NCBI GenBank assembly: GCA_019244055.1 | Contig: JAFATG010000101.1 | Location: 1-53,453 of the forward strand | Length of the DNA stretch: 53,453 bases | Reading direction: 5' to 3' | DNA from: Acidobacteriaceae bacterium | GTDB lineage: Bacteria > Acidobacteriota > Terriglobia > Bryobacterales > Bryobacteraceae | Notes under the pieces: generated by a model | What the model was told of the DNA's origin: nothing | Databases searched by the model: none | Seen by the model: the letters and a program-made list of their open reading frames with translations, nothing else | Translations under genes and position numbers: made by a program | In this document: positions 1 through 53,453 of the stretch, piece by piece | How positions within the stretch are numbered: position 1 is the stretch's first letter | How the letters are laid out: each line of letters begins with the position of its first letter

Positions 1-353
1 CCGCCACCCTTCGTTCCGCCATTGATTTCAAGAAGAATTTTGTTCGATTCGATTTGCACTCGCGTAATCTGAATCTCATCGCCAAGTCGCGCGGCCGGGC
101 CCCCCACTCTCAACGCTTCGTCCCAATCGGCCTTGTCATACTGCCCGTTGCTGGGAAACAGCAGCGGCTTTTTGGATCGAGGCAGAATAATTTTGGACGT
201 GGCAAACTCAGCGGTCAAGCCACGCTCGATTTCCATCCGCTCGTCGAAGCTCAGCTTATCGGCTTTGGCGGTCTGGCACAGGAAAAGGAGGGCGCAGCCC
301 GCCGCAGTAATAGCTATAAGGGTTCGTTTAAGATCGGCGCGATAGCGGAAAAT
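1..353 (-). CDS. Partial secreted hypothetical protein (3' end off the window)
   Basis: An open reverse-strand frame runs off the left edge. Its first part looks like a signal peptide (basic start LKRTLIA, hydrophobic core, then QTAKA before the mature part beginning DKLSFDERMEIERG). The visible mature part is about 80 residues and I do not recognise a family. The start is unresolved. No ATG, GTG or TTG lies in frame after the stop of the upstream CPBP gene at 314-316. The nearest in-frame standard starts are a GTG at 452-450 and an ATG at 470-468, both well inside the CPBP gene. An ATT at 353-351 would give the neatest signal peptide, and I use it as a placeholder. It probably forms a unit with the CPBP gene. 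Confidence 0.5.
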   Translation of the reverse strand, partial: MFRYRADLKRTLIAITAAGCALLFLCQTAKADKLSFDERMEIERGLTAEFATSKIILPRSKKPLLFPSNGQYDKADWDEALRVGGPAARLGDEIQITRVQIESNKILLEINGGTKGG

Positions 354-1195
354 TGCGGTTGCACTGGCGCTTTCGCTAAGGCAAAGAATAGTCCGATCGT
401 GAACACTGTCGCCAGGAGACCTCCCTCTGGTCCGTACGCCCCTCCGCTCCACAAGGGCAAGAGATCCCATTTGTAGAAATACCTCGTTACATCGATTGTA
501 AGCCCGCTCAAATTAACGCCGAACAGCGGCAACACAGCGTTCCAACCGTAGTGCAAGCCGATCGGAAGCCAGAGATCGTGGCTGCGGAGAAAAGAGTAGC
601 CGAGCAGGATGCCCCAGATCGTTGTGTTCAATACCCCCAAGGAAGACGCGCTCGGATTCATGGCGTGTGCCAGCCCGAAGATGACTCCGACGGGCAGCAC
701 AGTAGCGAAGGGCCCGATCTTCTCGACCAAGAGCTGGAAAGCGTACCCTCGAAAAATCATCTCTTCGCCGGCCGCACCCAGCCAAATCGCGAGCAGATAG
801 AAAATCAGGCTAGGCCACGCGAAAGTCGTGTTGGCTCGCGGTACCAGATGACCCGTGCCGGCCAGAAGAGGAGCAGCCAACATCAGTGCCGCCGTACCAC
901 CTCCGTAGACCAGCCCCAGCGCGAAGTTTCTTCCCGCTGCTGGGCCGCCGCGCAGGCCTATATCCGTGAACGGGCGGCGGTCGAAGATCCGCATCGTGAG
1001 TAAGTTAGCCACCAGACCGGCCGCGCAGAGCCCCACCGTGCCGGCTACTATCACCCCGAATAATGCGTATAGGGACACGGTGAAAAGGCGCAGGCCGACA
1101 AAAACCGTCGCTACGAAGAAAACGACCCGTAAGATGATCCCAAGCCGAGCATGGGGTCGTTCTTCTTGAGGCGTTATGCCCGGGTTGGGGTCCAT
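314..1195 (-). CDS. CPBP-family intramembrane glutamic endopeptidase
   Basis: A 293-residue polytopic membrane protein of the CPBP (CAAX protease/bacteriocin-processing, Rce1-like) family. The three motifs are visible: EEMIFRG near residues 144-150 (Glu144, Glu145, Arg149), FGLAHAMN near 173-180 (His177), and HYGWN near 215-219 (His215, Asn219). These form the intramembrane active site in this family. Hydrophobic segments fill roughly 20-60, 90-115, 125-145, 165-180 and 190-285. The substrate is unknown; bacterial members act in prenyl-protein-like processing, bacteriocin self-immunity or signalling. It overlaps the start region of the partial secreted protein downstream, which suggests co-transcription. 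Confidence 0.85.
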   Translation of the reverse strand: MDPNPGITPQEERPHARLGIILRVVFFVATVFVGLRLFTVSLYALFGVIVAGTVGLCAAGLVANLLTMRIFDRRPFTDIGLRGGPAAGRNFALGLVYGGGTAALMLAAPLLAGTGHLVPRANTTFAWPSLIFYLLAIWLGAAGEEMIFRGYAFQLLVEKIGPFATVLPVGVIFGLAHAMNPSASSLGVLNTTIWGILLGYSFLRSHDLWLPIGLHYGWNAVLPLFGVNLSGLTIDVTRYFYKWDLLPLWSGGAYGPEGGLLATVFTIGLFFALAKAPVQPQFSAIAPILNEPL

Positions 1196-1312
1196 TGGCG
1201 GCCTTTTTCGAATGAATGCGACGGCCCGGTCTGGTACTTTCCAGTGATCACCTTAGTACCAGGGCAGGACAATCTCATCCTAACCGCAGCCTCAAACTGT
1301 CGATTAGACACT

Positions 1313-1699
1313 ATGCAAAATACCCAAGAACGGAGAACGGCCGCACGGCTGTTATGCGCCGACCTCGTGGAAGTGATCTGGCGCGATCGTTCAGACAAAC
1401 AGTGCCGCCGGATCGCGAATCTGGAAGATATCTCTCTTTCCGGAGTATGCCTCCAACTCGAAAACCCAATCTCACTCGGTACCGATATTGCGGTGAACTA
1501 TGGCGACGGGAAGCTTGTCGGCAAGGTCCGGTACTGCGTTTTCAGGGATGGCGGCTACTTTCTCGGCGTACAGCTTGATGAAGGATGCAAGTGGTCTAGC
1601 CATCACTTTCGTCCGCAGCATCTGGTCGACCCGCGGGAACTTGTCGATCTCGCAATCCAGCGTCGTGAACAAGTAGCGAGCTCCGCAGTAAAATCTTAA
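1313..1699 (+). CDS. PilZ-domain protein
   Basis: A 128-residue single-domain protein. The N-terminus has the RRTAAR arginine pair (RxxxR box) and about 35 residues later DISLSG (DxSxxG box). These are the two motifs by which PilZ domains bind cyclic di-GMP. The rest alternates strands as expected for a PilZ barrel. I chose the ATG at 1313; the frame stays open 54 codons further upstream, but that extension is low-complexity and overlaps the divergent CPBP promoter region. It is probably a free-standing c-di-GMP receptor, though stand-alone PilZ proteins in this group often lack a proven ligand. Confidence 0.75.
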   Translation: MQNTQERRTAARLLCADLVEVIWRDRSDKQCRRIANLEDISLSGVCLQLENPISLGTDIAVNYGDGKLVGKVRYCVFRDGGYFLGVQLDEGCKWSSHHFRPQHLVDPRELVDLAIQRREQVASSAVKS

Positions 1700-1755
1700 G
1701 ACGCGGCGCAGTCTGGTTTCTCGTTAGACCGGGATGCTGATCCGCCGTCTTGCTT

Positions 1756-2697
1756 ATGGCCACAGACCAGCAGCCCGTCCCCGCAACCGGAGTTTATGCG
1801 GCGCTCGCCACACCGCGTCGCCCCAATTCGACGGAAGCCGATGCGGCTGCAATGCTCGACTATCTCGATGCAGTGGTGCAGGCGGGAGTCGACGGCCTCG
1901 TACTCTTCGGCTCGACGGGTGAGTTCGTTCATTTCGAGTTAGCCGAGCGGATGCGAGTTGTCTCTCTAGCGATCCGGCGCAGCCGCGTCCCGGTGCTTGT
2001 GAACGTCTCGCACTCCACCTTAGCCGGCAGCATCGATCTTGCGGAAAATGCAACCGACGCGGGCGCTTCAGGCCTGCTGCTGATGCCGCCGTATTTCTAT
2101 CGTTACCCCAGCGATCAGATTCGCCGGTTCTACGAGGATTTCCTAAAGTTGGCCGAAGCACCAGTTCCGCTCTATCTCTACAACTTGCCGTGCTTCACTA
2201 ACCCGATTTCAATGGGTCTTGCCAGAGAACTGCTGAGCTCCGGGTCTTTCGCAGGAATAAAAGATTCCAGTGCGGATTCCTCCCTGTTTGAGGGCCTCCA
2301 GAGCCTTAAAAGCAGCGTACCCTTTCAATTTCTGGTCGGCAGCGAGAGGCTCTATATGCAGGAACGTCTCTCCGGATCTGACGGAATCGTGTCCGGTGTC
2401 GCGGCTGCGATCCCGGAATTGATAGTAGCGACGGACAGAGCCATTCGAAATGGGGATACGGCACGGGCCAATCACTTGAATGGCCGCTTGCTGGAGTTCG
2501 TCAAATTTGTCGATCGCTTTCCCGTCGGAGTTGTCATCAAACAGGCTGCCGTGGTCCGCGGCTGGAATCTGAACCAGGTCGCGATTCCCTTCGATGACGA
2601 TATGTCTGCGGACGTGATCGCCTTTCATCAGTGGTTCCGCACCTGGCTGCCGGACGTTCTCGCCGAGTCCGGCGATACCGCAGCCGTGCGAAGTTAA
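1756..2697 (+). CDS. Dihydrodipicolinate synthase/N-acetylneuraminate lyase family aldolase
   Basis: A class I pyruvate-type aldolase of the DapA/NanA superfamily, 313 residues. Visible signatures: GSTGE at residues 52-56 (carboxylate binding of the keto acid), Tyr142 in LYNLP, and the Schiff-base Lys169 in GIKDSS. Length matches the family (about 290-310). The exact substrate cannot be set: it could be dihydrodipicolinate synthase or a lyase for a 2-keto-3-deoxy sugar acid or similar. The gene opens a tight forward unit with a PLP decarboxylase, pyrD and ridA, not with lysine genes, so a catabolic or specialised aldolase is more likely than DapA itself. The ATG at 1756 is preferred over an in-frame TTG at 1750. 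Confidence 0.85.
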   Translation: MATDQQPVPATGVYAALATPRRPNSTEADAAAMLDYLDAVVQAGVDGLVLFGSTGEFVHFELAERMRVVSLAIRRSRVPVLVNVSHSTLAGSIDLAENATDAGASGLLLMPPYFYRYPSDQIRRFYEDFLKLAEAPVPLYLYNLPCFTNPISMGLARELLSSGSFAGIKDSSADSSLFEGLQSLKSSVPFQFLVGSERLYMQERLSGSDGIVSGVAAAIPELIVATDRAIRNGDTARANHLNGRLLEFVKFVDRFPVGVVIKQAAVVRGWNLNQVAIPFDDDMSADVIAFHQWFRTWLPDVLAESGDTAAVRS

Positions 2698-2701
2698 GAA
2701 T

Positions 2702-4159
2702 GTGAACGGAGAACAACGCGCCGGTGCCTCCCCCGCAGCGGCTATGTCACCGGAGGAATTCCTGGAAGCTGCGCAGAGCCACTCGGCATGGATTGCGCAC
2801 TACTTCGAAAAGGTGCGGGATTTTCCCGTTCTTCCTGCCATAGCGCCGGGTGAACTCGCCGCGAAGCTTCCCCAATCCGCTCCCGAAACAGGAGAATCAA
2901 TCGAGAACATTTTCTCCGATTTCCGGTCGGTCATCTTTCCAGGATTGACGTTATGGAATCACCCCCGATTCTTTGCTTGGTTCTCGGTCTCCTCCACCCA
3001 GCCGGCAATCCTCGCCGACTTTCTGGCCGCGACATTGAACGTCAATGCCATGCTTTGGAAGTCGTCGCCTGCGGCGACCGAACTGGAACAGGTTACGCTG
3101 AGCTGGTTGCGCCAGTGGCTTGAGCTCGATGATTCGTTTTTCGGCATTATCTACGACACTGCATCCACTGCCGTCCTTCATGCGATCGGCGCGGCCCGCG
3201 AGTACGTTGATCCGGAGTGCCGGACGAAAGGCGCGCGTCCGGGCTTGATTGTTTACGTGTGCGAGCACACCCATTCTTCGTCCGAAAAAGCCGCGATTGC
3301 GCTAGGCTTCGGGCAGGAGAACGTCCGCAAGATTCCCGTCGATGCCCAATTCCGAATGCGAGCCGATGTGCTCGAACAGACAATTCAGGCCGATCTAGGA
3401 GAAGGCAAACGCCCGTGCTGCATTGTTGCTTCGGTCGGCTCCACTTCCACCAGCGCCATTGACCCTGTCCAAGCGATAGCGGATATCGCGGAACGATACA
3501 ACATCTGGCTGCATGTGGACGCTGCTTATGGTGGCTCGGCCGCCGTGGTCCCGGAAATGAGGCAGATCCTTGAGGGAGCCGCTCGGGCCCATTCGCTCAT
3601 GCTGAATCCGCATAAATGGCTGTACGTCAGCATTGATTGCAGCGTTCTCTATACCCGGTATCCCGAAATCTTGCGCCGGGCGTTCGCCCTGGGCACGGAA
3701 TATCTGCGCACTGCGGAAGATGAAAGCGTTACCAATTACAACGAATATGGGGTACAGCTTGGACGCCGCTTCCGCGCTCTCAAACTCTGGTATGTGATGC
3801 GCTATTACGGCCGCCAAGGAATAGTCTCCATGCTGCGCGAGTCTCTTCGATTAGCGCAGACACTCAAGTCCTTGATCGAGCAGGATGATGCGTTTGAAAT
3901 CTGCGCGCCAGTGCCTTTTTCTCTGGTCTGCTTCCGCCATCGAGGCGACGACGAACTCAATCGCAACCTTCTTGCCGAAGTGAACGCCTCCGGAAAGGCC
4001 TTTCTGTCCCAAACTGTTCTAAACGGGAACTTTGTGTTGCGGTTTGCGATCGGCAATTTCCAAACTACCGAGCAAGATGTGCGCGAGACCTGGTCTTTGA
4101 TCCGCGAAACAGCCGCCCGTATCGGCGAAAATGAGCCTGCGGGCGCGACGCGCGCGTAA
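2702..4159 (+). CDS. Group II PLP-dependent amino-acid decarboxylase
   Basis: A fold-type I PLP enzyme of the aromatic-L-amino-acid/glutamate/histidine decarboxylase group, 485 residues from a GTG start (an ATG at 2744 is an alternative). Key residues are present: His191 in CEHTHSS, which stacks on the cofactor; Asp273 in HVDAAYGG, which binds the pyridine nitrogen; and the Schiff-base Lys305 in NPHKWL. The sequence looks closer to aromatic-amino-acid decarboxylases than to glutamate decarboxylases, but the substrate is inferred only. It starts 4 bp after the aldolase and abuts pyrD, so the three are almost certainly co-translated. Confidence 0.88.
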   Translation: MNGEQRAGASPAAAMSPEEFLEAAQSHSAWIAHYFEKVRDFPVLPAIAPGELAAKLPQSAPETGESIENIFSDFRSVIFPGLTLWNHPRFFAWFSVSSTQPAILADFLAATLNVNAMLWKSSPAATELEQVTLSWLRQWLELDDSFFGIIYDTASTAVLHAIGAAREYVDPECRTKGARPGLIVYVCEHTHSSSEKAAIALGFGQENVRKIPVDAQFRMRADVLEQTIQADLGEGKRPCCIVASVGSTSTSAIDPVQAIADIAERYNIWLHVDAAYGGSAAVVPEMRQILEGAARAHSLMLNPHKWLYVSIDCSVLYTRYPEILRRAFALGTEYLRTAEDESVTNYNEYGVQLGRRFRALKLWYVMRYYGRQGIVSMLRESLRLAQTLKSLIEQDDAFEICAPVPFSLVCFRHRGDDELNRNLLAEVNASGKAFLSQTVLNGNFVLRFAIGNFQTTEQDVRETWSLIRETAARIGENEPAGATRA

Positions 4160-5116
4160 ATGCCGGACGAGCGCCTCGCCACAACACTCTGCGGGATTCC
4201 GCTTAAGAATCCGGTATTAGCCGCCTCCGGAACCTTCGGGTACGGGATTGAGTTCGAAAAGATCCTCAACCTCGATGAGCTCGGTGGCGTCGTGACCAAA
4301 GGCCTCTCCCGGGAGCCCATCGCCGGCAATCCTGCACCGCGTCTCTGGCACACGGCCGGAGGAATGATCAACTCCGTGGGCCTTCAGAACGTCGGAGTTT
4401 CCGAATTCATTCGCGCCAAGCTACCGAGGCTTCGCAGGTACTCCGTTCCGGTATTCGCCAACGTGTTCGGCTATGCAGCCGAGGACTACGAAGAAGTTAT
4501 TCGCGCCCTCGAGGACGCCGAAGGACTCGCGGGTTACGAGCTGAATGTCTCCTGTCCCAACACCAAACATGGCGGCATCTTCTTCTCGAGCGACCCTGTG
4601 CTCCTTTCGGATCTCGTCACCCGTGTGCGGACGCTTGCGCGGCGGCCTCTCATCGTGAAACTCTCGCCCAATGTTTCGAGCATCGAGCCACTCGCAAAGG
4701 CCGCCGAAGATTCAGGCGCGGACGCCGTCTCTTTGATCAACACGCTGATCTCGTTCGCCATAGACGTAAAGGCGCGGAAGCCTCGCATCGGCGCTGGGTT
4801 CGGTGGCCTTTCCGGACCAGGCATTAAGCCGCTTGCCTTGCGCCTCGTATACGAAGCGGCGCGATCCGTAAACATCCCCGTGATCGGGCTCGGCGGCATC
4901 GCAAGCGGCGCAGATGCGGCAGAGTTTCTGATGGCCGGAGCTTCCGCCGTCCAGGTGGGCACCGCTACTTTCGTCGATCCCCGCGCGCCGGTACTGATTG
5001 CGAATCAACTCGGGCGTTTGCTTCGCGAAACCGGTAAAGCGACCGTAAAGGAACTGGTCGGGAATCTGATCTGCCGATCGATCGGGTGCTCAGGAGTGCA
5101 AAATAGTTCAAGATGA
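4160..5116 (+). CDS. pyrD: Dihydroorotate dehydrogenase, class 1B-like
   Basis: Oxidises dihydroorotate to orotate in pyrimidine synthesis, with FMN in a TIM barrel. The N-terminus (GIPLKNPVLAASGTFGYG) is typical of class 1. The active-site base Cys132 lies in NVSCPNTKHGG, and a late GLGGI...GASAVQVGTA stretch forms the FMN phosphate site. A catalytic Cys rather than Ser places it in class 1, and the sequence resembles 1B (PyrD/PyrK, NAD-linked). No pyrK electron-transfer partner is in this window. The ATG directly follows the decarboxylase stop (TAAATG) and the end overlaps ridA by 4 bp. Confidence 0.92.
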   Translation: MPDERLATTLCGIPLKNPVLAASGTFGYGIEFEKILNLDELGGVVTKGLSREPIAGNPAPRLWHTAGGMINSVGLQNVGVSEFIRAKLPRLRRYSVPVFANVFGYAAEDYEEVIRALEDAEGLAGYELNVSCPNTKHGGIFFSSDPVLLSDLVTRVRTLARRPLIVKLSPNVSSIEPLAKAAEDSGADAVSLINTLISFAIDVKARKPRIGAGFGGLSGPGIKPLALRLVYEAARSVNIPVIGLGGIASGADAAEFLMAGASAVQVGTATFVDPRAPVLIANQLGRLLRETGKATVKELVGNLICRSIGCSGVQNSSR

Positions 5117-5514
5117 AAGAGACCATCACACCCGAGAAGCCGAAACCGGCTGGACCCTATTCGCCTGGCATACGAGCGAATGGATTTGTTTTTCTGAGCG
5201 GCCAAATCCCTCTGAATCCCGACACTAACGAACTCGTCACCGGCTCCATCGAGGAACAGACTGCACGCGTTCTGGAGAATTTGAAACTGGTGCTCGAGGC
5301 GTCAGGTCTATCGCTGAAAGATGTCGTAAAGACAACCGTGTTCCTGAAAAACATGGGCGACTTCAGTCGTATGAATCAGGCCTATGGCAGCTTTTTCGAT
5401 TCGAATCCTCCTGCGCGCACAACCGTCGAAGTCGCCCGACTGCCCCGCGATGTGCATATAGAGATTGAAGCCATCGCCCTCGACGGTCACGGGAAATATC
5501 CATTCACAAAGTAA
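5113..5514 (+). CDS. ridA: RidA-family enamine/imine deaminase
   Basis: A 133-residue YjgF/YER057c/UK114 protein. RidA hydrolyses reactive 2-aminoacrylate-type imines released by PLP enzymes. Conserved features are the PAGPYSPGI start, the FLSGQIP strand, the substrate-binding Arg102 in ARTTVEVARLP and Glu119 near the end (IEIEAIA). It overlaps pyrD by ATGA and closes the aldolase-decarboxylase-pyrD-ridA unit. A PLP decarboxylase in the same unit makes protection from leaked imines a reasonable local role, but that is inference. Confidence 0.93.
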   Translation: MKETITPEKPKPAGPYSPGIRANGFVFLSGQIPLNPDTNELVTGSIEEQTARVLENLKLVLEASGLSLKDVVKTTVFLKNMGDFSRMNQAYGSFFDSNPPARTTVEVARLPRDVHIEIEAIALDGHGKYPFTK

Positions 5515-5553
5515 GAGCACAACGAAAGAGTGCCGGCGGCTCGCTAAAATTCG

Positions 5554-5967
5554 TCAATTCTGCGGAGGCGGAGGATTTGCCGGTTTTAGTGGCGGATGCG
5601 CGCTGTACTGCTTTTGCGGGGGGTTCAGAGTGATGTCGATCGTCTTCTCCTCACCTTCGACATCAATCTTCTTCCCGTAGGTTTGATAGCGGCTGTTGAT
5701 CACCTGTAGCTGCACCGTTCCCTCCGGAACAGGTGGAAAATGCGCTACTCCTTCCTGGTTCGTCTTCACTTCCCAGTGAATGGGTTTCCGCTTGCCTAAT
5801 TTTGTGATTTGATGCGAGCCCAGGAAATCCAGAATCACCGCTGCGTTCTCGACCGGCTTGTCGTACTGATTCTTAACAACCACTCGGATCGTTGTTTCCG
5901 TTTTTTCCGCCGGCAAGTTCGTTCCGAATACGAACAGGAGCACCGGAAGCAAGATTCTGAATTTCAT
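5554..5967 (-). CDS. Small secreted protein with carboxypeptidase-regulatory-like domain
   Basis: A 137-residue protein with a signal peptide (MKFRILLPVLLFVFGTNLPAE), then one Ig-like/transthyretin-like beta-sandwich of the carboxypeptidase-regulatory type (VVVKNQYDKPVENAAVILDF ... GVAHFPPVPEGTVQLQV). It ends in a proline-rich tail (PPLKPANPPPPQN). I chose the ATG at 5967; the earlier in-frame start at 5982 would add MIIFS and overlap the upstream gene. It begins 1 bp after the stop of the thioredoxin/TPR gene, so it is probably the last gene of galU's neighbour unit. Such domains are binding or structural modules; no enzymatic role is visible. Confidence 0.7.
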   Translation of the reverse strand: MKFRILLPVLLFVFGTNLPAEKTETTIRVVVKNQYDKPVENAAVILDFLGSHQITKLGKRKPIHWEVKTNQEGVAHFPPVPEGTVQLQVINSRYQTYGKKIDVEGEEKTIDITLNPPQKQYSAHPPLKPANPPPPQN

Positions 5968-5968
5968 G

Positions 5969-6991
5969 CTAAAAATTATCACCTACACGAGATCGCGCCG
6001 CCTTCGCTGTATCACCTGCTAAGAGTTTCTCGATTGCACTCCGCAGGCTCGCTTCCGCCATGGCGCCCGGATGATAGAGCCTCACGATTCCTTGCCGGTC
6101 CACCAGGACGATCGTCGGCGTGGTGCTGGCTCCAAAACGCTGGAAGTTTGCCGTATTCACGGGCACTTGAAGCTGCGGAATGCCGGCATAATACTTTTCG
6201 AAGACCTTCTTGACGAACGGCAGCTCCGTCGCAGGCGGGGCATTTTCTTCCTGCGCCGTGTATCCGTAGAGACGCGTCGGGGCAACGACCAGCAAACCTC
6301 GGGAAGCGAACTCGTTCGCAAGCTTTGCAATAATCGGCTCCTCCGCTTTGCAGTCTGCGCACCAGTGCGCCCAGAAGAACAGTAGTACCACCTTGCCGCG
6401 CCACGATGCCTGCGGCTGCGGCTTCGTTCCGATCCACTGATCTACGTGTAGCGCCGGCACGGGTTTGCCTTCGAGCGTCAATAGATTAATCGTCTTCTCC
6501 AGTCGGTCGACCAGCGAGGTACCACGCCACGTCTGCAAAGCGGTCCGCAGTAATTGCAGCGCCTCCGCCTCTTTATGCTGCTCAAACAGCGCCTCCGCGT
6601 GCACCTCGTACGCCGCTCCCAGGGCGATCGGCAAATAAGGCTCGGCATCCAGTTTTCTGGTTCCGAGCGCCGCCCGACTCAGACGCTCGATCTCTTCTGC
6701 ATCATTCAGGGCCTGCTGCGGATGGCCTGCCCCCAACTCCCCTCGCGCTAACCAGGAGAGTGCGTCCAGCGCTTCCGGTGTGTCGCCGTAGAGTCGCCGG
6801 TACTGTCCCACCATCGCCGATGCCGCTTCCAGATCGCCGTGTTGCAGGGCGCTGATTACATATGCCACGACTTTAGGGGTCGGCGGTTGACCGTAGGTCG
6901 GCGGAATGTCGGTGCTGTCCTGCGCGAACACGCACGGGCCTATGATGGCCAAGGCCACGGCGGTTCGGAGCCCCAGATTTATCGAATACAC
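5969..6991 (-). CDS. Exported TPR protein with TlpA/ResA-like thioredoxin domain
   Basis: 340 residues. A signal peptide (AVALAIIGPCVFAQ) targets it to the periplasm. Residues about 40-165 look like helical TPR repeats, and about 175-320 form a thioredoxin fold of the TlpA/AhpC-TSA type with active site WCADC at 210-214 (Cys211, Cys214) and a cis-Pro region (ASTTPTIVLVD). It is probably a periplasmic thiol-disulfide reductant, for example in cytochrome c maturation or repair of exported proteins. The partner bound by the TPR part is unknown. Its start overlaps the galU stop by 13 bp and its stop is 1 bp from the next gene. Confidence 0.85.
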   Translation of the reverse strand: MYSINLGLRTAVALAIIGPCVFAQDSTDIPPTYGQPPTPKVVAYVISALQHGDLEAASAMVGQYRRLYGDTPEALDALSWLARGELGAGHPQQALNDAEEIERLSRAALGTRKLDAEPYLPIALGAAYEVHAEALFEQHKEAEALQLLRTALQTWRGTSLVDRLEKTINLLTLEGKPVPALHVDQWIGTKPQPQASWRGKVVLLFFWAHWCADCKAEEPIIAKLANEFASRGLLVVAPTRLYGYTAQEENAPPATELPFVKKVFEKYYAGIPQLQVPVNTANFQRFGASTTPTIVLVDRQGIVRLYHPGAMAEASLRSAIEKLLAGDTAKAARSRVGDNF

Positions 6992-7866
6992 AGGTTCTTC
7001 AGATACTCCCGGAACTGCGCGCCCAAATCATGCCGGTTCAAAGCAAATTCCACCGTCGCCTTAAGGAACCCGAGCTTGTCCCCTGCGTCGTAGCGCGTTC
7101 CTTCAAACTTCAAGCCGTAAATCGGCCGGCTCCGCAGCATGTATTTCAAGGCATCCGTAAGCTGAATCTCGCCGCCGCTCCCCGGCTCGATCGTTTCGAT
7201 GCATTGAAATATCTCGGGCGTAAGAATGTACCGGCCAATAATCGCCAAATTGGACGGTGCATCCGCCGCTTTCGGTTTCTCCACCATATTGCGTATGCGG
7301 AATAACCGGTTTTGCCGGCCATTGTCCATTACCGGTTCCGCATCCACCACACCGTAGGCGGAAATCTGGTCTTTAGGCACTTCCATTAGGGCCAGCACCG
7401 GCGCGCCGTAGTATTCGTAGACATCTAGCAGTTGCCGGATGCATGGGGTTTCCGAGGCGATGATGTCATCCGAAAGCACAACGCCGAACGGCTCACTGCC
7501 GACCAACTCCTTGGCCCGCAATACCGCATGTCCTAGCCCCAACGCTTCTTTCTGGCGAACATACGAAATATCGATCATGTCCGAGATGTTCCGCACCATC
7601 GAAACCATGTCCGTTTTGTGCTTCGATTCGAGCAATTGCTCCAGCTCAAAACTCACGTCGAAATGGTCCTCAATGGACGACTTGCCGCGGCCAGTCACAA
7701 TGATGATGTTCTGAATGCCCGAGTGCATCGCCTCCTCAACGCCATATTGAATCAGCGGTTTATCCACAACGGGCAACATTTCTTTCGGTTGAGCCTTAGT
7801 TGCCGGTAAAAACCTGGTCCCTAAGCCCGCTGCCGGAAACACCGCCTTGCGCACTCGTGCAGTCAT
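6979..7866 (-). CDS. galU: UTP-glucose-1-phosphate uridylyltransferase
   Basis: Makes UDP-glucose from UTP and glucose-1-phosphate. The nucleotidyltransferase signature (AVFPAAGLGTRFLPATKAQP) starts at residue 8, then KEMLPVVDKPLIQYGVEEA, and later the typical GVVLSDDI and MVEKPKA stretches. The 295-residue length is normal for bacterial GalU. I use the ATG at 7866 (MTARVRKAV); an in-frame TTG at 7875 would add three residues. It is translationally coupled to the downstream thioredoxin/TPR gene. UDP-glucose could feed the glycan genes of the island at 21-36 kb, but nothing in the sequence links them directly. Confidence 0.95.
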   Translation of the reverse strand: MTARVRKAVFPAAGLGTRFLPATKAQPKEMLPVVDKPLIQYGVEEAMHSGIQNIIIVTGRGKSSIEDHFDVSFELEQLLESKHKTDMVSMVRNISDMIDISYVRQKEALGLGHAVLRAKELVGSEPFGVVLSDDIIASETPCIRQLLDVYEYYGAPVLALMEVPKDQISAYGVVDAEPVMDNGRQNRLFRIRNMVEKPKAADAPSNLAIIGRYILTPEIFQCIETIEPGSGGEIQLTDALKYMLRSRPIYGLKFEGTRYDAGDKLGFLKATVEFALNRHDLGAQFREYLKNLCIR

Positions 7867-8053
7867 AAATCCCAATTCTAGTAGGCAGGGGTGGAAAGTT
7901 CGGCGAAACCGCGCTTTGAGCGCGCCCTCTCCAGTTGTGCCCCTTCTCCACCCTTACATTGCTGATTCTGACCACTCGCTGGCCCTAAATTGTGGGTGAG
8001 CAAGCACTGTGCTACTCCTAGAATTTGAGGGGGTTCCCTCAGTCGAAACTAAG

Positions 8054-8314
8054 ATGGCTTACGTAATCGCCGAACCTTGTATCGGAACTAAGGATAGTGC
8101 CTGCGTCGACGCCTGCCCGGTGGATTGCATCCACCCCAAGAAAGACGAACCAAAGTTCGAAGGCGAGCAGATGCTCTATATCGATCCAGTCGAGTGCATC
8201 GATTGCGGTGCATGTGTCCCTGTCTGCCCGGTCTCCGCTATTTTTGCGCTTGACGATCTTCCCGAAAAATGGGCTGATTTCGCCCAAAAGAACGCCGAGT
8301 TCTTCGGACGCTAA
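8054..8314 (+). CDS. fdxA: 7Fe ferredoxin (3Fe-4S/4Fe-4S)
   Basis: An 86-residue bacterial ferredoxin of the FdxA type. The first cysteine set (CIGTKDSACVDACPVDC) has the wide Cys-x7-Cys spacing that gives a 3Fe-4S plus 4Fe-4S pair. The second set (CIDCGACVPVCP) is the classical CxxCxxCxxxCP. A short acidic C-terminal helix (DLPEKWADFAQKNAEFFGR) follows, as in Azotobacter/Thermus-type ferredoxins. I chose the ATG at 8054 because MAYVIAEPCIG is the family start; the frame is open 15 codons upstream without likeness. It is monocistronic and convergent with queD. A low-potential electron carrier; its partner is not evident. Confidence 0.93.
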   Translation: MAYVIAEPCIGTKDSACVDACPVDCIHPKKDEPKFEGEQMLYIDPVECIDCGACVPVCPVSAIFALDDLPEKWADFAQKNAEFFGR

Positions 8315-8331
8315 ATTCGCGAATTCATATT

Positions 8332-8694
8332 CTAAGGCCGGTAGGTCGCACTCGAGGTATCCGTCTCCCACACGCGCACATACGCGACGGACGCCTTACT
8401 CAATTCTTTCTGGATCTCGCCGTAGAAGAACTTGGCAATGTTTTCCGCCGAGGGGTTAATCTGATCAAACGGCTTCAGGTCGTTCATGAACTGGTGATCC
8501 AGATACTCACTGATTCCGCGCAGATGGCGCTTTAGCTCGGCGAAATCGTATAGCAGGCCGTTCTCGTCCAGTTCCGCGCCTTCGATCGCTACTTGCACTC
8601 GATAATTATGGCCGTGTACGTTCTCACATTTTCCGCGGTAATTGCGAAGCGCGTGTCCCGCCGCAAATGTGTGTTCGACACAAATCTCAAACAT
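8332..8694 (-). CDS. queD: 6-carboxy-tetrahydropterin synthase (QueD/PTPS family)
   Basis: 120 residues, the usual size. Zinc ligands are His in HTFAAGH and the pair in NVHGHNY. The catalytic Cys precedes them in GKCENVHGH. Conserved LDHQFMN and a late Glu in RVWETDTSSA complete the site. In bacteria this enzyme makes 6-carboxytetrahydropterin for queuosine/7-deazaguanine synthesis; a pyruvoyl-tetrahydropterin activity cannot be excluded. It overlaps the end of the dinG-like gene by 8 bp, so the two are co-transcribed. No queC or queE is in this window. Confidence 0.93.
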   Translation of the reverse strand: MFEICVEHTFAAGHALRNYRGKCENVHGHNYRVQVAIEGAELDENGLLYDFAELKRHLRGISEYLDHQFMNDLKPFDQINPSAENIAKFFYGEIQKELSKASVAYVRVWETDTSSATYRP

Positions 8695-10609
8695 GAAAGA
8701 AGTCTTGAATATCCTTTAGCCGGGTCGTGAAACGGTACGGAGGCAAGCTCTCGAAGAACACGCGTCCGTATGGAAGCTTGCTGATTCTATTATCCAGCAG
8801 TACCAGCACCCCTCGGTCCGCCGTCCCGCGGATCAATCGCCCAAAACCCTGCTTCAGCGCCAGCGCAGCCTGCGGAATCTGGTAATCATAAAAAGCGTTG
8901 CCGCCACTCTGCCGGATTGCCTCCACTCGCGCAGATACCACCGGATCTGTCGGAACCGCGAACGGCAGCCTATCGATGATGACGCAGCTCAACTGTTCGC
9001 CCTGGACGTCCACACCTTGCCAGAAGCTCGATGTTCCGAACAGGACCGCATTCGGCGTCGCGCGAAACGCCTCGATCAAAGCATTCTTCGGGGCATTGCC
9101 TTGCATCAGGATCGGATACTCGAGCCGTCTTCGCAGCAACTCGTGCGTCTGACGCATCTGCTGATAGCTCGTAAACAGAACGAAGGCCCGCCCGCGCGAC
9201 GCCTCGATCACATTCTCGATTTCGTCCGCTGCCCGCCGCGTGAAATCCTGCTGCCGCGGATCAGGAAGATGTGGCGGCACATACAGCACTACCTGCTTGG
9301 GATAGTCGTAGGGGCTCTCGATCAAGAGCGTTCGCGCATTCTCGAGTCCTAACCGGCGCTGCGTAAATTCGAAACCTCCCGCGACCGATAAGGTCGCCGA
9401 AGTCAGGATCACTGACTCCGCACGGCCAAATAATCGGTCTGCCAGAATCGGCGCAACATCAATTGGTGTCGCCTGCAAGTATGTCCCCCGCCCGCGCCGC
9501 TCTACCCAGTACACATACCGCGATTCTCCCGATTCCATCCAGAACTGCAGCCCTTGCTGGATGAGTTTCGCTCGACGCACAAGCGGCAACGTATCCTCAA
9601 TCGCCCCCTGCACCAGTTCCAAACGCGTTGAGAGCACATGGATCGCGAGCAACAGCTCGCGATAAACAGACTCGTTCGCCTCAAGAAAACTCTCCTGATT
9701 ACGGAACCCGTGACGTCCCTCTTCCGGGAAGAGAGCGAAAAATGCGCTCGCCCGATCCCCAAGCTGAACTAGTGCGCGATCGAGTTCAGGCGTGGCGAAC
9801 ACCTTTCGCCTGGAGACCGCCGCTACATCCTTTACCAACTCCTGCACCTGGAGATTGCTCACGCTCATTCCGAAGTACTGCCCTGCAACGTCTTCGATTT
9901 CGTGCGCTTCGTCAAACACCACTGCGGAATATTCCGGCAGAATGCTCGCGTATGGCTCATCGCGCACCGCTAGATCGGCAAAGAACAAGTGATGGTTGAC
10001 GATCACGATCTCGCTCTCCGCCGCCCGGCGGTGCATCTCGGTAATAAAGCAACGCTCGAATTGTTTGCATTTCTGGCCCGCGCAGTACTCGGTCCGCGCG
10101 TCCAGCTTCCACCACAGGCTGCTGCTCTCGCTCAGCTCGCGCAGCTCACTGCGGTCGCCCGTCTCCGTGTTCCGTTCCCAATCGCGTATGATCCGGAACT
10201 CTCGGGTCTCCTCGATTCCTGTCAACACCGGCTCCCGCTCTGCGTCATAGAGCTTTTGACGGCAGAGGTAATTAGCGCGTCCCTTCATGTAACAGACCGA
10301 CAATGGATGATCGAACAACGTCTGGAGGAAGGGCAGATCTTTGAAAAAGAGCTGCTCCTGCAGCGTTTTCGTCCCTGTCGAGACCACCACACGTTTACCC
10401 GAAAGCAGCGCTGGGATCAAATACGCCAGCGTTTTGCCTGTTCCCGTCCCCGCTTCCACGACCAGGTGCCGCCGTTCCGCCAAGGCCGATTCCACGGCCT
10501 GCGCCATTTCGAGCTGCCCCTGCCGGAACTCGTAGTTTGGATGCGCCCGCGACAGAATGCCGTTTTGCGCGAAAAAGCGCCGCGCGGTCAACTTCGCCCG
10601 CGAACTCAC
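8687..10609 (-). CDS. dinG: DinG/XPD-type Fe-S ATP-dependent DNA helicase
   Basis: A superfamily 2 helicase of about 640 residues. Walker A (EAGTGTGKT) lies near residue 53. Four cysteines typical of the XPD/DinG 4Fe-4S cluster are visible (NYLCRQK, then YCAGQKCKQFERC). The DEAH box (DEAHEIEDVAG) follows, and motif VI is near the end (QGFGRLIRG). No exonuclease domain is present, so it is the E. coli DinG or YoaA type. The frame is open to a TTG at 10723, but the extra N-terminal residues look non-homologous and would enter the divergent promoter region. I prefer the GTG at 10609; a GTG at 10639 is also possible. The role is likely repair of R-loops or damaged forks. Confidence 0.9.
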   Translation of the reverse strand: MSSRAKLTARRFFAQNGILSRAHPNYEFRQGQLEMAQAVESALAERRHLVVEAGTGTGKTLAYLIPALLSGKRVVVSTGTKTLQEQLFFKDLPFLQTLFDHPLSVCYMKGRANYLCRQKLYDAEREPVLTGIEETREFRIIRDWERNTETGDRSELRELSESSSLWWKLDARTEYCAGQKCKQFERCFITEMHRRAAESEIVIVNHHLFFADLAVRDEPYASILPEYSAVVFDEAHEIEDVAGQYFGMSVSNLQVQELVKDVAAVSRRKVFATPELDRALVQLGDRASAFFALFPEEGRHGFRNQESFLEANESVYRELLLAIHVLSTRLELVQGAIEDTLPLVRRAKLIQQGLQFWMESGESRYVYWVERRGRGTYLQATPIDVAPILADRLFGRAESVILTSATLSVAGGFEFTQRRLGLENARTLLIESPYDYPKQVVLYVPPHLPDPRQQDFTRRAADEIENVIEASRGRAFVLFTSYQQMRQTHELLRRRLEYPILMQGNAPKNALIEAFRATPNAVLFGTSSFWQGVDVQGEQLSCVIIDRLPFAVPTDPVVSARVEAIRQSGGNAFYDYQIPQAALALKQGFGRLIRGTADRGVLVLLDNRISKLPYGRVFFESLPPYRFTTRLKDIQDFFHV

Positions 10610-10735
10610 GGAATTTTCGAGATGACTAGAAACGCTCACAGCAATGCGGGAGGAACTCTCGGACAAACAAGAGTGTAGTACGTCCCTCTTAGCTGGTGGC
10701 GTCCCTCCTCCGGTTATTCTCAAATAGGACTACGG

Positions 10736-12007
10736 ATGTGTGCGCAACCATGCGTCCGGATGAGCATGGCGGAAGAGATCCTCTATCTTTCGGAACTGTT
10801 AGGCGTGCAGGTGTTCGACCTGAAGGGGCGCCGTATCGGCACCCTGCGCGACGCCGCACTCGTTCCGCTCATCGACCCGGTCCGATTGGATCGTTATCTT
10901 GTCGGCGCAGGTCCAGGCTGGCTCAGCATCCGCTACGACCAAATTAAGACCATCAATACCGACGGGATCCGCCTCAAAGACGAGCGCTTGACACCCTATC
11001 ACTCGGACGAATACATGCTCCGCATGGTCCGCGATCTTCTCGATCAGCAGATCATAGATGCCCAGGGTCGTAAAGTTGTCCGCGTGAACGACATCACCTT
11101 CCTCAAACAGTGCGAAGACTCCAGTGACGTTCTTCATGTGCTCGAGGTCGATATTGGTGTTCGCTCCATTGTTCGTCGACTTCTTCGCGGGATTGTCTCG
11201 CCCGCTAAAATTCGGAATGTTCAGAAGAACATTCCCACTCACTCCATCCGCTGGGAATTTTGTAACATCCTCGAAGCGGACCCGCAGCGCCGTGTCCGGC
11301 TAAACATCTCCAATAAGCTTCTTGAGGACATGCACCCGGCCGACTTGGCCGATATCGTCGAGAATCTTGGTCACGAAGACCGCGCCGCCATCTTCAACAC
11401 CATGGAGCCCGAGACGGCAGCCGAGCTGCTGACGGAAGTCCATCCCGATCTACAGACCAAGATCATCGAATCGCTCGAGGCAGAGAAGGCCGCTGACATC
11501 CTTGAAGAGATGGAGCCCTCCGAAGCGGCCGATCTCTTAAACGAGCTGGAGGAAGAACGCTCGGAAGAAATTCTCGACGAGATGGAGCCGGAGGAGAAGG
11601 AGGAAGTCGAAGAGCTGCGCGATTTCCGCGATGATACGGCCGGTGGAATTATGGATACCGGTTATCTTGCTTTAGACGAGAAGGCCACGGTCGAGAACGC
11701 TATGACGGAGCTCAGAAAGAGCGAAAAAGCCCTCGAAGACCTGCATACGATCTTTCTGGTCGATTCCGGACATCATCTCCGCTTCAGCGTTCCTCTCGCG
11801 AAACTGTTGTTTGCAGCGGGCGACACCCCGCTCAAAGAACTCGCGTCAGATCCTTTGCTTTTCGTTCAATCGCAAGAGACGCAGGATCGCGTGGCGGAGA
11901 TGTTCGACAAATACAATCTCCTCACGTTACCGGTCGTAGACGAGGATCAGCGGCTTATCGGAGTGATTACCGTGGACGATGTGGTCGCGCTGCTACGCGA
12001 AGCTTGA
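10736..12007 (+). CDS. Soluble PRC-barrel/MgtE-N/CBS protein lacking the MgtE channel
   Basis: 423 residues with the regulatory half of an MgtE magnesium channel but no membrane segments. Residues about 12-90 and 95-165 resemble PRC-barrel units (VFDLKGRRIGTLRDA; IIDAQGRKVVRVNDI). Residues about 190-290 form the acidic MgtE-N superhelix (LHPADLADIVENLGHEDRA; repeated EKAADILEEMEPSEAADLL). About 300-423 is a CBS pair ending in LPVVDEDQRLIGVITVDDV. The protein stops where MgtE would begin its five transmembrane helices. It may act as a free Mg2+ or nucleotide sensor, or partner a separate channel. Start: ATG at 10736 with a weak AGGA about 8 bp upstream; ATGs at 10760 and 10766 are alternatives. 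Confidence 0.85.
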   Translation: MCAQPCVRMSMAEEILYLSELLGVQVFDLKGRRIGTLRDAALVPLIDPVRLDRYLVGAGPGWLSIRYDQIKTINTDGIRLKDERLTPYHSDEYMLRMVRDLLDQQIIDAQGRKVVRVNDITFLKQCEDSSDVLHVLEVDIGVRSIVRRLLRGIVSPAKIRNVQKNIPTHSIRWEFCNILEADPQRRVRLNISNKLLEDMHPADLADIVENLGHEDRAAIFNTMEPETAAELLTEVHPDLQTKIIESLEAEKAADILEEMEPSEAADLLNELEEERSEEILDEMEPEEKEEVEELRDFRDDTAGGIMDTGYLALDEKATVENAMTELRKSEKALEDLHTIFLVDSGHHLRFSVPLAKLLFAAGDTPLKELASDPLLFVQSQETQDRVAEMFDKYNLLTLPVVDEDQRLIGVITVDDVVALLREA

Positions 12008-12008
12008 T

Positions 12009-12533
12009 ATGGACACTGCAGAAAAGGCCCTCCTGTTAGGACGGCTCTTGGCATCTCGCGACACCTTCACCGCTGCGCTCGCGAATGTCTCGGAAGTGCA
12101 GGCGCGCTTTAAACCGTCCGCTGATCGCTGGTCCATTCTCGAAATTGTCGAACACGTCGCCGTGGCAGAGCACGGTATGTACCGCCTGATTACCGCTTAT
12201 TTCGAGCCCCTGGATGAGCCTCGCTTCGGTCGCGAGAACGAATTTCTCGAGCGGCTCGGGCTGGATCGCAGCAACGGCTGGGAAGCGCCCGAGCGTGTTC
12301 GGCCCAAAGGACGTTACGCCTCACTCTCCGACGCCGCTCGGCAGTTTACCGCGAATCGGGACCGGACCATTACCTTTGTTCGTGATTGCCAGGATGACCT
12401 ACGCGCCCGAGTCGTCAATCATCTGGCAGGTCAAATCACTGGCCAGGAATGTCTCGCCATACTCATCACCCATCCTCTTCGCCACTTGGACCAGATCCGC
12501 GAGCTGCAAGCCGATCCCCAATACCCTGCATAG
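12009..12533 (+). CDS. DinB-superfamily (DfsB/YfiT-like) four-helix protein
   Basis: 174 residues of the DinB/YfiT four-helix-bundle superfamily. The typical opening is seen (LLASRDTFTAALANVSEVQARFKP then RWSILEIVEHVAVAEHGM), with a metal-ligand His in the EHVAVAEH stretch and a second histidine pair late (ITHPLRHLDQIRELQ). Members are metal-dependent thiol-S-transferases or of unknown role. I chose the ATG at 12009, which sits 1 bp after the MgtE-N protein stop, so the genes are co-translated. The upstream in-frame start at 11979 lies inside that gene. Confidence 0.85.
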   Translation: MDTAEKALLLGRLLASRDTFTAALANVSEVQARFKPSADRWSILEIVEHVAVAEHGMYRLITAYFEPLDEPRFGRENEFLERLGLDRSNGWEAPERVRPKGRYASLSDAARQFTANRDRTITFVRDCQDDLRARVVNHLAGQITGQECLAILITHPLRHLDQIRELQADPQYPA

Positions 12534-12672
12534 TTCCATCTCGGCGCGGCGCGTTTCAAAACGGGACTATCCAGTGCACCAGACCGGAACAACGTCCAAA
12601 CAGCACTCCAGCTCTCGGCGTGTATTCAATAAGTTACGAACATTTCAGTTGCGGCGAAGCGCGTGCCTTTCT

Positions 12673-12795
12673 ATGGGCATGAGCTTCTGGTTAATCCTTC
12701 TCACCGCGCAACTGGTTGTGATGCTGTTCGCTGTTGTCCGCGAATCCGGCAAGGACAAGCGCTTTGAAGGAGAAAAGCTCGAATTCCGGAGCTAG
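12673..12795 (+). CDS. Possible 40-residue single-pass membrane protein
   Basis: A short open frame starting MGMSFWLILLTAQLVVMLFAVVRE and then becoming charged (GKDKRFEGEKLEF). That is one clear transmembrane helix with a positive tail, the pattern of real bacterial microproteins. It follows the DinB gene by 140 bp and its stop overlaps the convergent hydrolase gene by 4 bp. No strong ribosome site is seen before either ATG (12673, 12679). No family recognised; it could be chance. Confidence 0.35.
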   Translation: MGMSFWLILLTAQLVVMLFAVVRESGKDKRFEGEKLEFRS

Positions 12796-13904
12796 CCCTC
12801 TTTGCCATAGAGGAAGACACACGGTTCGTGCCGGCTTTCGCCACCATCGTTCACCGAGTAGGTCTTATAACTCCGATGACTGCCCCACAGCGATCCGGCC
12901 GCATGTTCGCCATCTACGCGCAACGCGTAAAATTCAATGTCGAGTTGATCCAGAAGTTTCTTATCGTCGTTATATAGCTTCGAAACTCGCTTCAACACCT
13001 CCAAGACTGCTTCCTTCGGTGACATTCCTCGCCGCATGCTCTCGACCACCGTATGCGCGCCCACAACGCGAATGTTGAGTTCTCCCACGCCCGTCGAACC
13101 AGCCCCGCCCACTTCCTGATCCACGTAGAGACCTGCGCCAATAATCGGCGAGTCTCCGACACGCCCGGGAATCTTCCAGGCCAGGCCGCTCGTCGTCGTG
13201 ACGCCCGAGATTTCGCCCTTTTCATTCAAGCCGAGGCAGTTGATAGTTCCATAGGTCGGGTGTACGGCCATATCCCACGCCCACGCCAGCACTTCGTCAC
13301 TCACCTGAGGGAAGCTGCTCCGGAGCTGTTTCATCGGCGGATTGCGCGTCTCTTGCTCCAGGTTCTGCTGCATGGAAACCCAGTTATTGAATCCTCCCGG
13401 CGTGTGCAGCGATTGCTTCCAAACCAGCCAGGCCGTTCGTGATTTTTCGGTGAGCAGATCCTCTTTTTGATACCCGTGCGCTTCCGCGAACCGCAGCGCG
13501 CCATCGCCCACGATCATTACGTGGGTAGTCTGCTCCATGACGAGCTTCGCGATTTTCGAAGGCGTCTTGATGCCCTGAATCGCTGCTACCGCGCCTGCCC
13601 GTTTCGTAGGTCCATGCATGACGCTCGCGTCCAGTTCCACGACGCCGTCTTCATTCGGCAGCCCGCCGTACCCCACAGACGTGTCGTTGGGGTCCAATTC
13701 GACAATGTTTACGCCTGCAATCACCGCGTCCAGCGTGTCGGCCCCGCTGCGAATCATCTCGTTCGCCTTCGCACATGCCGCGAGCCCATTGGCGCTCGAG
13801 ATAACGACCGGCTTTTTCGCGCCCGTTCCTTGGCTCGCTTTCAGCGAGGCCACTGAAGCCGCAACCGCTGCCGATCCCGTTATCCACTGCCGTCGATTCA
13901 TCAT
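12792..13904 (-). CDS. Secreted isoaspartyl peptidase/glycosylasparaginase-family (Ntn) hydrolase
   Basis: An N-terminal nucleophile hydrolase of about 370 residues. The N-terminus (MMNRRQWITGSAAVAASVASLKASQG) looks like a Tat signal. The proenzyme should autocleave before the catalytic Thr near residue 220 (HPTYG|TINCLGLNEKG). The substrate loop GRVGDSPIIGAGLYVD and the GSTGVGE stretch follow in the beta chain. Closest in style to N4-(beta-N-acetylglucosaminyl)-L-asparaginase, which cleaves GlcNAc-Asn; isoaspartyl dipeptidase or plain asparaginase activity is possible. Upstream in-frame codons to 13949 are not part of the signal and were dropped. Confidence 0.88.
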   Translation of the reverse strand: MMNRRQWITGSAAVAASVASLKASQGTGAKKPVVISSANGLAACAKANEMIRSGADTLDAVIAGVNIVELDPNDTSVGYGGLPNEDGVVELDASVMHGPTKRAGAVAAIQGIKTPSKIAKLVMEQTTHVMIVGDGALRFAEAHGYQKEDLLTEKSRTAWLVWKQSLHTPGGFNNWVSMQQNLEQETRNPPMKQLRSSFPQVSDEVLAWAWDMAVHPTYGTINCLGLNEKGEISGVTTTSGLAWKIPGRVGDSPIIGAGLYVDQEVGGAGSTGVGELNIRVVGAHTVVESMRRGMSPKEAVLEVLKRVSKLYNDDKKLLDQLDIEFYALRVDGEHAAGSLWGSHRSYKTYSVNDGGESRHEPCVFLYGKEG

Positions 13905-14099
13905 GATTTGAGTTTGTACCACAGAGGATCGCGGAAGGATTCCTTTCAAAACTCATTGATCTTCGGTTCTACCGAACCGAGCCTTGGTTAACCTAGCGCT
14001 GGCTACTTGCGCTACCGAAGGATGCAGTTGAAAAACCCTGCTGTGCGCTGTGCATTTGATGCTCTGTCGGCCAATTTCTGGTTTGCGCGTATTCTTGCG

Positions 14100-17000
14100 C
14101 TATCCGGAAAGCGCGTGTCCTAAACCCCAACCGACCACACCGGATCTATGTCCCAGAAGCCGCTTGTGAACAATTACGAGGGAGCCGCGGTACCGATCGG
14201 CATGATTCCCATAGGCGCGGCTAAAAACTTGAACGGGCCTGCACGATATCCCTATTGCTTCATTGCCGCTCGGAAACGCAGACAAAATTGTCTGCATCAT
14301 TCGTGTCCCGACGCCCTTGTACTTTGCAACCTGCGGATACGGACAAAGCGGGCGTGTCATCTTGTCACCCTGCATCGGATCCGAGTCGTTCACGTATTTA
14401 GTCGCAATAATCGAATTTGGTGCTATTCCGTTTTCCACCCATTGTTCGAGCGCACTGGAAATATTATGCTGCGCGTCGGTTGCGGCGGAGGCCTGATCGT
14501 TGCGATCCAGCCAGGACTGGCCAAAGAAATTGGGCCCTGGTCCGCCATAGCCGTGCTGCATCCCCGGAACCATGTAGAGTCGGGTGAAACTCTCGGTTTC
14601 ATGTAAACCCAATTTGGTCACGACGCTGTTGTAGTAATTGACTGTGCCAAGAGCCGGAACGCCTGGATCACTCCAGCCGTGGTACAGAATGAGCTTGCCG
14701 CCGTGGGCTTTGAACAGCCGCAAATCCGGATTAGTTGCATCCATAATGTGCATGGTTTTCTCACCAGCAATTTGAACGGCCTGCTCCGCGCTGACGGTTC
14801 GCAAGTCCCAAGCGGGGTTGTCGAACACCATGTAGCGGAGGTAGCTCACACCGAACATGGATATTGCGGCTCGACCTGGTGCCGGACCGGTGATCCAAGC
14901 CTTCCAACCCTCTTCTCCCTCCTCACCCCCGGGCATGTAGCCGGGGAAGACCTGCTCTCCCTTCGAGTTTCGTAGTCCGGCATAGATCCTCTTGAGCTGA
15001 GCGATCTGCGCGGAGGTCAGGCAACTGTCGGACTCGACTCCCCCGCAACGCAGTACCGAAGGATCGAACCGGCATTGCCTGGGATCGTTAAGAATACCGT
15101 CTGTCACGCCGTCCAGTGCATCGCACGCTGCAAGCACGGCCGCGCTGATCGCGGGGAGCTTGCTAGCGGGGATGTAACTGGCCGGGTTTACGAGCGGCGG
15201 CATTTGCAGGTTATACGCGGCCGCTGTTAACAAATGCGTGCAGTCAAGTGCGGCTGCCCCGGCGAGAATCCCTTGGTAATCGTCCGGAAAGCGCTGGGCC
15301 TCTACTAGCGCCTGGCGGCCGCCATTGGAGCAGCCTTCGAAGAAGGAACGTTGGGGAGCCTGACCGTAAAAGGCTTGAATGATCAGCTTGGCTTTCTCGG
15401 TCATCTCGTGGACGGCTCTGTACCCGAAGTCGACCACCTTCTCAGGGGAGCCCAACGCCCAGCTTGCGTCCCAGTCGTTTCCGGTATCGCCGCGGTGGCC
15501 TGTGTCTGTAGAGGCAGTGGCATAGCCGCGGCGAACTGCCGCTGCCATATCGCCAAATTCAATCATTCCCGCAAACCCCCAATTCCCGACGCCACGGAAC
15601 TTCCCGTTCCAGCCTGAACTCGGAAGCCAGACTTCGAATTGAATGTTGGAGTTCCTAGTCGGCTTAATCGCGCCCTCTACACGGCAAAAATCAGGGAGGT
15701 TTGGGATTGGCTCGTCACCAGAAGGGGTAAAGGCACCAGCCGCTACTGGCTGCGCCAAAGTAATCCTTGTGTTAGGCAAGGTCAGGCCGGCCAAGCTCTC
15801 GCAGGACACAACGGGTATTGCGCTAGCTCTCCCGCGGACAGCCCGGCCGCTCGGTTTCATAGAACGGGCTACCGTGAACGACCCTGTGCGCGTAATGGGA
15901 ACACCGCCGAAGAGGTAATCGCGGAGACCGAACATATTGAAGGCCAGCGAAGCTGCCGCAGCGAGCATAAGTGCAACGATTAAGCCTGCGCTGACCTCGG
16001 TCTTGTGCCGCTGCACGAGCTTCGATGCACGGTAGACAAGTGTGCTTCGGCGCGCCTTCACGGGCAGGTGCTGCAGGTGCCGATCGATGTCCCGCGCCAA
16101 CTCTTCAACTGAGCTGTACCGCCGCTCCGGCTCCTTCTGTAAAGTCTTGAGCAAAATATTGTCCAGATCCCCCCGCAAGCGACGGCGCAGTTTTTCGGGC
16201 TCGCCTTCGCGTGTCTGGCTTACCAATTCAGGGGTTTTCAGGACCGGAATACCGCTCGATGATGTCTCGGTCTCGATCCGGCTTATTGCCGTGCTGGGAG
16301 TCTCCGGGTCCTGCTCCAAGATTGCCCGTTCCATCTCAGCCGGCGTGTGTCCCCTCAGCCGATACGGGCGATGGCCGGTCAACAGTTCATAAAGCACCAC
16401 GCCCAGCGAGTAAATATCAGTGGCGGTCGTAATAGATTTGCCCCGCATCTGCTCCGGGCTGGCGTACGCCGGAGTCATGCACCGCATACCGGTCTGAGTA
16501 AGCAGCAACGTTTGCCCCGAATCTTGGGAATTCAAAAGTTTGGCGATTCCGAAATCGAGCAGTTTCGGCAGTCGTGCCGCAGTCACCAGGATGTTGCTCG
16601 GTTTCAGATCGCGGTGGATCACCTGTTGCTGATGGGCATACTGCACCGCTTCGCACACCTTGGTGAAGAGACAGAGGCGTTCTCCGACAGAGAGCTTGTG
16701 CTGGTCACAATACTCGTCGATGGGACTGCCATCTACGTAGTCCATGACCAGATAAGGCAGTCCTTCCCATGTGCTACCGCCGTCGAGGAGCTTCACAATA
16801 TTCGGATGATCCAGTGCGGCTAAAGTCTGGCGTTCATTTCGGAAGCGATTCAAGAGGTCACGACTATCTGGTCCCGGCTGGACCAGCTTTATGGCCACCT
16901 CCTTCTGGTATTCATCGTCAGCACGTACCGCCAGAAACACTGCGGCCATGCCACCCTGCCCAATTCGCTTCACCAGCTTGTAGGCTCCGAGCCGGCGCCC

Positions 17001-17291
17001 TGCCATTGAGTCTTGCATTTCCAGGGTGGCGGCTGTCTTCAATACTTCGGGCTCTGCTTGGAAGTTAAGGAATTCTTCTGCCGAGCAAGGTTGCGCCAAG
17101 CGGCTGAAAGCTGGATCCTGCAGGAAGCCGCCAGCTTCCTCGTAGTTGTGAACGAGTCTTTCCACCTGCTGTTGTATCCGTTGGTCGTCGCAATTCTTAG
17201 CGAGGAAGGCTGCGCGCTGGAGTGGCTGAACATCTAGAACTGCCTCGAACAGCTCCTTTACGCGGTTCCAATCGCCCGGAGTTATGCGCAT
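14100..17291 (-). CDS. Transmembrane Ser/Thr kinase fused to a tannase/feruloyl-esterase domain; frameshifted C-terminus
   Basis: 1063 residues joining a Hanks-type kinase to an enzyme. Kinase about 104-410: glycine loop GQGGMAAVF (111-119), Lys135 in VAIKL, HRDLKPSN (226-233), DFG at 247-249, SPE at 278-280. One transmembrane helix at about 434-455. Then a tannase/feruloyl-esterase family domain about 496-995, outside the membrane by topology: nucleophile Ser655 in GCSNGG, a calcium-type loop (DALDGVTDGILNDP, 724-737), Asp875 in HGWSDP, His913 in PGMQHGY. After CPYPQVAKYKGVG the current frame is unrelated to the family. The -1 frame continues DTNDADNFVC and stops at 14260, so a base is missing near 14307-14309. 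The expected product is about 1010 residues. It pairs with the ECF sigma gene upstream. Confidence 0.88.
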   Translation of the reverse strand: MRITPGDWNRVKELFEAVLDVQPLQRAAFLAKNCDDQRIQQQVERLVHNYEEAGGFLQDPAFSRLAQPCSAEEFLNFQAEPEVLKTAATLEMQDSMAGRRLGAYKLVKRIGQGGMAAVFLAVRADDEYQKEVAIKLVQPGPDSRDLLNRFRNERQTLAALDHPNIVKLLDGGSTWEGLPYLVMDYVDGSPIDEYCDQHKLSVGERLCLFTKVCEAVQYAHQQQVIHRDLKPSNILVTAARLPKLLDFGIAKLLNSQDSGQTLLLTQTGMRCMTPAYASPEQMRGKSITTATDIYSLGVVLYELLTGHRPYRLRGHTPAEMERAILEQDPETPSTAISRIETETSSSGIPVLKTPELVSQTREGEPEKLRRRLRGDLDNILLKTLQKEPERRYSSVEELARDIDRHLQHLPVKARRSTLVYRASKLVQRHKTEVSAGLIVALMLAAAASLAFNMFGLRDYLFGGVPITRTGSFTVARSMKPSGRAVRGRASAIPVVSCESLAGLTLPNTRITLAQPVAAGAFTPSGDEPIPNLPDFCRVEGAIKPTRNSNIQFEVWLPSSGWNGKFRGVGNWGFAGMIEFGDMAAAVRRGYATASTDTGHRGDTGNDWDASWALGSPEKVVDFGYRAVHEMTEKAKLIIQAFYGQAPQRSFFEGCSNGGRQALVEAQRFPDDYQGILAGAAALDCTHLLTAAAYNLQMPPLVNPASYIPASKLPAISAAVLAACDALDGVTDGILNDPRQCRFDPSVLRCGGVESDSCLTSAQIAQLKRIYAGLRNSKGEQVFPGYMPGGEEGEEGWKAWITGPAPGRAAISMFGVSYLRYMVFDNPAWDLRTVSAEQAVQIAGEKTMHIMDATNPDLRLFKAHGGKLILYHGWSDPGVPALGTVNYYNSVVTKLGLHETESFTRLYMVPGMQHGYGGPGPNFFGQSWLDRNDQASAATDAQHNISSALEQWVENGIAPNSIIATKYVNDSDPMQGDKMTRPLCPYPQVAKYKGVGTRMMQTILSAFPSGNEAIGISCRPVQVFSRAYGNHADRYRGSLVIVHKRLLGHRSGVVGWGLGHALSG

Positions 17292-17415
17292 CTTACTTAT
17301 TCGCGTCTACTTGGTTTACGCGACATTTGTGGAAGGAGGCGGGACATACCCTGGAAAATCATGGCTTCACAAAGCTGGGACTTCCTTAAACTGCGCCGCT
17401 AGCGTTTTGCCGTTG

Positions 17416-17997
17416 CTAGGCGCTGTCGGCGTTGTGCTCTTTTAAATCTCCATAGAGCCAAGCTCTTGCGATGTTCCATTCCCGAGTGACGGTCTTCGCG
17501 GAGATGCCAAGTGCCTCTGCAGTCTCGTCTACCGTCAGGCCGCCGAAGTAGCGAAGCTCAACGATTCGCGCTTGCCGTGGGTCCAGCCTTTGCAGGTGCG
17601 CGAGGGACTCATCGACGGCCAGCAATTCGTCGGATGGTTCGGGGGAAACTACGCAGATTTCCTCCAGCGATATCTTCTTCTGCTTGCCTCCCCGCCTGAC
17701 CCTGTGCTGTGTGCGTGCGTAGTCGACCAGAATACGGCGCATCGCCTGCGAGGCCAACGCAAAAAACTGCGCCCGGTTTTGCCATTTTGCACCACGCTGT
17801 GCCGTGAGCTTGATGTAGGCTTCGTTCACCAACGCAGTCGCTTGCAGCGTGTGATCCGGCCTCTCGCGGCGGAGCCGGCCAACTGCTAATCTGCGAAGCT
17901 CTTCGTAGATCAAGGGCGCAAGCTGCGCAGCAGCCGTCTGGTCGCCCTCTGCCAACCTGTTGAGCAGAGCCGTCACAGTTTCAGGAGAAGCGTCCAT
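17416..17997 (-). CDS. ECF-type RNA polymerase sigma factor
   Basis: 193 residues of the acidobacterial/planctomycete ECF group (Sigma70_ECF family). Region 2 spans about 30-95 (APLIYEELRRLAVGRLRRERPDHTL, then QAMRRILVDYAR). Region 4 spans about 130-185 with the helix-turn-helix ELRYFGGLTVDETAEALGIS followed by AKTVTREWNIARAWL. No anti-sigma gene adjoins it. Instead the kinase-tannase gene lies 124 bp downstream on the same strand. In this phylum such sigma factors often sit next to Hanks kinases, which suggests phosphorylation-controlled activity. Divergent from the two secreted-protein genes at 18186. Confidence 0.92.
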   Translation of the reverse strand: MDASPETVTALLNRLAEGDQTAAAQLAPLIYEELRRLAVGRLRRERPDHTLQATALVNEAYIKLTAQRGAKWQNRAQFFALASQAMRRILVDYARTQHRVRRGGKQKKISLEEICVVSPEPSDELLAVDESLAHLQRLDPRQARIVELRYFGGLTVDETAEALGISAKTVTREWNIARAWLYGDLKEHNADSA

Positions 17998-18185
17998 ATT
18001 CTCCTTGACGAGAGCTAAGCGATAGCGGAGCCGGGAATCCGTTACTCATATCACAACCGCAACTTCTTAGCAACGGGGTGTCCGTCTTTTTCCGAAAACC
18101 TCGCGTTAAGAATCAGGAGCCGGGAGCGCAAATCTGAGTAGCCGGCTTCCTCGGCTGGCAAATGCCGCAGAGAAGGAGAACAACG

Positions 18186-18674
18186 ATGAAACGAATACTT
18201 AATTCTTTATTGGCCTTGGCTGGCTTCGCCGCCTTGGTAACCGCAACACCGAAGCAGAGCGCGGACGGTGTCCGCGACAAGCGTGCATGTAGTGTCGCCA
18301 CGCTGAAGGGCAATTATGCCTTTACGTTTAATGGATTTACCGAAAACAACGGTCAAAATACTCCCCTGGCGGGTGCGGGATTGGGCATGTTTGACGGCGC
18401 GGGAAAGTTCTCTGCAAACTACGCCGTCTCCTTCAATGGTGTCACCAGTACGAACAACACCTATGCAGCCACATTTGAGGTGCATTCTGACTGTACTGCT
18501 TTGATGACATCGACTAATGGGGGTGACAACTTTTACCTCGTGATTATCGGTCTTGAAGGGCATGAAGATGATGAATCGACAGGCCCGAAGCGGGAAGGGA
18601 TCCGAGCATCGGAAATCCTAGGCGTGGACATAAGCACCGGTGCAACGTGGACCATCGATCTTAAGAAGCAGTAG
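18186..18674 (+). CDS. Secreted hypothetical protein
   Basis: 162 residues. The signal peptide (MKRILNSLLALAGFAALVTA) is followed by a predicted beta-rich domain: CSVATLKGNYAFTFNGF, then repeated F/Y-rich strands (GKFSANYAVSFNGV, NTYAATFEV). Proteins of this look are common in Acidobacteria but their role is unknown. I chose the ATG at 18186 because a good AGGAG lies at about 18173-18177; an upstream in-frame ATG at 18162 would hide the signal peptide. The next gene follows after 34 bp and is likely co-transcribed. Confidence 0.75.
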   Translation: MKRILNSLLALAGFAALVTATPKQSADGVRDKRACSVATLKGNYAFTFNGFTENNGQNTPLAGAGLGMFDGAGKFSANYAVSFNGVTSTNNTYAATFEVHSDCTALMTSTNGGDNFYLVIIGLEGHEDDESTGPKREGIRASEILGVDISTGATWTIDLKKQ

Positions 18675-18708
18675 CTGGTGCAAACTTGCCAATTCGATAG
18701 AGGGCAAC

Positions 18709-19842
18709 ATGAAATCCAAGACTTTGATGGGCATGATTACGCTATTCCCTTTGCTGGCGATCCCAGCCATGCTCGCCACGGAGGATCAGCAAACAACCGG
18801 ACTGGCCAGCAACGAATGGTACGTCAATGGCGTAAACGGGAATGACAGCAACGACTGTAAGTCACCCCAGACAGCCTGCAAAACCATCGGGCATGCCATC
18901 TCGCTGGCCGCCTCGGGCGGTTCCGTTATTATCGCCGCTGGTACCTACAACGAGAATCTCACGATCGGGTTTAGCTTGAACTTGATTGGTTCCGGTGCCA
19001 GCACGACAATTATCGATGGGCAAGCAGCGGGCTCGGTGATCGTAATTTCCAGTTCAGCCCAAGTCACGCTTTCGAACCTCACTATACGGAATGGCCTTGC
19101 CCTTTTTGGCGGAGGGATCTACAACAATGCGCGGCTCACCATTAATGCCAGCACGGTCACTGGCAACAACGCGTTCGTCAGAAATTTCGTAGGCTATGGC
19201 GGCGGCATCTACAATGGGAGCAACGGCACATTGACGATCAACAACAGCACTGTCAACGCGAATACCGCCGGGCATCGATCGTGCGGTCTGTTTCCCTGCC
19301 CCGGCAGTGGCGGCGGCATCGCCAACGTCGGCGAGCTAGTAATCAACAATAGTACCCTCAGCGGCAATTACGCCTATGGTATTCAGGCTTCCTCTTACGG
19401 CCGCGGCGGTGGCATTTACAACGGGGGCGGCATGACCATCAGCAATAGCACCCTCGGTGGGAATAGTGGAACCCATGGTGGCGCTGTCTATGGCGGCGGT
19501 GGGTTTCAGAACAGCATCGTCGCTAACAATTCAGGGCAGAACTGCTCTAACGCCGTCACCTCTACCGGCTATAACCTGAGCAGCGATAGCACGTGCAATT
19601 TCAGCGGCCCTGGCGATTTGAATAACATCGACGCCAAGCTCGGATCTCTCCAGAATAACGGCGGCCCGACACAGACCCAGGCTCTACTCCCTGGTAGCCC
19701 GGCAATTGATGCGGGAAACCCAAGTGGCTGCACCGATGGCCAGGGCAATCTGCTGAAGACTGACCAGCGCGGTATGCCGCGTCCCGACAAAGAGGATAAG
19801 AGCGGCTGCGACATGGGAGCGTACGAGAGTCAGAGCGATTAG
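18709..19842 (+). CDS. Secreted right-handed beta-helix protein with choice-of-anchor-Q-like end
   Basis: 377 residues. Signal peptide at about 1-24 (LMGMITLFPLLAIPAMLA). Then YVNGVNGNDSNDCKSPQTACKTI, a common opening of such proteins, and a parallel beta-helix of Gly/Asn-rich turns at about 85-300 (GGGIYNN, NNSTVNANTAG, GGGIANVGELVINNSTLSG). The C-terminus (GSPAIDAG ... DQRGMPRP ... CDMGAYE) is the choice-of-anchor-Q type ending. Likely a surface or secreted protein that binds or cleaves polysaccharide; catalytic residues are not evident. The ATG at 18709 was chosen, since the open frame upstream overlaps the previous gene. A strong hairpin lies 18 bp past the stop. Confidence 0.85.
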   Translation: MKSKTLMGMITLFPLLAIPAMLATEDQQTTGLASNEWYVNGVNGNDSNDCKSPQTACKTIGHAISLAASGGSVIIAAGTYNENLTIGFSLNLIGSGASTTIIDGQAAGSVIVISSSAQVTLSNLTIRNGLALFGGGIYNNARLTINASTVTGNNAFVRNFVGYGGGIYNGSNGTLTINNSTVNANTAGHRSCGLFPCPGSGGGIANVGELVINNSTLSGNYAYGIQASSYGRGGGIYNGGGMTISNSTLGGNSGTHGGAVYGGGGFQNSIVANNSGQNCSNAVTSTGYNLSSDSTCNFSGPGDLNNIDAKLGSLQNNGGPTQTQALLPGSPAIDAGNPSGCTDGQGNLLKTDQRGMPRPDKEDKSGCDMGAYESQSD

Positions 19843-19860
19843 ATGAGACGAGAGCGCCCA

Positions 19861-19922
19861 GCAGTTGCTGAGAATGGCGTCCGGGGGACGTGAGCGCCAT
19901 TCTCGGCAACTGCCGGTCCCCC
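19861..19922. other. Long hairpin with a potential pseudoknot
   Basis: Arms at 19861-19879 and 19895-19913 are complementary over 19 bases with one A/G mismatch (a G-U pair in RNA), around a 15-base loop. The loop contains GGGGGAC (19883-19889), which is exactly complementary to GTCCCCC at 19916-19922 just beyond the stem, so an H-type pseudoknot could form. No T-run follows, so it is not a classical intrinsic terminator. It lies between the beta-helix gene and a recombinase remnant, so it may be a terminator of another kind, an RNA element, or a hairpin end or recombination site of a lost mobile element. Confidence 0.6.
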
Positions 19923-20199
19923 TCGCTCATTCGATAGCAGGTCCCTGGACCAGTTACAACGTCTCATATAGCAGGCATGCCAAAAAAACGCTGCGATATG
20001 TCTGCTCTCGCCAGCGAGTGCGCGTCGAGTGCCGCGAATCAGGTTCGACCTCCTGTCCCGCACGGCTCAGGCAATTGGCTCGTTCACGAGTCTATTCTCG
20101 CATCGAAATCTCCGGTTTCGACAACCGAGCGAGAGGCACCTTTGTTTCCGGGATAACTTCAAGGATCGTCGGCCGTCCGGAAGTTGAGACCTGCGAGCC

Positions 20200-20400
20200 G
20201 GAATCGATGACGACGATACGTGGCGCATGCCTGTTGGCGCAGATGGTCGGCGCCTTTGCTGAGTTCGAGAGTGCGGTGTTGCGGGAACACACGAAGTTGG
20301 GCGTTGCCACGCCCCAGGCCGAGGGCTCATCGGCAGAAGACCAAAGCTCACCTGACAGCAGGTCAAGAAATAGTGCGTTCCTCCTGGCAGCGATACGGGC
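20200..20400 (+). pseudogene. Remnant of a small serine recombinase (resolvase/invertase type)
   Basis: The frame around 20207-20332 reads ACLLAQMVGAFAEFESAVLREHTKLGVA. This matches the conserved long helix of Tn3-type resolvases and invertases (family pattern G.l.f...gAfAEFER.lirERtk.Gl). A few codons later the likeness moves to another frame (HLTAGQEIV at about 20350-20375), which recalls the P.LT..q...i linker before the DNA-binding domain. The catalytic N-terminal Ser region is not recognisable upstream and no full frame exists, so this is decayed. It ends about 50 bp before the aroA fragment and may be the relic of the element that mobilised the island. Confidence 0.55.
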
Positions 20401-20448
20401 CGCCCTCAAAGTCCACAGGCTGCCACCTGGGCATCTTTCCAGTAGCCG

Positions 20449-21019
20449 CGAGGTTACAATTGGGATTCAATGACCGAGCAAGTCTCGCCCGCGTCAGGTC
20501 TGCATGGCGTCGTAACTGTTCCCGGCGATGAATCCATTTCCCATCGCTACGCTATGCTCGCCTCGATCGCTCAGGGCGACTCCCGAATCTATAACTATTC
20601 GAGCGGCGCCGATTGCCATTCGACGCTATCGTGCATGCGAGCGCTCGGAATCCGGCACGAATTTGGCGACGAGGACGGCCACAAGGTCCTGACCATTCAC
20701 GGCAAAGGCAAAAATCATTTACAGCCGGCGGTGGCACCCCTTGATGCGGGAAACTCTGGCTCGACCATACGGATGCTTTCTGGCATTCTCGCCGGACAAC
20801 CGTTCACAAGCCAAATCGCCGGGGACGAATCTCTCGTAAAGCGCCCATGCGACGCATTATGCTTCCGCTCGCTGAGATGGGCGCGCACATCGAAGCGACA
20901 GACGGTCAGTTTCCGCCTTTGAAGATTCAAGGCTCCCGGCTTCACGGGATCGACTACACTCTCCCCGTCGCCAGCGCCCAGGTCAAAAGCTGTGTTCTGC
21001 TAGCCGGTCTCTTCGCTAA
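20449..21019 (+). repeat. Left copy of a ~570-bp direct repeat (aroA 5' region)
   Basis: The same stretch recurs at 36166-36737, same orientation, offset 15717 bases (15718 after a one-base deletion near 20844-20846). It begins 21 bases before the aroA ATG and ends at ...CTTCGCTAA, after which the two copies share nothing. By hand I count about 20 differences, roughly 3-4%. Before 20449 the two flanks are also unrelated. Confidence 0.92.
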
Positions 21020-21083
21020 CGCTTCTCGTAGGCCGAGCATTGAGCGAGTACTAGCACGCCACAACAGGTACTGGCGCCGGTAA
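20470..21083 (+). pseudogene. aroA: Truncated, frameshifted 5' fragment of aroA
   Basis: Codes for the first ~183 residues of EPSP synthase, nearly identical to the intact aroA at 36187. It is broken three ways. A single C is missing in the CCCC of the intact gene (near 20844), so the frame ends at 20922. The likeness continues in another frame from 20847 ([20 protein letters not shown]) and stops abruptly at 21019, with non-homologous sequence to a stop at 21083. The phosphoenolpyruvate/shikimate-site Lys of PGDKS is changed to Glu (PGDES). It cannot give an active enzyme. Its upstream flank is probably the ancestral aroA flank. Confidence 0.92.
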
Positions 21084-21169
21084 GTGAGATACCGTTTTAG
21101 TTCCCACCCCGGCGCTCGAGCATTTGCAGCAATGCAGAGTACGTGATAATGTAATGAGTTTCATCGCAC

Positions 21170-22741
21170 ATGGATGCTCCCGCAGCTCATTTTTGGTTCG
21201 CCCGTGTAGCAGGAAAAGTCATTGGCTGGCTTGCCACCGGCACCGTTCTAGGTTTCTTCTTGGTAGGTTGTCTTTGCAACTTCGCACAACAGGCGACTAC
21301 CTTATTCCAGTTTAACGAGATTGGTTACGGAGATAGTTATGTCCTTTACGATGTTTTACGTTTCCAGCGGACCGGAGAGATCTATCGCGATTTATCGCTA
21401 GCGCCTTACTTGCCCGCTCAGTACAGCCCCTTAATGTACATTATTTACTCGCTACCGGGCCGGTTCTATCGTTTCGTCAACCCCTTTGTAGGACCGCGTT
21501 TGGTAGCATTAGCGGCTTTCTTACTCTGCGCCGGGATGGCAGTTGCGATAGGCCACGCCCTAATTCAGGCTAGATACGCTTGGTGGTGGGGTGTAGCCTT
21601 GACTGGTTCGATCGGTGTGATGCGGGACTGGGTTTTGCAGGTCCGGGCCGATTTCCTAAGCATCGCGTTTGGCTTGCTCGCTGTTCGTCTGCTGTTAATT
21701 GAATCGAGTTGGGCGGTTCTACTGGCTGGCCTCTGTGCCGGTTTGGCGATACAGTTCAAGCTCACTTGCGTTGCCGCAGCAGTAAGTGGCACTTTATGGC
21801 TGCTCATTCGACGCCGCTGGCAGCAACTTGGAACATTCGTAATTGCCACCACGCTGACGTCAGTCGGACTGTATCTAGGGCTCTGGGCCTGGCAGCACCG
21901 CATGTTCGGAGAGCTTATGGCCATGAGCCCGGGTATCTATGAAGTACGCGGATACTTTAGAGTAGTCCTTAAGGCGATGAGTGAGCCAGTGGTACTACTT
22001 GCGGTCACGGCTGTCTCCGCCGTGTTCTCGAATCTTACTTCGCGCTGGGGGTTGCTGACTTTATATATCTCTGTGTCTTTTTCTGTAGCCGCGGTCACTG
22101 ATTTGCAAGCTGGCGGTAACACGAATTATTTCTACGAGTTTCTGTTCGCGCTTATTCCTGCAGCCGTACTCGGCGGCCACCGCTTGTTGACTGCAGCGAG
22201 ATCACGTATCGATGTCGGACTTATCGCCACCGCCCTGGTCGCATTTAATTTTCTGCCGGTGTTCATCCGGGACGACGCGAAACCCATTATCGAATCGGTT
22301 GTCCGACCGAACAGTGTTAGATCAAAGGATCAGAAGTTTCTGAGGGTGGCGGAAGTGCTTCAAGGTCGACACTTCCTTTCGTTTATACCGCGCCTGGCTT
22401 TGTTGGATCCTCAGCCGGCAATAACGGACGGTTTTCTCCTCACTTATCTTCATCGCATCGGCAAGTTCGATCCAAAACCTATCTTGGAAGGCATTGACCA
22501 ACACAAGTTCGACCTCATAGTGACGGCAACGAGTCCGGGGGAATGGCGAGGCATACCCCATCTGGACCCCGAACTCCGCGCCGCTATTAACGCCTCGTAC
22601 CAGCCGTACTGCATCTATTCTGAGTACCTGTTCCGCTTGCCACGCAGCCAATCCAGCCACAGCGCTCAAGCGCAGGAGCTCGGGAATCTTGGTTGCCGAC
22701 CCCTGTCTTGTGGGTTGGGATCTACTTGCCCATCTTGGTAA
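21170..22741 (+). CDS. Polytopic GT-C-type glycosyltransferase-like membrane protein
   Basis: 523 residues with about nine or ten hydrophobic helices between about 15 and 370 and a soluble C-terminal part (about 380-523). After the first helix a periplasmic loop carries GYGDSYVLYDVLRFQRTGEI and then AQYSPLMYII. An acidic residue in the first outer loop and a [YP]xP-like motif fit GT-C enzymes that use polyprenyl-phosphate sugars. The exact family (GT39/GT83/GT87-like) cannot be assigned. The GT2 gene starts 17 bp after its stop, and a dolichyl-P-sugar-type synthase plus a GT-C enzyme is a natural pair. The last ~25 residues look low-complexity. Confidence 0.7.
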   Translation: MDAPAAHFWFARVAGKVIGWLATGTVLGFFLVGCLCNFAQQATTLFQFNEIGYGDSYVLYDVLRFQRTGEIYRDLSLAPYLPAQYSPLMYIIYSLPGRFYRFVNPFVGPRLVALAAFLLCAGMAVAIGHALIQARYAWWWGVALTGSIGVMRDWVLQVRADFLSIAFGLLAVRLLLIESSWAVLLAGLCAGLAIQFKLTCVAAAVSGTLWLLIRRRWQQLGTFVIATTLTSVGLYLGLWAWQHRMFGELMAMSPGIYEVRGYFRVVLKAMSEPVVLLAVTAVSAVFSNLTSRWGLLTLYISVSFSVAAVTDLQAGGNTNYFYEFLFALIPAAVLGGHRLLTAARSRIDVGLIATALVAFNFLPVFIRDDAKPIIESVVRPNSVRSKDQKFLRVAEVLQGRHFLSFIPRLALLDPQPAITDGFLLTYLHRIGKFDPKPILEGIDQHKFDLIVTATSPGEWRGIPHLDPELRAAINASYQPYCIYSEYLFRLPRSQSSHSAQAQELGNLGCRPLSCGLGSTCPSW

Positions 22742-22758
22742 ACGATGCCTTCGCAGAT

Positions 22759-23535
22759 ATGAGCGATGCCCACCGGCAACTTGACGGGGAAGCGAGCCAA
22801 GCTCCCTTAGCCGTCTCAGTCGTCCTACCGGTAATGGATGAAACGGATTCACTGCGGCAAACCGTAGAGGTCTTATTGGCGGAGAACTCCAACGATATCT
22901 CGGAGATCTTAATAGTGGTGTGTGGTAAGACTACGCAGCCCTCAATGGCAGTTGCTGAAGGATTGCGCGCCCGTTGGCCTGACTTGATTAGGGTCCGGAG
23001 CCAGCAACGGCCTTTCTTGGGTGGGGCAATGCGCGACGCGTTCGAATGGTCATCCGGTTCACACGTCTTGATGATGGCGTCAGATCTGGAAACAGAACCG
23101 CGAAGCGCAAAGGACCTGATCGCCGCCGCGCGACGTAACATCGACATCGTCACAGCAACGCGCTGGTCTTCTCAAGATGGCTTCCAGGGCTACGATCCGC
23201 TGAAGTACACGTTAAATTGGATTTTCCAAATTCTGTTGCGACTGCTTTACCGCTCAAAGCTTTCCGATTTTACATTTGGCTTCCGCATCTTTCGTGCGCG
23301 CTGGGTTAAGGACGTCCAGTGGACCGAATTGCGCCATCCGTTTTTGCTCGAAACGATTCTGAAGCCGTTGCGACTGGGTGCACAGGTCATGGAGATCCCG
23401 ACAACTTGGAAGGCTCGCGTTGAAGGAGAATCGCACAATCCGTTTTCTCAGAATTTTGTTTATCTCCGAACAGCGCTGAAGATCCGATTCACGCCGAAAG
23501 AAAAGATGTTACGGAATAAGGGCCTTTCTTACTGA
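22759..23535 (+). CDS. GT2-family glycosyltransferase (polyprenyl-phosphate sugar synthase type)
   Basis: 258 residues with a GT-A fold. It opens VSVVLPVMDETDSLRQTVEVL (nucleotide-binding beta strand). SDLETEP around residue 95 stands where the DxD metal motif usually is, and NPFSQNFVYLRTALKIRF at the end resembles enzymes of the dolichol-phosphate mannose/glucose synthase type. I chose the ATG at 22759; a TTG at 22693 would overlap the preceding gene. It probably loads a sugar onto a polyprenyl phosphate for the GT-C protein encoded just upstream. Donor sugar unknown. Confidence 0.8.
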   Translation: MSDAHRQLDGEASQAPLAVSVVLPVMDETDSLRQTVEVLLAENSNDISEILIVVCGKTTQPSMAVAEGLRARWPDLIRVRSQQRPFLGGAMRDAFEWSSGSHVLMMASDLETEPRSAKDLIAAARRNIDIVTATRWSSQDGFQGYDPLKYTLNWIFQILLRLLYRSKLSDFTFGFRIFRARWVKDVQWTELRHPFLLETILKPLRLGAQVMEIPTTWKARVEGESHNPFSQNFVYLRTALKIRFTPKEKMLRNKGLSY

Positions 23536-23572
23536 AGCACTGAATCTGGCAAAGGCAGCACGTGCGTTCAGC

Positions 23573-24787
23573 TTAGGACTGGCCAGACTGAAACGAGCAA
23601 GGTCGCTCTTCCACGCTACGCGGAGATACTGCTGACACACGAGGTCTGTCGGACGAGGGAAGTCTTCGAAGGCCGTCCGAATTGCCGATTCTCTGCATAG
23701 TTGTGCTCCACATCCGCATTCCGCGAACGTACTCGAGCAGGAATTCCGCTTGGCTTTCGCCTAGGCCCGCGAGCCTTTTGATCTGTTCATCCAAAGCGTC
23801 AGCGAGTTCAACGTAGGCTGTAGCATAAGATTTCGCCGAAAACTCTGTGCTCCTCAGCATTCTCACGAACTCGTCCGTGAGGAGAACACCCATCCTTTCG
23901 TCATCTAAGTCTCTCCAAAGACTCTTCAAGGTTCGTTTTTGTAAGTGGTTCACAATTGGATGGCCGAAGGAAACTATATCGCCGAAGTGCTCGGCTAGCC
24001 TGTGGATAATGAAACTCCCCCAGATGTCGTCATAGCGGCCCGCCTGCGGATTCAAAAAGTAAGCTGGCAACAACTCCCGCGCTATAGTTGTCTGTTGAGA
24101 GTTAAAGGGCGCCCACGTGCCCGGCGAGAGGGTAAAATTCTCCTCTTGCGTCCACTGAACCGCTTCCAACGGCAGAGTCATACGCACCCAAGCGTCCACG
24201 TCCGGATCGCCCAGCCATAAGCCCACATTAGTAACAACTCTTCCGGTTTCGAGTGACTCTGTCACGCTCACGTGCGAATTGCCGCGTTCACTCATCGGGA
24301 ATCCCCGGTGAAAATAGCGGACATTCGGAGTAGCCGTGAGGAATTGACATGGGTTGAACCACCCCGTCGAGGTCCTGAACGATCGTAATGTCCTCTTCTC
24401 ACCTACGGCCAGATGATATTTAAGAAGGTCAGGCTCAAGCAGGTAGTTATCATCGTCCACCGTCAATACAGAGCTGACGCCAAGTTCATATGCTCGCACC
24501 ATGCCAATATTCCGGCGCTGTACGGAGTTATAAGGCAAATACGCGTCGAGCTCCGGGAACCCAGCGAGGTATGACCGCTGCTGAGTGACATCATAATATT
24601 CCACGGCGTACTCATATCGCTCTGCTAATCTCTCGCAGTAACTTTTGGCTTCATCGGGAGTTTTCTTGTCGCCGATGATGATGAAAATGACATCTGTGTG
24701 ATTATGTATCTTGAAGTCCTTGCAGTAATCTTCAAGGAAGTGCGGGACATTGATCGTCGTGGTTACAACCGCGATATTCGGCACCAA
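23573..24787 (-). CDS. RGP/UDP-arabinopyranose mutase-like (GT75) or STELLO-like protein
   Basis: 404 residues. Residues about 5-260 resemble plant reversibly glycosylated polypeptides: SVQRRNIGMVRAYELG (88-103), the acidic DDD at 111-113 followed by YLLEPDLL, FHRGFP (159-164), GLWLGDPDVDA (189-199; plant form GLWLNIPDYDA) and GRYDDIWGSF (250-259; plant form GRYDDMWAG). RGPs interconvert UDP-arabinopyranose and UDP-arabinofuranose and glycosylate themselves on an Arg. The RRNIG...DDDN run also recalls the eukaryotic STELLO/DUF288 proteins, so a glycosyltransferase role is possible. A helical C-terminal part of about 130 residues is added. Start is TTG 24787 or GTG 24784 after GGAGATG; the frame overlaps the epimerase gene by 25 bp. 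Confidence 0.7.
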   Translation of the reverse strand: MVPNIAVVTTTINVPHFLEDYCKDFKIHNHTDVIFIIIGDKKTPDEAKSYCERLAERYEYAVEYYDVTQQRSYLAGFPELDAYLPYNSVQRRNIGMVRAYELGVSSVLTVDDDNYLLEPDLLKYHLAVGEKRTLRSFRTSTGWFNPCQFLTATPNVRYFHRGFPMSERGNSHVSVTESLETGRVVTNVGLWLGDPDVDAWVRMTLPLEAVQWTQEENFTLSPGTWAPFNSQQTTIARELLPAYFLNPQAGRYDDIWGSFIIHRLAEHFGDIVSFGHPIVNHLQKRTLKSLWRDLDDERMGVLLTDEFVRMLRSTEFSAKSYATAYVELADALDEQIKRLAGLGESQAEFLLEYVRGMRMWSTTMQRIGNSDGLRRLPSSDRPRVSAVSPRSVEERPCSFQSGQS

Positions 24788-25845
24788 TTTTCATCTCCTG
24801 CTATTCTTTGACAAGCTGCGTCATAAACCTTGCTGAAACCGTCTCTTAGTGACGTAGAGGGCGACCATTTGAATCTCGTGCGAAGAACAGTCATATCGGC
24901 GTAGCGATTCTGCACGCCGACTGGCTTGTCCACGAGCGGCCGTATTTCCGGCGAATAACCCCCAATATCTGCGAATGTCCGGGCAACTTCTAAGAAGTTC
25001 GTCAGCACACCGGAACCAATGTTCACGCCCGAACCGTCGCCGATCGTTTCTAATGCGCGAAACAAGAAGTCTACGCAGTCGTCAATGTGCACGAAATCGC
25101 GCGCTTGCAGCCCGGTCCCCCAAACGATGATCGGATTCTCCTTCCTTGCGGCGCGCTCGGCAATCGCCGGGACGGGATAGACGGGTTCTTGGTCTTCTCC
25201 ATAGCCGGAAAACGGACGGATGCACGTGACGTGCAAACCGTAAGACTTTGCGGCGATGTGCGCGAGGTACTCGCCGGTTAATTTAGACCACCCGTAGGTC
25301 ATATCCGGCAACCCAAGGCTCTGGTTGAATTGGATGTAAGACTCCTTCAGAGGGACTGATCCGTCGGTTCCTTGCAGATCAATGGGATAAGCGGCGCTTG
25401 AGCTTGGATAGAGAATACGATCCGGCTTCACAACTCGAGCCCAGTGAAACATTTCAGCATCGATCGACAGGTCCGTCGCGACCAAAAGGGGATCGCCATC
25501 GATCAAAGCCCGTCCGCCTACGATAGACGCCAAGTGAATGACATCCCCAAACCGGGGAAGGTTTCGGATGAACGGGCTGTTAAGATACTCGGCGAAGAAT
25601 TTTCGGACGTCGTTCTTCACAAAGTACACGATTCTTCCACCATGCTCAAAAGCGGTACACGTTGATGAAAGCGTGGTGGGCGTGAAGCAGGTCGGCAGCC
25701 AAGTGGCCGGATCACGCCCGGTAAACAGGTCATCAACTAACCAAATTGAGTCCGTAAGATGGTTCTTCAGAACGTGCTTGGTCACATGCCTGCCTACAAA
25801 GCCACATCCGCCGCTGATCAACATTGGTTTTGTAGGAACCCTCAC
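24763..25845 (-). CDS. NAD-dependent sugar-nucleotide epimerase/dehydratase (extended SDR)
   Basis: 360 residues. Rossmann motif GGCGFVGRH near residue 12, an acidic residue for the NAD ribose in WLVDDLFTG, catalytic Ser/Thr region YPSSSAAYP, and the YxxxK pair in YGWSKLTGEY. The substrate half includes IRPFSGYGEDQEPVYPVP and ARDFVHIDDCVDFLF. This is the UDP-glucose 4-epimerase/UDP-sugar decarboxylase class; the exact reaction cannot be read from sequence. Its 3' end overlaps the RGP-like gene by 25 bp, so the two are co-translated and probably act on the same nucleotide sugar. Start GTG 25845, or ATG 25824. Confidence 0.85.
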   Translation of the reverse strand: MRVPTKPMLISGGCGFVGRHVTKHVLKNHLTDSIWLVDDLFTGRDPATWLPTCFTPTTLSSTCTAFEHGGRIVYFVKNDVRKFFAEYLNSPFIRNLPRFGDVIHLASIVGGRALIDGDPLLVATDLSIDAEMFHWARVVKPDRILYPSSSAAYPIDLQGTDGSVPLKESYIQFNQSLGLPDMTYGWSKLTGEYLAHIAAKSYGLHVTCIRPFSGYGEDQEPVYPVPAIAERAARKENPIIVWGTGLQARDFVHIDDCVDFLFRALETIGDGSGVNIGSGVLTNFLEVARTFADIGGYSPEIRPLVDKPVGVQNRYADMTVLRTRFKWSPSTSLRDGFSKVYDAACQRIAGDENWCRISRL

Positions 25846-26930
25846 TTATAAGCCTCTGCAATGAAAAGTGATTCGTCGAAACGGAATCGCGCCCCATTGA
25901 AGTCTCGCACAATATTGAATGATGCAGCCCGCATCCTGGCGAATACTCGTGGCCATGTGTACTAGAACTTCGAAAAGATCTTGTGCCAGCACAATTGATG
26001 AACTGCGGCGCTGTTAACTGTCCGTAACACTGAGACAGATTCGCTTTGGAGCGCGGTCATGATCGACATTCCCGGGTCCGAATTATCGTGGCAAGTTCAG
26101 TCTCAGCACGGACTCGAAATCGTTCACGTTAATCCCACTTGCTTTGATTAGCCGACTCTTGGAAGCATCACCTTGCCATCCTGCCCAAGGACTAGGGTGA
26201 CAACCTCCTCGATATGGATCCGGTGAATCACAAAACTGATCATCCGTACTAACACATAGGGTTACAGACATCATAAACGCGCCCCCCTGCGAAGTCCGTT
26301 GTGCACGCGAGGATTCCGAGCGCCGACAGATGTTCGAGAAAGCGTTTATGGCTCTGGGCCACAACCATGTACTGCAGCGGGCGGCCAGAATGGTTCGCAC
26401 CCGGCTTGCGCCATCCTTGGCAGGCGATCAAATAGTTCCTCCGGGAAGATCCTTCATGCCGTCCGCGATAACCTCGCCAATGGGCCGATTATCGGCAGCA
26501 GAACACGAAGGGATGCCGAGACATCTATACTCCTCCGTTAGGCGCTGCAGCCACCCGTCGATCGTCAGATTTTCATTCGCGGCTTGCGCCTACAACCCAG
26601 CGGTTTCCCCAGCAGCGGTTTATCCATCAGACATTGCTCGCACTGTCATTTCCAGCGCCTGGAGCCACTATAGTACTAAATAGCCCTTGCCGAAGTACCA
26701 GCTCCTCTTGTTTTCCGATAGAAATCAGTGCAAATAGGATGTATTAACGAGAAGGTACTAAGGAAATTTTGTCACATTGATGAAAAGTTCTGGAATTGGG
26801 GAACAATCATTAGCGTTCTTTAGCAACTCACTTGCCAAAGAAAGTTTCCCGGCGCATAAGCCGGTTTAGGCGTCGATTTTTGACCGGCGTCATGGGAAAG
26901 TCCCAGTACGGATCAGAAAGGAGCCCGCCC
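25846..26930. other. Non-coding or decayed stretch inside the island
   Basis: About 1.1 kb without a convincing gene. Several short frames exist on both strands (for example 26083-26400 reverse and 26330-26683 forward), but none resembles a family and they mutually overlap. One reverse-strand run near 26150-26240 reads IEEVVTLVLGQDGKVMLPRVG before a stop. It has protein-like composition and could be the tail of a decayed gene. The stretch separates a reverse operon from a forward gene, so promoters for both should lie here; I cannot point to a clear one. Confidence 0.5.
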
Positions 26931-28067
26931 GTGAGAAGAATAGCAGTGTGCCCAAACGGGCCGATTGCAAGACGTCCGAACGCGCGGTTCCTTCCCTGGC
27001 TTATTTCAGCCGCGGCCCTATTGGCTATGGCCCTACTAGGCAGGGTCCTCCTCGGCCAGCCGTCTCTCGTCACCCGATTCTGGTATGCGGTAAATGAGTC
27101 CGGAAACATCGGTAGTATCTCCGTTTATGACATGGATAATGGGCACACGCTGGTGAAAACGATCCAAACCGTTAGCGGAATTTCAGATCCTAGAGGTGTC
27201 GTTGCCAACGCGACGACTGGTAAGCTCTACGTTACTTACTCCCCAGGCCATGTCTTTTGTCTTGATCTTAAAACAGACAAGGTTCTTTGGGACCAAGGGT
27301 ATTCGCCAAATGTCGATCGATTGGCGATAAGCCCGGATGGCTCTACCTTGTACATCCCCACTAACGAAAATACGGCCGATGCGAACTACATCAGTATCGT
27401 CAATGCAGCCGACGGGAGCCTCGTCCGCACCGTAACGGTGGATTACCGTACGCACGACGCCCAGTATCCGTTATCGGGGCCGCTGTTCCAGGAGTGCAAG
27501 GCAAGTACGTGCAATTACCTTTATATGATCGATCCGCGATCGTATAACGTCACGAAATTCGGGCCGTTTCGGGGAATCTTGGCTCCCTACGTTGTGAATA
27601 GCGACAGCAGTTACGTCGCGGTCACCGAGGTCGATTGGTGGGGGATTCAGATTGGCAATCTGAAGACAGGAAAAATTTATACGGCCGTTCCCCCGAACGC
27701 TCCAGCAGAGGGTGAATCGCACGGGATCGGCATGCGGCCCGATGAACAAGAGGTTTGGCAGTCGGGGCCAAACCCAGACCCCCATGAATATGTGTGGAAC
27801 ATAAGCGATCCTAGAAATCCGAAACTGACGCACACGTTGTCCTTACCCTCTACGACGCATTGGATGACTTTTTCGATTGCCGGAGACTATGCCTACATAG
27901 CACCCGGGAAACTCAGCAGCGTGCCTACCCAGGTGTATAACACCGCAACCTACAAAGTAGCGGCGACTATCGGTGCCAGCGAAGATATGTTGGAGGTCGA
28001 CATCGACACGTTCAACCGAGAAGTTACTGCGGTCGGCGATCAGTACGGCATTGGCCGAAGGCGATGA
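26931..28067 (+). CDS. Membrane-anchored YVTN/WD40-like beta-propeller protein
   Basis: 378 residues from a GTG start supported by AGAAAGGAG at about 26915-26923; the frame is open further upstream without any feature. An N-terminal helix (FLPWLISAAALLAMALLGRVLL) serves as signal or anchor. The rest is a propeller of YVTN type: FWYAVNESGNIGSISVYDMD, GKLYVTYSPGHVFCLDLKTDKVLW, LAISPDGSTLYIPTNE, YAYIAPGKLSSVPTQVYNTATY. The function is probably ligand or protein binding at the cell surface; no catalytic motif is seen. It stands alone on the forward strand within the island. Confidence 0.75.
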   Translation: MRRIAVCPNGPIARRPNARFLPWLISAAALLAMALLGRVLLGQPSLVTRFWYAVNESGNIGSISVYDMDNGHTLVKTIQTVSGISDPRGVVANATTGKLYVTYSPGHVFCLDLKTDKVLWDQGYSPNVDRLAISPDGSTLYIPTNENTADANYISIVNAADGSLVRTVTVDYRTHDAQYPLSGPLFQECKASTCNYLYMIDPRSYNVTKFGPFRGILAPYVVNSDSSYVAVTEVDWWGIQIGNLKTGKIYTAVPPNAPAEGESHGIGMRPDEQEVWQSGPNPDPHEYVWNISDPRNPKLTHTLSLPSTTHWMTFSIAGDYAYIAPGKLSSVPTQVYNTATYKVAATIGASEDMLEVDIDTFNREVTAVGDQYGIGRRR

Positions 28068-28353
28068 ATCCGGCTAATCCTGATATCGATGACAAACCGG
28101 CGGCATAGATATACTTTACAGCCGGGCCCGACCCAAAACTCAGAGGCTGTTTGGCTCTGACGAACTGATCAAAGGAGGTGGACACTAATTAGCAACAGCC
28201 TTTAGTAAGAGGCGGTGAACACAATGAGGACGAGAGCAAATCCGATCGCTCCCTCCAGTGCGAGTTCACCGCCCTTTACGTGACGGCAACGGACTCTTTC
28301 CTAGATGTACCGGGGACTTTCGAGTTCGGTTCGTGTCCATTGTTTGAATGGAT

Positions 28354-30369
28354 TCAGTAAATCAGCCACGCCTGGTTGCTGTTTCCACTCGCAGTCCAAA
28401 GCTGCATACCCGTACCAGGCTTCAAACTAAAACCAGAGTCATCTATCACCAAGCCGCTGGCCCTATTGTGGATCACATATCCCGAGCCCGATGCCGTAAG
28501 CCACCACAACTGCGCATCGGAGTGGGCCGCAGTAAGTTGCTCAAGTTTGGCGCCATTCGTCTTCGAACCCCCCGGATCGCCCAGATACAATCCACTTGAA
28601 GCGTTGCGGATGGTGTAATACCCGCTGCCGTTTGCCACGAAAGCCCATTTCTGATTGGCGCCGCCGTTAGGCGTCGACTCAACAATTTGTGTACCGGATG
28701 ATGCATCGGGACCGTCCAGCACGAGCGTGCTCAGCTGCCCTGTGATCGTGTACTCTCCATTTGGAAGTGGCCGCACAGGTAAGAGGCCGAACACAACTAC
28801 GCTGTTTGTGGTGCCCACAAAAAGCTGACCGTTGGCTATTGTGGGTGCAATGAACTTGTCCCCTGCCCCGAAATGGTCGCGGCCTGAAGGGGCTTGTCCG
28901 CTGTTGTAGAATTCTGTCCGCAAATCGATAACATCGTAAGCGTGCAGCACCGCCGGGTTTGTATTCTCGACAGCCCAGAGTATGCCGTTCGAGGAGCCCG
29001 ATGCAGACACGGAAGGCGTCACCCCTGGATACGGGAAGGCATGTATCGTTGCTGATGCTGGCTCCAGCTTCGCGTCGGCAATGCTGAAGGCCTGCAATGC
29101 GCCACTAACTGGCCCAAAGTAAACGTGATGGTCAAAATAAGCCGGACTGCTGAAGATCCCTCCAGGCAGTGCGCCTGTCAACTGCTGATAGATTGTCCCG
29201 TCCCTGGTCGCGTCGTATCTTCCCATGTTGTCCCGATCGACCATGTAGAGATTCCAATCCTTGCCCGCACCGACAGCGAGATGGCGTATCGTCCCGCGCG
29301 CGTCCGTTTCGTCGGGGAGCAGCATGATCCCGCCTGAGCCCAGGTCGATATCGTTGCCCGACTCGCTATCCGAGTTATACATGGTCCAGTAATCGGTCGC
29401 ATTTAGCTCGCCGTTTTGAACCGTAAGTTTCACGAAAGCGTTGCCGTAATCGCCGGCTTTAGGAAAGCCTTTGCCGTTCAGTGCCGTATCAAACGTGCCA
29501 TTGGCAACGGCTGCAAAGATATTTCCGTGTGAATCGGCTGCAGGTCCGGCGCCAGAGTTCCAAAGCGCGCCCTCGCGACCGTTTGGAGCGAAATTGAACA
29601 CGCTGGTCTGCCTCAGGCTCAATCGATCGTAACCGATGATCCAACCGGTGTAGGGATCAATATCACAGTGCGATCCCCAGCTTGTATATACCACTCCGTT
29701 TAATAACAGGAGCGCGGCGCGGTCCTTATACTGCTTGGGGTCGAAGATCACTCGGCCATTGCTGCTGTTTTCCCCGCTTCCAGGGTAAGAGGCATTAATC
29801 GTAACCGGCCCGCCAAACTCCTCAGCACCCGTGGTAATGTCCAGCGCGTGCAATCGCTGATAATAGTTCCCGCGGCTGTCCTTACTCATCGCTACGACAT
29901 AGATGGTCCCATGAGAACCGGCGGCCAAATCGATAACCGGAGTCGAAGTGATACCGATTTCGGGAACAACCTGACCGCAGTTTCGCGAGTCGGATGTCAT
30001 CTCTCCCGTTTTGAGCAAAGAAACGTGCCAGAAAACAGATCCGCTGTTTGCGTCGAAGGCGTAGACGCTGTCGTGTTCCGTCGCCGCAAATACGACGTTG
30101 TGCCCACCACGATTGGGCATGCTCAGCCCCGTCACATAAAGCGGCTGGGCATCTACCTTGCCATCGACGAGCACATTTAAGAGCCTGCCGAAAGTCTTTG
30201 GATTGACACGAGCCGGGGTCAAGATTGTCTCCGATACATTCTGACCGGTACGGGCGTTGTCATTGTGCCATGTCAGGACATTTGTCTGGCCGAATGCCGC
30301 CTCATGGTAACCTGCAGCGGTCAGCATGGCGCAAAACGGGAACAAAACCTTCGAGCAGGACCGAATCAT
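28354..30369 (-). CDS. Secreted PQQ-like beta-propeller protein with C-terminal ricin-B lectin domain
   Basis: About 671 residues from the ATG at 30369, preceded by AAGGGAG. Signal peptide through EAAFGQ. Residues about 30-540 form a PQQ-dehydrogenase-type propeller (VVFAATEHDSVYAFDANSG, IGITSTPVIDLAAG, LHALDITTGAEEFGGP, APTIANGQLFVGTTNSVVVFG). Residues about 550-671 are a ricin-type beta-trefoil with QxW-like repeats (NQKWAFVANGSGYYTIRN, SDAQLWWLTASGSGYVIHN, GNSNQAWLIY), a sugar-binding module. PQQ binding is not proven; many such propellers lack the cofactor. The propeller is paralogous to that of the gene at 32385-35930, which carries a different tail. Confidence 0.85.
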   Translation of the reverse strand: MIRSCSKVLFPFCAMLTAAGYHEAAFGQTNVLTWHNDNARTGQNVSETILTPARVNPKTFGRLLNVLVDGKVDAQPLYVTGLSMPNRGGHNVVFAATEHDSVYAFDANSGSVFWHVSLLKTGEMTSDSRNCGQVVPEIGITSTPVIDLAAGSHGTIYVVAMSKDSRGNYYQRLHALDITTGAEEFGGPVTINASYPGSGENSSNGRVIFDPKQYKDRAALLLLNGVVYTSWGSHCDIDPYTGWIIGYDRLSLRQTSVFNFAPNGREGALWNSGAGPAADSHGNIFAAVANGTFDTALNGKGFPKAGDYGNAFVKLTVQNGELNATDYWTMYNSDSESGNDIDLGSGGIMLLPDETDARGTIRHLAVGAGKDWNLYMVDRDNMGRYDATRDGTIYQQLTGALPGGIFSSPAYFDHHVYFGPVSGALQAFSIADAKLEPASATIHAFPYPGVTPSVSASGSSNGILWAVENTNPAVLHAYDVIDLRTEFYNSGQAPSGRDHFGAGDKFIAPTIANGQLFVGTTNSVVVFGLLPVRPLPNGEYTITGQLSTLVLDGPDASSGTQIVESTPNGGANQKWAFVANGSGYYTIRNASSGLYLGDPGGSKTNGAKLEQLTAAHSDAQLWWLTASGSGYVIHNRASGLVIDDSGFSLKPGTGMQLWTASGNSNQAWLIY

Positions 30370-30564
30370 TGTGTCTCCCTTCAAGATGTCCTTTTAAGCG
30401 TGCACTTAAGGACTTCAGAGCGTACTACAGGACGAGTTTATAGCGAAGCGGCCTCGCGCCAGTCGCCAACACGAGGCCCGTGAAAACGGATTTCCGCAAA
30501 GACCACAGAACGGAATCGTGCCATCATTCGTGGAGTGCACTAGGTTCAGGTGCTCCGACTGCGC

Positions 30565-32268
30565 TTAGTCCCCCAATAAAATCTGAGTGTCGCCATTTGG
30601 TAAATAGCTGGTGAATTGAATCAGCCTCTGCTTCAAATGAGGAGCCTCGGCCGGGTCGACCGCGTAGAAGCTAACCGTATCGTCTGCCACGAAAACAGCG
30701 TGCTGTGTCTTCCATTCCGCGACGCGACGCCAGGTTGCAGGCAGCTTTGGGCTCAAAAATCCATTGTAGATTTTTCCCTGGAACCACGAATCGTATACAA
30801 TTGCAAGTTTCGTGTTTTCGGCCCTTGCAAGCTGATCGATGGCACGCGTGTCAAACTTGCCAGCGCGCTTCAATCGGCATATTTCACGGTTGGCAAGCCC
30901 ATACAGGTCTAGGCAACGGATGCCGGTAAAGAAGCTGACTGCGCCGATATCATTTGCCGCCAACGAGGTGTCGTTATAGTAAGTCGCGAGAAAACGAGCC
31001 ATCTGATATTGCTGTCGAAAGAGGCTACGTGTGGCTCCATAATATTGAACCGCCGTTTGGAAGCCGTGGAGAAGCAAAGGAAACAACAACAATATGACAG
31101 CGATAGTCCATGGCAGCCACTCCAAAATGTTTGATTTATTAACGAGTTTTGCCCGGATTGGTTGGAATAAGGCCGACAAATCCGCGCAGCCAATGCTCAC
31201 GACGGACATGGCAAGTAGATAGCCCTCATACCTTCCCAACCCGCCCGTAAGTGCATACTGCAGATGCAGGAACATGGTGATAAACGTAATGCAGATCATT
31301 ACTTGACCTCGATTCCAAACGGAGACACCACGCGCACTTCGCCACAAGTAGATGGCCACCAGTGCTACCACCGCAGCTACCAGATGAGGCGTCGTAAACA
31401 GCTGTAGCAGCGCAGTGTAACCGACCGCGTTCGCCAATGATTTCATCGAAGAAATCTGGGGCATGCGGCCCTTCAATAGCAACGATGTGGGAAGCCAAAA
31501 CCAACCCTTAGAGACAGAATACAGTCCCAAAATCGCCATCGGCGCTAAAGCTGCAACTAACACCATCGCGGTTTGTAAGAGTCGGCGACGCAACAAGAGG
31601 AGGAAAACGATCCCGGCAACCAGAAAGAGAGTCTCGAAACGAACCAGCACCGCGGCAGCGATGGTAATGGTCAGTGTGAACTGCAGCCATGGTTGGGTTC
31701 TTGGCTCGGCAATCAACGTCGCACCCCAGAACATCAGGAGTATGGAGAGAAGTACGTGAAGCCCATGTTCCATGCCGCTCGTGGGCAAAACCGGCAAGGG
31801 AACGAATAAGTAGAGGGCTGTTACCGTAAGAATCACCGTCAGTCGTGAGGCTCCTGAGCGGAGCAGGATCTCGCAGGCGACATATGCCAAAACCAGTCCG
31901 AAAAGGATGTTAAGTACGAGCGGTGCCCACGTCTGTACGCCGGCGCTTGCATAGAACGCCGAAATCAAGAACACCCATAGTGGAGACGATGAACAGGCAG
32001 TAAAACCCTCTTGGGTCAAACCGAAAATCCCATGTGCAGCAAGATTCTTTGCGAGCGCCATGTGAATATAAGCGTCGTCAAGAGCGTAAACAAAGGTCCC
32101 CGTCTGACGGACATTGATCCACATTAAAAGCGCGCAAAGCAGAATGTAAAGGGGAATCAAGATGACGAGACAAACGTAACGCGACTTCGCCAAGCTCACT
32201 TCTGGTTCATCTTTATCGGCCTCCATTTCAGCAGAAATCTGCCGAGAGTTCGGATTCTTAAAGGACAT
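30565..32268 (-). CDS. Polytopic GT-C-type glycosyltransferase-like membrane protein
   Basis: 567 residues: a cytosolic, charged N-terminus (1-30), then about ten to twelve helices to about residue 430, then a periplasmic domain. The first outer loop has ALDDAYIHMALAKNLAAHG, the Asp-Asp motif of ArnT/PMT/GT39-like enzymes using polyprenyl-phosphate sugars, followed by GFTACSSSPLWVFL. The soluble part has DIGAVSFFTGIRCLDLYGLANREI, a stretch I associate with actinobacterial arabinosyl/mannosyl-type GT-C proteins. The acceptor is unknown. It lies between the two PQQ-like propeller genes on the same strand, perhaps acting on the same surface glycan. Confidence 0.75.
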   Translation of the reverse strand: MSFKNPNSRQISAEMEADKDEPEVSLAKSRYVCLVILIPLYILLCALLMWINVRQTGTFVYALDDAYIHMALAKNLAAHGIFGLTQEGFTACSSSPLWVFLISAFYASAGVQTWAPLVLNILFGLVLAYVACEILLRSGASRLTVILTVTALYLFVPLPVLPTSGMEHGLHVLLSILLMFWGATLIAEPRTQPWLQFTLTITIAAAVLVRFETLFLVAGIVFLLLLRRRLLQTAMVLVAALAPMAILGLYSVSKGWFWLPTSLLLKGRMPQISSMKSLANAVGYTALLQLFTTPHLVAAVVALVAIYLWRSARGVSVWNRGQVMICITFITMFLHLQYALTGGLGRYEGYLLAMSVVSIGCADLSALFQPIRAKLVNKSNILEWLPWTIAVILLLFPLLLHGFQTAVQYYGATRSLFRQQYQMARFLATYYNDTSLAANDIGAVSFFTGIRCLDLYGLANREICRLKRAGKFDTRAIDQLARAENTKLAIVYDSWFQGKIYNGFLSPKLPATWRRVAEWKTQHAVFVADDTVSFYAVDPAEAPHLKQRLIQFTSYLPNGDTQILLGD

Positions 32269-32384
32269 AAATATTTAGCCAAAACAATATCACTATGCAG
32301 CATTGTGTCGTGAAGCTTTGAGAATTACGACCAGGCGCCGAGTCAGGGAAAGCTTCCGAGAGCTTGCAGTAACTGTCGAAGGCC

Positions 32385-35300
32385 TTAGTGGGACACCTCG
32401 CCGCCAATGCTATAGAAGGTACCGGGATTGCTTTGGTTGTTAAACTCGGTACTAATCCAGTCCGCGGACCGCGTGACTGAAGAGATTCTGACTTCGTCTA
32501 TCGTGCCTACAAAACCTTCTTGCGCATATTCGGTGTCGTAGCCGATTCCTAACGGACGGCTGGTTGTGCCTATCGAGATCGAGGCTGAGGCAGTTGCGAT
32601 CTGAGTTCCATTAGCGTACAAACGCACGTTCGAACCATCATAGGTACCTACGACGTATGTCCAGACGCCGGCAGTTAACGTACCTCCGTTTGTGCCCACT
32701 GCGGATTTTGCAGCCCCTGTGCTAAGTTGAAAACTCACTTCCTGCGAGTTTCCGGTACGGTACAAACCATAAACCGTGTAAGGATCGGCGTTATTAGCAA
32801 CCGCCTTCGCAACAATCCTCGCATAGGAAGTTTGGGTGTTCGCCGCCGGATTGATCCAGGCCGACAGGGTTATGCCAGTTCCGGTGATATCCAAAGAGCT
32901 GGCGTCGGGCACGCTGATACCGGCGGAGTTCTGCGCGCCGAATGAGCTCGCCCCATCGATTTCTCCAAGTGTCGCCTTGGCTGAATTGAGGCTGCTGGCA
33001 TTGTTAGCGTGTGCAGTCGAATCGTTCGCCGTCAGGGTCGTACCGTTCGGCAGGTGCCAGACACCTCCGTAGTTGCTGTCCCAGACCCCGGTCTTGTTTT
33101 CCTGGCTGCTGGTGATGCTGGAGTTGCCGTAGAACAGGTAGATCACCGTGTCAGTGGTGTGCGACACCGTGGGAACCTGCACCCAGGCGATGAACTGGCC
33201 GGTAGAGCCGTTGTACGACTCGATCTCGTGGTTGAGTTTCTGCGTTCCGGCCGCATCAGAAGTAAAGATGATATCGTAGCCATTGGCATTGGTAACGTGT
33301 CCGCCATGGCTCGTAGTCTTGAGCAGCGCATCGGTGCTGTTGAACAGCATGGGGAAGTTAGTCCGATCACTGTTAGGTACTCGCGCATGCGCGATCGTAA
33401 TAGTACGCGAATAGCTATACTTATTGTTGCTTGTGTTGCTGCTGCTCAGTGCCGCTGCGACCAACGTCACATTGCCCGTGCCAGAACCCATCACCCAAGT
33501 CACGGTAAAGGTCTGACTCGCACTGGCAGCCTGATAGGTTAGAGTGTAATTGCGATCGTACAGGCCACTGGTATTCGATGTGGTGTCGGTGAAATCCGGC
33601 GCCGAGCCGTCTGACAGATGCGCCGTCAGGCTACCCCCGCTGGACGATCCGCCGACGTGCACTATCAGTGTCCGGTTGGTGGTATCGGCTGGTGCGGTAA
33701 TGGAAAAACCGTGCCCCGTGCCGCCTATGGACACTCCTTTCCGGTCGTCTGTCATGGCCGCCGTGGGAGTACCATCGTTCCAGTTCATAGGACGCGGGTC
33801 GTTCGTGTAGATCGTCGGACTGCCGCCGCCCACTACCGTATACGTGGACACTTGCGCCGTCACGCCCGACTTGCGGTTCAAGCTGCTGTCCCCCCAATGG
33901 ACCCAGTCGCTCGTGCCTTCCGCGGACAGATTTATTGCGGTCGCAGAATTATCACCACCCCCGACCAATATCCCCTTGCCAACATCCAACGTTACGAAGG
34001 CTTGTTTTGATGAAACCCCTGTGCCTTGCCCCGTGATCTTTAACTGATAACTTCCACTCGGAGTCGTGGCGCCGGCCGTCACTGTCAATGTGGAGTTCCC
34101 CGAATTGAGCGAACCAGGCGTGAAATTGGCTGTCGCGCCTGTCGGTAATCCAGTGACTCTGAGCGAAACGGAGCCGGTGAACTTTCCTCTTGGAAGAACG
34201 GAGACGGTAAACGTCGTTTTTGATCCTTTCGAAACCTGAGCATAAACGGGTGACGGCGACAACGCAAAGCTCGGTGGCAGCAACCCGTATACTGCAACCT
34301 GGTTTGAAAACGTCGCCATATAAACCTTCCCGTTGGCCACGGTCGGCGGTACGAATTTTGCGAAATAACCGAAATCGTCTCCCGGAACCTGCCTGCTGTT
34401 CCAAAGTTCGGTGGCAACATTCGATGCATCAAAAGCGTGGAGTATTCCGGGCTGCGTCCATCCTTCCGCACTGCCAGAGTACGGCGTATTTGCCCACAGG
34501 ATTCCGGTACCCGCTGCATCCCCGTTCGCCGAGATCGAAAGAAACCCGCCTGGCATGCAACCGCGCTCGAAATTATTCGGGTCTAGGCACTCCAATGGGC
34601 CAGTGGCAGGAGCAAAAACGGCGCTCGTTGAGGTGGGCGTCGTCTGGAAAGAACTGCCGTTGAACAGGAAGGCCATGAGGCGATCTGCTTCGGCCCACAA
34701 GTAGATGTGCTGACCGGCCGGGCCATTCCAATAGACTTCGCCAGAATGAATATGGAGGTCATATCCGTTAACCGGTGTTGTGGCCTGAAACTCCTGAACG
34801 ACCTGATCTTTGCTCGAATTGAACTTGCCCATATTCGTCGTATCCAACAGATATAGGACGCCTTCCTTTCCACCGCCGATCAGATACTTCGTGCCGGGAA
34901 TGGCCATTGGGCCCGAGGCGCCGAGATCGACATCCTGACTGCTCAGCGACGACTCATTGGACGGCGCGAAGTAGTCCAATAAGCTTAGCCCGGATGCGGT
35001 ACCGAGCTTGACGAAACTCATGCTGAAGTTCGTCTTCCCGTCAAATGTTCCATTTCCAGACATCAGGTAAATGTTGCCATTCGCGTCGGCAACGGGTCCT
35101 TCGCCTGATTGCCAGATGCCTCCTTCAGCGCCGTTTGGCGTATCGCACCAGACGCCGACTTGCTGCAGTGAGGATGCATTGTATGAGAACACCCAGCCAT
35201 GGTATGGTGCGTCGTCGCTATAGGACGCCGAGGCGACAATAATTAGACCGTGGGTCAAGGCTAGTGCAGGGCGGAGGCGCTGCCTGACGGGATTGTACGT

Positions 35301-35930
35301 TACCGTTGTCCCTCCGTCTCCAGTCCCTGCAACCGTCGCAGTGATCTTAACTGGCCCGTTAAACTTTTCGGCGCCAGATGTGATATCAATTGCGTGCAGA
35401 TAATGCTGCTGCTGGTTCGATACGACCGCGACGTTCACAACGTACATGGTGTTCGTAGAAGCATCGATGACGGGCGTCGCAGTAATACCAATCAGCGGGA
35501 ACATGTTGTACCAGGGCTCGAGAGTATTGGTACAGTTCTCCCATGAGAGATCCGGGACCACGTTTGGGCCACAGTTCACTGGGGTGCCCAGATTTATCTG
35601 CCACAGCGGTGAGGCGCCGGGCGTTTCAGCATCAAGCGCATAAATCGTATTGTTCTCGGTAGCCACGTACAGCACGTTGTGCGTCGCCCCCTTGATCGTC
35701 ACATTGGACATGTAGAGGGGCTGGGCGTAGACCTGTGCGTCGACGGGAATCGTGAATAGCAATCCGAAAAGAGACGGATTTACATTACTTGTGTTTAGCG
35801 TCGTCTCATTAAGATTCGCGCCAGTACGGTTATTGTCGTTATGGTGAGTCGGGACGTTTACTTGCGAAAAACACAAAGCGATGCCCACACATGAAAGTAT
35901 TAGTGCCTTTGGGCACATCCTCCGATTCAT
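32385..35930 (-). CDS. Large secreted PQQ-like propeller protein with Ig-like, DUF2341 and LamG domains
   Basis: 1181 residues. Signal peptide at about 1-22. A propeller at about 30-555, paralogous to the 28354 gene (HHNDNNRTGANLNETTL ... VNPSLFG; VLYVATENNTIYALDAETPG; IGITATPVIDASTNTMYVV). An Ig-like stretch at about 560-660 (FTGSVSLRVTGLPTGATANF). About 670-850 is beta-rich with no clear family. DUF2341 at about 855-955 (NFPMLFNSTDALLKT, YDIIFTSDAAGTQKLNHEIE, IYLFYGN). A LamG/concanavalin-like lectin domain at about 990-1181 (ITLSAWINPAANTQTSYARIV, WTYVVGTYDGSNVRLYANG, GTIDEVRISSVTRSADWI). Likely an extracellular carbohydrate-binding protein. It is the first reverse-strand gene in from the right island junction. 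Confidence 0.87.
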   Translation of the reverse strand: MNRRMCPKALILSCVGIALCFSQVNVPTHHNDNNRTGANLNETTLNTSNVNPSLFGLLFTIPVDAQVYAQPLYMSNVTIKGATHNVLYVATENNTIYALDAETPGASPLWQINLGTPVNCGPNVVPDLSWENCTNTLEPWYNMFPLIGITATPVIDASTNTMYVVNVAVVSNQQQHYLHAIDITSGAEKFNGPVKITATVAGTGDGGTTVTYNPVRQRLRPALALTHGLIIVASASYSDDAPYHGWVFSYNASSLQQVGVWCDTPNGAEGGIWQSGEGPVADANGNIYLMSGNGTFDGKTNFSMSFVKLGTASGLSLLDYFAPSNESSLSSQDVDLGASGPMAIPGTKYLIGGGKEGVLYLLDTTNMGKFNSSKDQVVQEFQATTPVNGYDLHIHSGEVYWNGPAGQHIYLWAEADRLMAFLFNGSSFQTTPTSTSAVFAPATGPLECLDPNNFERGCMPGGFLSISANGDAAGTGILWANTPYSGSAEGWTQPGILHAFDASNVATELWNSRQVPGDDFGYFAKFVPPTVANGKVYMATFSNQVAVYGLLPPSFALSPSPVYAQVSKGSKTTFTVSVLPRGKFTGSVSLRVTGLPTGATANFTPGSLNSGNSTLTVTAGATTPSGSYQLKITGQGTGVSSKQAFVTLDVGKGILVGGGDNSATAINLSAEGTSDWVHWGDSSLNRKSGVTAQVSTYTVVGGGSPTIYTNDPRPMNWNDGTPTAAMTDDRKGVSIGGTGHGFSITAPADTTNRTLIVHVGGSSSGGSLTAHLSDGSAPDFTDTTSNTSGLYDRNYTLTYQAASASQTFTVTWVMGSGTGNVTLVAAALSSSNTSNNKYSYSRTITIAHARVPNSDRTNFPMLFNSTDALLKTTSHGGHVTNANGYDIIFTSDAAGTQKLNHEIESYNGSTGQFIAWVQVPTVSHTTDTVIYLFYGNSSITSSQENKTGVWDSNYGGVWHLPNGTTLTANDSTAHANNASSLNSAKATLGEIDGASSFGAQNSAGISVPDASSLDITGTGITLSAWINPAANTQTSYARIVAKAVANNADPYTVYGLYRTGNSQEVSFQLSTGAAKSAVGTNGGTLTAGVWTYVVGTYDGSNVRLYANGTQIATASASISIGTTSRPLGIGYDTEYAQEGFVGTIDEVRISSVTRSADWISTEFNNQSNPGTFYSIGGEVSH

Positions 35931-36064
35931 TGTCGAATTATAGGGCTAAAAATCTGCGAATCATTACGGATCGCGGCGCGTATGAGTACTGGTACCGTGC
36001 GATCATTTTTCAGTCAAAACGAACTCTTTCGGCGGGACTCAACCACGACGTCGAAATAGTTTCA

Positions 36065-36073
36065 TGATAAAAT
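36065..36073 (+). promoter_or_regulatory. Candidate extended -10 promoter for intact aroA
   Basis: TGATAAAAT: a TGn extension plus TAAAAT (five of six matches to TATAAT), about 110 bp before the aroA ATG. No good -35 is present, as expected for extended -10 promoters. It lies in island DNA, before the repeat begins at 36166, so the working aroA would be driven by sequence that arrived with the island. Confidence 0.3.
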
Positions 36074-36165
36074 CTCCATTCATTCCGGAAGCAAACTGCG
36101 GGGTCGGGGTTTGAGGCGGCAAACCGCGATGAGCTATACACCTGGACCAACTGGAATAGTTACAC

Positions 36166-36737
36166 CGAGGTTACAATTGGGATTCAATGACCGAGCAAGT
36201 CTCGCCCGCGTCAGGTCTGCATGGCGTGGTAACTGTTCCCGGCGATAAATCCATTTCCCATCGGTACGCCATGCTCGCCTCGATCGCTCAGGGCGACTCC
36301 CGAATCTATAACTATTCCAGCGGGGCCGATTGCCATTCGACGCTATCGTGCATGCGAGCGCTCGGAATCTGGCACGAATTTGGCGACGAGGACGGCCGCA
36401 AGGTCCTGACCATTCACGGCAAAGGCAAAAATCATTTAGAGCCGGCGGTGGCACCCCTTGATGCGGGAAACTCTGGCTCGACCATACGGATGCTTGCTGG
36501 CATTCTCGCCGGACAACGGTTCACAAGCCAAATCGCCGGGGACGAATCTCTCGCAAAGCGCCCCATGCGCCGTATTATGCTTCCGCTGGCCGAGATGGGT
36601 GCGCACATCGAAGCGACGGACGGTCAGTTTCCGCCTTTGAAGATTCAAGGCTCCCAGCTTCACGGGATCGACTACACTCTCCCCGTCGCCAGCGCCCAGG
36701 TCAAAAGCTGTGTTCTGCTAGCCGGTCTCTTCGCTAA
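36166..36737 (+). repeat. Right copy of the ~570-bp direct repeat (aroA 5' region)
   Basis: Partner of 20449-21019, same orientation. It starts 21 bases before the aroA ATG and covers about the first 183 codons. The homology ends at ...CTTCGCTAA, inside the gene, while this copy continues as normal aroA. It keeps the intact frame and the PGDKS lysine, unlike the left copy. Confidence 0.92.
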
Positions 36738-37479
36738 TAGCGAGACGATCGTGCGCGAGCCCATCGCGACTCGCGATCACACCGAAATCGCTCTGCGCGA
36801 ACTTGGCGCGGACCTGAAAACCGAGCGCAAGGTAATCCGGTTGCAGGCCGGCGCTGAACTGACGGGCAAAACGATTGTCGTTCCCGGTGATATTTCGTCT
36901 GCGGCTTTCTTTATAGTCGCCGCTCTCATCCGTCCCGGCTCCGATATCATTCTCACCAACATAGGCCTGAACCCTACGAGAACCGCTCTCCTTGATCTCC
37001 TGCGCGGAATGGGAGCTCAGATTAAGCTGTTGCATATCGAACAGGTAAACGGGGAGTTAATTGGAAATCTTCAGGTGAAGGGTTCCCGAATGAGGGGCGG
37101 CGTGGTCGAGGGGGCAACTACCGCAGCGGTGATCGATGAAATTCCGGTTCTCGCCGTTCTTGGCGCCCTTAGCGAAGACGGTCTGATTATGCGCGATGCC
37201 GAGGAGCTAAGGGTCAAGGAGTCAGATCGCATCGAAACCATCGCCCGCAATCTTAAGCGCATGGGGGCAACCGTGACAACTACTTCGAGCGGATTGGAAA
37301 TCCCAGGGCGGCAGACACTGCGGGCCGCCGAAATCGATTCCTGCGGCGATCACCGCATAGCGATGGCGTTTTCCGTCGCCGCCCTCGCGGCCAATGAACG
37401 ATCCGCCATTCTAGGCGCTGAAGCCGCCTCGATCTCATTCCCGGAGTTCTACACTTCACTCCGTTCCCTGACGAACTGA
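36187..37479 (+). CDS. aroA: 3-phosphoshikimate 1-carboxyvinyltransferase (EPSP synthase)
   Basis: 430 residues, full length. Catalyses transfer of enolpyruvate from PEP to shikimate-3-phosphate in the shikimate pathway. Conserved sites: VPGDKSISHR (Lys21, Arg26), [25 protein letters not shown], the late LRVKESDRI with its catalytic-region Lys and Glu, and DHRIAMAFSVAAL. The GNSGS stretch has Ser where glyphosate-sensitive enzymes have GNAGT, so it may be a class II-like enzyme; I cannot assign this safely. The first 183 codons are repeated as a broken copy at 20470. The histidine kinase gene follows after 7 bp. Confidence 0.95.
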   Translation: MTEQVSPASGLHGVVTVPGDKSISHRYAMLASIAQGDSRIYNYSSGADCHSTLSCMRALGIWHEFGDEDGRKVLTIHGKGKNHLEPAVAPLDAGNSGSTIRMLAGILAGQRFTSQIAGDESLAKRPMRRIMLPLAEMGAHIEATDGQFPPLKIQGSQLHGIDYTLPVASAQVKSCVLLAGLFANSETIVREPIATRDHTEIALRELGADLKTERKVIRLQAGAELTGKTIVVPGDISSAAFFIVAALIRPGSDIILTNIGLNPTRTALLDLLRGMGAQIKLLHIEQVNGELIGNLQVKGSRMRGGVVEGATTAAVIDEIPVLAVLGALSEDGLIMRDAEELRVKESDRIETIARNLKRMGATVTTTSSGLEIPGRQTLRAAEIDSCGDHRIAMAFSVAALAANERSAILGAEAASISFPEFYTSLRSLTN

Positions 37480-37486
37480 TAGCCAC

Positions 37487-38125
37487 ATGGAAGAACTCGC
37501 TGAAACCGATCTCAGTTACGAAGCACTCGTTCACGATCTGAATAACGTTTTCGAAACCATTACCGAGGCCGCCGAACTGCTGAAGTCAGACCGCCGCTGG
37601 AAGCCGCTCTCCGCCACTCTCTGCCGTAGCGTGAACCGCGGCAAACGCCTGGTTGGCGCTTTCCCGGACAGCACACCCAATCTCGCGGCCATTGTTGAGG
37701 ATGCCATTCAATCCGTAACCGATTACTGCACCGCCGGCCGAAAGCCGCGTATGCGATTCGTGCGGCAGATTCCGCCGGAAGTTCGCCTCCCCGGTTCCAC
37801 CAAGGATTGGGAGCGCGTTTTCGTAAATCTGTTTCTTAATGCCGCTCAAATTATGCACAAACCCGGCCGGATCGATATTGTTGCCGAACGCGGTCAAGAG
37901 GATCTTTCCATCACCATCTCTGATAACGGGCCCGGAATTCCCGCCGAGATTCTGTCTCGCGTCTTTCGCCCGAATGTATCGACCAAAGCCAATGGAAGCA
38001 AGCGTTCCGGCTTAGGGCTGCACATCGTCGCATCCATCGTTAAGAAATATTCAGGACGCGTTGTCGCGGCAAACCGCGAAAAGGCGAATGGAGCAGTATT
38101 CACCATTTCGCTGCCTGTAACCTGA
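37487..38125 (+). CDS. Small cytosolic histidine kinase without sensor domain
   Basis: 212 residues. A short H-box-like helix with LVHDLNNVFETI (His16) is followed directly by a HATPase domain: N box FVNLFLNAAQIM, G1 box ISDNGPGIPAEI, F/G2 box SGLGLHIVASIVKKYSGRV. There is no transmembrane segment, PAS or receiver domain, and no response regulator gene next to it. The H-box and dimer helix are short, so it may be a phosphorelay kinase that needs a partner, or a regulator using only the ATPase fold. It lies 7 bp after aroA and is likely co-transcribed. Confidence 0.85.
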   Translation: MEELAETDLSYEALVHDLNNVFETITEAAELLKSDRRWKPLSATLCRSVNRGKRLVGAFPDSTPNLAAIVEDAIQSVTDYCTAGRKPRMRFVRQIPPEVRLPGSTKDWERVFVNLFLNAAQIMHKPGRIDIVAERGQEDLSITISDNGPGIPAEILSRVFRPNVSTKANGSKRSGLGLHIVASIVKKYSGRVVAANREKANGAVFTISLPVT

Positions 38126-38197
38126 TGCTCTTCCAAAATCTGCGCTGTTTTTCGAGGCTGTACACGTCTATCTCTCTTTGCGAGGTCTCCTCACATA

Positions 38198-40627
38198 GTG
38201 CCCGGTCCGCGATTTCTCTGTATTCACTGCCATTTCTATCAGCCGCCGCGCGAGAACCCATGGCTGGAACAGATTGAGCTGCAGGATTCCGCCTACCCAT
38301 ATCACGACTGGAACGAACGCGTAGCCGCCGAATGCTACGCTCCGAACCTCGCGGCGCGCATCCTCGACGACCAGCAGCGGATCACCCGTATTGTCAACAA
38401 TTATTCGAAAATCAGTTTCAATTTCGGCCCCACCCTTCTCTCCTGGGCGGCCGAGCATTCCCCCGATATTTATCGCGGATTGATTGACGCGGACCGTCAA
38501 AGCCAGAAGCAGTTTTCCGGGCACGGCTCGGCCATGGCGCAGGCGTACAACCATGTGATCATGCCTCTTGCCAACAGCCGCGACAAGAAGACTCAGATCC
38601 GCTGGGGCTTCGAAGACTTCGTCAGCCGCTTTGGACGCTTACCGGAAGGCATGTGGCTACCGGAAACCGGGGTTGATCTCGAATCACTCGACCTTATGGC
38701 CCAGGCTGGGCTCTCGTTCGCCATCCTCGCTCCGCATCAAGCGAAAGCCATCCGTCCACTCAGCGGTGGCGATTGGCAGGATATGAATGGCTCGAAAATC
38801 GATCCGACCCGCGCCTACGTCCTGAAAAGGCCCAGCGGCAACGCTATCAATCTGTTCTTTTACGATGGACCCATTTCGCAGGCGGTCGCTTTCGAGAAGC
38901 TGCTCGACAATGGCGAAAAATTCGCCACTCGATTGACCAGTGTCTTTTCAGACAATCGCTCCTGGCCTCAGATGGTTCACATTGCCACGGACGGCGAGAC
39001 CTACGGCCACCACCACAAGCACGGGGAAATGGCGCTGGCCTATGCGCTCGACTACATCGAATCCAAAAGACTGGCCAAGATCACGAATTACGGCGAGTTT
39101 TTGCAGAACAATCCGCCTGCTTGGGAAGTGCAGATTCACGAAAATACTTCATGGAGTTGCATTCACGGGGTCGAGCGTTGGCGGAGCAACTGCGGATGCA
39201 ATGCCGGCCGCCTCGGTTGGAATCAGGAGTGGCGCAGACCTCTTCGCGACGCGCTCGACTGGTTGCGCGATGCCGTAGCAATCAAATTTGAGCAACTCGG
39301 CGCCACGCTGCTACGCGATCCGTGGGCCGCGCGCGATGGCTATATCGCCGTCGTCCTCGATCGCTCCCCCGAAGTGCGCGAACGCTTTGGCCAGGAGCAT
39401 TTCGTGCGCGATCTAAAGCCGGCCGAGCAGGTTATTGTTTGGAAGCTTATGGAGCTCCAGCGCCACGCCATGCTCATGTACACCAGTTGCGGCTGGTTCT
39501 TCGATGAGCTCTCCGGTATCGAGACCGTGCAGGTGATTGAGTATGCCGGACGGGTCGTTCAGCTTGCCGAACAATTATTCGGAGATTCCATCGAAGCGCA
39601 ATTCCTTGAGCGTCTCGCGGCCGCCAAGAGTAACCTCCCCGAGTACGGAGACGGTGCAAAAATCTACACACGCTACGTCAGGCCCTCTATTGTCGACCTC
39701 GAGAAAGTCGGCGCTCATTACTCGATCAGTTCTCTTTTTGCACCGTACGGCGAGCGAACCGATATCTTTTCATACGTCGTCACACGGCTCGACTATCACA
39801 CGGCCGACGCAGGCCGTCTCCGTATGGCTATGGGACAGGCGCGTTTCACATCGAAGGTCACTCAGGAGTCCGAGGTGTTGGCGTTTTGGGTGGTTCACTT
39901 CGGAGATCACAACGTGGCCGGCGGCGTCCAGAAGGCTGCTAGCATGTCCAGTTACCAGGACCTGCTCGATTCAGTCGGTGATTCCTTCGCCCGCGTCGAC
40001 ATCCCCGAAGTAGTTCGTCTCCTCGACCGGCGGTTCGGTGAGCGCACCTATTCGCTACGCTCGCTGTTCCGGGACGAGCAGAGGCGGATTGTCCGCACCA
40101 TCCTTTCGGCTACCGTCGCCGAAGCCGAAGCTGCCTATCTACAGCTCTACGAGCGTCATGCCGCCCTTATGCGATTTATCACCAGCCTGGGAACTCCCAT
40201 GCCACGCGAGTTTACCGCCGCTGTCGAGTACGCCATCAACAGCCTCTTGCGCCGCGCGTGTTCGAGTGAGGAATTGGATGCGGACCGTATTCGCGGCCTC
40301 CTCCGCGAGGCCCAGGAGAGTAGCGTCAGCATCGATAAAACAACGATAGAGTTTCTCTTGCGAAGAAAGCTCGAGACTCTCGCCAGCCGCTTCGCCGCCG
40401 ACCCCATTAACATCGACAAACTAAACGATCTCAGAAAAGCTCTGAAAATTGTCCGTCAGATGCCATTCCCGGTGAACATGTGGTCCCCGCAAAACCACGT
40501 CTATGCGATTCAAGCCGGCCTCTACCAGCGCACCCGCAAGCGCGCCCAGCGCGGAGACATAAAAGGGCAAACCTGGGTCAATGACTACCTCGCCCTTTGC
40601 GAGCTGCTCAGCATTCACGTGCAGTAA
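38198..40627 (+). CDS. Glycoside hydrolase family 57 protein with DUF3536
   Basis: 809 residues from a GTG start. GH57 landmarks: HCHFYQPP at 10-17 (the HQP-like first motif), GHGSAMAQAYNH, EGMWLPETG with the likely nucleophile Glu, and HIATDGETYGHHHK with the likely acid/base Asp. The second half (about 330-800) is the DUF3536-type helical region (TSCGWFFDELSGIETVQVIEYAGR). GH57 members act on alpha-glucans as amylases, amylopullulanases or branching enzymes; this long subtype is poorly characterised. No signal peptide, so probably intracellular glycogen-type metabolism. Confidence 0.9.
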   Translation: MPGPRFLCIHCHFYQPPRENPWLEQIELQDSAYPYHDWNERVAAECYAPNLAARILDDQQRITRIVNNYSKISFNFGPTLLSWAAEHSPDIYRGLIDADRQSQKQFSGHGSAMAQAYNHVIMPLANSRDKKTQIRWGFEDFVSRFGRLPEGMWLPETGVDLESLDLMAQAGLSFAILAPHQAKAIRPLSGGDWQDMNGSKIDPTRAYVLKRPSGNAINLFFYDGPISQAVAFEKLLDNGEKFATRLTSVFSDNRSWPQMVHIATDGETYGHHHKHGEMALAYALDYIESKRLAKITNYGEFLQNNPPAWEVQIHENTSWSCIHGVERWRSNCGCNAGRLGWNQEWRRPLRDALDWLRDAVAIKFEQLGATLLRDPWAARDGYIAVVLDRSPEVRERFGQEHFVRDLKPAEQVIVWKLMELQRHAMLMYTSCGWFFDELSGIETVQVIEYAGRVVQLAEQLFGDSIEAQFLERLAAAKSNLPEYGDGAKIYTRYVRPSIVDLEKVGAHYSISSLFAPYGERTDIFSYVVTRLDYHTADAGRLRMAMGQARFTSKVTQESEVLAFWVVHFGDHNVAGGVQKAASMSSYQDLLDSVGDSFARVDIPEVVRLLDRRFGERTYSLRSLFRDEQRRIVRTILSATVAEAEAAYLQLYERHAALMRFITSLGTPMPREFTAAVEYAINSLLRRACSSEELDADRIRGLLREAQESSVSIDKTTIEFLLRRKLETLASRFAADPINIDKLNDLRKALKIVRQMPFPVNMWSPQNHVYAIQAGLYQRTRKRAQRGDIKGQTWVNDYLALCELLSIHVQ

Positions 40628-40630
40628 TGG

Positions 40631-40685
40631 GCTGGCTGCTTTACTGGGAACCCTCCGCGGCAGAGCCTTGCCGCGATAAGCCAGC
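40631..40685. terminator. Candidate stem-loop between convergent genes
   Basis: Nested inverted repeats: outer arms GCTGGCT (40631-40637) and AGCCAGC (40679-40685), inner arms CGCGGCA (40656-40662) and TGCCGCG (40669-40675) around GAGCCT. It sits in the 80-bp gap between the GH57 gene and the convergent BlaI-type gene. No strong T-run follows on either strand, so termination is a guess from position. Confidence 0.4.
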
Positions 40686-40707
40686 AAAATCTCCTGTACG
40701 ATGGCGG

Positions 40708-41100
40708 TCATCTGCTATCCTTCCGGTTCAATGCTTTGCGAATCATGCCCCGAATCTCCGCGAGATCCTTCCCGGACAGCTTTTTATCCTCGACCAAATG
40801 CACGAGCAAAGGATCCGCCGAGCCGTTGAAGACACGATTCACAAATTCCCTCACCATATCCCGCAGAACTTTTTTGCGGGAACGCGTCGATCGGTACTGG
40901 TATGCGCGCTCGCCGTCGGATTTCGTAAGATGCCCCTTCTGCTCGAGAATGTTCATCATCGTCATGACCGTCGTATAGGCTATCTTTCGTTTCGCCCGCA
41001 ATTTCTCGTACACATCGCGAACCCTAACGCTGTCTGTCTCCCATATCACCTTCATGATTTCGAGTTCTTGATCGGTTAAGGTGCCGCTCTTCGTCCTCAC
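40708..41100 (-). CDS. BlaI/MecI/CopY-family winged-helix repressor
   Basis: 130 residues, normal for the family. The winged helix is at about 8-75 (LTDQELEIMKVIWETDSVRVRDVYEKL, then YTTVMTMMNILEQKGHL), followed by the dimerisation helices (LVHLVEDKKLSGKDLAEIRGMI). BlaI repressors are normally paired with a BlaR1-type M56 sensor protease that inactivates them. None follows here: the next frame runs antisense into the GH57 gene. It starts at a GTG, with a TTGACA box and dyads immediately upstream that suggest self-repression. Its target genes are not evident. Confidence 0.9.
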   Translation of the reverse strand: MRTKSGTLTDQELEIMKVIWETDSVRVRDVYEKLRAKRKIAYTTVMTMMNILEQKGHLTKSDGERAYQYRSTRSRKKVLRDMVREFVNRVFNGSADPLLVHLVEDKKLSGKDLAEIRGMIRKALNRKDSR

Positions 41101-41136
41101 ACTAGTTACTTAGTACTTCAAATGATCCGCTGTCAA
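41101..41136 (-). promoter_or_regulatory. Promoter and candidate operator of the BlaI-type repressor
   Basis: Read on the reverse strand, a perfect TTGACA (-35, 41136-41131) is followed by a run holding two adjacent dyads: TACTAAGTA (41115-41107) and ACTAGT (41106-41101). They lie between the -35 and the GTG start, overlapping the expected -10 and start region. BlaI-type proteins bind short TACT/AGTA-like or TACA/TGTA dyads at their own promoters, so this placement suits autoregulation. The -10 itself is poor. Confidence 0.5.
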
Positions 41137-41243
41137 GCAAATTTGTTTGAAAGCGCCCGGCCGTTGTTGCCACTCAAGGGGCAATTGAAAGCGCTGGTTT
41201 GTATGGGCGCGCTGTCTGCGACGATTACAGTCAAGGAACACAT

Positions 41244-42500
41244 GTGAACTACGCCGAATCCGTCCGCTTCCTGTACTCGCTCGGGAACGAGTTGAGAGTC
41301 GGTGCGAAGTTTGGACTCGAGCGGATGCGGATGCTTCTGGCCGCCCTGGGACATCCAGAAAGAGGCCAGCGGTTCATTCACGTCGCCGGCACAAACGGCA
41401 AAGGTTCCACTTGCGCGATGATTTCTGCCGTCTTGCGAGAAGCAGGCTTCCGCACAGGCCTATACACCTCGCCCCATCTCGTTGAGCCAAACGAGCGCAT
41501 CCAGATCGACGGGGGTCCGATCAGCCGCACGGATTTCGCCGAAGCCTTCGGAACCGTTCACGCCGCCGCTGAGCGCCTCATTCAAGATGAGCGAATAGAT
41601 GCCCACCCTTCCTACTTCGAGACAGTTACTGCCATGGCTTTTTTGCTATTTCGGGAGCGTTGCGATATCTCCGTAATCGAAGTCGGTTTAGGAGGACGCC
41701 TCGACGCAACAAACGTCATTACGCCCGAGCTCTGCTTGATCACCCCAGTCGCCTATGATCATGAATCCTTTCTCGGCAACACGCTTCAATCCATTGCCGC
41801 GGAAAAAGCGGGCATTCTGAAATCCGCCGTTCCCGCGGTTTTGGCGTTGCAGGTAAGTGCCGCGGAAGCCGTGATTCAAAGCCGCGCCGCTGAGCTGGGT
41901 TGCCGGCTTATCCGAACCGCCGAAACGAAGATATCGGGCGTGCAAGTCGCAGCGCGCCATTCGTCGTTCTTGCTAGACGGGACCAAATATCGGTGCAACC
42001 TCCCCGGCCGTCATCAAATCGAGAACGCCGCCGCCGCCATCCTGGCCTGTGAAGCCCTGAAGATTTCGGTTCCTGCGGTTCAGGCTGGCCTCGAATCGGC
42101 CCGCTGGCCCGGACGCCTGGAGTTCGTGGCCAGCAATCCGGATTTTGTCCTCGATGGCGCTCACAATCCGGCGGGTGCAGCAGCACTGTCCGCGTACATT
42201 CGCGAATTCTGCGGGGGGCGCCCTGTTTGGTTCGTATACGGCGCAATGCGGGACAAGGCTATCGACGAAGTCACTGCCCAGTTGTTTCCGCTCGCCGATC
42301 GTCTCATTCTGACCGCTCCCAAGTACTCGCGTTCCCTCCGCCCTGAAGCCATTCTGGAGGTCACAGCCCATCCTCACGCCACGATCACGGAAACCGTTGC
42401 CCAGGCAATTGAGGTCGCTCGAACCGCCCCTGCTGCTGCCACGGTATTCTTCACGGGTTCGCTGTTCTTGGTCGGCGAAGCTCGCGGCCTGCTTTCGTAA
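41244..42500 (+). CDS. folC: Folylpolyglutamate synthase/dihydrofolate synthase
   Basis: 418 residues of the Mur-ligase fold. P-loop in HVAGTNGKGST, then TSPHLVEPNERIQIDG, EVGLGGRLDATN and FVLDGAHNPAGAAAL, all standard FolC signatures. It adds glutamate to folates and, in bacteria, often also makes dihydrofolate from dihydropteroate. I chose the GTG at 41244 because AAGGAA lies 7 bp before it and MNYAESVRFLYSLG is the family start; the frame is open from 41199. plsC follows after 12 bp, so the two form an operon divergent from the BlaI gene. Confidence 0.93.
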   Translation: MNYAESVRFLYSLGNELRVGAKFGLERMRMLLAALGHPERGQRFIHVAGTNGKGSTCAMISAVLREAGFRTGLYTSPHLVEPNERIQIDGGPISRTDFAEAFGTVHAAAERLIQDERIDAHPSYFETVTAMAFLLFRERCDISVIEVGLGGRLDATNVITPELCLITPVAYDHESFLGNTLQSIAAEKAGILKSAVPAVLALQVSAAEAVIQSRAAELGCRLIRTAETKISGVQVAARHSSFLLDGTKYRCNLPGRHQIENAAAAILACEALKISVPAVQAGLESARWPGRLEFVASNPDFVLDGAHNPAGAAALSAYIREFCGGRPVWFVYGAMRDKAIDEVTAQLFPLADRLILTAPKYSRSLRPEAILEVTAHPHATITETVAQAIEVARTAPAAATVFFTGSLFLVGEARGLLS

Positions 42501-42512
42501 CATGAGAACGGA

Positions 42513-43304
42513 ATGAAAACGCTGAGAGGGGTCCTGATGGCCGATCCGGCCATCGCTCTAGCCACCATCTTCTTCGGAACGGTGAGCTTGATTGTTTCGT
42601 TTTTCGACGGAACGGGCGCCATTCAGATTCGTGTCGCTCGCGCCTGGGCCAGAACCCTTCTCGCGGTCAGCGGCGTTCACGCCCACGTAGACGGCTTGGA
42701 GCATGTCGATCCTGCTCGTCCCTATGTATTCATCGCAAATCACTCAAGCTACATGGACACGCCGCTCGCCCTCGCCCATATCCCCGCTCAATTTCGCTTC
42801 CTTGCCAAGCGCGGATTGTTCAAGATCCCGTTTCTCGGCACACACCTCAGCCGTGCCGGCCACATTCCGGTTCCTCGCGAAGATCCCCGCGCCTCGGTAA
42901 AGACTATGCAGGTCGCCGCGGAAACGATTCAGCGGAAGAAAATTTCCTTGCTGATTTTTCCTGAGGGCGGCCGTTCTCGCGATGGCGTTCTTCGTCCATT
43001 CAAAGAGGGAGGCACTTACATTGCTATCCGCGCGGGCGTGTCGGTTGTGCCTCTCGTCATGCTCGGGACACGCGACCTGCTGCCCTACGGCAGCGGTGTC
43101 GTTCTCCCAGGATCAGTGACCCTGCGGATTTTGCCGCCGATCGAAACCTCTCAAATGAGCCTGAAAGATCGTGGAACGCTAACCACGCGTATTCGAGAGC
43201 TTATTCTGAATGAGTTGGAATCGGCCGGCAAATCCCGACAGGCTGAGCCGGCCGTGAAAATGGAGGCTAGCAGCAGCCCGTCTTCGCCATCACGATCTCG
43301 TTGA
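42513..43304 (+). CDS. plsC: 1-acyl-sn-glycerol-3-phosphate acyltransferase
   Basis: 263 residues. One N-terminal hydrophobic segment (IALATIFFGTVSLIVSFF), then the acyltransferase block: NHSSYMD (the HxxxxD catalytic pair), FRFLAKRGLFKIPFLG, IPVPREDPRAS and FPEGGRSRDG. It makes phosphatidic acid from lysophosphatidate at the inner membrane. The Ser-rich tail ([14 protein letters not shown]) runs 38 bp into the end of convergent purF and may be non-functional. Confidence 0.93.
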   Translation: MKTLRGVLMADPAIALATIFFGTVSLIVSFFDGTGAIQIRVARAWARTLLAVSGVHAHVDGLEHVDPARPYVFIANHSSYMDTPLALAHIPAQFRFLAKRGLFKIPFLGTHLSRAGHIPVPREDPRASVKTMQVAAETIQRKKISLLIFPEGGRSRDGVLRPFKEGGTYIAIRAGVSVVPLVMLGTRDLLPYGSGVVLPGSVTLRILPPIETSQMSLKDRGTLTTRIRELILNELESAGKSRQAEPAVKMEASSSPSSPSRSR

Positions 43305-44703
43305 TCTGCACCAACGTCGGGTAATGTCCCGTATAGCAGGCATAGCAGAAGCGATCGTCCATGTCGCTCACAGAGTCGCGCAGCGATTCGAGCGAAAGAT
43401 AGGCGAGCGAATCCGCCTCTACGTACGCCTCAATGTCCTTGATGCCGTGATTAGCCGCGATCAGCTCTCCTTGCGACGGTGTGTCGACCCCGTAGTAGCA
43501 AGGCGAAATCGTGGGCGGGCAGGAGATCCGCAGATGCACTTCACGCGCGCCGGCACTTCGCACCATACGCACAATCTTGCGGCTAGTCGTCCCCCGCACG
43601 ATCGAATCGTCCACCAGAACAACACGCCGACCCTCGAGCAGATGCCGAACGGGATTTAGCTTGAGCTTGACACCGAAATCGCGAATCGCCTGTGAAGGTT
43701 CAATGAAGGTTCGGCCTACATAATGATTGCGGATGAGCGCCTGCCGGTACGGAATTCCAGATTCCGCGGCATAGCCAATCGCCGCTGCCACGCCCGAATC
43801 CGGTACCGGAACCACCACATCCGCCTCGACCGGATGTTCACGCGCCAGCAGCCTGCCCATGCGCTCCCGCGATTCGGCCACAGATTTTCCGAAGACGACG
43901 GAATCCGGCCGTGAAAAATAAACATGTTCGAACGAGCAGTGCGCGCGGGGTCCCGGAGTCGTGTAGTACTCGCGCGTCATGCCTTCCGGTCCGACAATCA
44001 CCATCTCCGCCGGTTCGACGTCGCCGATGTACGTGGCCCCGATCAGGTCGAAAGCGCACGTTTCAGAAGCAAACACTGTTGCCGGGCGCTCGCCGGGAAC
44101 CTCCAGCCGGCCAATCGCTAGCGGTCGGAACCCATGCGGGTCGCGCGCCACAATGATGCGGTCTTCGGCCAGAAACACCAGCGAGAAAGCTCCCTCAATT
44201 TGCAGCAGAGCGTCTCGTAACGCGCCGGAAAGCGTTCGTTCGCGCGAGCGAGCCACCAGGTGCAGGACCACTTCCGTGTCACTGGTCGATTGAAAGATCG
44301 AACCGTCCTGTTCCAGATCGCGCCGCAGCTCAATCGCGTTCGTCAGATTGCCATTGTGCGCTACCGCGACCTGCCCTTTGCTGCAGGCCACAGATAAGGG
44401 TTGGGCATTGCGCAGCACAGTGTCGCCGGCGGTCGAATACCTGGTGTGTCCGATCCCCAGGCTTCCCGGAAGCTCATTCAACACGCCTGGTGTGAAAATC
44501 TCGGCCACATGCCCCATCTTGCGGACGCTGTGGATCTTCCGGCCGTCGCTCGATGCGATTCCGGCGCTCTCCTGCCCGCGATGCTGCAACGCGTACAGGC
44601 CCAGATAAACGAGGTTCGACGCCTCGGGGTGTCCATAAAGCGCGAAGACTCCGCACTCTTCATGGAGCTTGTCGAACGGGCTTTCCTCTTCCAAGTCAAA
44701 CAT
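43267..44703 (-). CDS. purF: Amidophosphoribosyltransferase
   Basis: 478 residues. First committed step of purine synthesis: PRPP plus glutamine to phosphoribosylamine. The N-terminal nucleophile is Cys17 in HEECGVF, so a 16-residue propeptide must be removed. Ligands for a regulatory 4Fe-4S cluster of the Bacillus type are present (Cys in AHCSFEH, Cys in [12 protein letters not shown] near the end). The PRPP loop is [16 protein letters not shown]. It overlaps purL by 8 bp and ends tail-to-tail with plsC. Last gene of the purQ-purL-purF operon. Confidence 0.96.
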
Positions 44704-46933
44704 TCGTATTCACCAGGACAGGATCGTGGAGGAGGTGTTCAAGAGAGTCGGCCCAGATCCCGGCAAGCTCAGCTATTCGGCTGTCCACCAGGATCCGTTT
44801 CCTGTTACGGATGGTCACCCTCGCTTCGAGTGTAACGCCAATAATCAATGCCTCGATAGTATTTTTTCGAGCAGCAGCCAAAACCCGCTCCGCATTGCCC
44901 GTCGAGACCAAAATCCGCGATGGTCCTTCATGAAACAGCAGCAGTTCCGGAGGCAGTTCGGAATCGAGATCAATAGCCGCTCCGATCCCCGCCGGCCCAA
45001 ACGAACATTCGGCCACCGTCACCGCCAACCCGCCTTCACCCAAGTCATGAGCCGACTCAATCGCTCGTTCACGAACAAGCTCGCGAATCGTCGCCTGCAC
45101 CCGCCTTTCGTAATCCATATCCAGCGCAGGCGGACGCCCCCAGAGGGAATCGTGAATGACCTTCGCGTATTGTGTTCCGCCCATCTGCTGGGCGTCTGGA
45201 GTGCCGAGACCGCCTAATAGGATCACCTCCGCCCCGGGTCGTTTGAAATCCGTTCCAATCGGCAGCGCCGTTTCGAGCGTACCGACAATCCCCACAACTG
45301 GCGTCGGGAAGATCGGCGTGCCCAAGGTCTCGTTATACAAGCTGACATTGCCGCCCGTGACCGGAACCTCAAAGAACCTGCAGGCCTCCGCCAGCCCTTC
45401 GATGCATTCCACAATCTGCGCCATAATCTCCGGCCGCTCCGGGTTCCCGAAGTTCAGATTGTTGGTAGTGGCGATCGGCAGCGCGCCTACGGTCGCCAGA
45501 TTACGGCAGCATTCGGCCACAATGAGTTTCGTTCCCTCGCGTGGATCAAGCGCGCAATAGCGGCCATTGCCATCAAGCGACATCGCCACCGAAGTGTTCG
45601 TGCCTTTAATTCGCACAATCGCGGCGTCTGATCCCGGTCCAGCGAGCGTGTTTGTACGAACCTGATAGTCGTACTGCTCGTAAATCCATTTCTTCGAACA
45701 CACATCGCCGCTTGCGAGCAGTTCTTTGAGGTCCCCGGTTAAATCTCGGCTGTGAATCTCGGGTCCGTCGAGGGGCGCCGTTCGCAGCGGCGTTGAATAA
45801 GGCCGGTTGTACCGCGGAGCCTCGTCCGCCAGCGCCCGGTTCGGAATCTCAGCGAAGACTTGGCCATGATCCTTCACGCGCAGCATGCCGTCAGCCGTTA
45901 CCACCCCGATCCGAACGGCATCAAGTCCCCATTTCTCGAAAACCGCCACTACCTCGGATTCCCTGCCGCGCTCCGCTACCAGCAGCATGCGTTCCTGAGA
46001 TTCCGACAGCATCATTTCGTACGGCGTCATGCCCGGCTCGCGCTGCGGAACATACTGCAAATCGATCTCGACGCCTGTGCCAGCGCGGCTGCCCATCTCG
46101 CATGTCGATGAAGTCAGTCCCGCCGCGCCCATATCCTGAATTCCGACGATTGCGCCAGTCTTCATCGCTTCCAGGCACGCTTCGAGCAGCAGCTTCTCCA
46201 TGAATGGATCGCCAACCTGCACATTGGGCCGCTTCGCCTTGGACTCTTCCGTAAATTCAGCCGAAGCCATCGAAGCGCCATGGATGCCGTCACGTCCAGT
46301 CTTCGCGCCGACGTAGATCACCGAATTTCCTACACCGCTGGCCTTGCCGTAGAAAACTTCATCGTGGCGAAATACACCGAGTGCGAATACGTTCACCAAC
46401 GGATTGCCGGCGTAGCTTTTTTCAAACACGCACTCGCCGCCGACGGTCGGCACGCCGAAACAGTTCCCGTAATGCGCGATGCCCGCCACTACTCCTTCGA
46501 GAATCCGCTGATTGCGCTCGCCCGTCTCGACATCGTCCAACTTCCCGAAGCGGAGCGAATCCATAACAGCGATCGGCCGGGCGCCCATCGTGAAGATGTC
46601 GCGCAAGATCCCGCCGACACCGGTAGCTGCGCCTTGGAACGGCTCGATGAAGCTCGGATGGTTGTGGGACTCAATTTTGAAGGCGATGGCGAGGCAGTGG
46701 CCGATGTCGATAATCCCGGCATTTTCGCCCGGACCCTGGAGCACACGCTCGCTCTCGGTCGGCAGCTTCTTCAGATGCACGCGCGAACTCTTATAGGAGC
46801 AGTGCTCGCTCCACATCACGCTGAAGATGCCTAGTTCAGTGAGGGTCGGCTCACGGCCGAGCAGGCTCAGGATCTTGTCGTATTCGGAGGGGGTGAGTTG
46901 ATGCGCCGCAACAACGTCCGGCGTGATGTTCAT
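44696..46933 (-). CDS. purL: Phosphoribosylformylglycinamidine synthase subunit II (small PurL)
   Basis: 745 residues, the length of the small PurL that works with PurQ and PurS rather than the 1300-residue fused enzyme. Conserved runs include [14 protein letters not shown] near residue 45, [38 protein letters not shown] and the ATP-site [15 protein letters not shown]. It makes FGAM from FGAR with ammonia delivered by PurQ. It overlaps purQ by ATGA and purF by 8 bp. No purS is seen in the unit. Confidence 0.96.
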
Positions 46934-47607
46934 GACCGGGATGCGGCAGCTCCCGCGGTCACAAAAGAATTCAGAATAGTCAATCCGTCTGTGTTGCCCA
47001 TTAGCGGATCAGCTGCCCGCTCGGGATGCGGCATTAGCCCCATCACGTTGCGCTTCTCGTTCAGGATTCCGGCGATGTCTCGCATCGAACCGTTGCAGTC
47101 ATCCTGATACCGGAGCACAACCCGGTCCTCTGCCTCCAGTTCATCCAGCGTCCTCTCGTCTGCGATATAGCAGCCTTCGCCATGCGCCACCGGCAGCTTG
47201 ACCGTCTGGCCCTTGCGCGCCCGGTGCGTAAACGGTGAATCCGTTGTTACCACTTCGAGCGGCACTTGCCGGCAAACAAACTTCAAATTTGCGTTGCGAA
47301 CAAGAGCGCCCGGCAATAATCCAGCCTCTGTCAGTACTTGAAAACCATTGCAGACTCCGAGCACCGGTCCGCCGTCCTTGGCAAACTTCTTCACGGCCTG
47401 CATGACTGGAGAAAATTTCGCGATAGCCCCGCACCGCAGATAATCACCGTAACTGAAACCACCGGGAAGGATTACAGCATCTACATCGCCGAGCGACGCC
47501 GAATTGTGCCAAATGAACTCAGCCTGCTGCTGTAGGTTCTGCGATACGGCGTACCAAGCATCGTGATCGCAGTTGCTGCCGGGGAAAACTACGATACCGA
47601 CCTTCAT
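46930..47607 (-). CDS. purQ: Phosphoribosylformylglycinamidine synthase subunit I (glutaminase)
   Basis: 225 residues, a class I glutamine amidotransferase. Start [16 protein letters not shown] is typical of PurQ. Nucleophile Cys lies in LGVCNGFQ and the His-Glu pair in MPHPERA. It releases ammonia for PurL. It shares the ATGA overlap with purL and begins 15 bp after the small Tudor-like gene. Confidence 0.96.
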
Positions 47608-47622
47608 TCGAAGGAATTACCG

Positions 47623-47862
47623 TTACGCTGCACCACCCGCCGCCGGTGCCGTTTTCTTCCTCGGCGCTCGCCGCTTTTCCGCGGGTGGTTGCCGGTCGCT
47701 TTTCTTCAAAGATGGCAGAACGATCGAGGTGACAAATTTCTTCTCGCCATGTTCGTCGAACTTAATGACAATGTAATCATCATTGCAGGAAAGTACCGAG
47801 CCGAGCCCAAACTTTCCATGCTCGACTTGGGCTCCCTGGGCGTAGGGCGGTTTGCTGGCCAT
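47623..47862 (-). CDS. Small Tudor/DUF3553-like protein upstream of purQ
   Basis: 79 residues. The first 50 (YAQGAQVEHGKFGLGSVLSCNDDYIVIKFDEHGEKKFV) form a compact beta-barrel pattern like the C-terminal Tudor-like domain of UvrD/PcrA helicases and the DUF3553 family. A Lys/Arg/Ala tail follows (KKSDRQPPAEKRRAPRKKTAP), which could bind nucleic acid. It occupies the slot where purS often sits but is not PurS-like. Only 15 bp separate it from purQ, so it is probably the first gene of the operon. Function unknown; RNA or polymerase binding is a guess. Confidence 0.75.
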   Translation of the reverse strand: MASKPPYAQGAQVEHGKFGLGSVLSCNDDYIVIKFDEHGEKKFVTSIVLPSLKKSDRQPPAEKRRAPRKKTAPAAGGAA

Positions 47863-47976
47863 TATGTGCGGGCTGGATCCTCTATAGGTGATTGTAACAA
47901 TTTGACTTACTTCCTGTCGATCTCGACCTGCATGGTGTATAGCGGTTTACTCTCCGGCCGGGCGTGTGGGCTTCCC

Positions 47977-47982
47977 TATAAT
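47977..47982 (+). promoter_or_regulatory. Consensus -10 box before greA
   Basis: A perfect TATAAT lies 14 bp before the greA ATG, without a recognisable -35 at 16-18 bp. If used, transcription would start only about 8 bases before the start codon, giving an almost leaderless message. It may be chance. Confidence 0.3.
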
Positions 47983-47996
47983 GAAGGCAGTAACGC

Positions 47997-48470
47997 ATGG
48001 AGGATTTGAAGAAAAAGCTGCAAGACGAGGTCGCCGCGCTCGAATACGAACTGCGTAACGAACTCCCTAAAGAGATCCTCAAAGCACGTGCTCACGGCGA
48101 TTTAAGCGAAAATGCCGAGTATCACGCCGCCAAGGAACGCCAGGCATTTGTGAATGCCCGTCTCGGGCACCTGCAATCCCGGTTGCGCGAATTCTCCATG
48201 ATCGATTTTTCCAAGATCCCCCGCGACCGTGTCGGTTTGGGTTCGCAGGTGGTCGTCCTGGATCTCAAAAAAGACGAGGAGCTCACCTACAACTTGGTGA
48301 CCAGTGAAGAGGCCGACGTGGCGAACGGAAAGATTTCAACCAGTTCGCCGATCGGCAAAGGACTGCTCGGGAAGCGGGTCGGCGACACCGTCAAGATATC
48401 TATCCCGGACGGCATTCGCGAAATGGAAATCCTGAGTTTGACTACCATTCACGACGCTGCCGGCTCTTAA
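47997..48470 (+). CDS. greA: Transcription elongation factor GreA
   Basis: 157 residues. The N-terminal coiled coil carries the tip acidic motif (AHGDLSENAEYHAAKERQ) that enters the RNA polymerase secondary channel and stimulates cleavage of backtracked RNA. The C-terminal FKBP-like domain (SSPIGKGLLGKRVGDTVKI) binds polymerase. Length is normal. It is followed after 11 bp by the phosphatidyltransferase gene and diverges from the purine operon. Confidence 0.96.
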   Translation: MEDLKKKLQDEVAALEYELRNELPKEILKARAHGDLSENAEYHAAKERQAFVNARLGHLQSRLREFSMIDFSKIPRDRVGLGSQVVVLDLKKDEELTYNLVTSEEADVANGKISTSSPIGKGLLGKRVGDTVKISIPDGIREMEILSLTTIHDAAGS

Positions 48471-48481
48471 CAGCAATAACT

Positions 48482-49123
48482 ATGACTTACACTCGCGCAA
48501 TCGGTATTGGAACCAGCAAAATCATCCGATTGGTTGTGCGAATGCTGGCCCTTTCCAAGATAAATCCAAACGTACTTACGTTTCTTGGCCTGGTTATCAA
48601 CATGGTGGCTGGGGCGTTTCTGGCCATCGGCAGCTTCCGAACCGCCGGGGCGGTCATCATCTTCGCTGGATTATTCGACATGGTCGACGGCCGCGTGGCC
48701 CGTGCGACCAACCAGGTGACCCGGTTCGGAGGGTTCTTCGATTCAGTGCTCGACCGCTATTCCGACTTGGCGCTGCTTGTCGGATTACTTGTCTATTACG
48801 GAACGATCAATCGACCTTCCTACGTTGTGCTAACGGCGGTGGTGATGACAGCTTCCGTGATGATCAGCTACACGCGAACTCGCGCGGAAAACATCGTCCC
48901 CGCCTGCAAAGTCGGTTTTCTCGAACGGCCGGAGCGAATTGTGCTTCTGATCATCGGGGCTCTCTTCGACCGGATGGCGCCTGTGCTATGGGTCATTGCG
49001 GTGCTGGGAAACCTGACCGTTATTCACCGCATGATCTTCACCTATCAGGAAGCCAAGCGGCTGGAAGACGCGCAACTCCGCACGCGTTCCGTTGCTGCGC
49101 CCCGAAGCAGCTCGCTTCCCTAG
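48482..49123 (+). CDS. CDP-alcohol phosphatidyltransferase
   Basis: 213 residues with about six transmembrane helices. The family signature DG-x2-AR-x8-G-x3-D-x3-D is read in DGRVARATNQVTRFGGFFDSVLD (split here as DGRVARAT, then GGFFDSVLD). It transfers a phosphatidyl group from CDP-diacylglycerol to an alcohol. The acceptor (glycerol-3-phosphate, inositol phosphate or other) cannot be told; the sequence looks more like the PgsA/inositol-phosphate branch than phosphatidylserine synthase. It ends 2 bp from the convergent kinase gene. Confidence 0.9.
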   Translation: MTYTRAIGIGTSKIIRLVVRMLALSKINPNVLTFLGLVINMVAGAFLAIGSFRTAGAVIIFAGLFDMVDGRVARATNQVTRFGGFFDSVLDRYSDLALLVGLLVYYGTINRPSYVVLTAVVMTASVMISYTRTRAENIVPACKVGFLERPERIVLLIIGALFDRMAPVLWVIAVLGNLTVIHRMIFTYQEAKRLEDAQLRTRSVAAPRSSSLP

Positions 49124-49125
49124 CT

Positions 49126-51876
49126 TCAGAACCCTTCGAGCATCCAAACGTTGCTGTTCATAACGGGGCTGAGGATAGCAAGATAGCGGCCATCCGGGGA
49201 AGGGATGCCCCACATGAAACTCTGGGCTGCTGCTTTACGCTCCCATAGCACGCGCGCGTTCCCATCGAGATCGACGTACAGAAGCACGCCCTTTTGAGCC
49301 GAAACGGATCCGCAATACATCCCCTTTCCATCAGAAGCCCAGTTAAGGCCTGAGATGTTCGGCCAACCGGTCACGGTAATTTCCCGGTCGGAGCCACCCG
49401 CCATGGAAAGTAAGTGAATGTGAATCTCCGGCTCGTAACGCTTGGAAATCGCAAAAATATTTCCATTCGGCGACAGTCCGAACGCGAAGCTAGCGTCGGG
49501 ATCTTTTTGTATGGTCCGCAGCAACTTGCCTCTGCCTTTCAGCGGGTCGAAGGCCGTAAGCGTCACCTGCTTCGCATCCTGAGTCTCTTCGACAACCAGA
49601 CAGCTTCCAGATATGCGAGCACACAAAGGCCAACCCCTCATCGTCAGGACAAACCTCGGTGCGCCACCATTGGTCGGAATACGCATCAGGCGAATCGGGG
49701 TAGAAGGGCCGGTGTTCTTTGGTATTTCCAAGTAAAGGAACCAAGCGTTGTCCGGGCTGAGGACCGGACCCAACACGTCTTGCGGGCCTGTGATCACGGG
49801 CTGAGCTGCATCGTCACTGATTCCTTGCTTGAAAATTCCCGATGTCCCGCTGCGGTTGGAAGCGAACAGTACAGCTTTGCTGTCCGGGGTCCACGCAAAG
49901 GGTGTATCGGACGCTTCATCGTTCGTCAGGCGGCGAGAGGAAGCCATGAGCGCCCCGCCTGCTCCGAGTTCACCAATGTAAACCTGGTCCTGAAATGCCG
50001 TTTTCTGGAACACCAGACGCTTCCCGTCCGCAGTCGTCTTTAAATTCCAAATCGAGGAGCCCGCCCACTGAGTGAGGCGTTTCGGCTTGCCGTAAGGCTT
50101 GGCCGTGTGGTCATTGAGGTTTATTTGCCACAAATTCTCGTCGTTAGATCTAGGAGATTCCTGCCGCGAGTAGACGATCCGGCCATCCGGAAGCCAGCAA
50201 AAATCGTCCACGTAAACGTCTGGGCTCGACAGAACCACTGTCCGGTTCGCACCATTAAGATCACAAATTTCGATCGATGACGCGTACCCGTTGGAAGTGC
50301 GCTGCCATCGGATGTATGCCAGGCGCTGTCCATCGGGCGACCAGCTCGCGAGCCCAAGTGACTCTTTTTCTCCGAGCGCGAGGACCTTCCGCGGGTTATC
50401 TCCGTGGCCATCCATTACCCAGATTTCGTTAGGCCCTCCGGGTCGGGCAGGAGCGAAGGCGATACGCGTGCCATCGGGTGAAACCCCGAACCCGGATGCA
50501 TCTTCCCGAATCTCGCGCGGAGATTGCCCCAGCATTGAGACGGTCCAGATGCTTCCGAGTCCGCCCGCCTCCGATGTGTTGGTGAGCAATCGCGTGCCAT
50601 CGGGAAACCAAGAAGCCACGCTCCAGTCCGCTCCCGCAGGAACTCCGGCTGGCTTTGGGATCAGGTGCTCTTCGCCAGTTGAAAGCAGCTTGACGTGAAT
50701 CCCTGACACGTCGGAGTAAGCAACGTATTGCCCGTCCGGAGAAATCGCCTCGCTTTGGACTGGGTTGTCGCTGGAATTAAATGTGAGGCGCTGCTGTTTC
50801 AGCTCCGCAGGCGGCGCGGGAGGGCGATGCAGAAGGAACCACGCGAGCCCTACTGCGATCAGAATTGCGATCAAGCTTCCAAACACGGCTTTATTGTGCC
50901 GTTTGATCAGTCCGGCGATTATGGCCGAATCAGAAGTCGATTCTTGCGGCGATTCGCTCGCGGACGTCACTGCCGAAGGCGTTGCCGTTTCCGAATGGCT
51001 CGAGCTTGTATCTCGTTTGAGACGCTTTAGATCCGCCCGCATCTCAGACGCATGCTGATACCGCAGGTCGCGGTCCTTCTCTAGCGCCTTAGCGATGATC
51101 CGCTCCAGTTCCTGCGGCATGTTGGCGTTAATGTGCCTCAGCGGCAGCGGTCTTTTATTCAAGATCGCGTCGAAGATATTTGCTGTGGTTCCACCCGAAG
51201 CCGCGGTCCGGCCTGATGCCATCTCGTAGAGCACTGCGCCGAAGCTGAACAGGTCCGTTCGCGTATCGAGCTCTTCCCCCCTTGCTTGCTCCGGTGACAT
51301 GTAGGCCACCGTGCCCACGGTTGTGCCAGGGCTGGTGAGGTGGTCGGCATCCATCGTGACGGTCGCCAATGCGGATTCCGAAGTATCGGGCTCGGCACGT
51401 TGCACCTGCTGCAGCTTCGCCAGCCCGAAATCGAGAATCTTCGCTTGGCCTCGCGCAGTCACGAAGATATTCGCCGGCTTAATATCGCGATGTATGATGC
51501 CCCTGGCGTGCGCGGCATCCAACCCATCCGCAATCTGAATCGCCAGGTCCAATAGCTGATCGATTTTGAGCGGCTTAGTTCCGATGAGATGTTTGAGAGT
51601 CTGCCCTTGCAGAAACTCCATAGCGATGAGCGGCTGTCCATCGCATTCATCAATGTCGTAAATCGTGCAGATGTTCGGATGATTGAGGGCGGAGGCCGCT
51701 TGCGCTTCCCTCTCAAAACGCTCCAGCGCCTGAGGACGTTTCGCCAACTCCTCAGGAAGGAACTTCAGAGCGACAAAGCGGCGCAGCTTCGTATCTTCGG
51801 CCTTGTAGACCACACCCATGCCGCCTCCGCCCAGCTTTTCGAGAATGCGGTAATGCGAGACAGTCTGGCCGAGCAC
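49126..51876 (-). CDS. Transmembrane Ser/Thr protein kinase with extracytoplasmic PD40/TolB-like propeller
   Basis: 916 residues from a GTG start. Kinase about 9-280: GGGGMGVVY, Lys38 in [14 protein letters not shown] (129-136), DFG at 149-151, AYMSPEQ. A Ser-rich linker (300-325), then one transmembrane helix at about 330-352 ([19 protein letters not shown]). Beyond it PD40/WD40-like repeats run from about 370 to 910 ([67 protein letters not shown]). This layout is common in Solibacter-like Acidobacteria. The propeller probably senses a ligand or cell-wall material. It is divergent from the DUF6496-like gene. Confidence 0.92.
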
Positions 51877-51956
51877 TTTCTAGACATCATAGATCCGCAA
51901 GGTAGGCTCCGTGCAACGGAATGTATCGCGAATCATTCTCATCTCCGGAGGTAACA

Positions 51957-52374
51957 ATGCCAGAGAAAAAAACTCTTGAACGAGCAAAAAAAGGATAAAG
52001 CCGAAGGGAAAGCGGCTACAACTCAGGCTGGCGAATTCGTGCGCGAGGAGATGGAGCATATTCGAGAGGGTAAGCATGGCGCACGCTCGCCCCAGCAAGC
52101 AATCGCCATTGGACTTTCAAAAGCGCGGCGGGCCGGTGTAGATCTTCCTCCACCGCGAAAGGGCACAACGTCCGAAGCTACTCGCAAGCGTGCCGAGCGG
52201 GATCTGGAGAAAGGCCAAGGCGGCCAACAGAAGAAACCCTCGGCGAAACGATCCCGCGCAACTCGCGAGGCACTGAAGCGAGAACCTCGATCGGCGGCTT
52301 CGAAGTCTGCCCTCTCGAAACAAGCAAAGCAAGCGGCAGCCCGTCGGCGGGTACGCGGAAAAACGACGAGCTGA
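51957..52374 (+). CDS. DUF6496-like basic protein, interrupted by a frameshift at an A7 run
   Basis: A textbook ribosome site (GGAGG, 51947-51951) precedes the ATG at 51957. That frame reads MPEKKTLERAKKG and stops at 51998. The +1 frame takes over at the A7 run (51986-51992) and continues KDKAEGKAATTQAGEFVREEMEHIREGKHG, then the DUF6496-type core SPQQAIAIGLSKARRAGVDLPPP and a Lys/Arg/Ala-rich tail (to about 138 residues in all). Six As would give one continuous protein. Either the gene is broken, the assembly has one base too many, or slippage on the A-run makes the product. The low-complexity basic tail suggests nucleic-acid or stress-related binding; the role is unknown. Confidence 0.65.
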
Positions 52375-52377
52375 ATT

Positions 52378-52396
52378 GATGCGAAAAGAACGCATC
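52378..52396. terminator. Small hairpin after the DUF6496-like gene
   Basis: GATGCG (52378-52383) pairs with CGCATC (52391-52396) around AAAAGAA, 4 bp past the stop. No T-run follows, so termination is only suggested by position. Confidence 0.3.
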
Positions 52397-52452
52397 GAGG
52401 GCCGTTGTAAGGTGTTGGCGTTTCGGATATGCTCAGATCCGAGGAACGTCCC

Positions 52453-53453
52453 ATGATCACATTCAGCCGCGCAACACAACTGGTCAAAATGCTCGGAGCA
52501 CGCCACGCGCGAATTGCGACCGCTATCTGCTTATGCCTCACAGGAAGCGCCGTTCCGCTAAACGCGCAAAATTCGGTTGTGTTTGGGAACGCTGTGATCA
52601 CTCCCGGGCTGCAGAGCCAGGGCTTCACAATCACAACCAGCGTGAATCAGACCGATACGACTTCGAGCGTGACCTATAATATTACGCCTCCGGACAACTA
52701 CGTCGTTAACACAGAGACAATCGTCGGGCAGATAGGAATACAATTTCTGGTTCCCGCGGGATCTCAGGCCAGCGGCACGGCGACAATCACGTACACCGGC
52801 TGGGCAAATGTCTTAGGTGCCGCGTCGGGAGGCTTCTTCGCGAGTGGAGGGTACAACGGCGGGGCCGGCCCCCAAATGGTGAATTTCTCGACTGCGGCGG
52901 GAGCAGGAACCCTGTCTTTTTATATTGCAGGCACGACCATTGGCGGCTCTCAACCTGCTCCGGCTTCCTCGATCACAATCAGTTTAGATATCGGGAATCC
53001 TCGTCACGGCAGAAAAGCATATTTGAACGACTACCTCGGAATGGGCAAAACGAATTACGCTATTTGGCGGCCGTCGGAAGGCAACTGGTATCTCGACTTG
53101 ATCAATCAACCATCTGTCGTTGCCCAGTGGGGCGAACCCGGCGATGTGCCGGCTCCGGGCGATTACGATGGCGACGGAATTACCGATCTGGCGGTTTGGC
53201 GTCCTTCCGACCAGGTCTGGTACATAATTCTGAGCGGAAGCGGCCAACCGATAGGTGTCCAGTGGGGGCTGCCGGGCGATATTCCCATCATCGGAGCCGA
53301 CTACGACGGCGATGGGAGAACAGATCTCGCCATCTGGCGGCCTTCCGACGGTACTTGGTGGGTACAGTTCAGCAGCACTGGAGAAGTTGTTGTCACTCAA
53401 TGGGGAGTGCCGGGCGATGTTCCACTTGTGGGCGATTTCAACGGCGATGGGAA
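52453..53453 (+). CDS. Secreted FG-GAP/VCBS-type propeller protein (partial, 3' end off the window)
   Basis: An open frame of over 330 codons runs off the right edge. The ATG at 52453 has GAGGA 7 bp upstream; an in-frame ATG at 52429 has no ribosome site. Signal peptide: IATAICLCLTGSAVPLNAQ. Residues about 37-180 are a beta-rich domain without a clear family (VTYNITPPDNYVVNTE, ASGTATITYTGWA). From about 195 on there are regular repeats of about 49 residues: (Y/L)A(I/V)WRPS..WY....., QWG.PGDVP..GDYDGDGxTDLA. The DxDGDG loops are calcium sites of the FG-GAP/integrin-alpha type. At least three repeats are visible. Probably a surface or secreted adhesive protein. Confidence 0.85.
   Translation, partial: MITFSRATQLVKMLGARHARIATAICLCLTGSAVPLNAQNSVVFGNAVITPGLQSQGFTITTSVNQTDTTSSVTYNITPPDNYVVNTETIVGQIGIQFLVPAGSQASGTATITYTGWANVLGAASGGFFASGGYNGGAGPQMVNFSTAAGAGTLSFYIAGTTIGGSQPAPASSITISLDIGNPRHGRKAYLNDYLGMGKTNYAIWRPSEGNWYLDLINQPSVVAQWGEPGDVPAPGDYDGDGITDLAVWRPSDQVWYIILSGSGQPIGVQWGLPGDIPIIGADYDGDGRTDLAIWRPSDGTWWVQFSSTGEVVVTQWGVPGDVPLVGDFNGDG

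What the first reader, a model, noticed from the sequence alone, without database searches (positions are those of the whole stretch)
20449..36737. Accessory island bracketed by a broken and an intact copy of the aroA 5' end
The two ~570-bp direct repeats start at the same point (21 bp before the aroA ATG) and end at the same codon, with unrelated DNA on all other sides. The left copy is truncated and frameshifted; the right copy reads through into full aroA. One crossover between the chromosome and a circle carrying the aroA 5' end would leave this pattern, as would a site-specific element that supplies a new 5' end of its target gene. About 3-4% divergence between copies means it is neither a very recent duplication nor a simple assembly artefact. 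Use of an essential gene's 5' end, rather than a tRNA or a gene 3' end, is unusual.
Basis: partly seen in the sequence, partly recalled or inferred. Interest (0 to 1): 0.8.

Follow-up and report, generated by a model that had tools for sequence, protein, structure and literature searches.

The report
Island beside duplicated aroA gene start
A soil bacterium carries about 22 kb of extra genes just in front of an essential gene, and one stretch of them is flanked by a decayed and a working copy of that gene's start; this looks like an ordinary one-off insertion or local duplication, not a new kind of mobile element.

Summary
Window 20449-21019 and 36166-36737 match at 552 of 572 positions with one gap, and both ends are sharp. 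The left copy is a frameshifted aroA fragment; the right copy opens the intact gene. Four congeners have an empty site: the divergent asparaginase-family gene (window 12792-13949) sits 36-68 bp from aroA by match ends, with no fragment and no island.

The site-specific reading finds little support. Pfam shows no integrase, only a sub-threshold serine-recombinase remnant outside the repeats. None of 14 congeners with aroA repeats the pattern. Of 243 aroA-bearing genomes in the order, one other has a clear aroA 5' fragment (a tandem duplication) and one is doubtful. Spaced local direct repeats occur in this genome and its relatives.

Best reading: a one-off recombination inserted the 15.1-kb, GC-poor segment and duplicated the aroA promoter and first 551 bp, so the gene survived. 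Single-crossover integration and local template switching leave the same structure. Low interest.

The parts
12792..13949 (-). Asparaginase-family gene; in 4 congeners the immediate divergent neighbour of aroA
   Evidence: Pfam Asparaginase_2 E 4.1e-61; synteny
13950..20448 (.). Left accessory segment, absent from the empty site of 4 congeners; GC 56.7%, like the left flank
14100..17291 (-). Protein kinase fused to tannase/feruloyl-esterase domain
   Evidence: Pfam Pkinase E 1.1e-47, Tannase E 4.1e-124
17416..17997 (-). ECF sigma factor
   Evidence: Pfam Sigma70_ECF E 4.4e-59
18162..19842 (+). Two ORFs (170 and 400 aa) without a Pfam family
19865..20473 (+). ORF with a decayed serine-recombinase (resolvase) remnant, running into the left aroA fragment
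   Evidence: Pfam Resolvase E 7.8e-4, 20 bits, below the Pfam cut-off of 23.3; no relative at E<=1e-8 in the 60 other genomes of a 61-genome family sample
20449..21019 (+). Left repeat copy: aroA promoter core plus first 550 bp, frameshifted, truncated
21020..36165 (.). Accessory segment between the repeats, 15.1 kb, GC 53.3%
   Evidence: in 17 genus genomes the best match outside this place is 1.76 kb at 66%, in the lectin gene
21170..22741 (+). 523-aa protein, no Pfam family
22693..23535 (+). Family 2 glycosyltransferase
   Evidence: Pfam E 7.7e-15
23573..24787 (-). Reversibly-glycosylated-polypeptide-like protein
   Evidence: Pfam RGP E 2.3e-6
24763..25845 (-). NAD-dependent sugar epimerase/dehydratase
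   Evidence: Pfam Epimerase E 9e-30
26832..28067 (+). 411-aa protein, only weak beta-propeller hits
28354..30384 (-). PQQ-propeller plus ricin-B lectin protein
   Evidence: Pfam RicinB_lectin_2 E 6e-39
30565..32268 (-). 567-aa protein, no Pfam family
32385..35930 (-). 1181-aa protein with Laminin_G_3 and DUF2341 domains
   Evidence: Pfam E 5.3e-25 and 5.4e-9
36166..36737 (+). Right repeat copy: aroA promoter core and first 551 bp
36187..37479 (+). Intact aroA (EPSP synthase, 430 aa)
   Evidence: Pfam E 2.9e-105; 64-74% identical to 14 congeners
37487..40627 (+). HATPase gene and GH57/DUF3536 gene, the conserved downstream neighbours of aroA
   Evidence: same order in 12 of 12 congener loci fetched

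Best explanation
A one-off, non-site-specific insertion. Shown: in four congeners the order is asparaginase gene, short divergent promoter region, aroA; the window has 22.2 kb in between; the 15.1-kb inner part is flanked by direct copies of the aroA promoter core plus first 551 bp. Inferred: DNA carrying (or copying) the aroA 5' end recombined with the chromosomal aroA, by single crossover of a circle or by homology on one side and illegitimate joining on the other. That left the old 5' end stranded to the left and rebuilt a complete aroA on the right, with a -10-like box 15 bp before the ATG. The stranded fragment then decayed. The cargo (glycan and lectin-type proteins) has no visible part in the event.
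For: Sharp-ended direct repeats around the segment. Empty site in 4 congeners. Inner segment GC below all 64 sampled 15-kb windows. Left copy frameshifted and missing a lysine kept in 14 of 14 congeners; right copy intact. Divergence of 3.5% against 28% or more to the congeners, so the copies come from the same species or a very close strain. A -10-like hexamer lies 15-17 bp before aroA in 14 of 14 congeners (TACAA found by script in 11; TACACT or TAAAAT read by eye in 3), so the duplicated piece includes the conserved promoter core. No integrase was found with Pfam within the repeats.
Against: No donor molecule, circle or strain with this segment was found in the searches made: 17 genus genomes and the plasmid collection with the left junction only. 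Both copies carry derived changes (left 5 substitutions and 1 indel, right 6, ambiguous 8), so a self-copy that decayed on one side only does not fit simply. Spaced local direct repeats also arise elsewhere in these genomes, which favours a local duplication route as well. No sigma-70-type two-hexamer promoter was found before the intact aroA. Reads were not available.
Confidence: 0.5

Rival explanations
1. Local duplication by template switching or illegitimate recombination within the genome: replication copied the aroA 5' end, jumped to other DNA, then returned to the aroA promoter. No incoming DNA with aroA homology is needed.
For: Same final structure. Spaced direct repeats of gene parts occur in the background: a slipin-type gene 3' end on both sides of a kinase-type gene in the same genome, a gene-end duplicate beside a PIN-type toxin gene upstream of aroA in G007, and a sulfatase plus aroA 5' tandem duplication in G028.
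Against: The inner segment is compositionally distinct, and its best match elsewhere in this genome is about 0.5 kb at 68%, in the genus 1.76 kb at 66%, so it was not copied from a sequence still present in the assembly at high identity; outside DNA is likely involved at some point.
Confidence: 0.28
2. Site-specific integrative element that targets the aroA 5' end and supplies a new promoter and 5' end, comparable to elements that sit in the 5' end of prfC.
For: Direct repeats at both ends; restored reading frame; the start point coincides with the edge of the conserved promoter core; a decayed serine-recombinase remnant abuts the left copy.
Against: No integrase was found with Pfam inside the repeats (not every small ORF was tested, and PHROGs and NCBIfam were not run); the remnant lies outside them. 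572-bp repeats are far longer than usual att sites (recalled). None of 14 congeners with aroA has the pattern. Of 243 aroA-bearing genomes in the order only G028 has another clear aroA 5' fragment, by tandem duplication, and G116 a possible one at a contig end.
Confidence: 0.08
3. Assembly or binning artefact in a 372-contig draft genome with 3.8% estimated contamination.
For: Draft quality; repeats with 3.5% divergence are a plausible place for misjoins (recalled).
Against: Left and right flanks both carry genes that lie near aroA in congeners. The junctions 20448/20449 and 21019/21020 are not explained by collapse of the repeats (inference). The left copy carries its own frameshift.
Confidence: 0.1

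Closest known systems
Homology-facilitated illegitimate recombination (foreign DNA joined by homology at one end and illegitimately at the other)
   Same: One homologous anchor, one unrelated joint, DNA gained (PMC3240628, start of abstract in a search listing; proposed for V. cholerae effector arrays with a displaced ancestral gene, PMC5361080, passages)
   Different: No donor or competence evidence here; mechanism inferred from structure only
Transformation-induced merodiploids in Streptococcus pneumoniae
   Same: An essential gene is kept intact while a second, altered copy remains (PMC3784515, abstract and outline)
   Different: Those are about 100-900 kb tandem duplications with intact and inactivated copies; here only 572 bp are duplicated
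SXT/R391 ICEs in the 5' end of prfC
   Same: Integration at the 5' end of a conserved gene (PMC2791158, passages)
   Different: Those carry a defining tyrosine integrase and nearly identical attP/attB; none seen here
recA mobile element of Vibrio cholerae
   Same: Island that interrupts an essential-type gene while a working copy is present (PMC4405046, passages)
   Different: Carries its own whole divergent recA, an integrase and 9-bp inverted repeats, and excises as a circle
Tandem duplication of sulfatase plus aroA 5' end in G028
   Same: An aroA 5' fragment about 2.5 kb upstream of intact aroA
   Different: Homology continues into the upstream sulfatase-type gene (2522 bp at 89%), so it is a plain tandem duplication

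Membership tests
Site-specific integrative element (ICE/IME/genomic island with integrase) | Integrase or site-specific recombinase gene inside the element | tested here: not met
   No integrase family among the 8 large proteins between the repeats nor in the two gap ORFs tested there, Pfam only; a sub-threshold resolvase remnant lies outside the repeats
Site-specific integrative element (ICE/IME/genomic island with integrase) | Direct repeats (att) at both ends | tested here: inconclusive
   Direct repeats of 572 bp exist; no shorter core was recognised in the repeat listing, and no dedicated search was made
Site-specific integrative element (ICE/IME/genomic island with integrase) | Same site occupied in other genomes | tested here: not met
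   0 of 16 other genus genomes show an aroA fragment; 14 of the 16 have an aroA match, and in G009 and G013 the contig ends within about 155 bp upstream. In the order 1 clear other case (tandem duplication) and 1 doubtful case among 243 genomes with aroA
Insertion relative to an empty site | Relatives with the flanking genes adjacent and no island | tested here: met
   G006, G010, G012, G014: asparaginase gene 36-68 bp from aroA by tblastn match ends
Homology-facilitated illegitimate recombination | One homologous and one non-homologous joint | tested here: inconclusive
   Structure compatible; donor sequence unknown
Homology-facilitated illegitimate recombination | Event observed after DNA uptake | not testable with these tools
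   Needs a cultured strain
Simple tandem duplication | Homology continues upstream of the duplicated gene part | tested here: not met
   No similarity left of 20449/36166, unlike G028

The most novel reading that the evidence does not exclude
A class of elements without their own integrase uses the edge of the aroA promoter core as a fixed joint: each arriving DNA brings a promoter plus 5' coding segment, takes over aroA and strands the old 5' end. The two segments upstream of the two copies (ending at 20448 and 36165) would then be successive arrivals at the same point.
Probability: 0.05. Interest if true: 0.6.

Novelty: new member of a known kind. Interest (0 to 1): 0.2.

Why it matters
It is a readable example of how accessory DNA can enter next to an essential gene without killing the cell, and it shows that a broken gene copy beside an island need not mean a site-specific element. 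A survey of empty sites and of background local repeats is needed before such a structure is called a new integration system.

Tried and rejected
Rejected: chance similarity; degraded continuation of homology past the repeat ends; plain tandem duplication, because homology stops at -21; aroA upstream as a hotspot of integrase-borne islands, because the upstream ORFs of the 6 congeners looked at without an adjacent asparaginase gene look mostly like ordinary genes, prfB-like in two of them (read by eye and recall, no Pfam run).

Led nowhere: plasmid collection search for the left junction, no match; genome-contig scan for named relatives, 11 loci of which one, L053 (Bryobacteraceae MAG), has the contig length of G014's contig; sigma-70 scan before aroA, nothing. 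Literature: (with aroA as a term) listed one paper, on Deferribacter, not about such an island; (ICEs at prfC, islands in housekeeping genes, Acidobacteria, partial duplications) did not use aroA as a term, and no title or abstract start listed speaks of aroA. These cover the held library only. PMC3174227 (passages) describes small-scale duplications and mobile-element rearrangements in the related Solibacter; it has no case like this in the passages seen. (polarising the differences) was wrong because minus-strand loci were not turned; it is discarded and replaced.

Limits and dropped rows: only up to 6 candidates per genome were scored and the match table was cut by the tool, so I relied on its per-genome match counts and re-queried the nine other genomes with more than one match. 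Of those nine, G151 has two full copies; G052 and G118 are split between two contigs; in G022 two pieces lie in one locus; in G056, G058 and G060 the aroA match is split into two pieces and a distant paralog is also present; G116 is doubtful; G028 is real. Fragments weaker than E 1e-15 would be missed there.

Full report
Observation. Two direct copies of the aroA 5' end lie at 20449-21019 and 36166-36737: 552 of 572 positions identical with one gap. Both start 21 bp before the ATG and end 551 bp into the gene. Similarity stops abruptly at both ends: ungapped identity of the adjoining 150 bases is 24% on either side, and local alignments of the flanks are no better than shuffled sequence. The right copy opens an intact 430-aa EPSP synthase. 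The left copy has lost a base at codon 125 and the lysine at codon 21 that all 14 compared congeners keep. A DNA search of the genome found no third copy.

Host. The window is contig 357 of a 6.2-Mb, 372-contig genome, 96.7% complete. The contig of its congener G014 has the length of a record titled Bryobacteraceae bacterium that matched the same query at the same identity, so the host is an acidobacterium of that family by inference.

Empty site. In G006, G010, G012 and G014 the asparaginase-family gene (window 12792-13949) lies divergently 36 to 68 bp from the aroA start, measured from tblastn match ends, followed downstream by the same HATPase and GH57 genes. Outside the genus G018 and G023 also have this gene near aroA, at about 475 and 906 bp. 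In the window 22.2 kb separate the two. The extra DNA therefore consists of a left part (13950-20448), the aroA fragment, and the inner segment (21020-36165). The asparaginase gene was found in 6 of 17 genus genomes at E <= 1e-60; apart from the window it adjoins aroA in 4 of 5, and in G011 it lies about 418 kb away on the same contig. In the 6 congeners without the adjacent gene that were looked at, mostly ordinary-looking genes stand upstream of aroA (by eye), so the upstream side of aroA varies in this genus without a mobile element being evident.

Content. The inner segment encodes a family 2 glycosyltransferase, an RGP-like protein, a sugar epimerase, a PQQ/ricin-lectin protein, a 1181-aa laminin-G/DUF2341 protein and three proteins without a clear Pfam family. 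Its GC is 53.3%, against 56.7% for the left part and left flank, 57.3% for the right flank, and a minimum of 54.7% among 64 overlapping 15-kb windows in 60 sampled stretches (826 kb) of the genome (N counted as non-GC there, which makes the comparison conservative). In 17 genus genomes its best DNA match outside this place is 1.76 kb at 66%, in the lectin gene, and in the own genome about 0.5 kb at 68%. In the seven relative loci examined, single proteins match in different places; in one, G005:C951, a glycosyltransferase match and a partial epimerase match lie side by side, so pairs of these genes do occur together elsewhere, but no larger block was seen. The left part holds a kinase-tannase fusion, an ECF sigma factor, two unassigned ORFs and a decayed resolvase remnant whose Pfam score is below the curated cut-off; its best match elsewhere in the genus is about 1.2 kb at 65%.

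Promoter edge. A -10-like hexamer lies 15 to 17 bp before the ATG in all 14 congeners compared (TACAA by script in 11; TACACT in G009 and TAAAAT in G002 and G003 by eye), and in both window copies at 15 bp. Both repeats begin just upstream of it. A two-hexamer sigma-70 scan found nothing there, so the promoter reading rests on conservation alone. This would explain why a viable rearrangement must keep about this much, though not why the breakpoint is exactly at -21.

Age and polarity. Of 19 substitutions in the coding part 11 are synonymous and 8 not. Judged against 14 congeners, 5 (plus the deletion) are derived on the left, 6 on the right and 8 are undecided. Random mutation, with transitions weighted fourfold, would give about 71% non-synonymous changes; 8 of 19 or fewer has probability 0.008 under that. 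This suggests that at least one lineage was under selection, as expected for one live and one dead copy or for two strain alleles, which cannot be separated here. The congeners differ by 28% or more in this stretch, so donor and recipient were the same or a very close strain.

Is it a recurrent system? None of the 16 other genus genomes shows an aroA fragment; 14 of them have an aroA match, and in G009 and G013 the contig ends within about 155 bp upstream of it. In the order 243 of 257 genomes have matches at E <= 1e-15, and ten have more than one. On re-query of the nine others only G028 has a clear 5' fragment, with G116 doubtful at a contig end. In G028 homology runs on through the neighbouring sulfatase-type gene (2522 bp, 89%), a plain tandem duplication. 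Fragments below the E-value limit, or beyond the six candidates scored per genome, would be missed.

Background of local repeats. Direct repeats of at least 150 bp and 75% identity spaced 1 kb or more were counted in stretches of at most 20 kb. G000 has 2 in 826 kb besides aroA: a slipin-type gene 3' end around a kinase-type gene, and an HU-type gene duplicate. G011 has 0 in 200 kb, G006 1 in 200 kb and G217 2 in 200 kb; G027 has one in L216 plus a cluster within L215, in 200 kb. Among 19 relative loci (287 kb) G007 and G028 show one each. The aroA pair is therefore not exceptional as a repeat; pairs spaced nearly 20 kb are under-counted by the stretch length, and only one of the G000 pairs (slipin) is a gene part rather than a near-whole gene.

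Mechanism. The structure (target part, insert, same target part) follows from single-crossover integration of DNA carrying the aroA 5' end, from homology-facilitated illegitimate recombination, or from template switching during replication. Homology-facilitated illegitimate recombination and transformation-made merodiploids are in the literature; single-crossover integration is textbook knowledge (recalled). I give integration of incoming DNA 0.5, local duplication 0.28, artefact 0.1 and a site-specific element 0.08. The last lacks an integrase, recurrence and a recognised short att core. Survivorship could account for the choice of an essential gene: only events that leave one intact aroA are seen.

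Verdict. Real feature, correctly described, extended to 22.2 kb here. Most likely an ordinary outcome of recombination; interest 0.2.

Noticed in passing
L135 (G000:C220) 377-718 and 4100-4440: Slipin/SPFH-type gene 3' end (name by eye) duplicated at 86% on both sides of a 962-aa kinase-type gene; the longer copy is frameshifted.
   Followed up: partly
L034 (G007:C580) 7505-7782 and 8927-9205: Gene-end duplicate (95%) upstream of aroA in a congener, with a PIN-type toxin gene and a likely antitoxin between the copies (names by eye).
   Followed up: partly
L033 (G028) 5808-8329 and 8356-10874: Tandem duplication of a sulfatase-type gene and the aroA 5' end at 89%.
   Followed up: yes
L179 (G000:C250) 6768-7113 and 14838-15185: HU-type gene duplicated 8 kb apart at 78.5%, second copy frameshifted.
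   Followed up: partly
window 28354-30384 and 32385-35930: The two large lectin-type proteins of the island match the same stretches in five congeners (first about 550 residues), so they look like neighbouring paralogs.
   Followed up: no
G151:C196 and G151:C90: Two full-length aroA copies on different contigs of one genome; duplication or contamination.
   Followed up: no
window 14100-17291: Protein kinase fused to a tannase/feruloyl-esterase domain in one 1063-aa protein.
   Followed up: no
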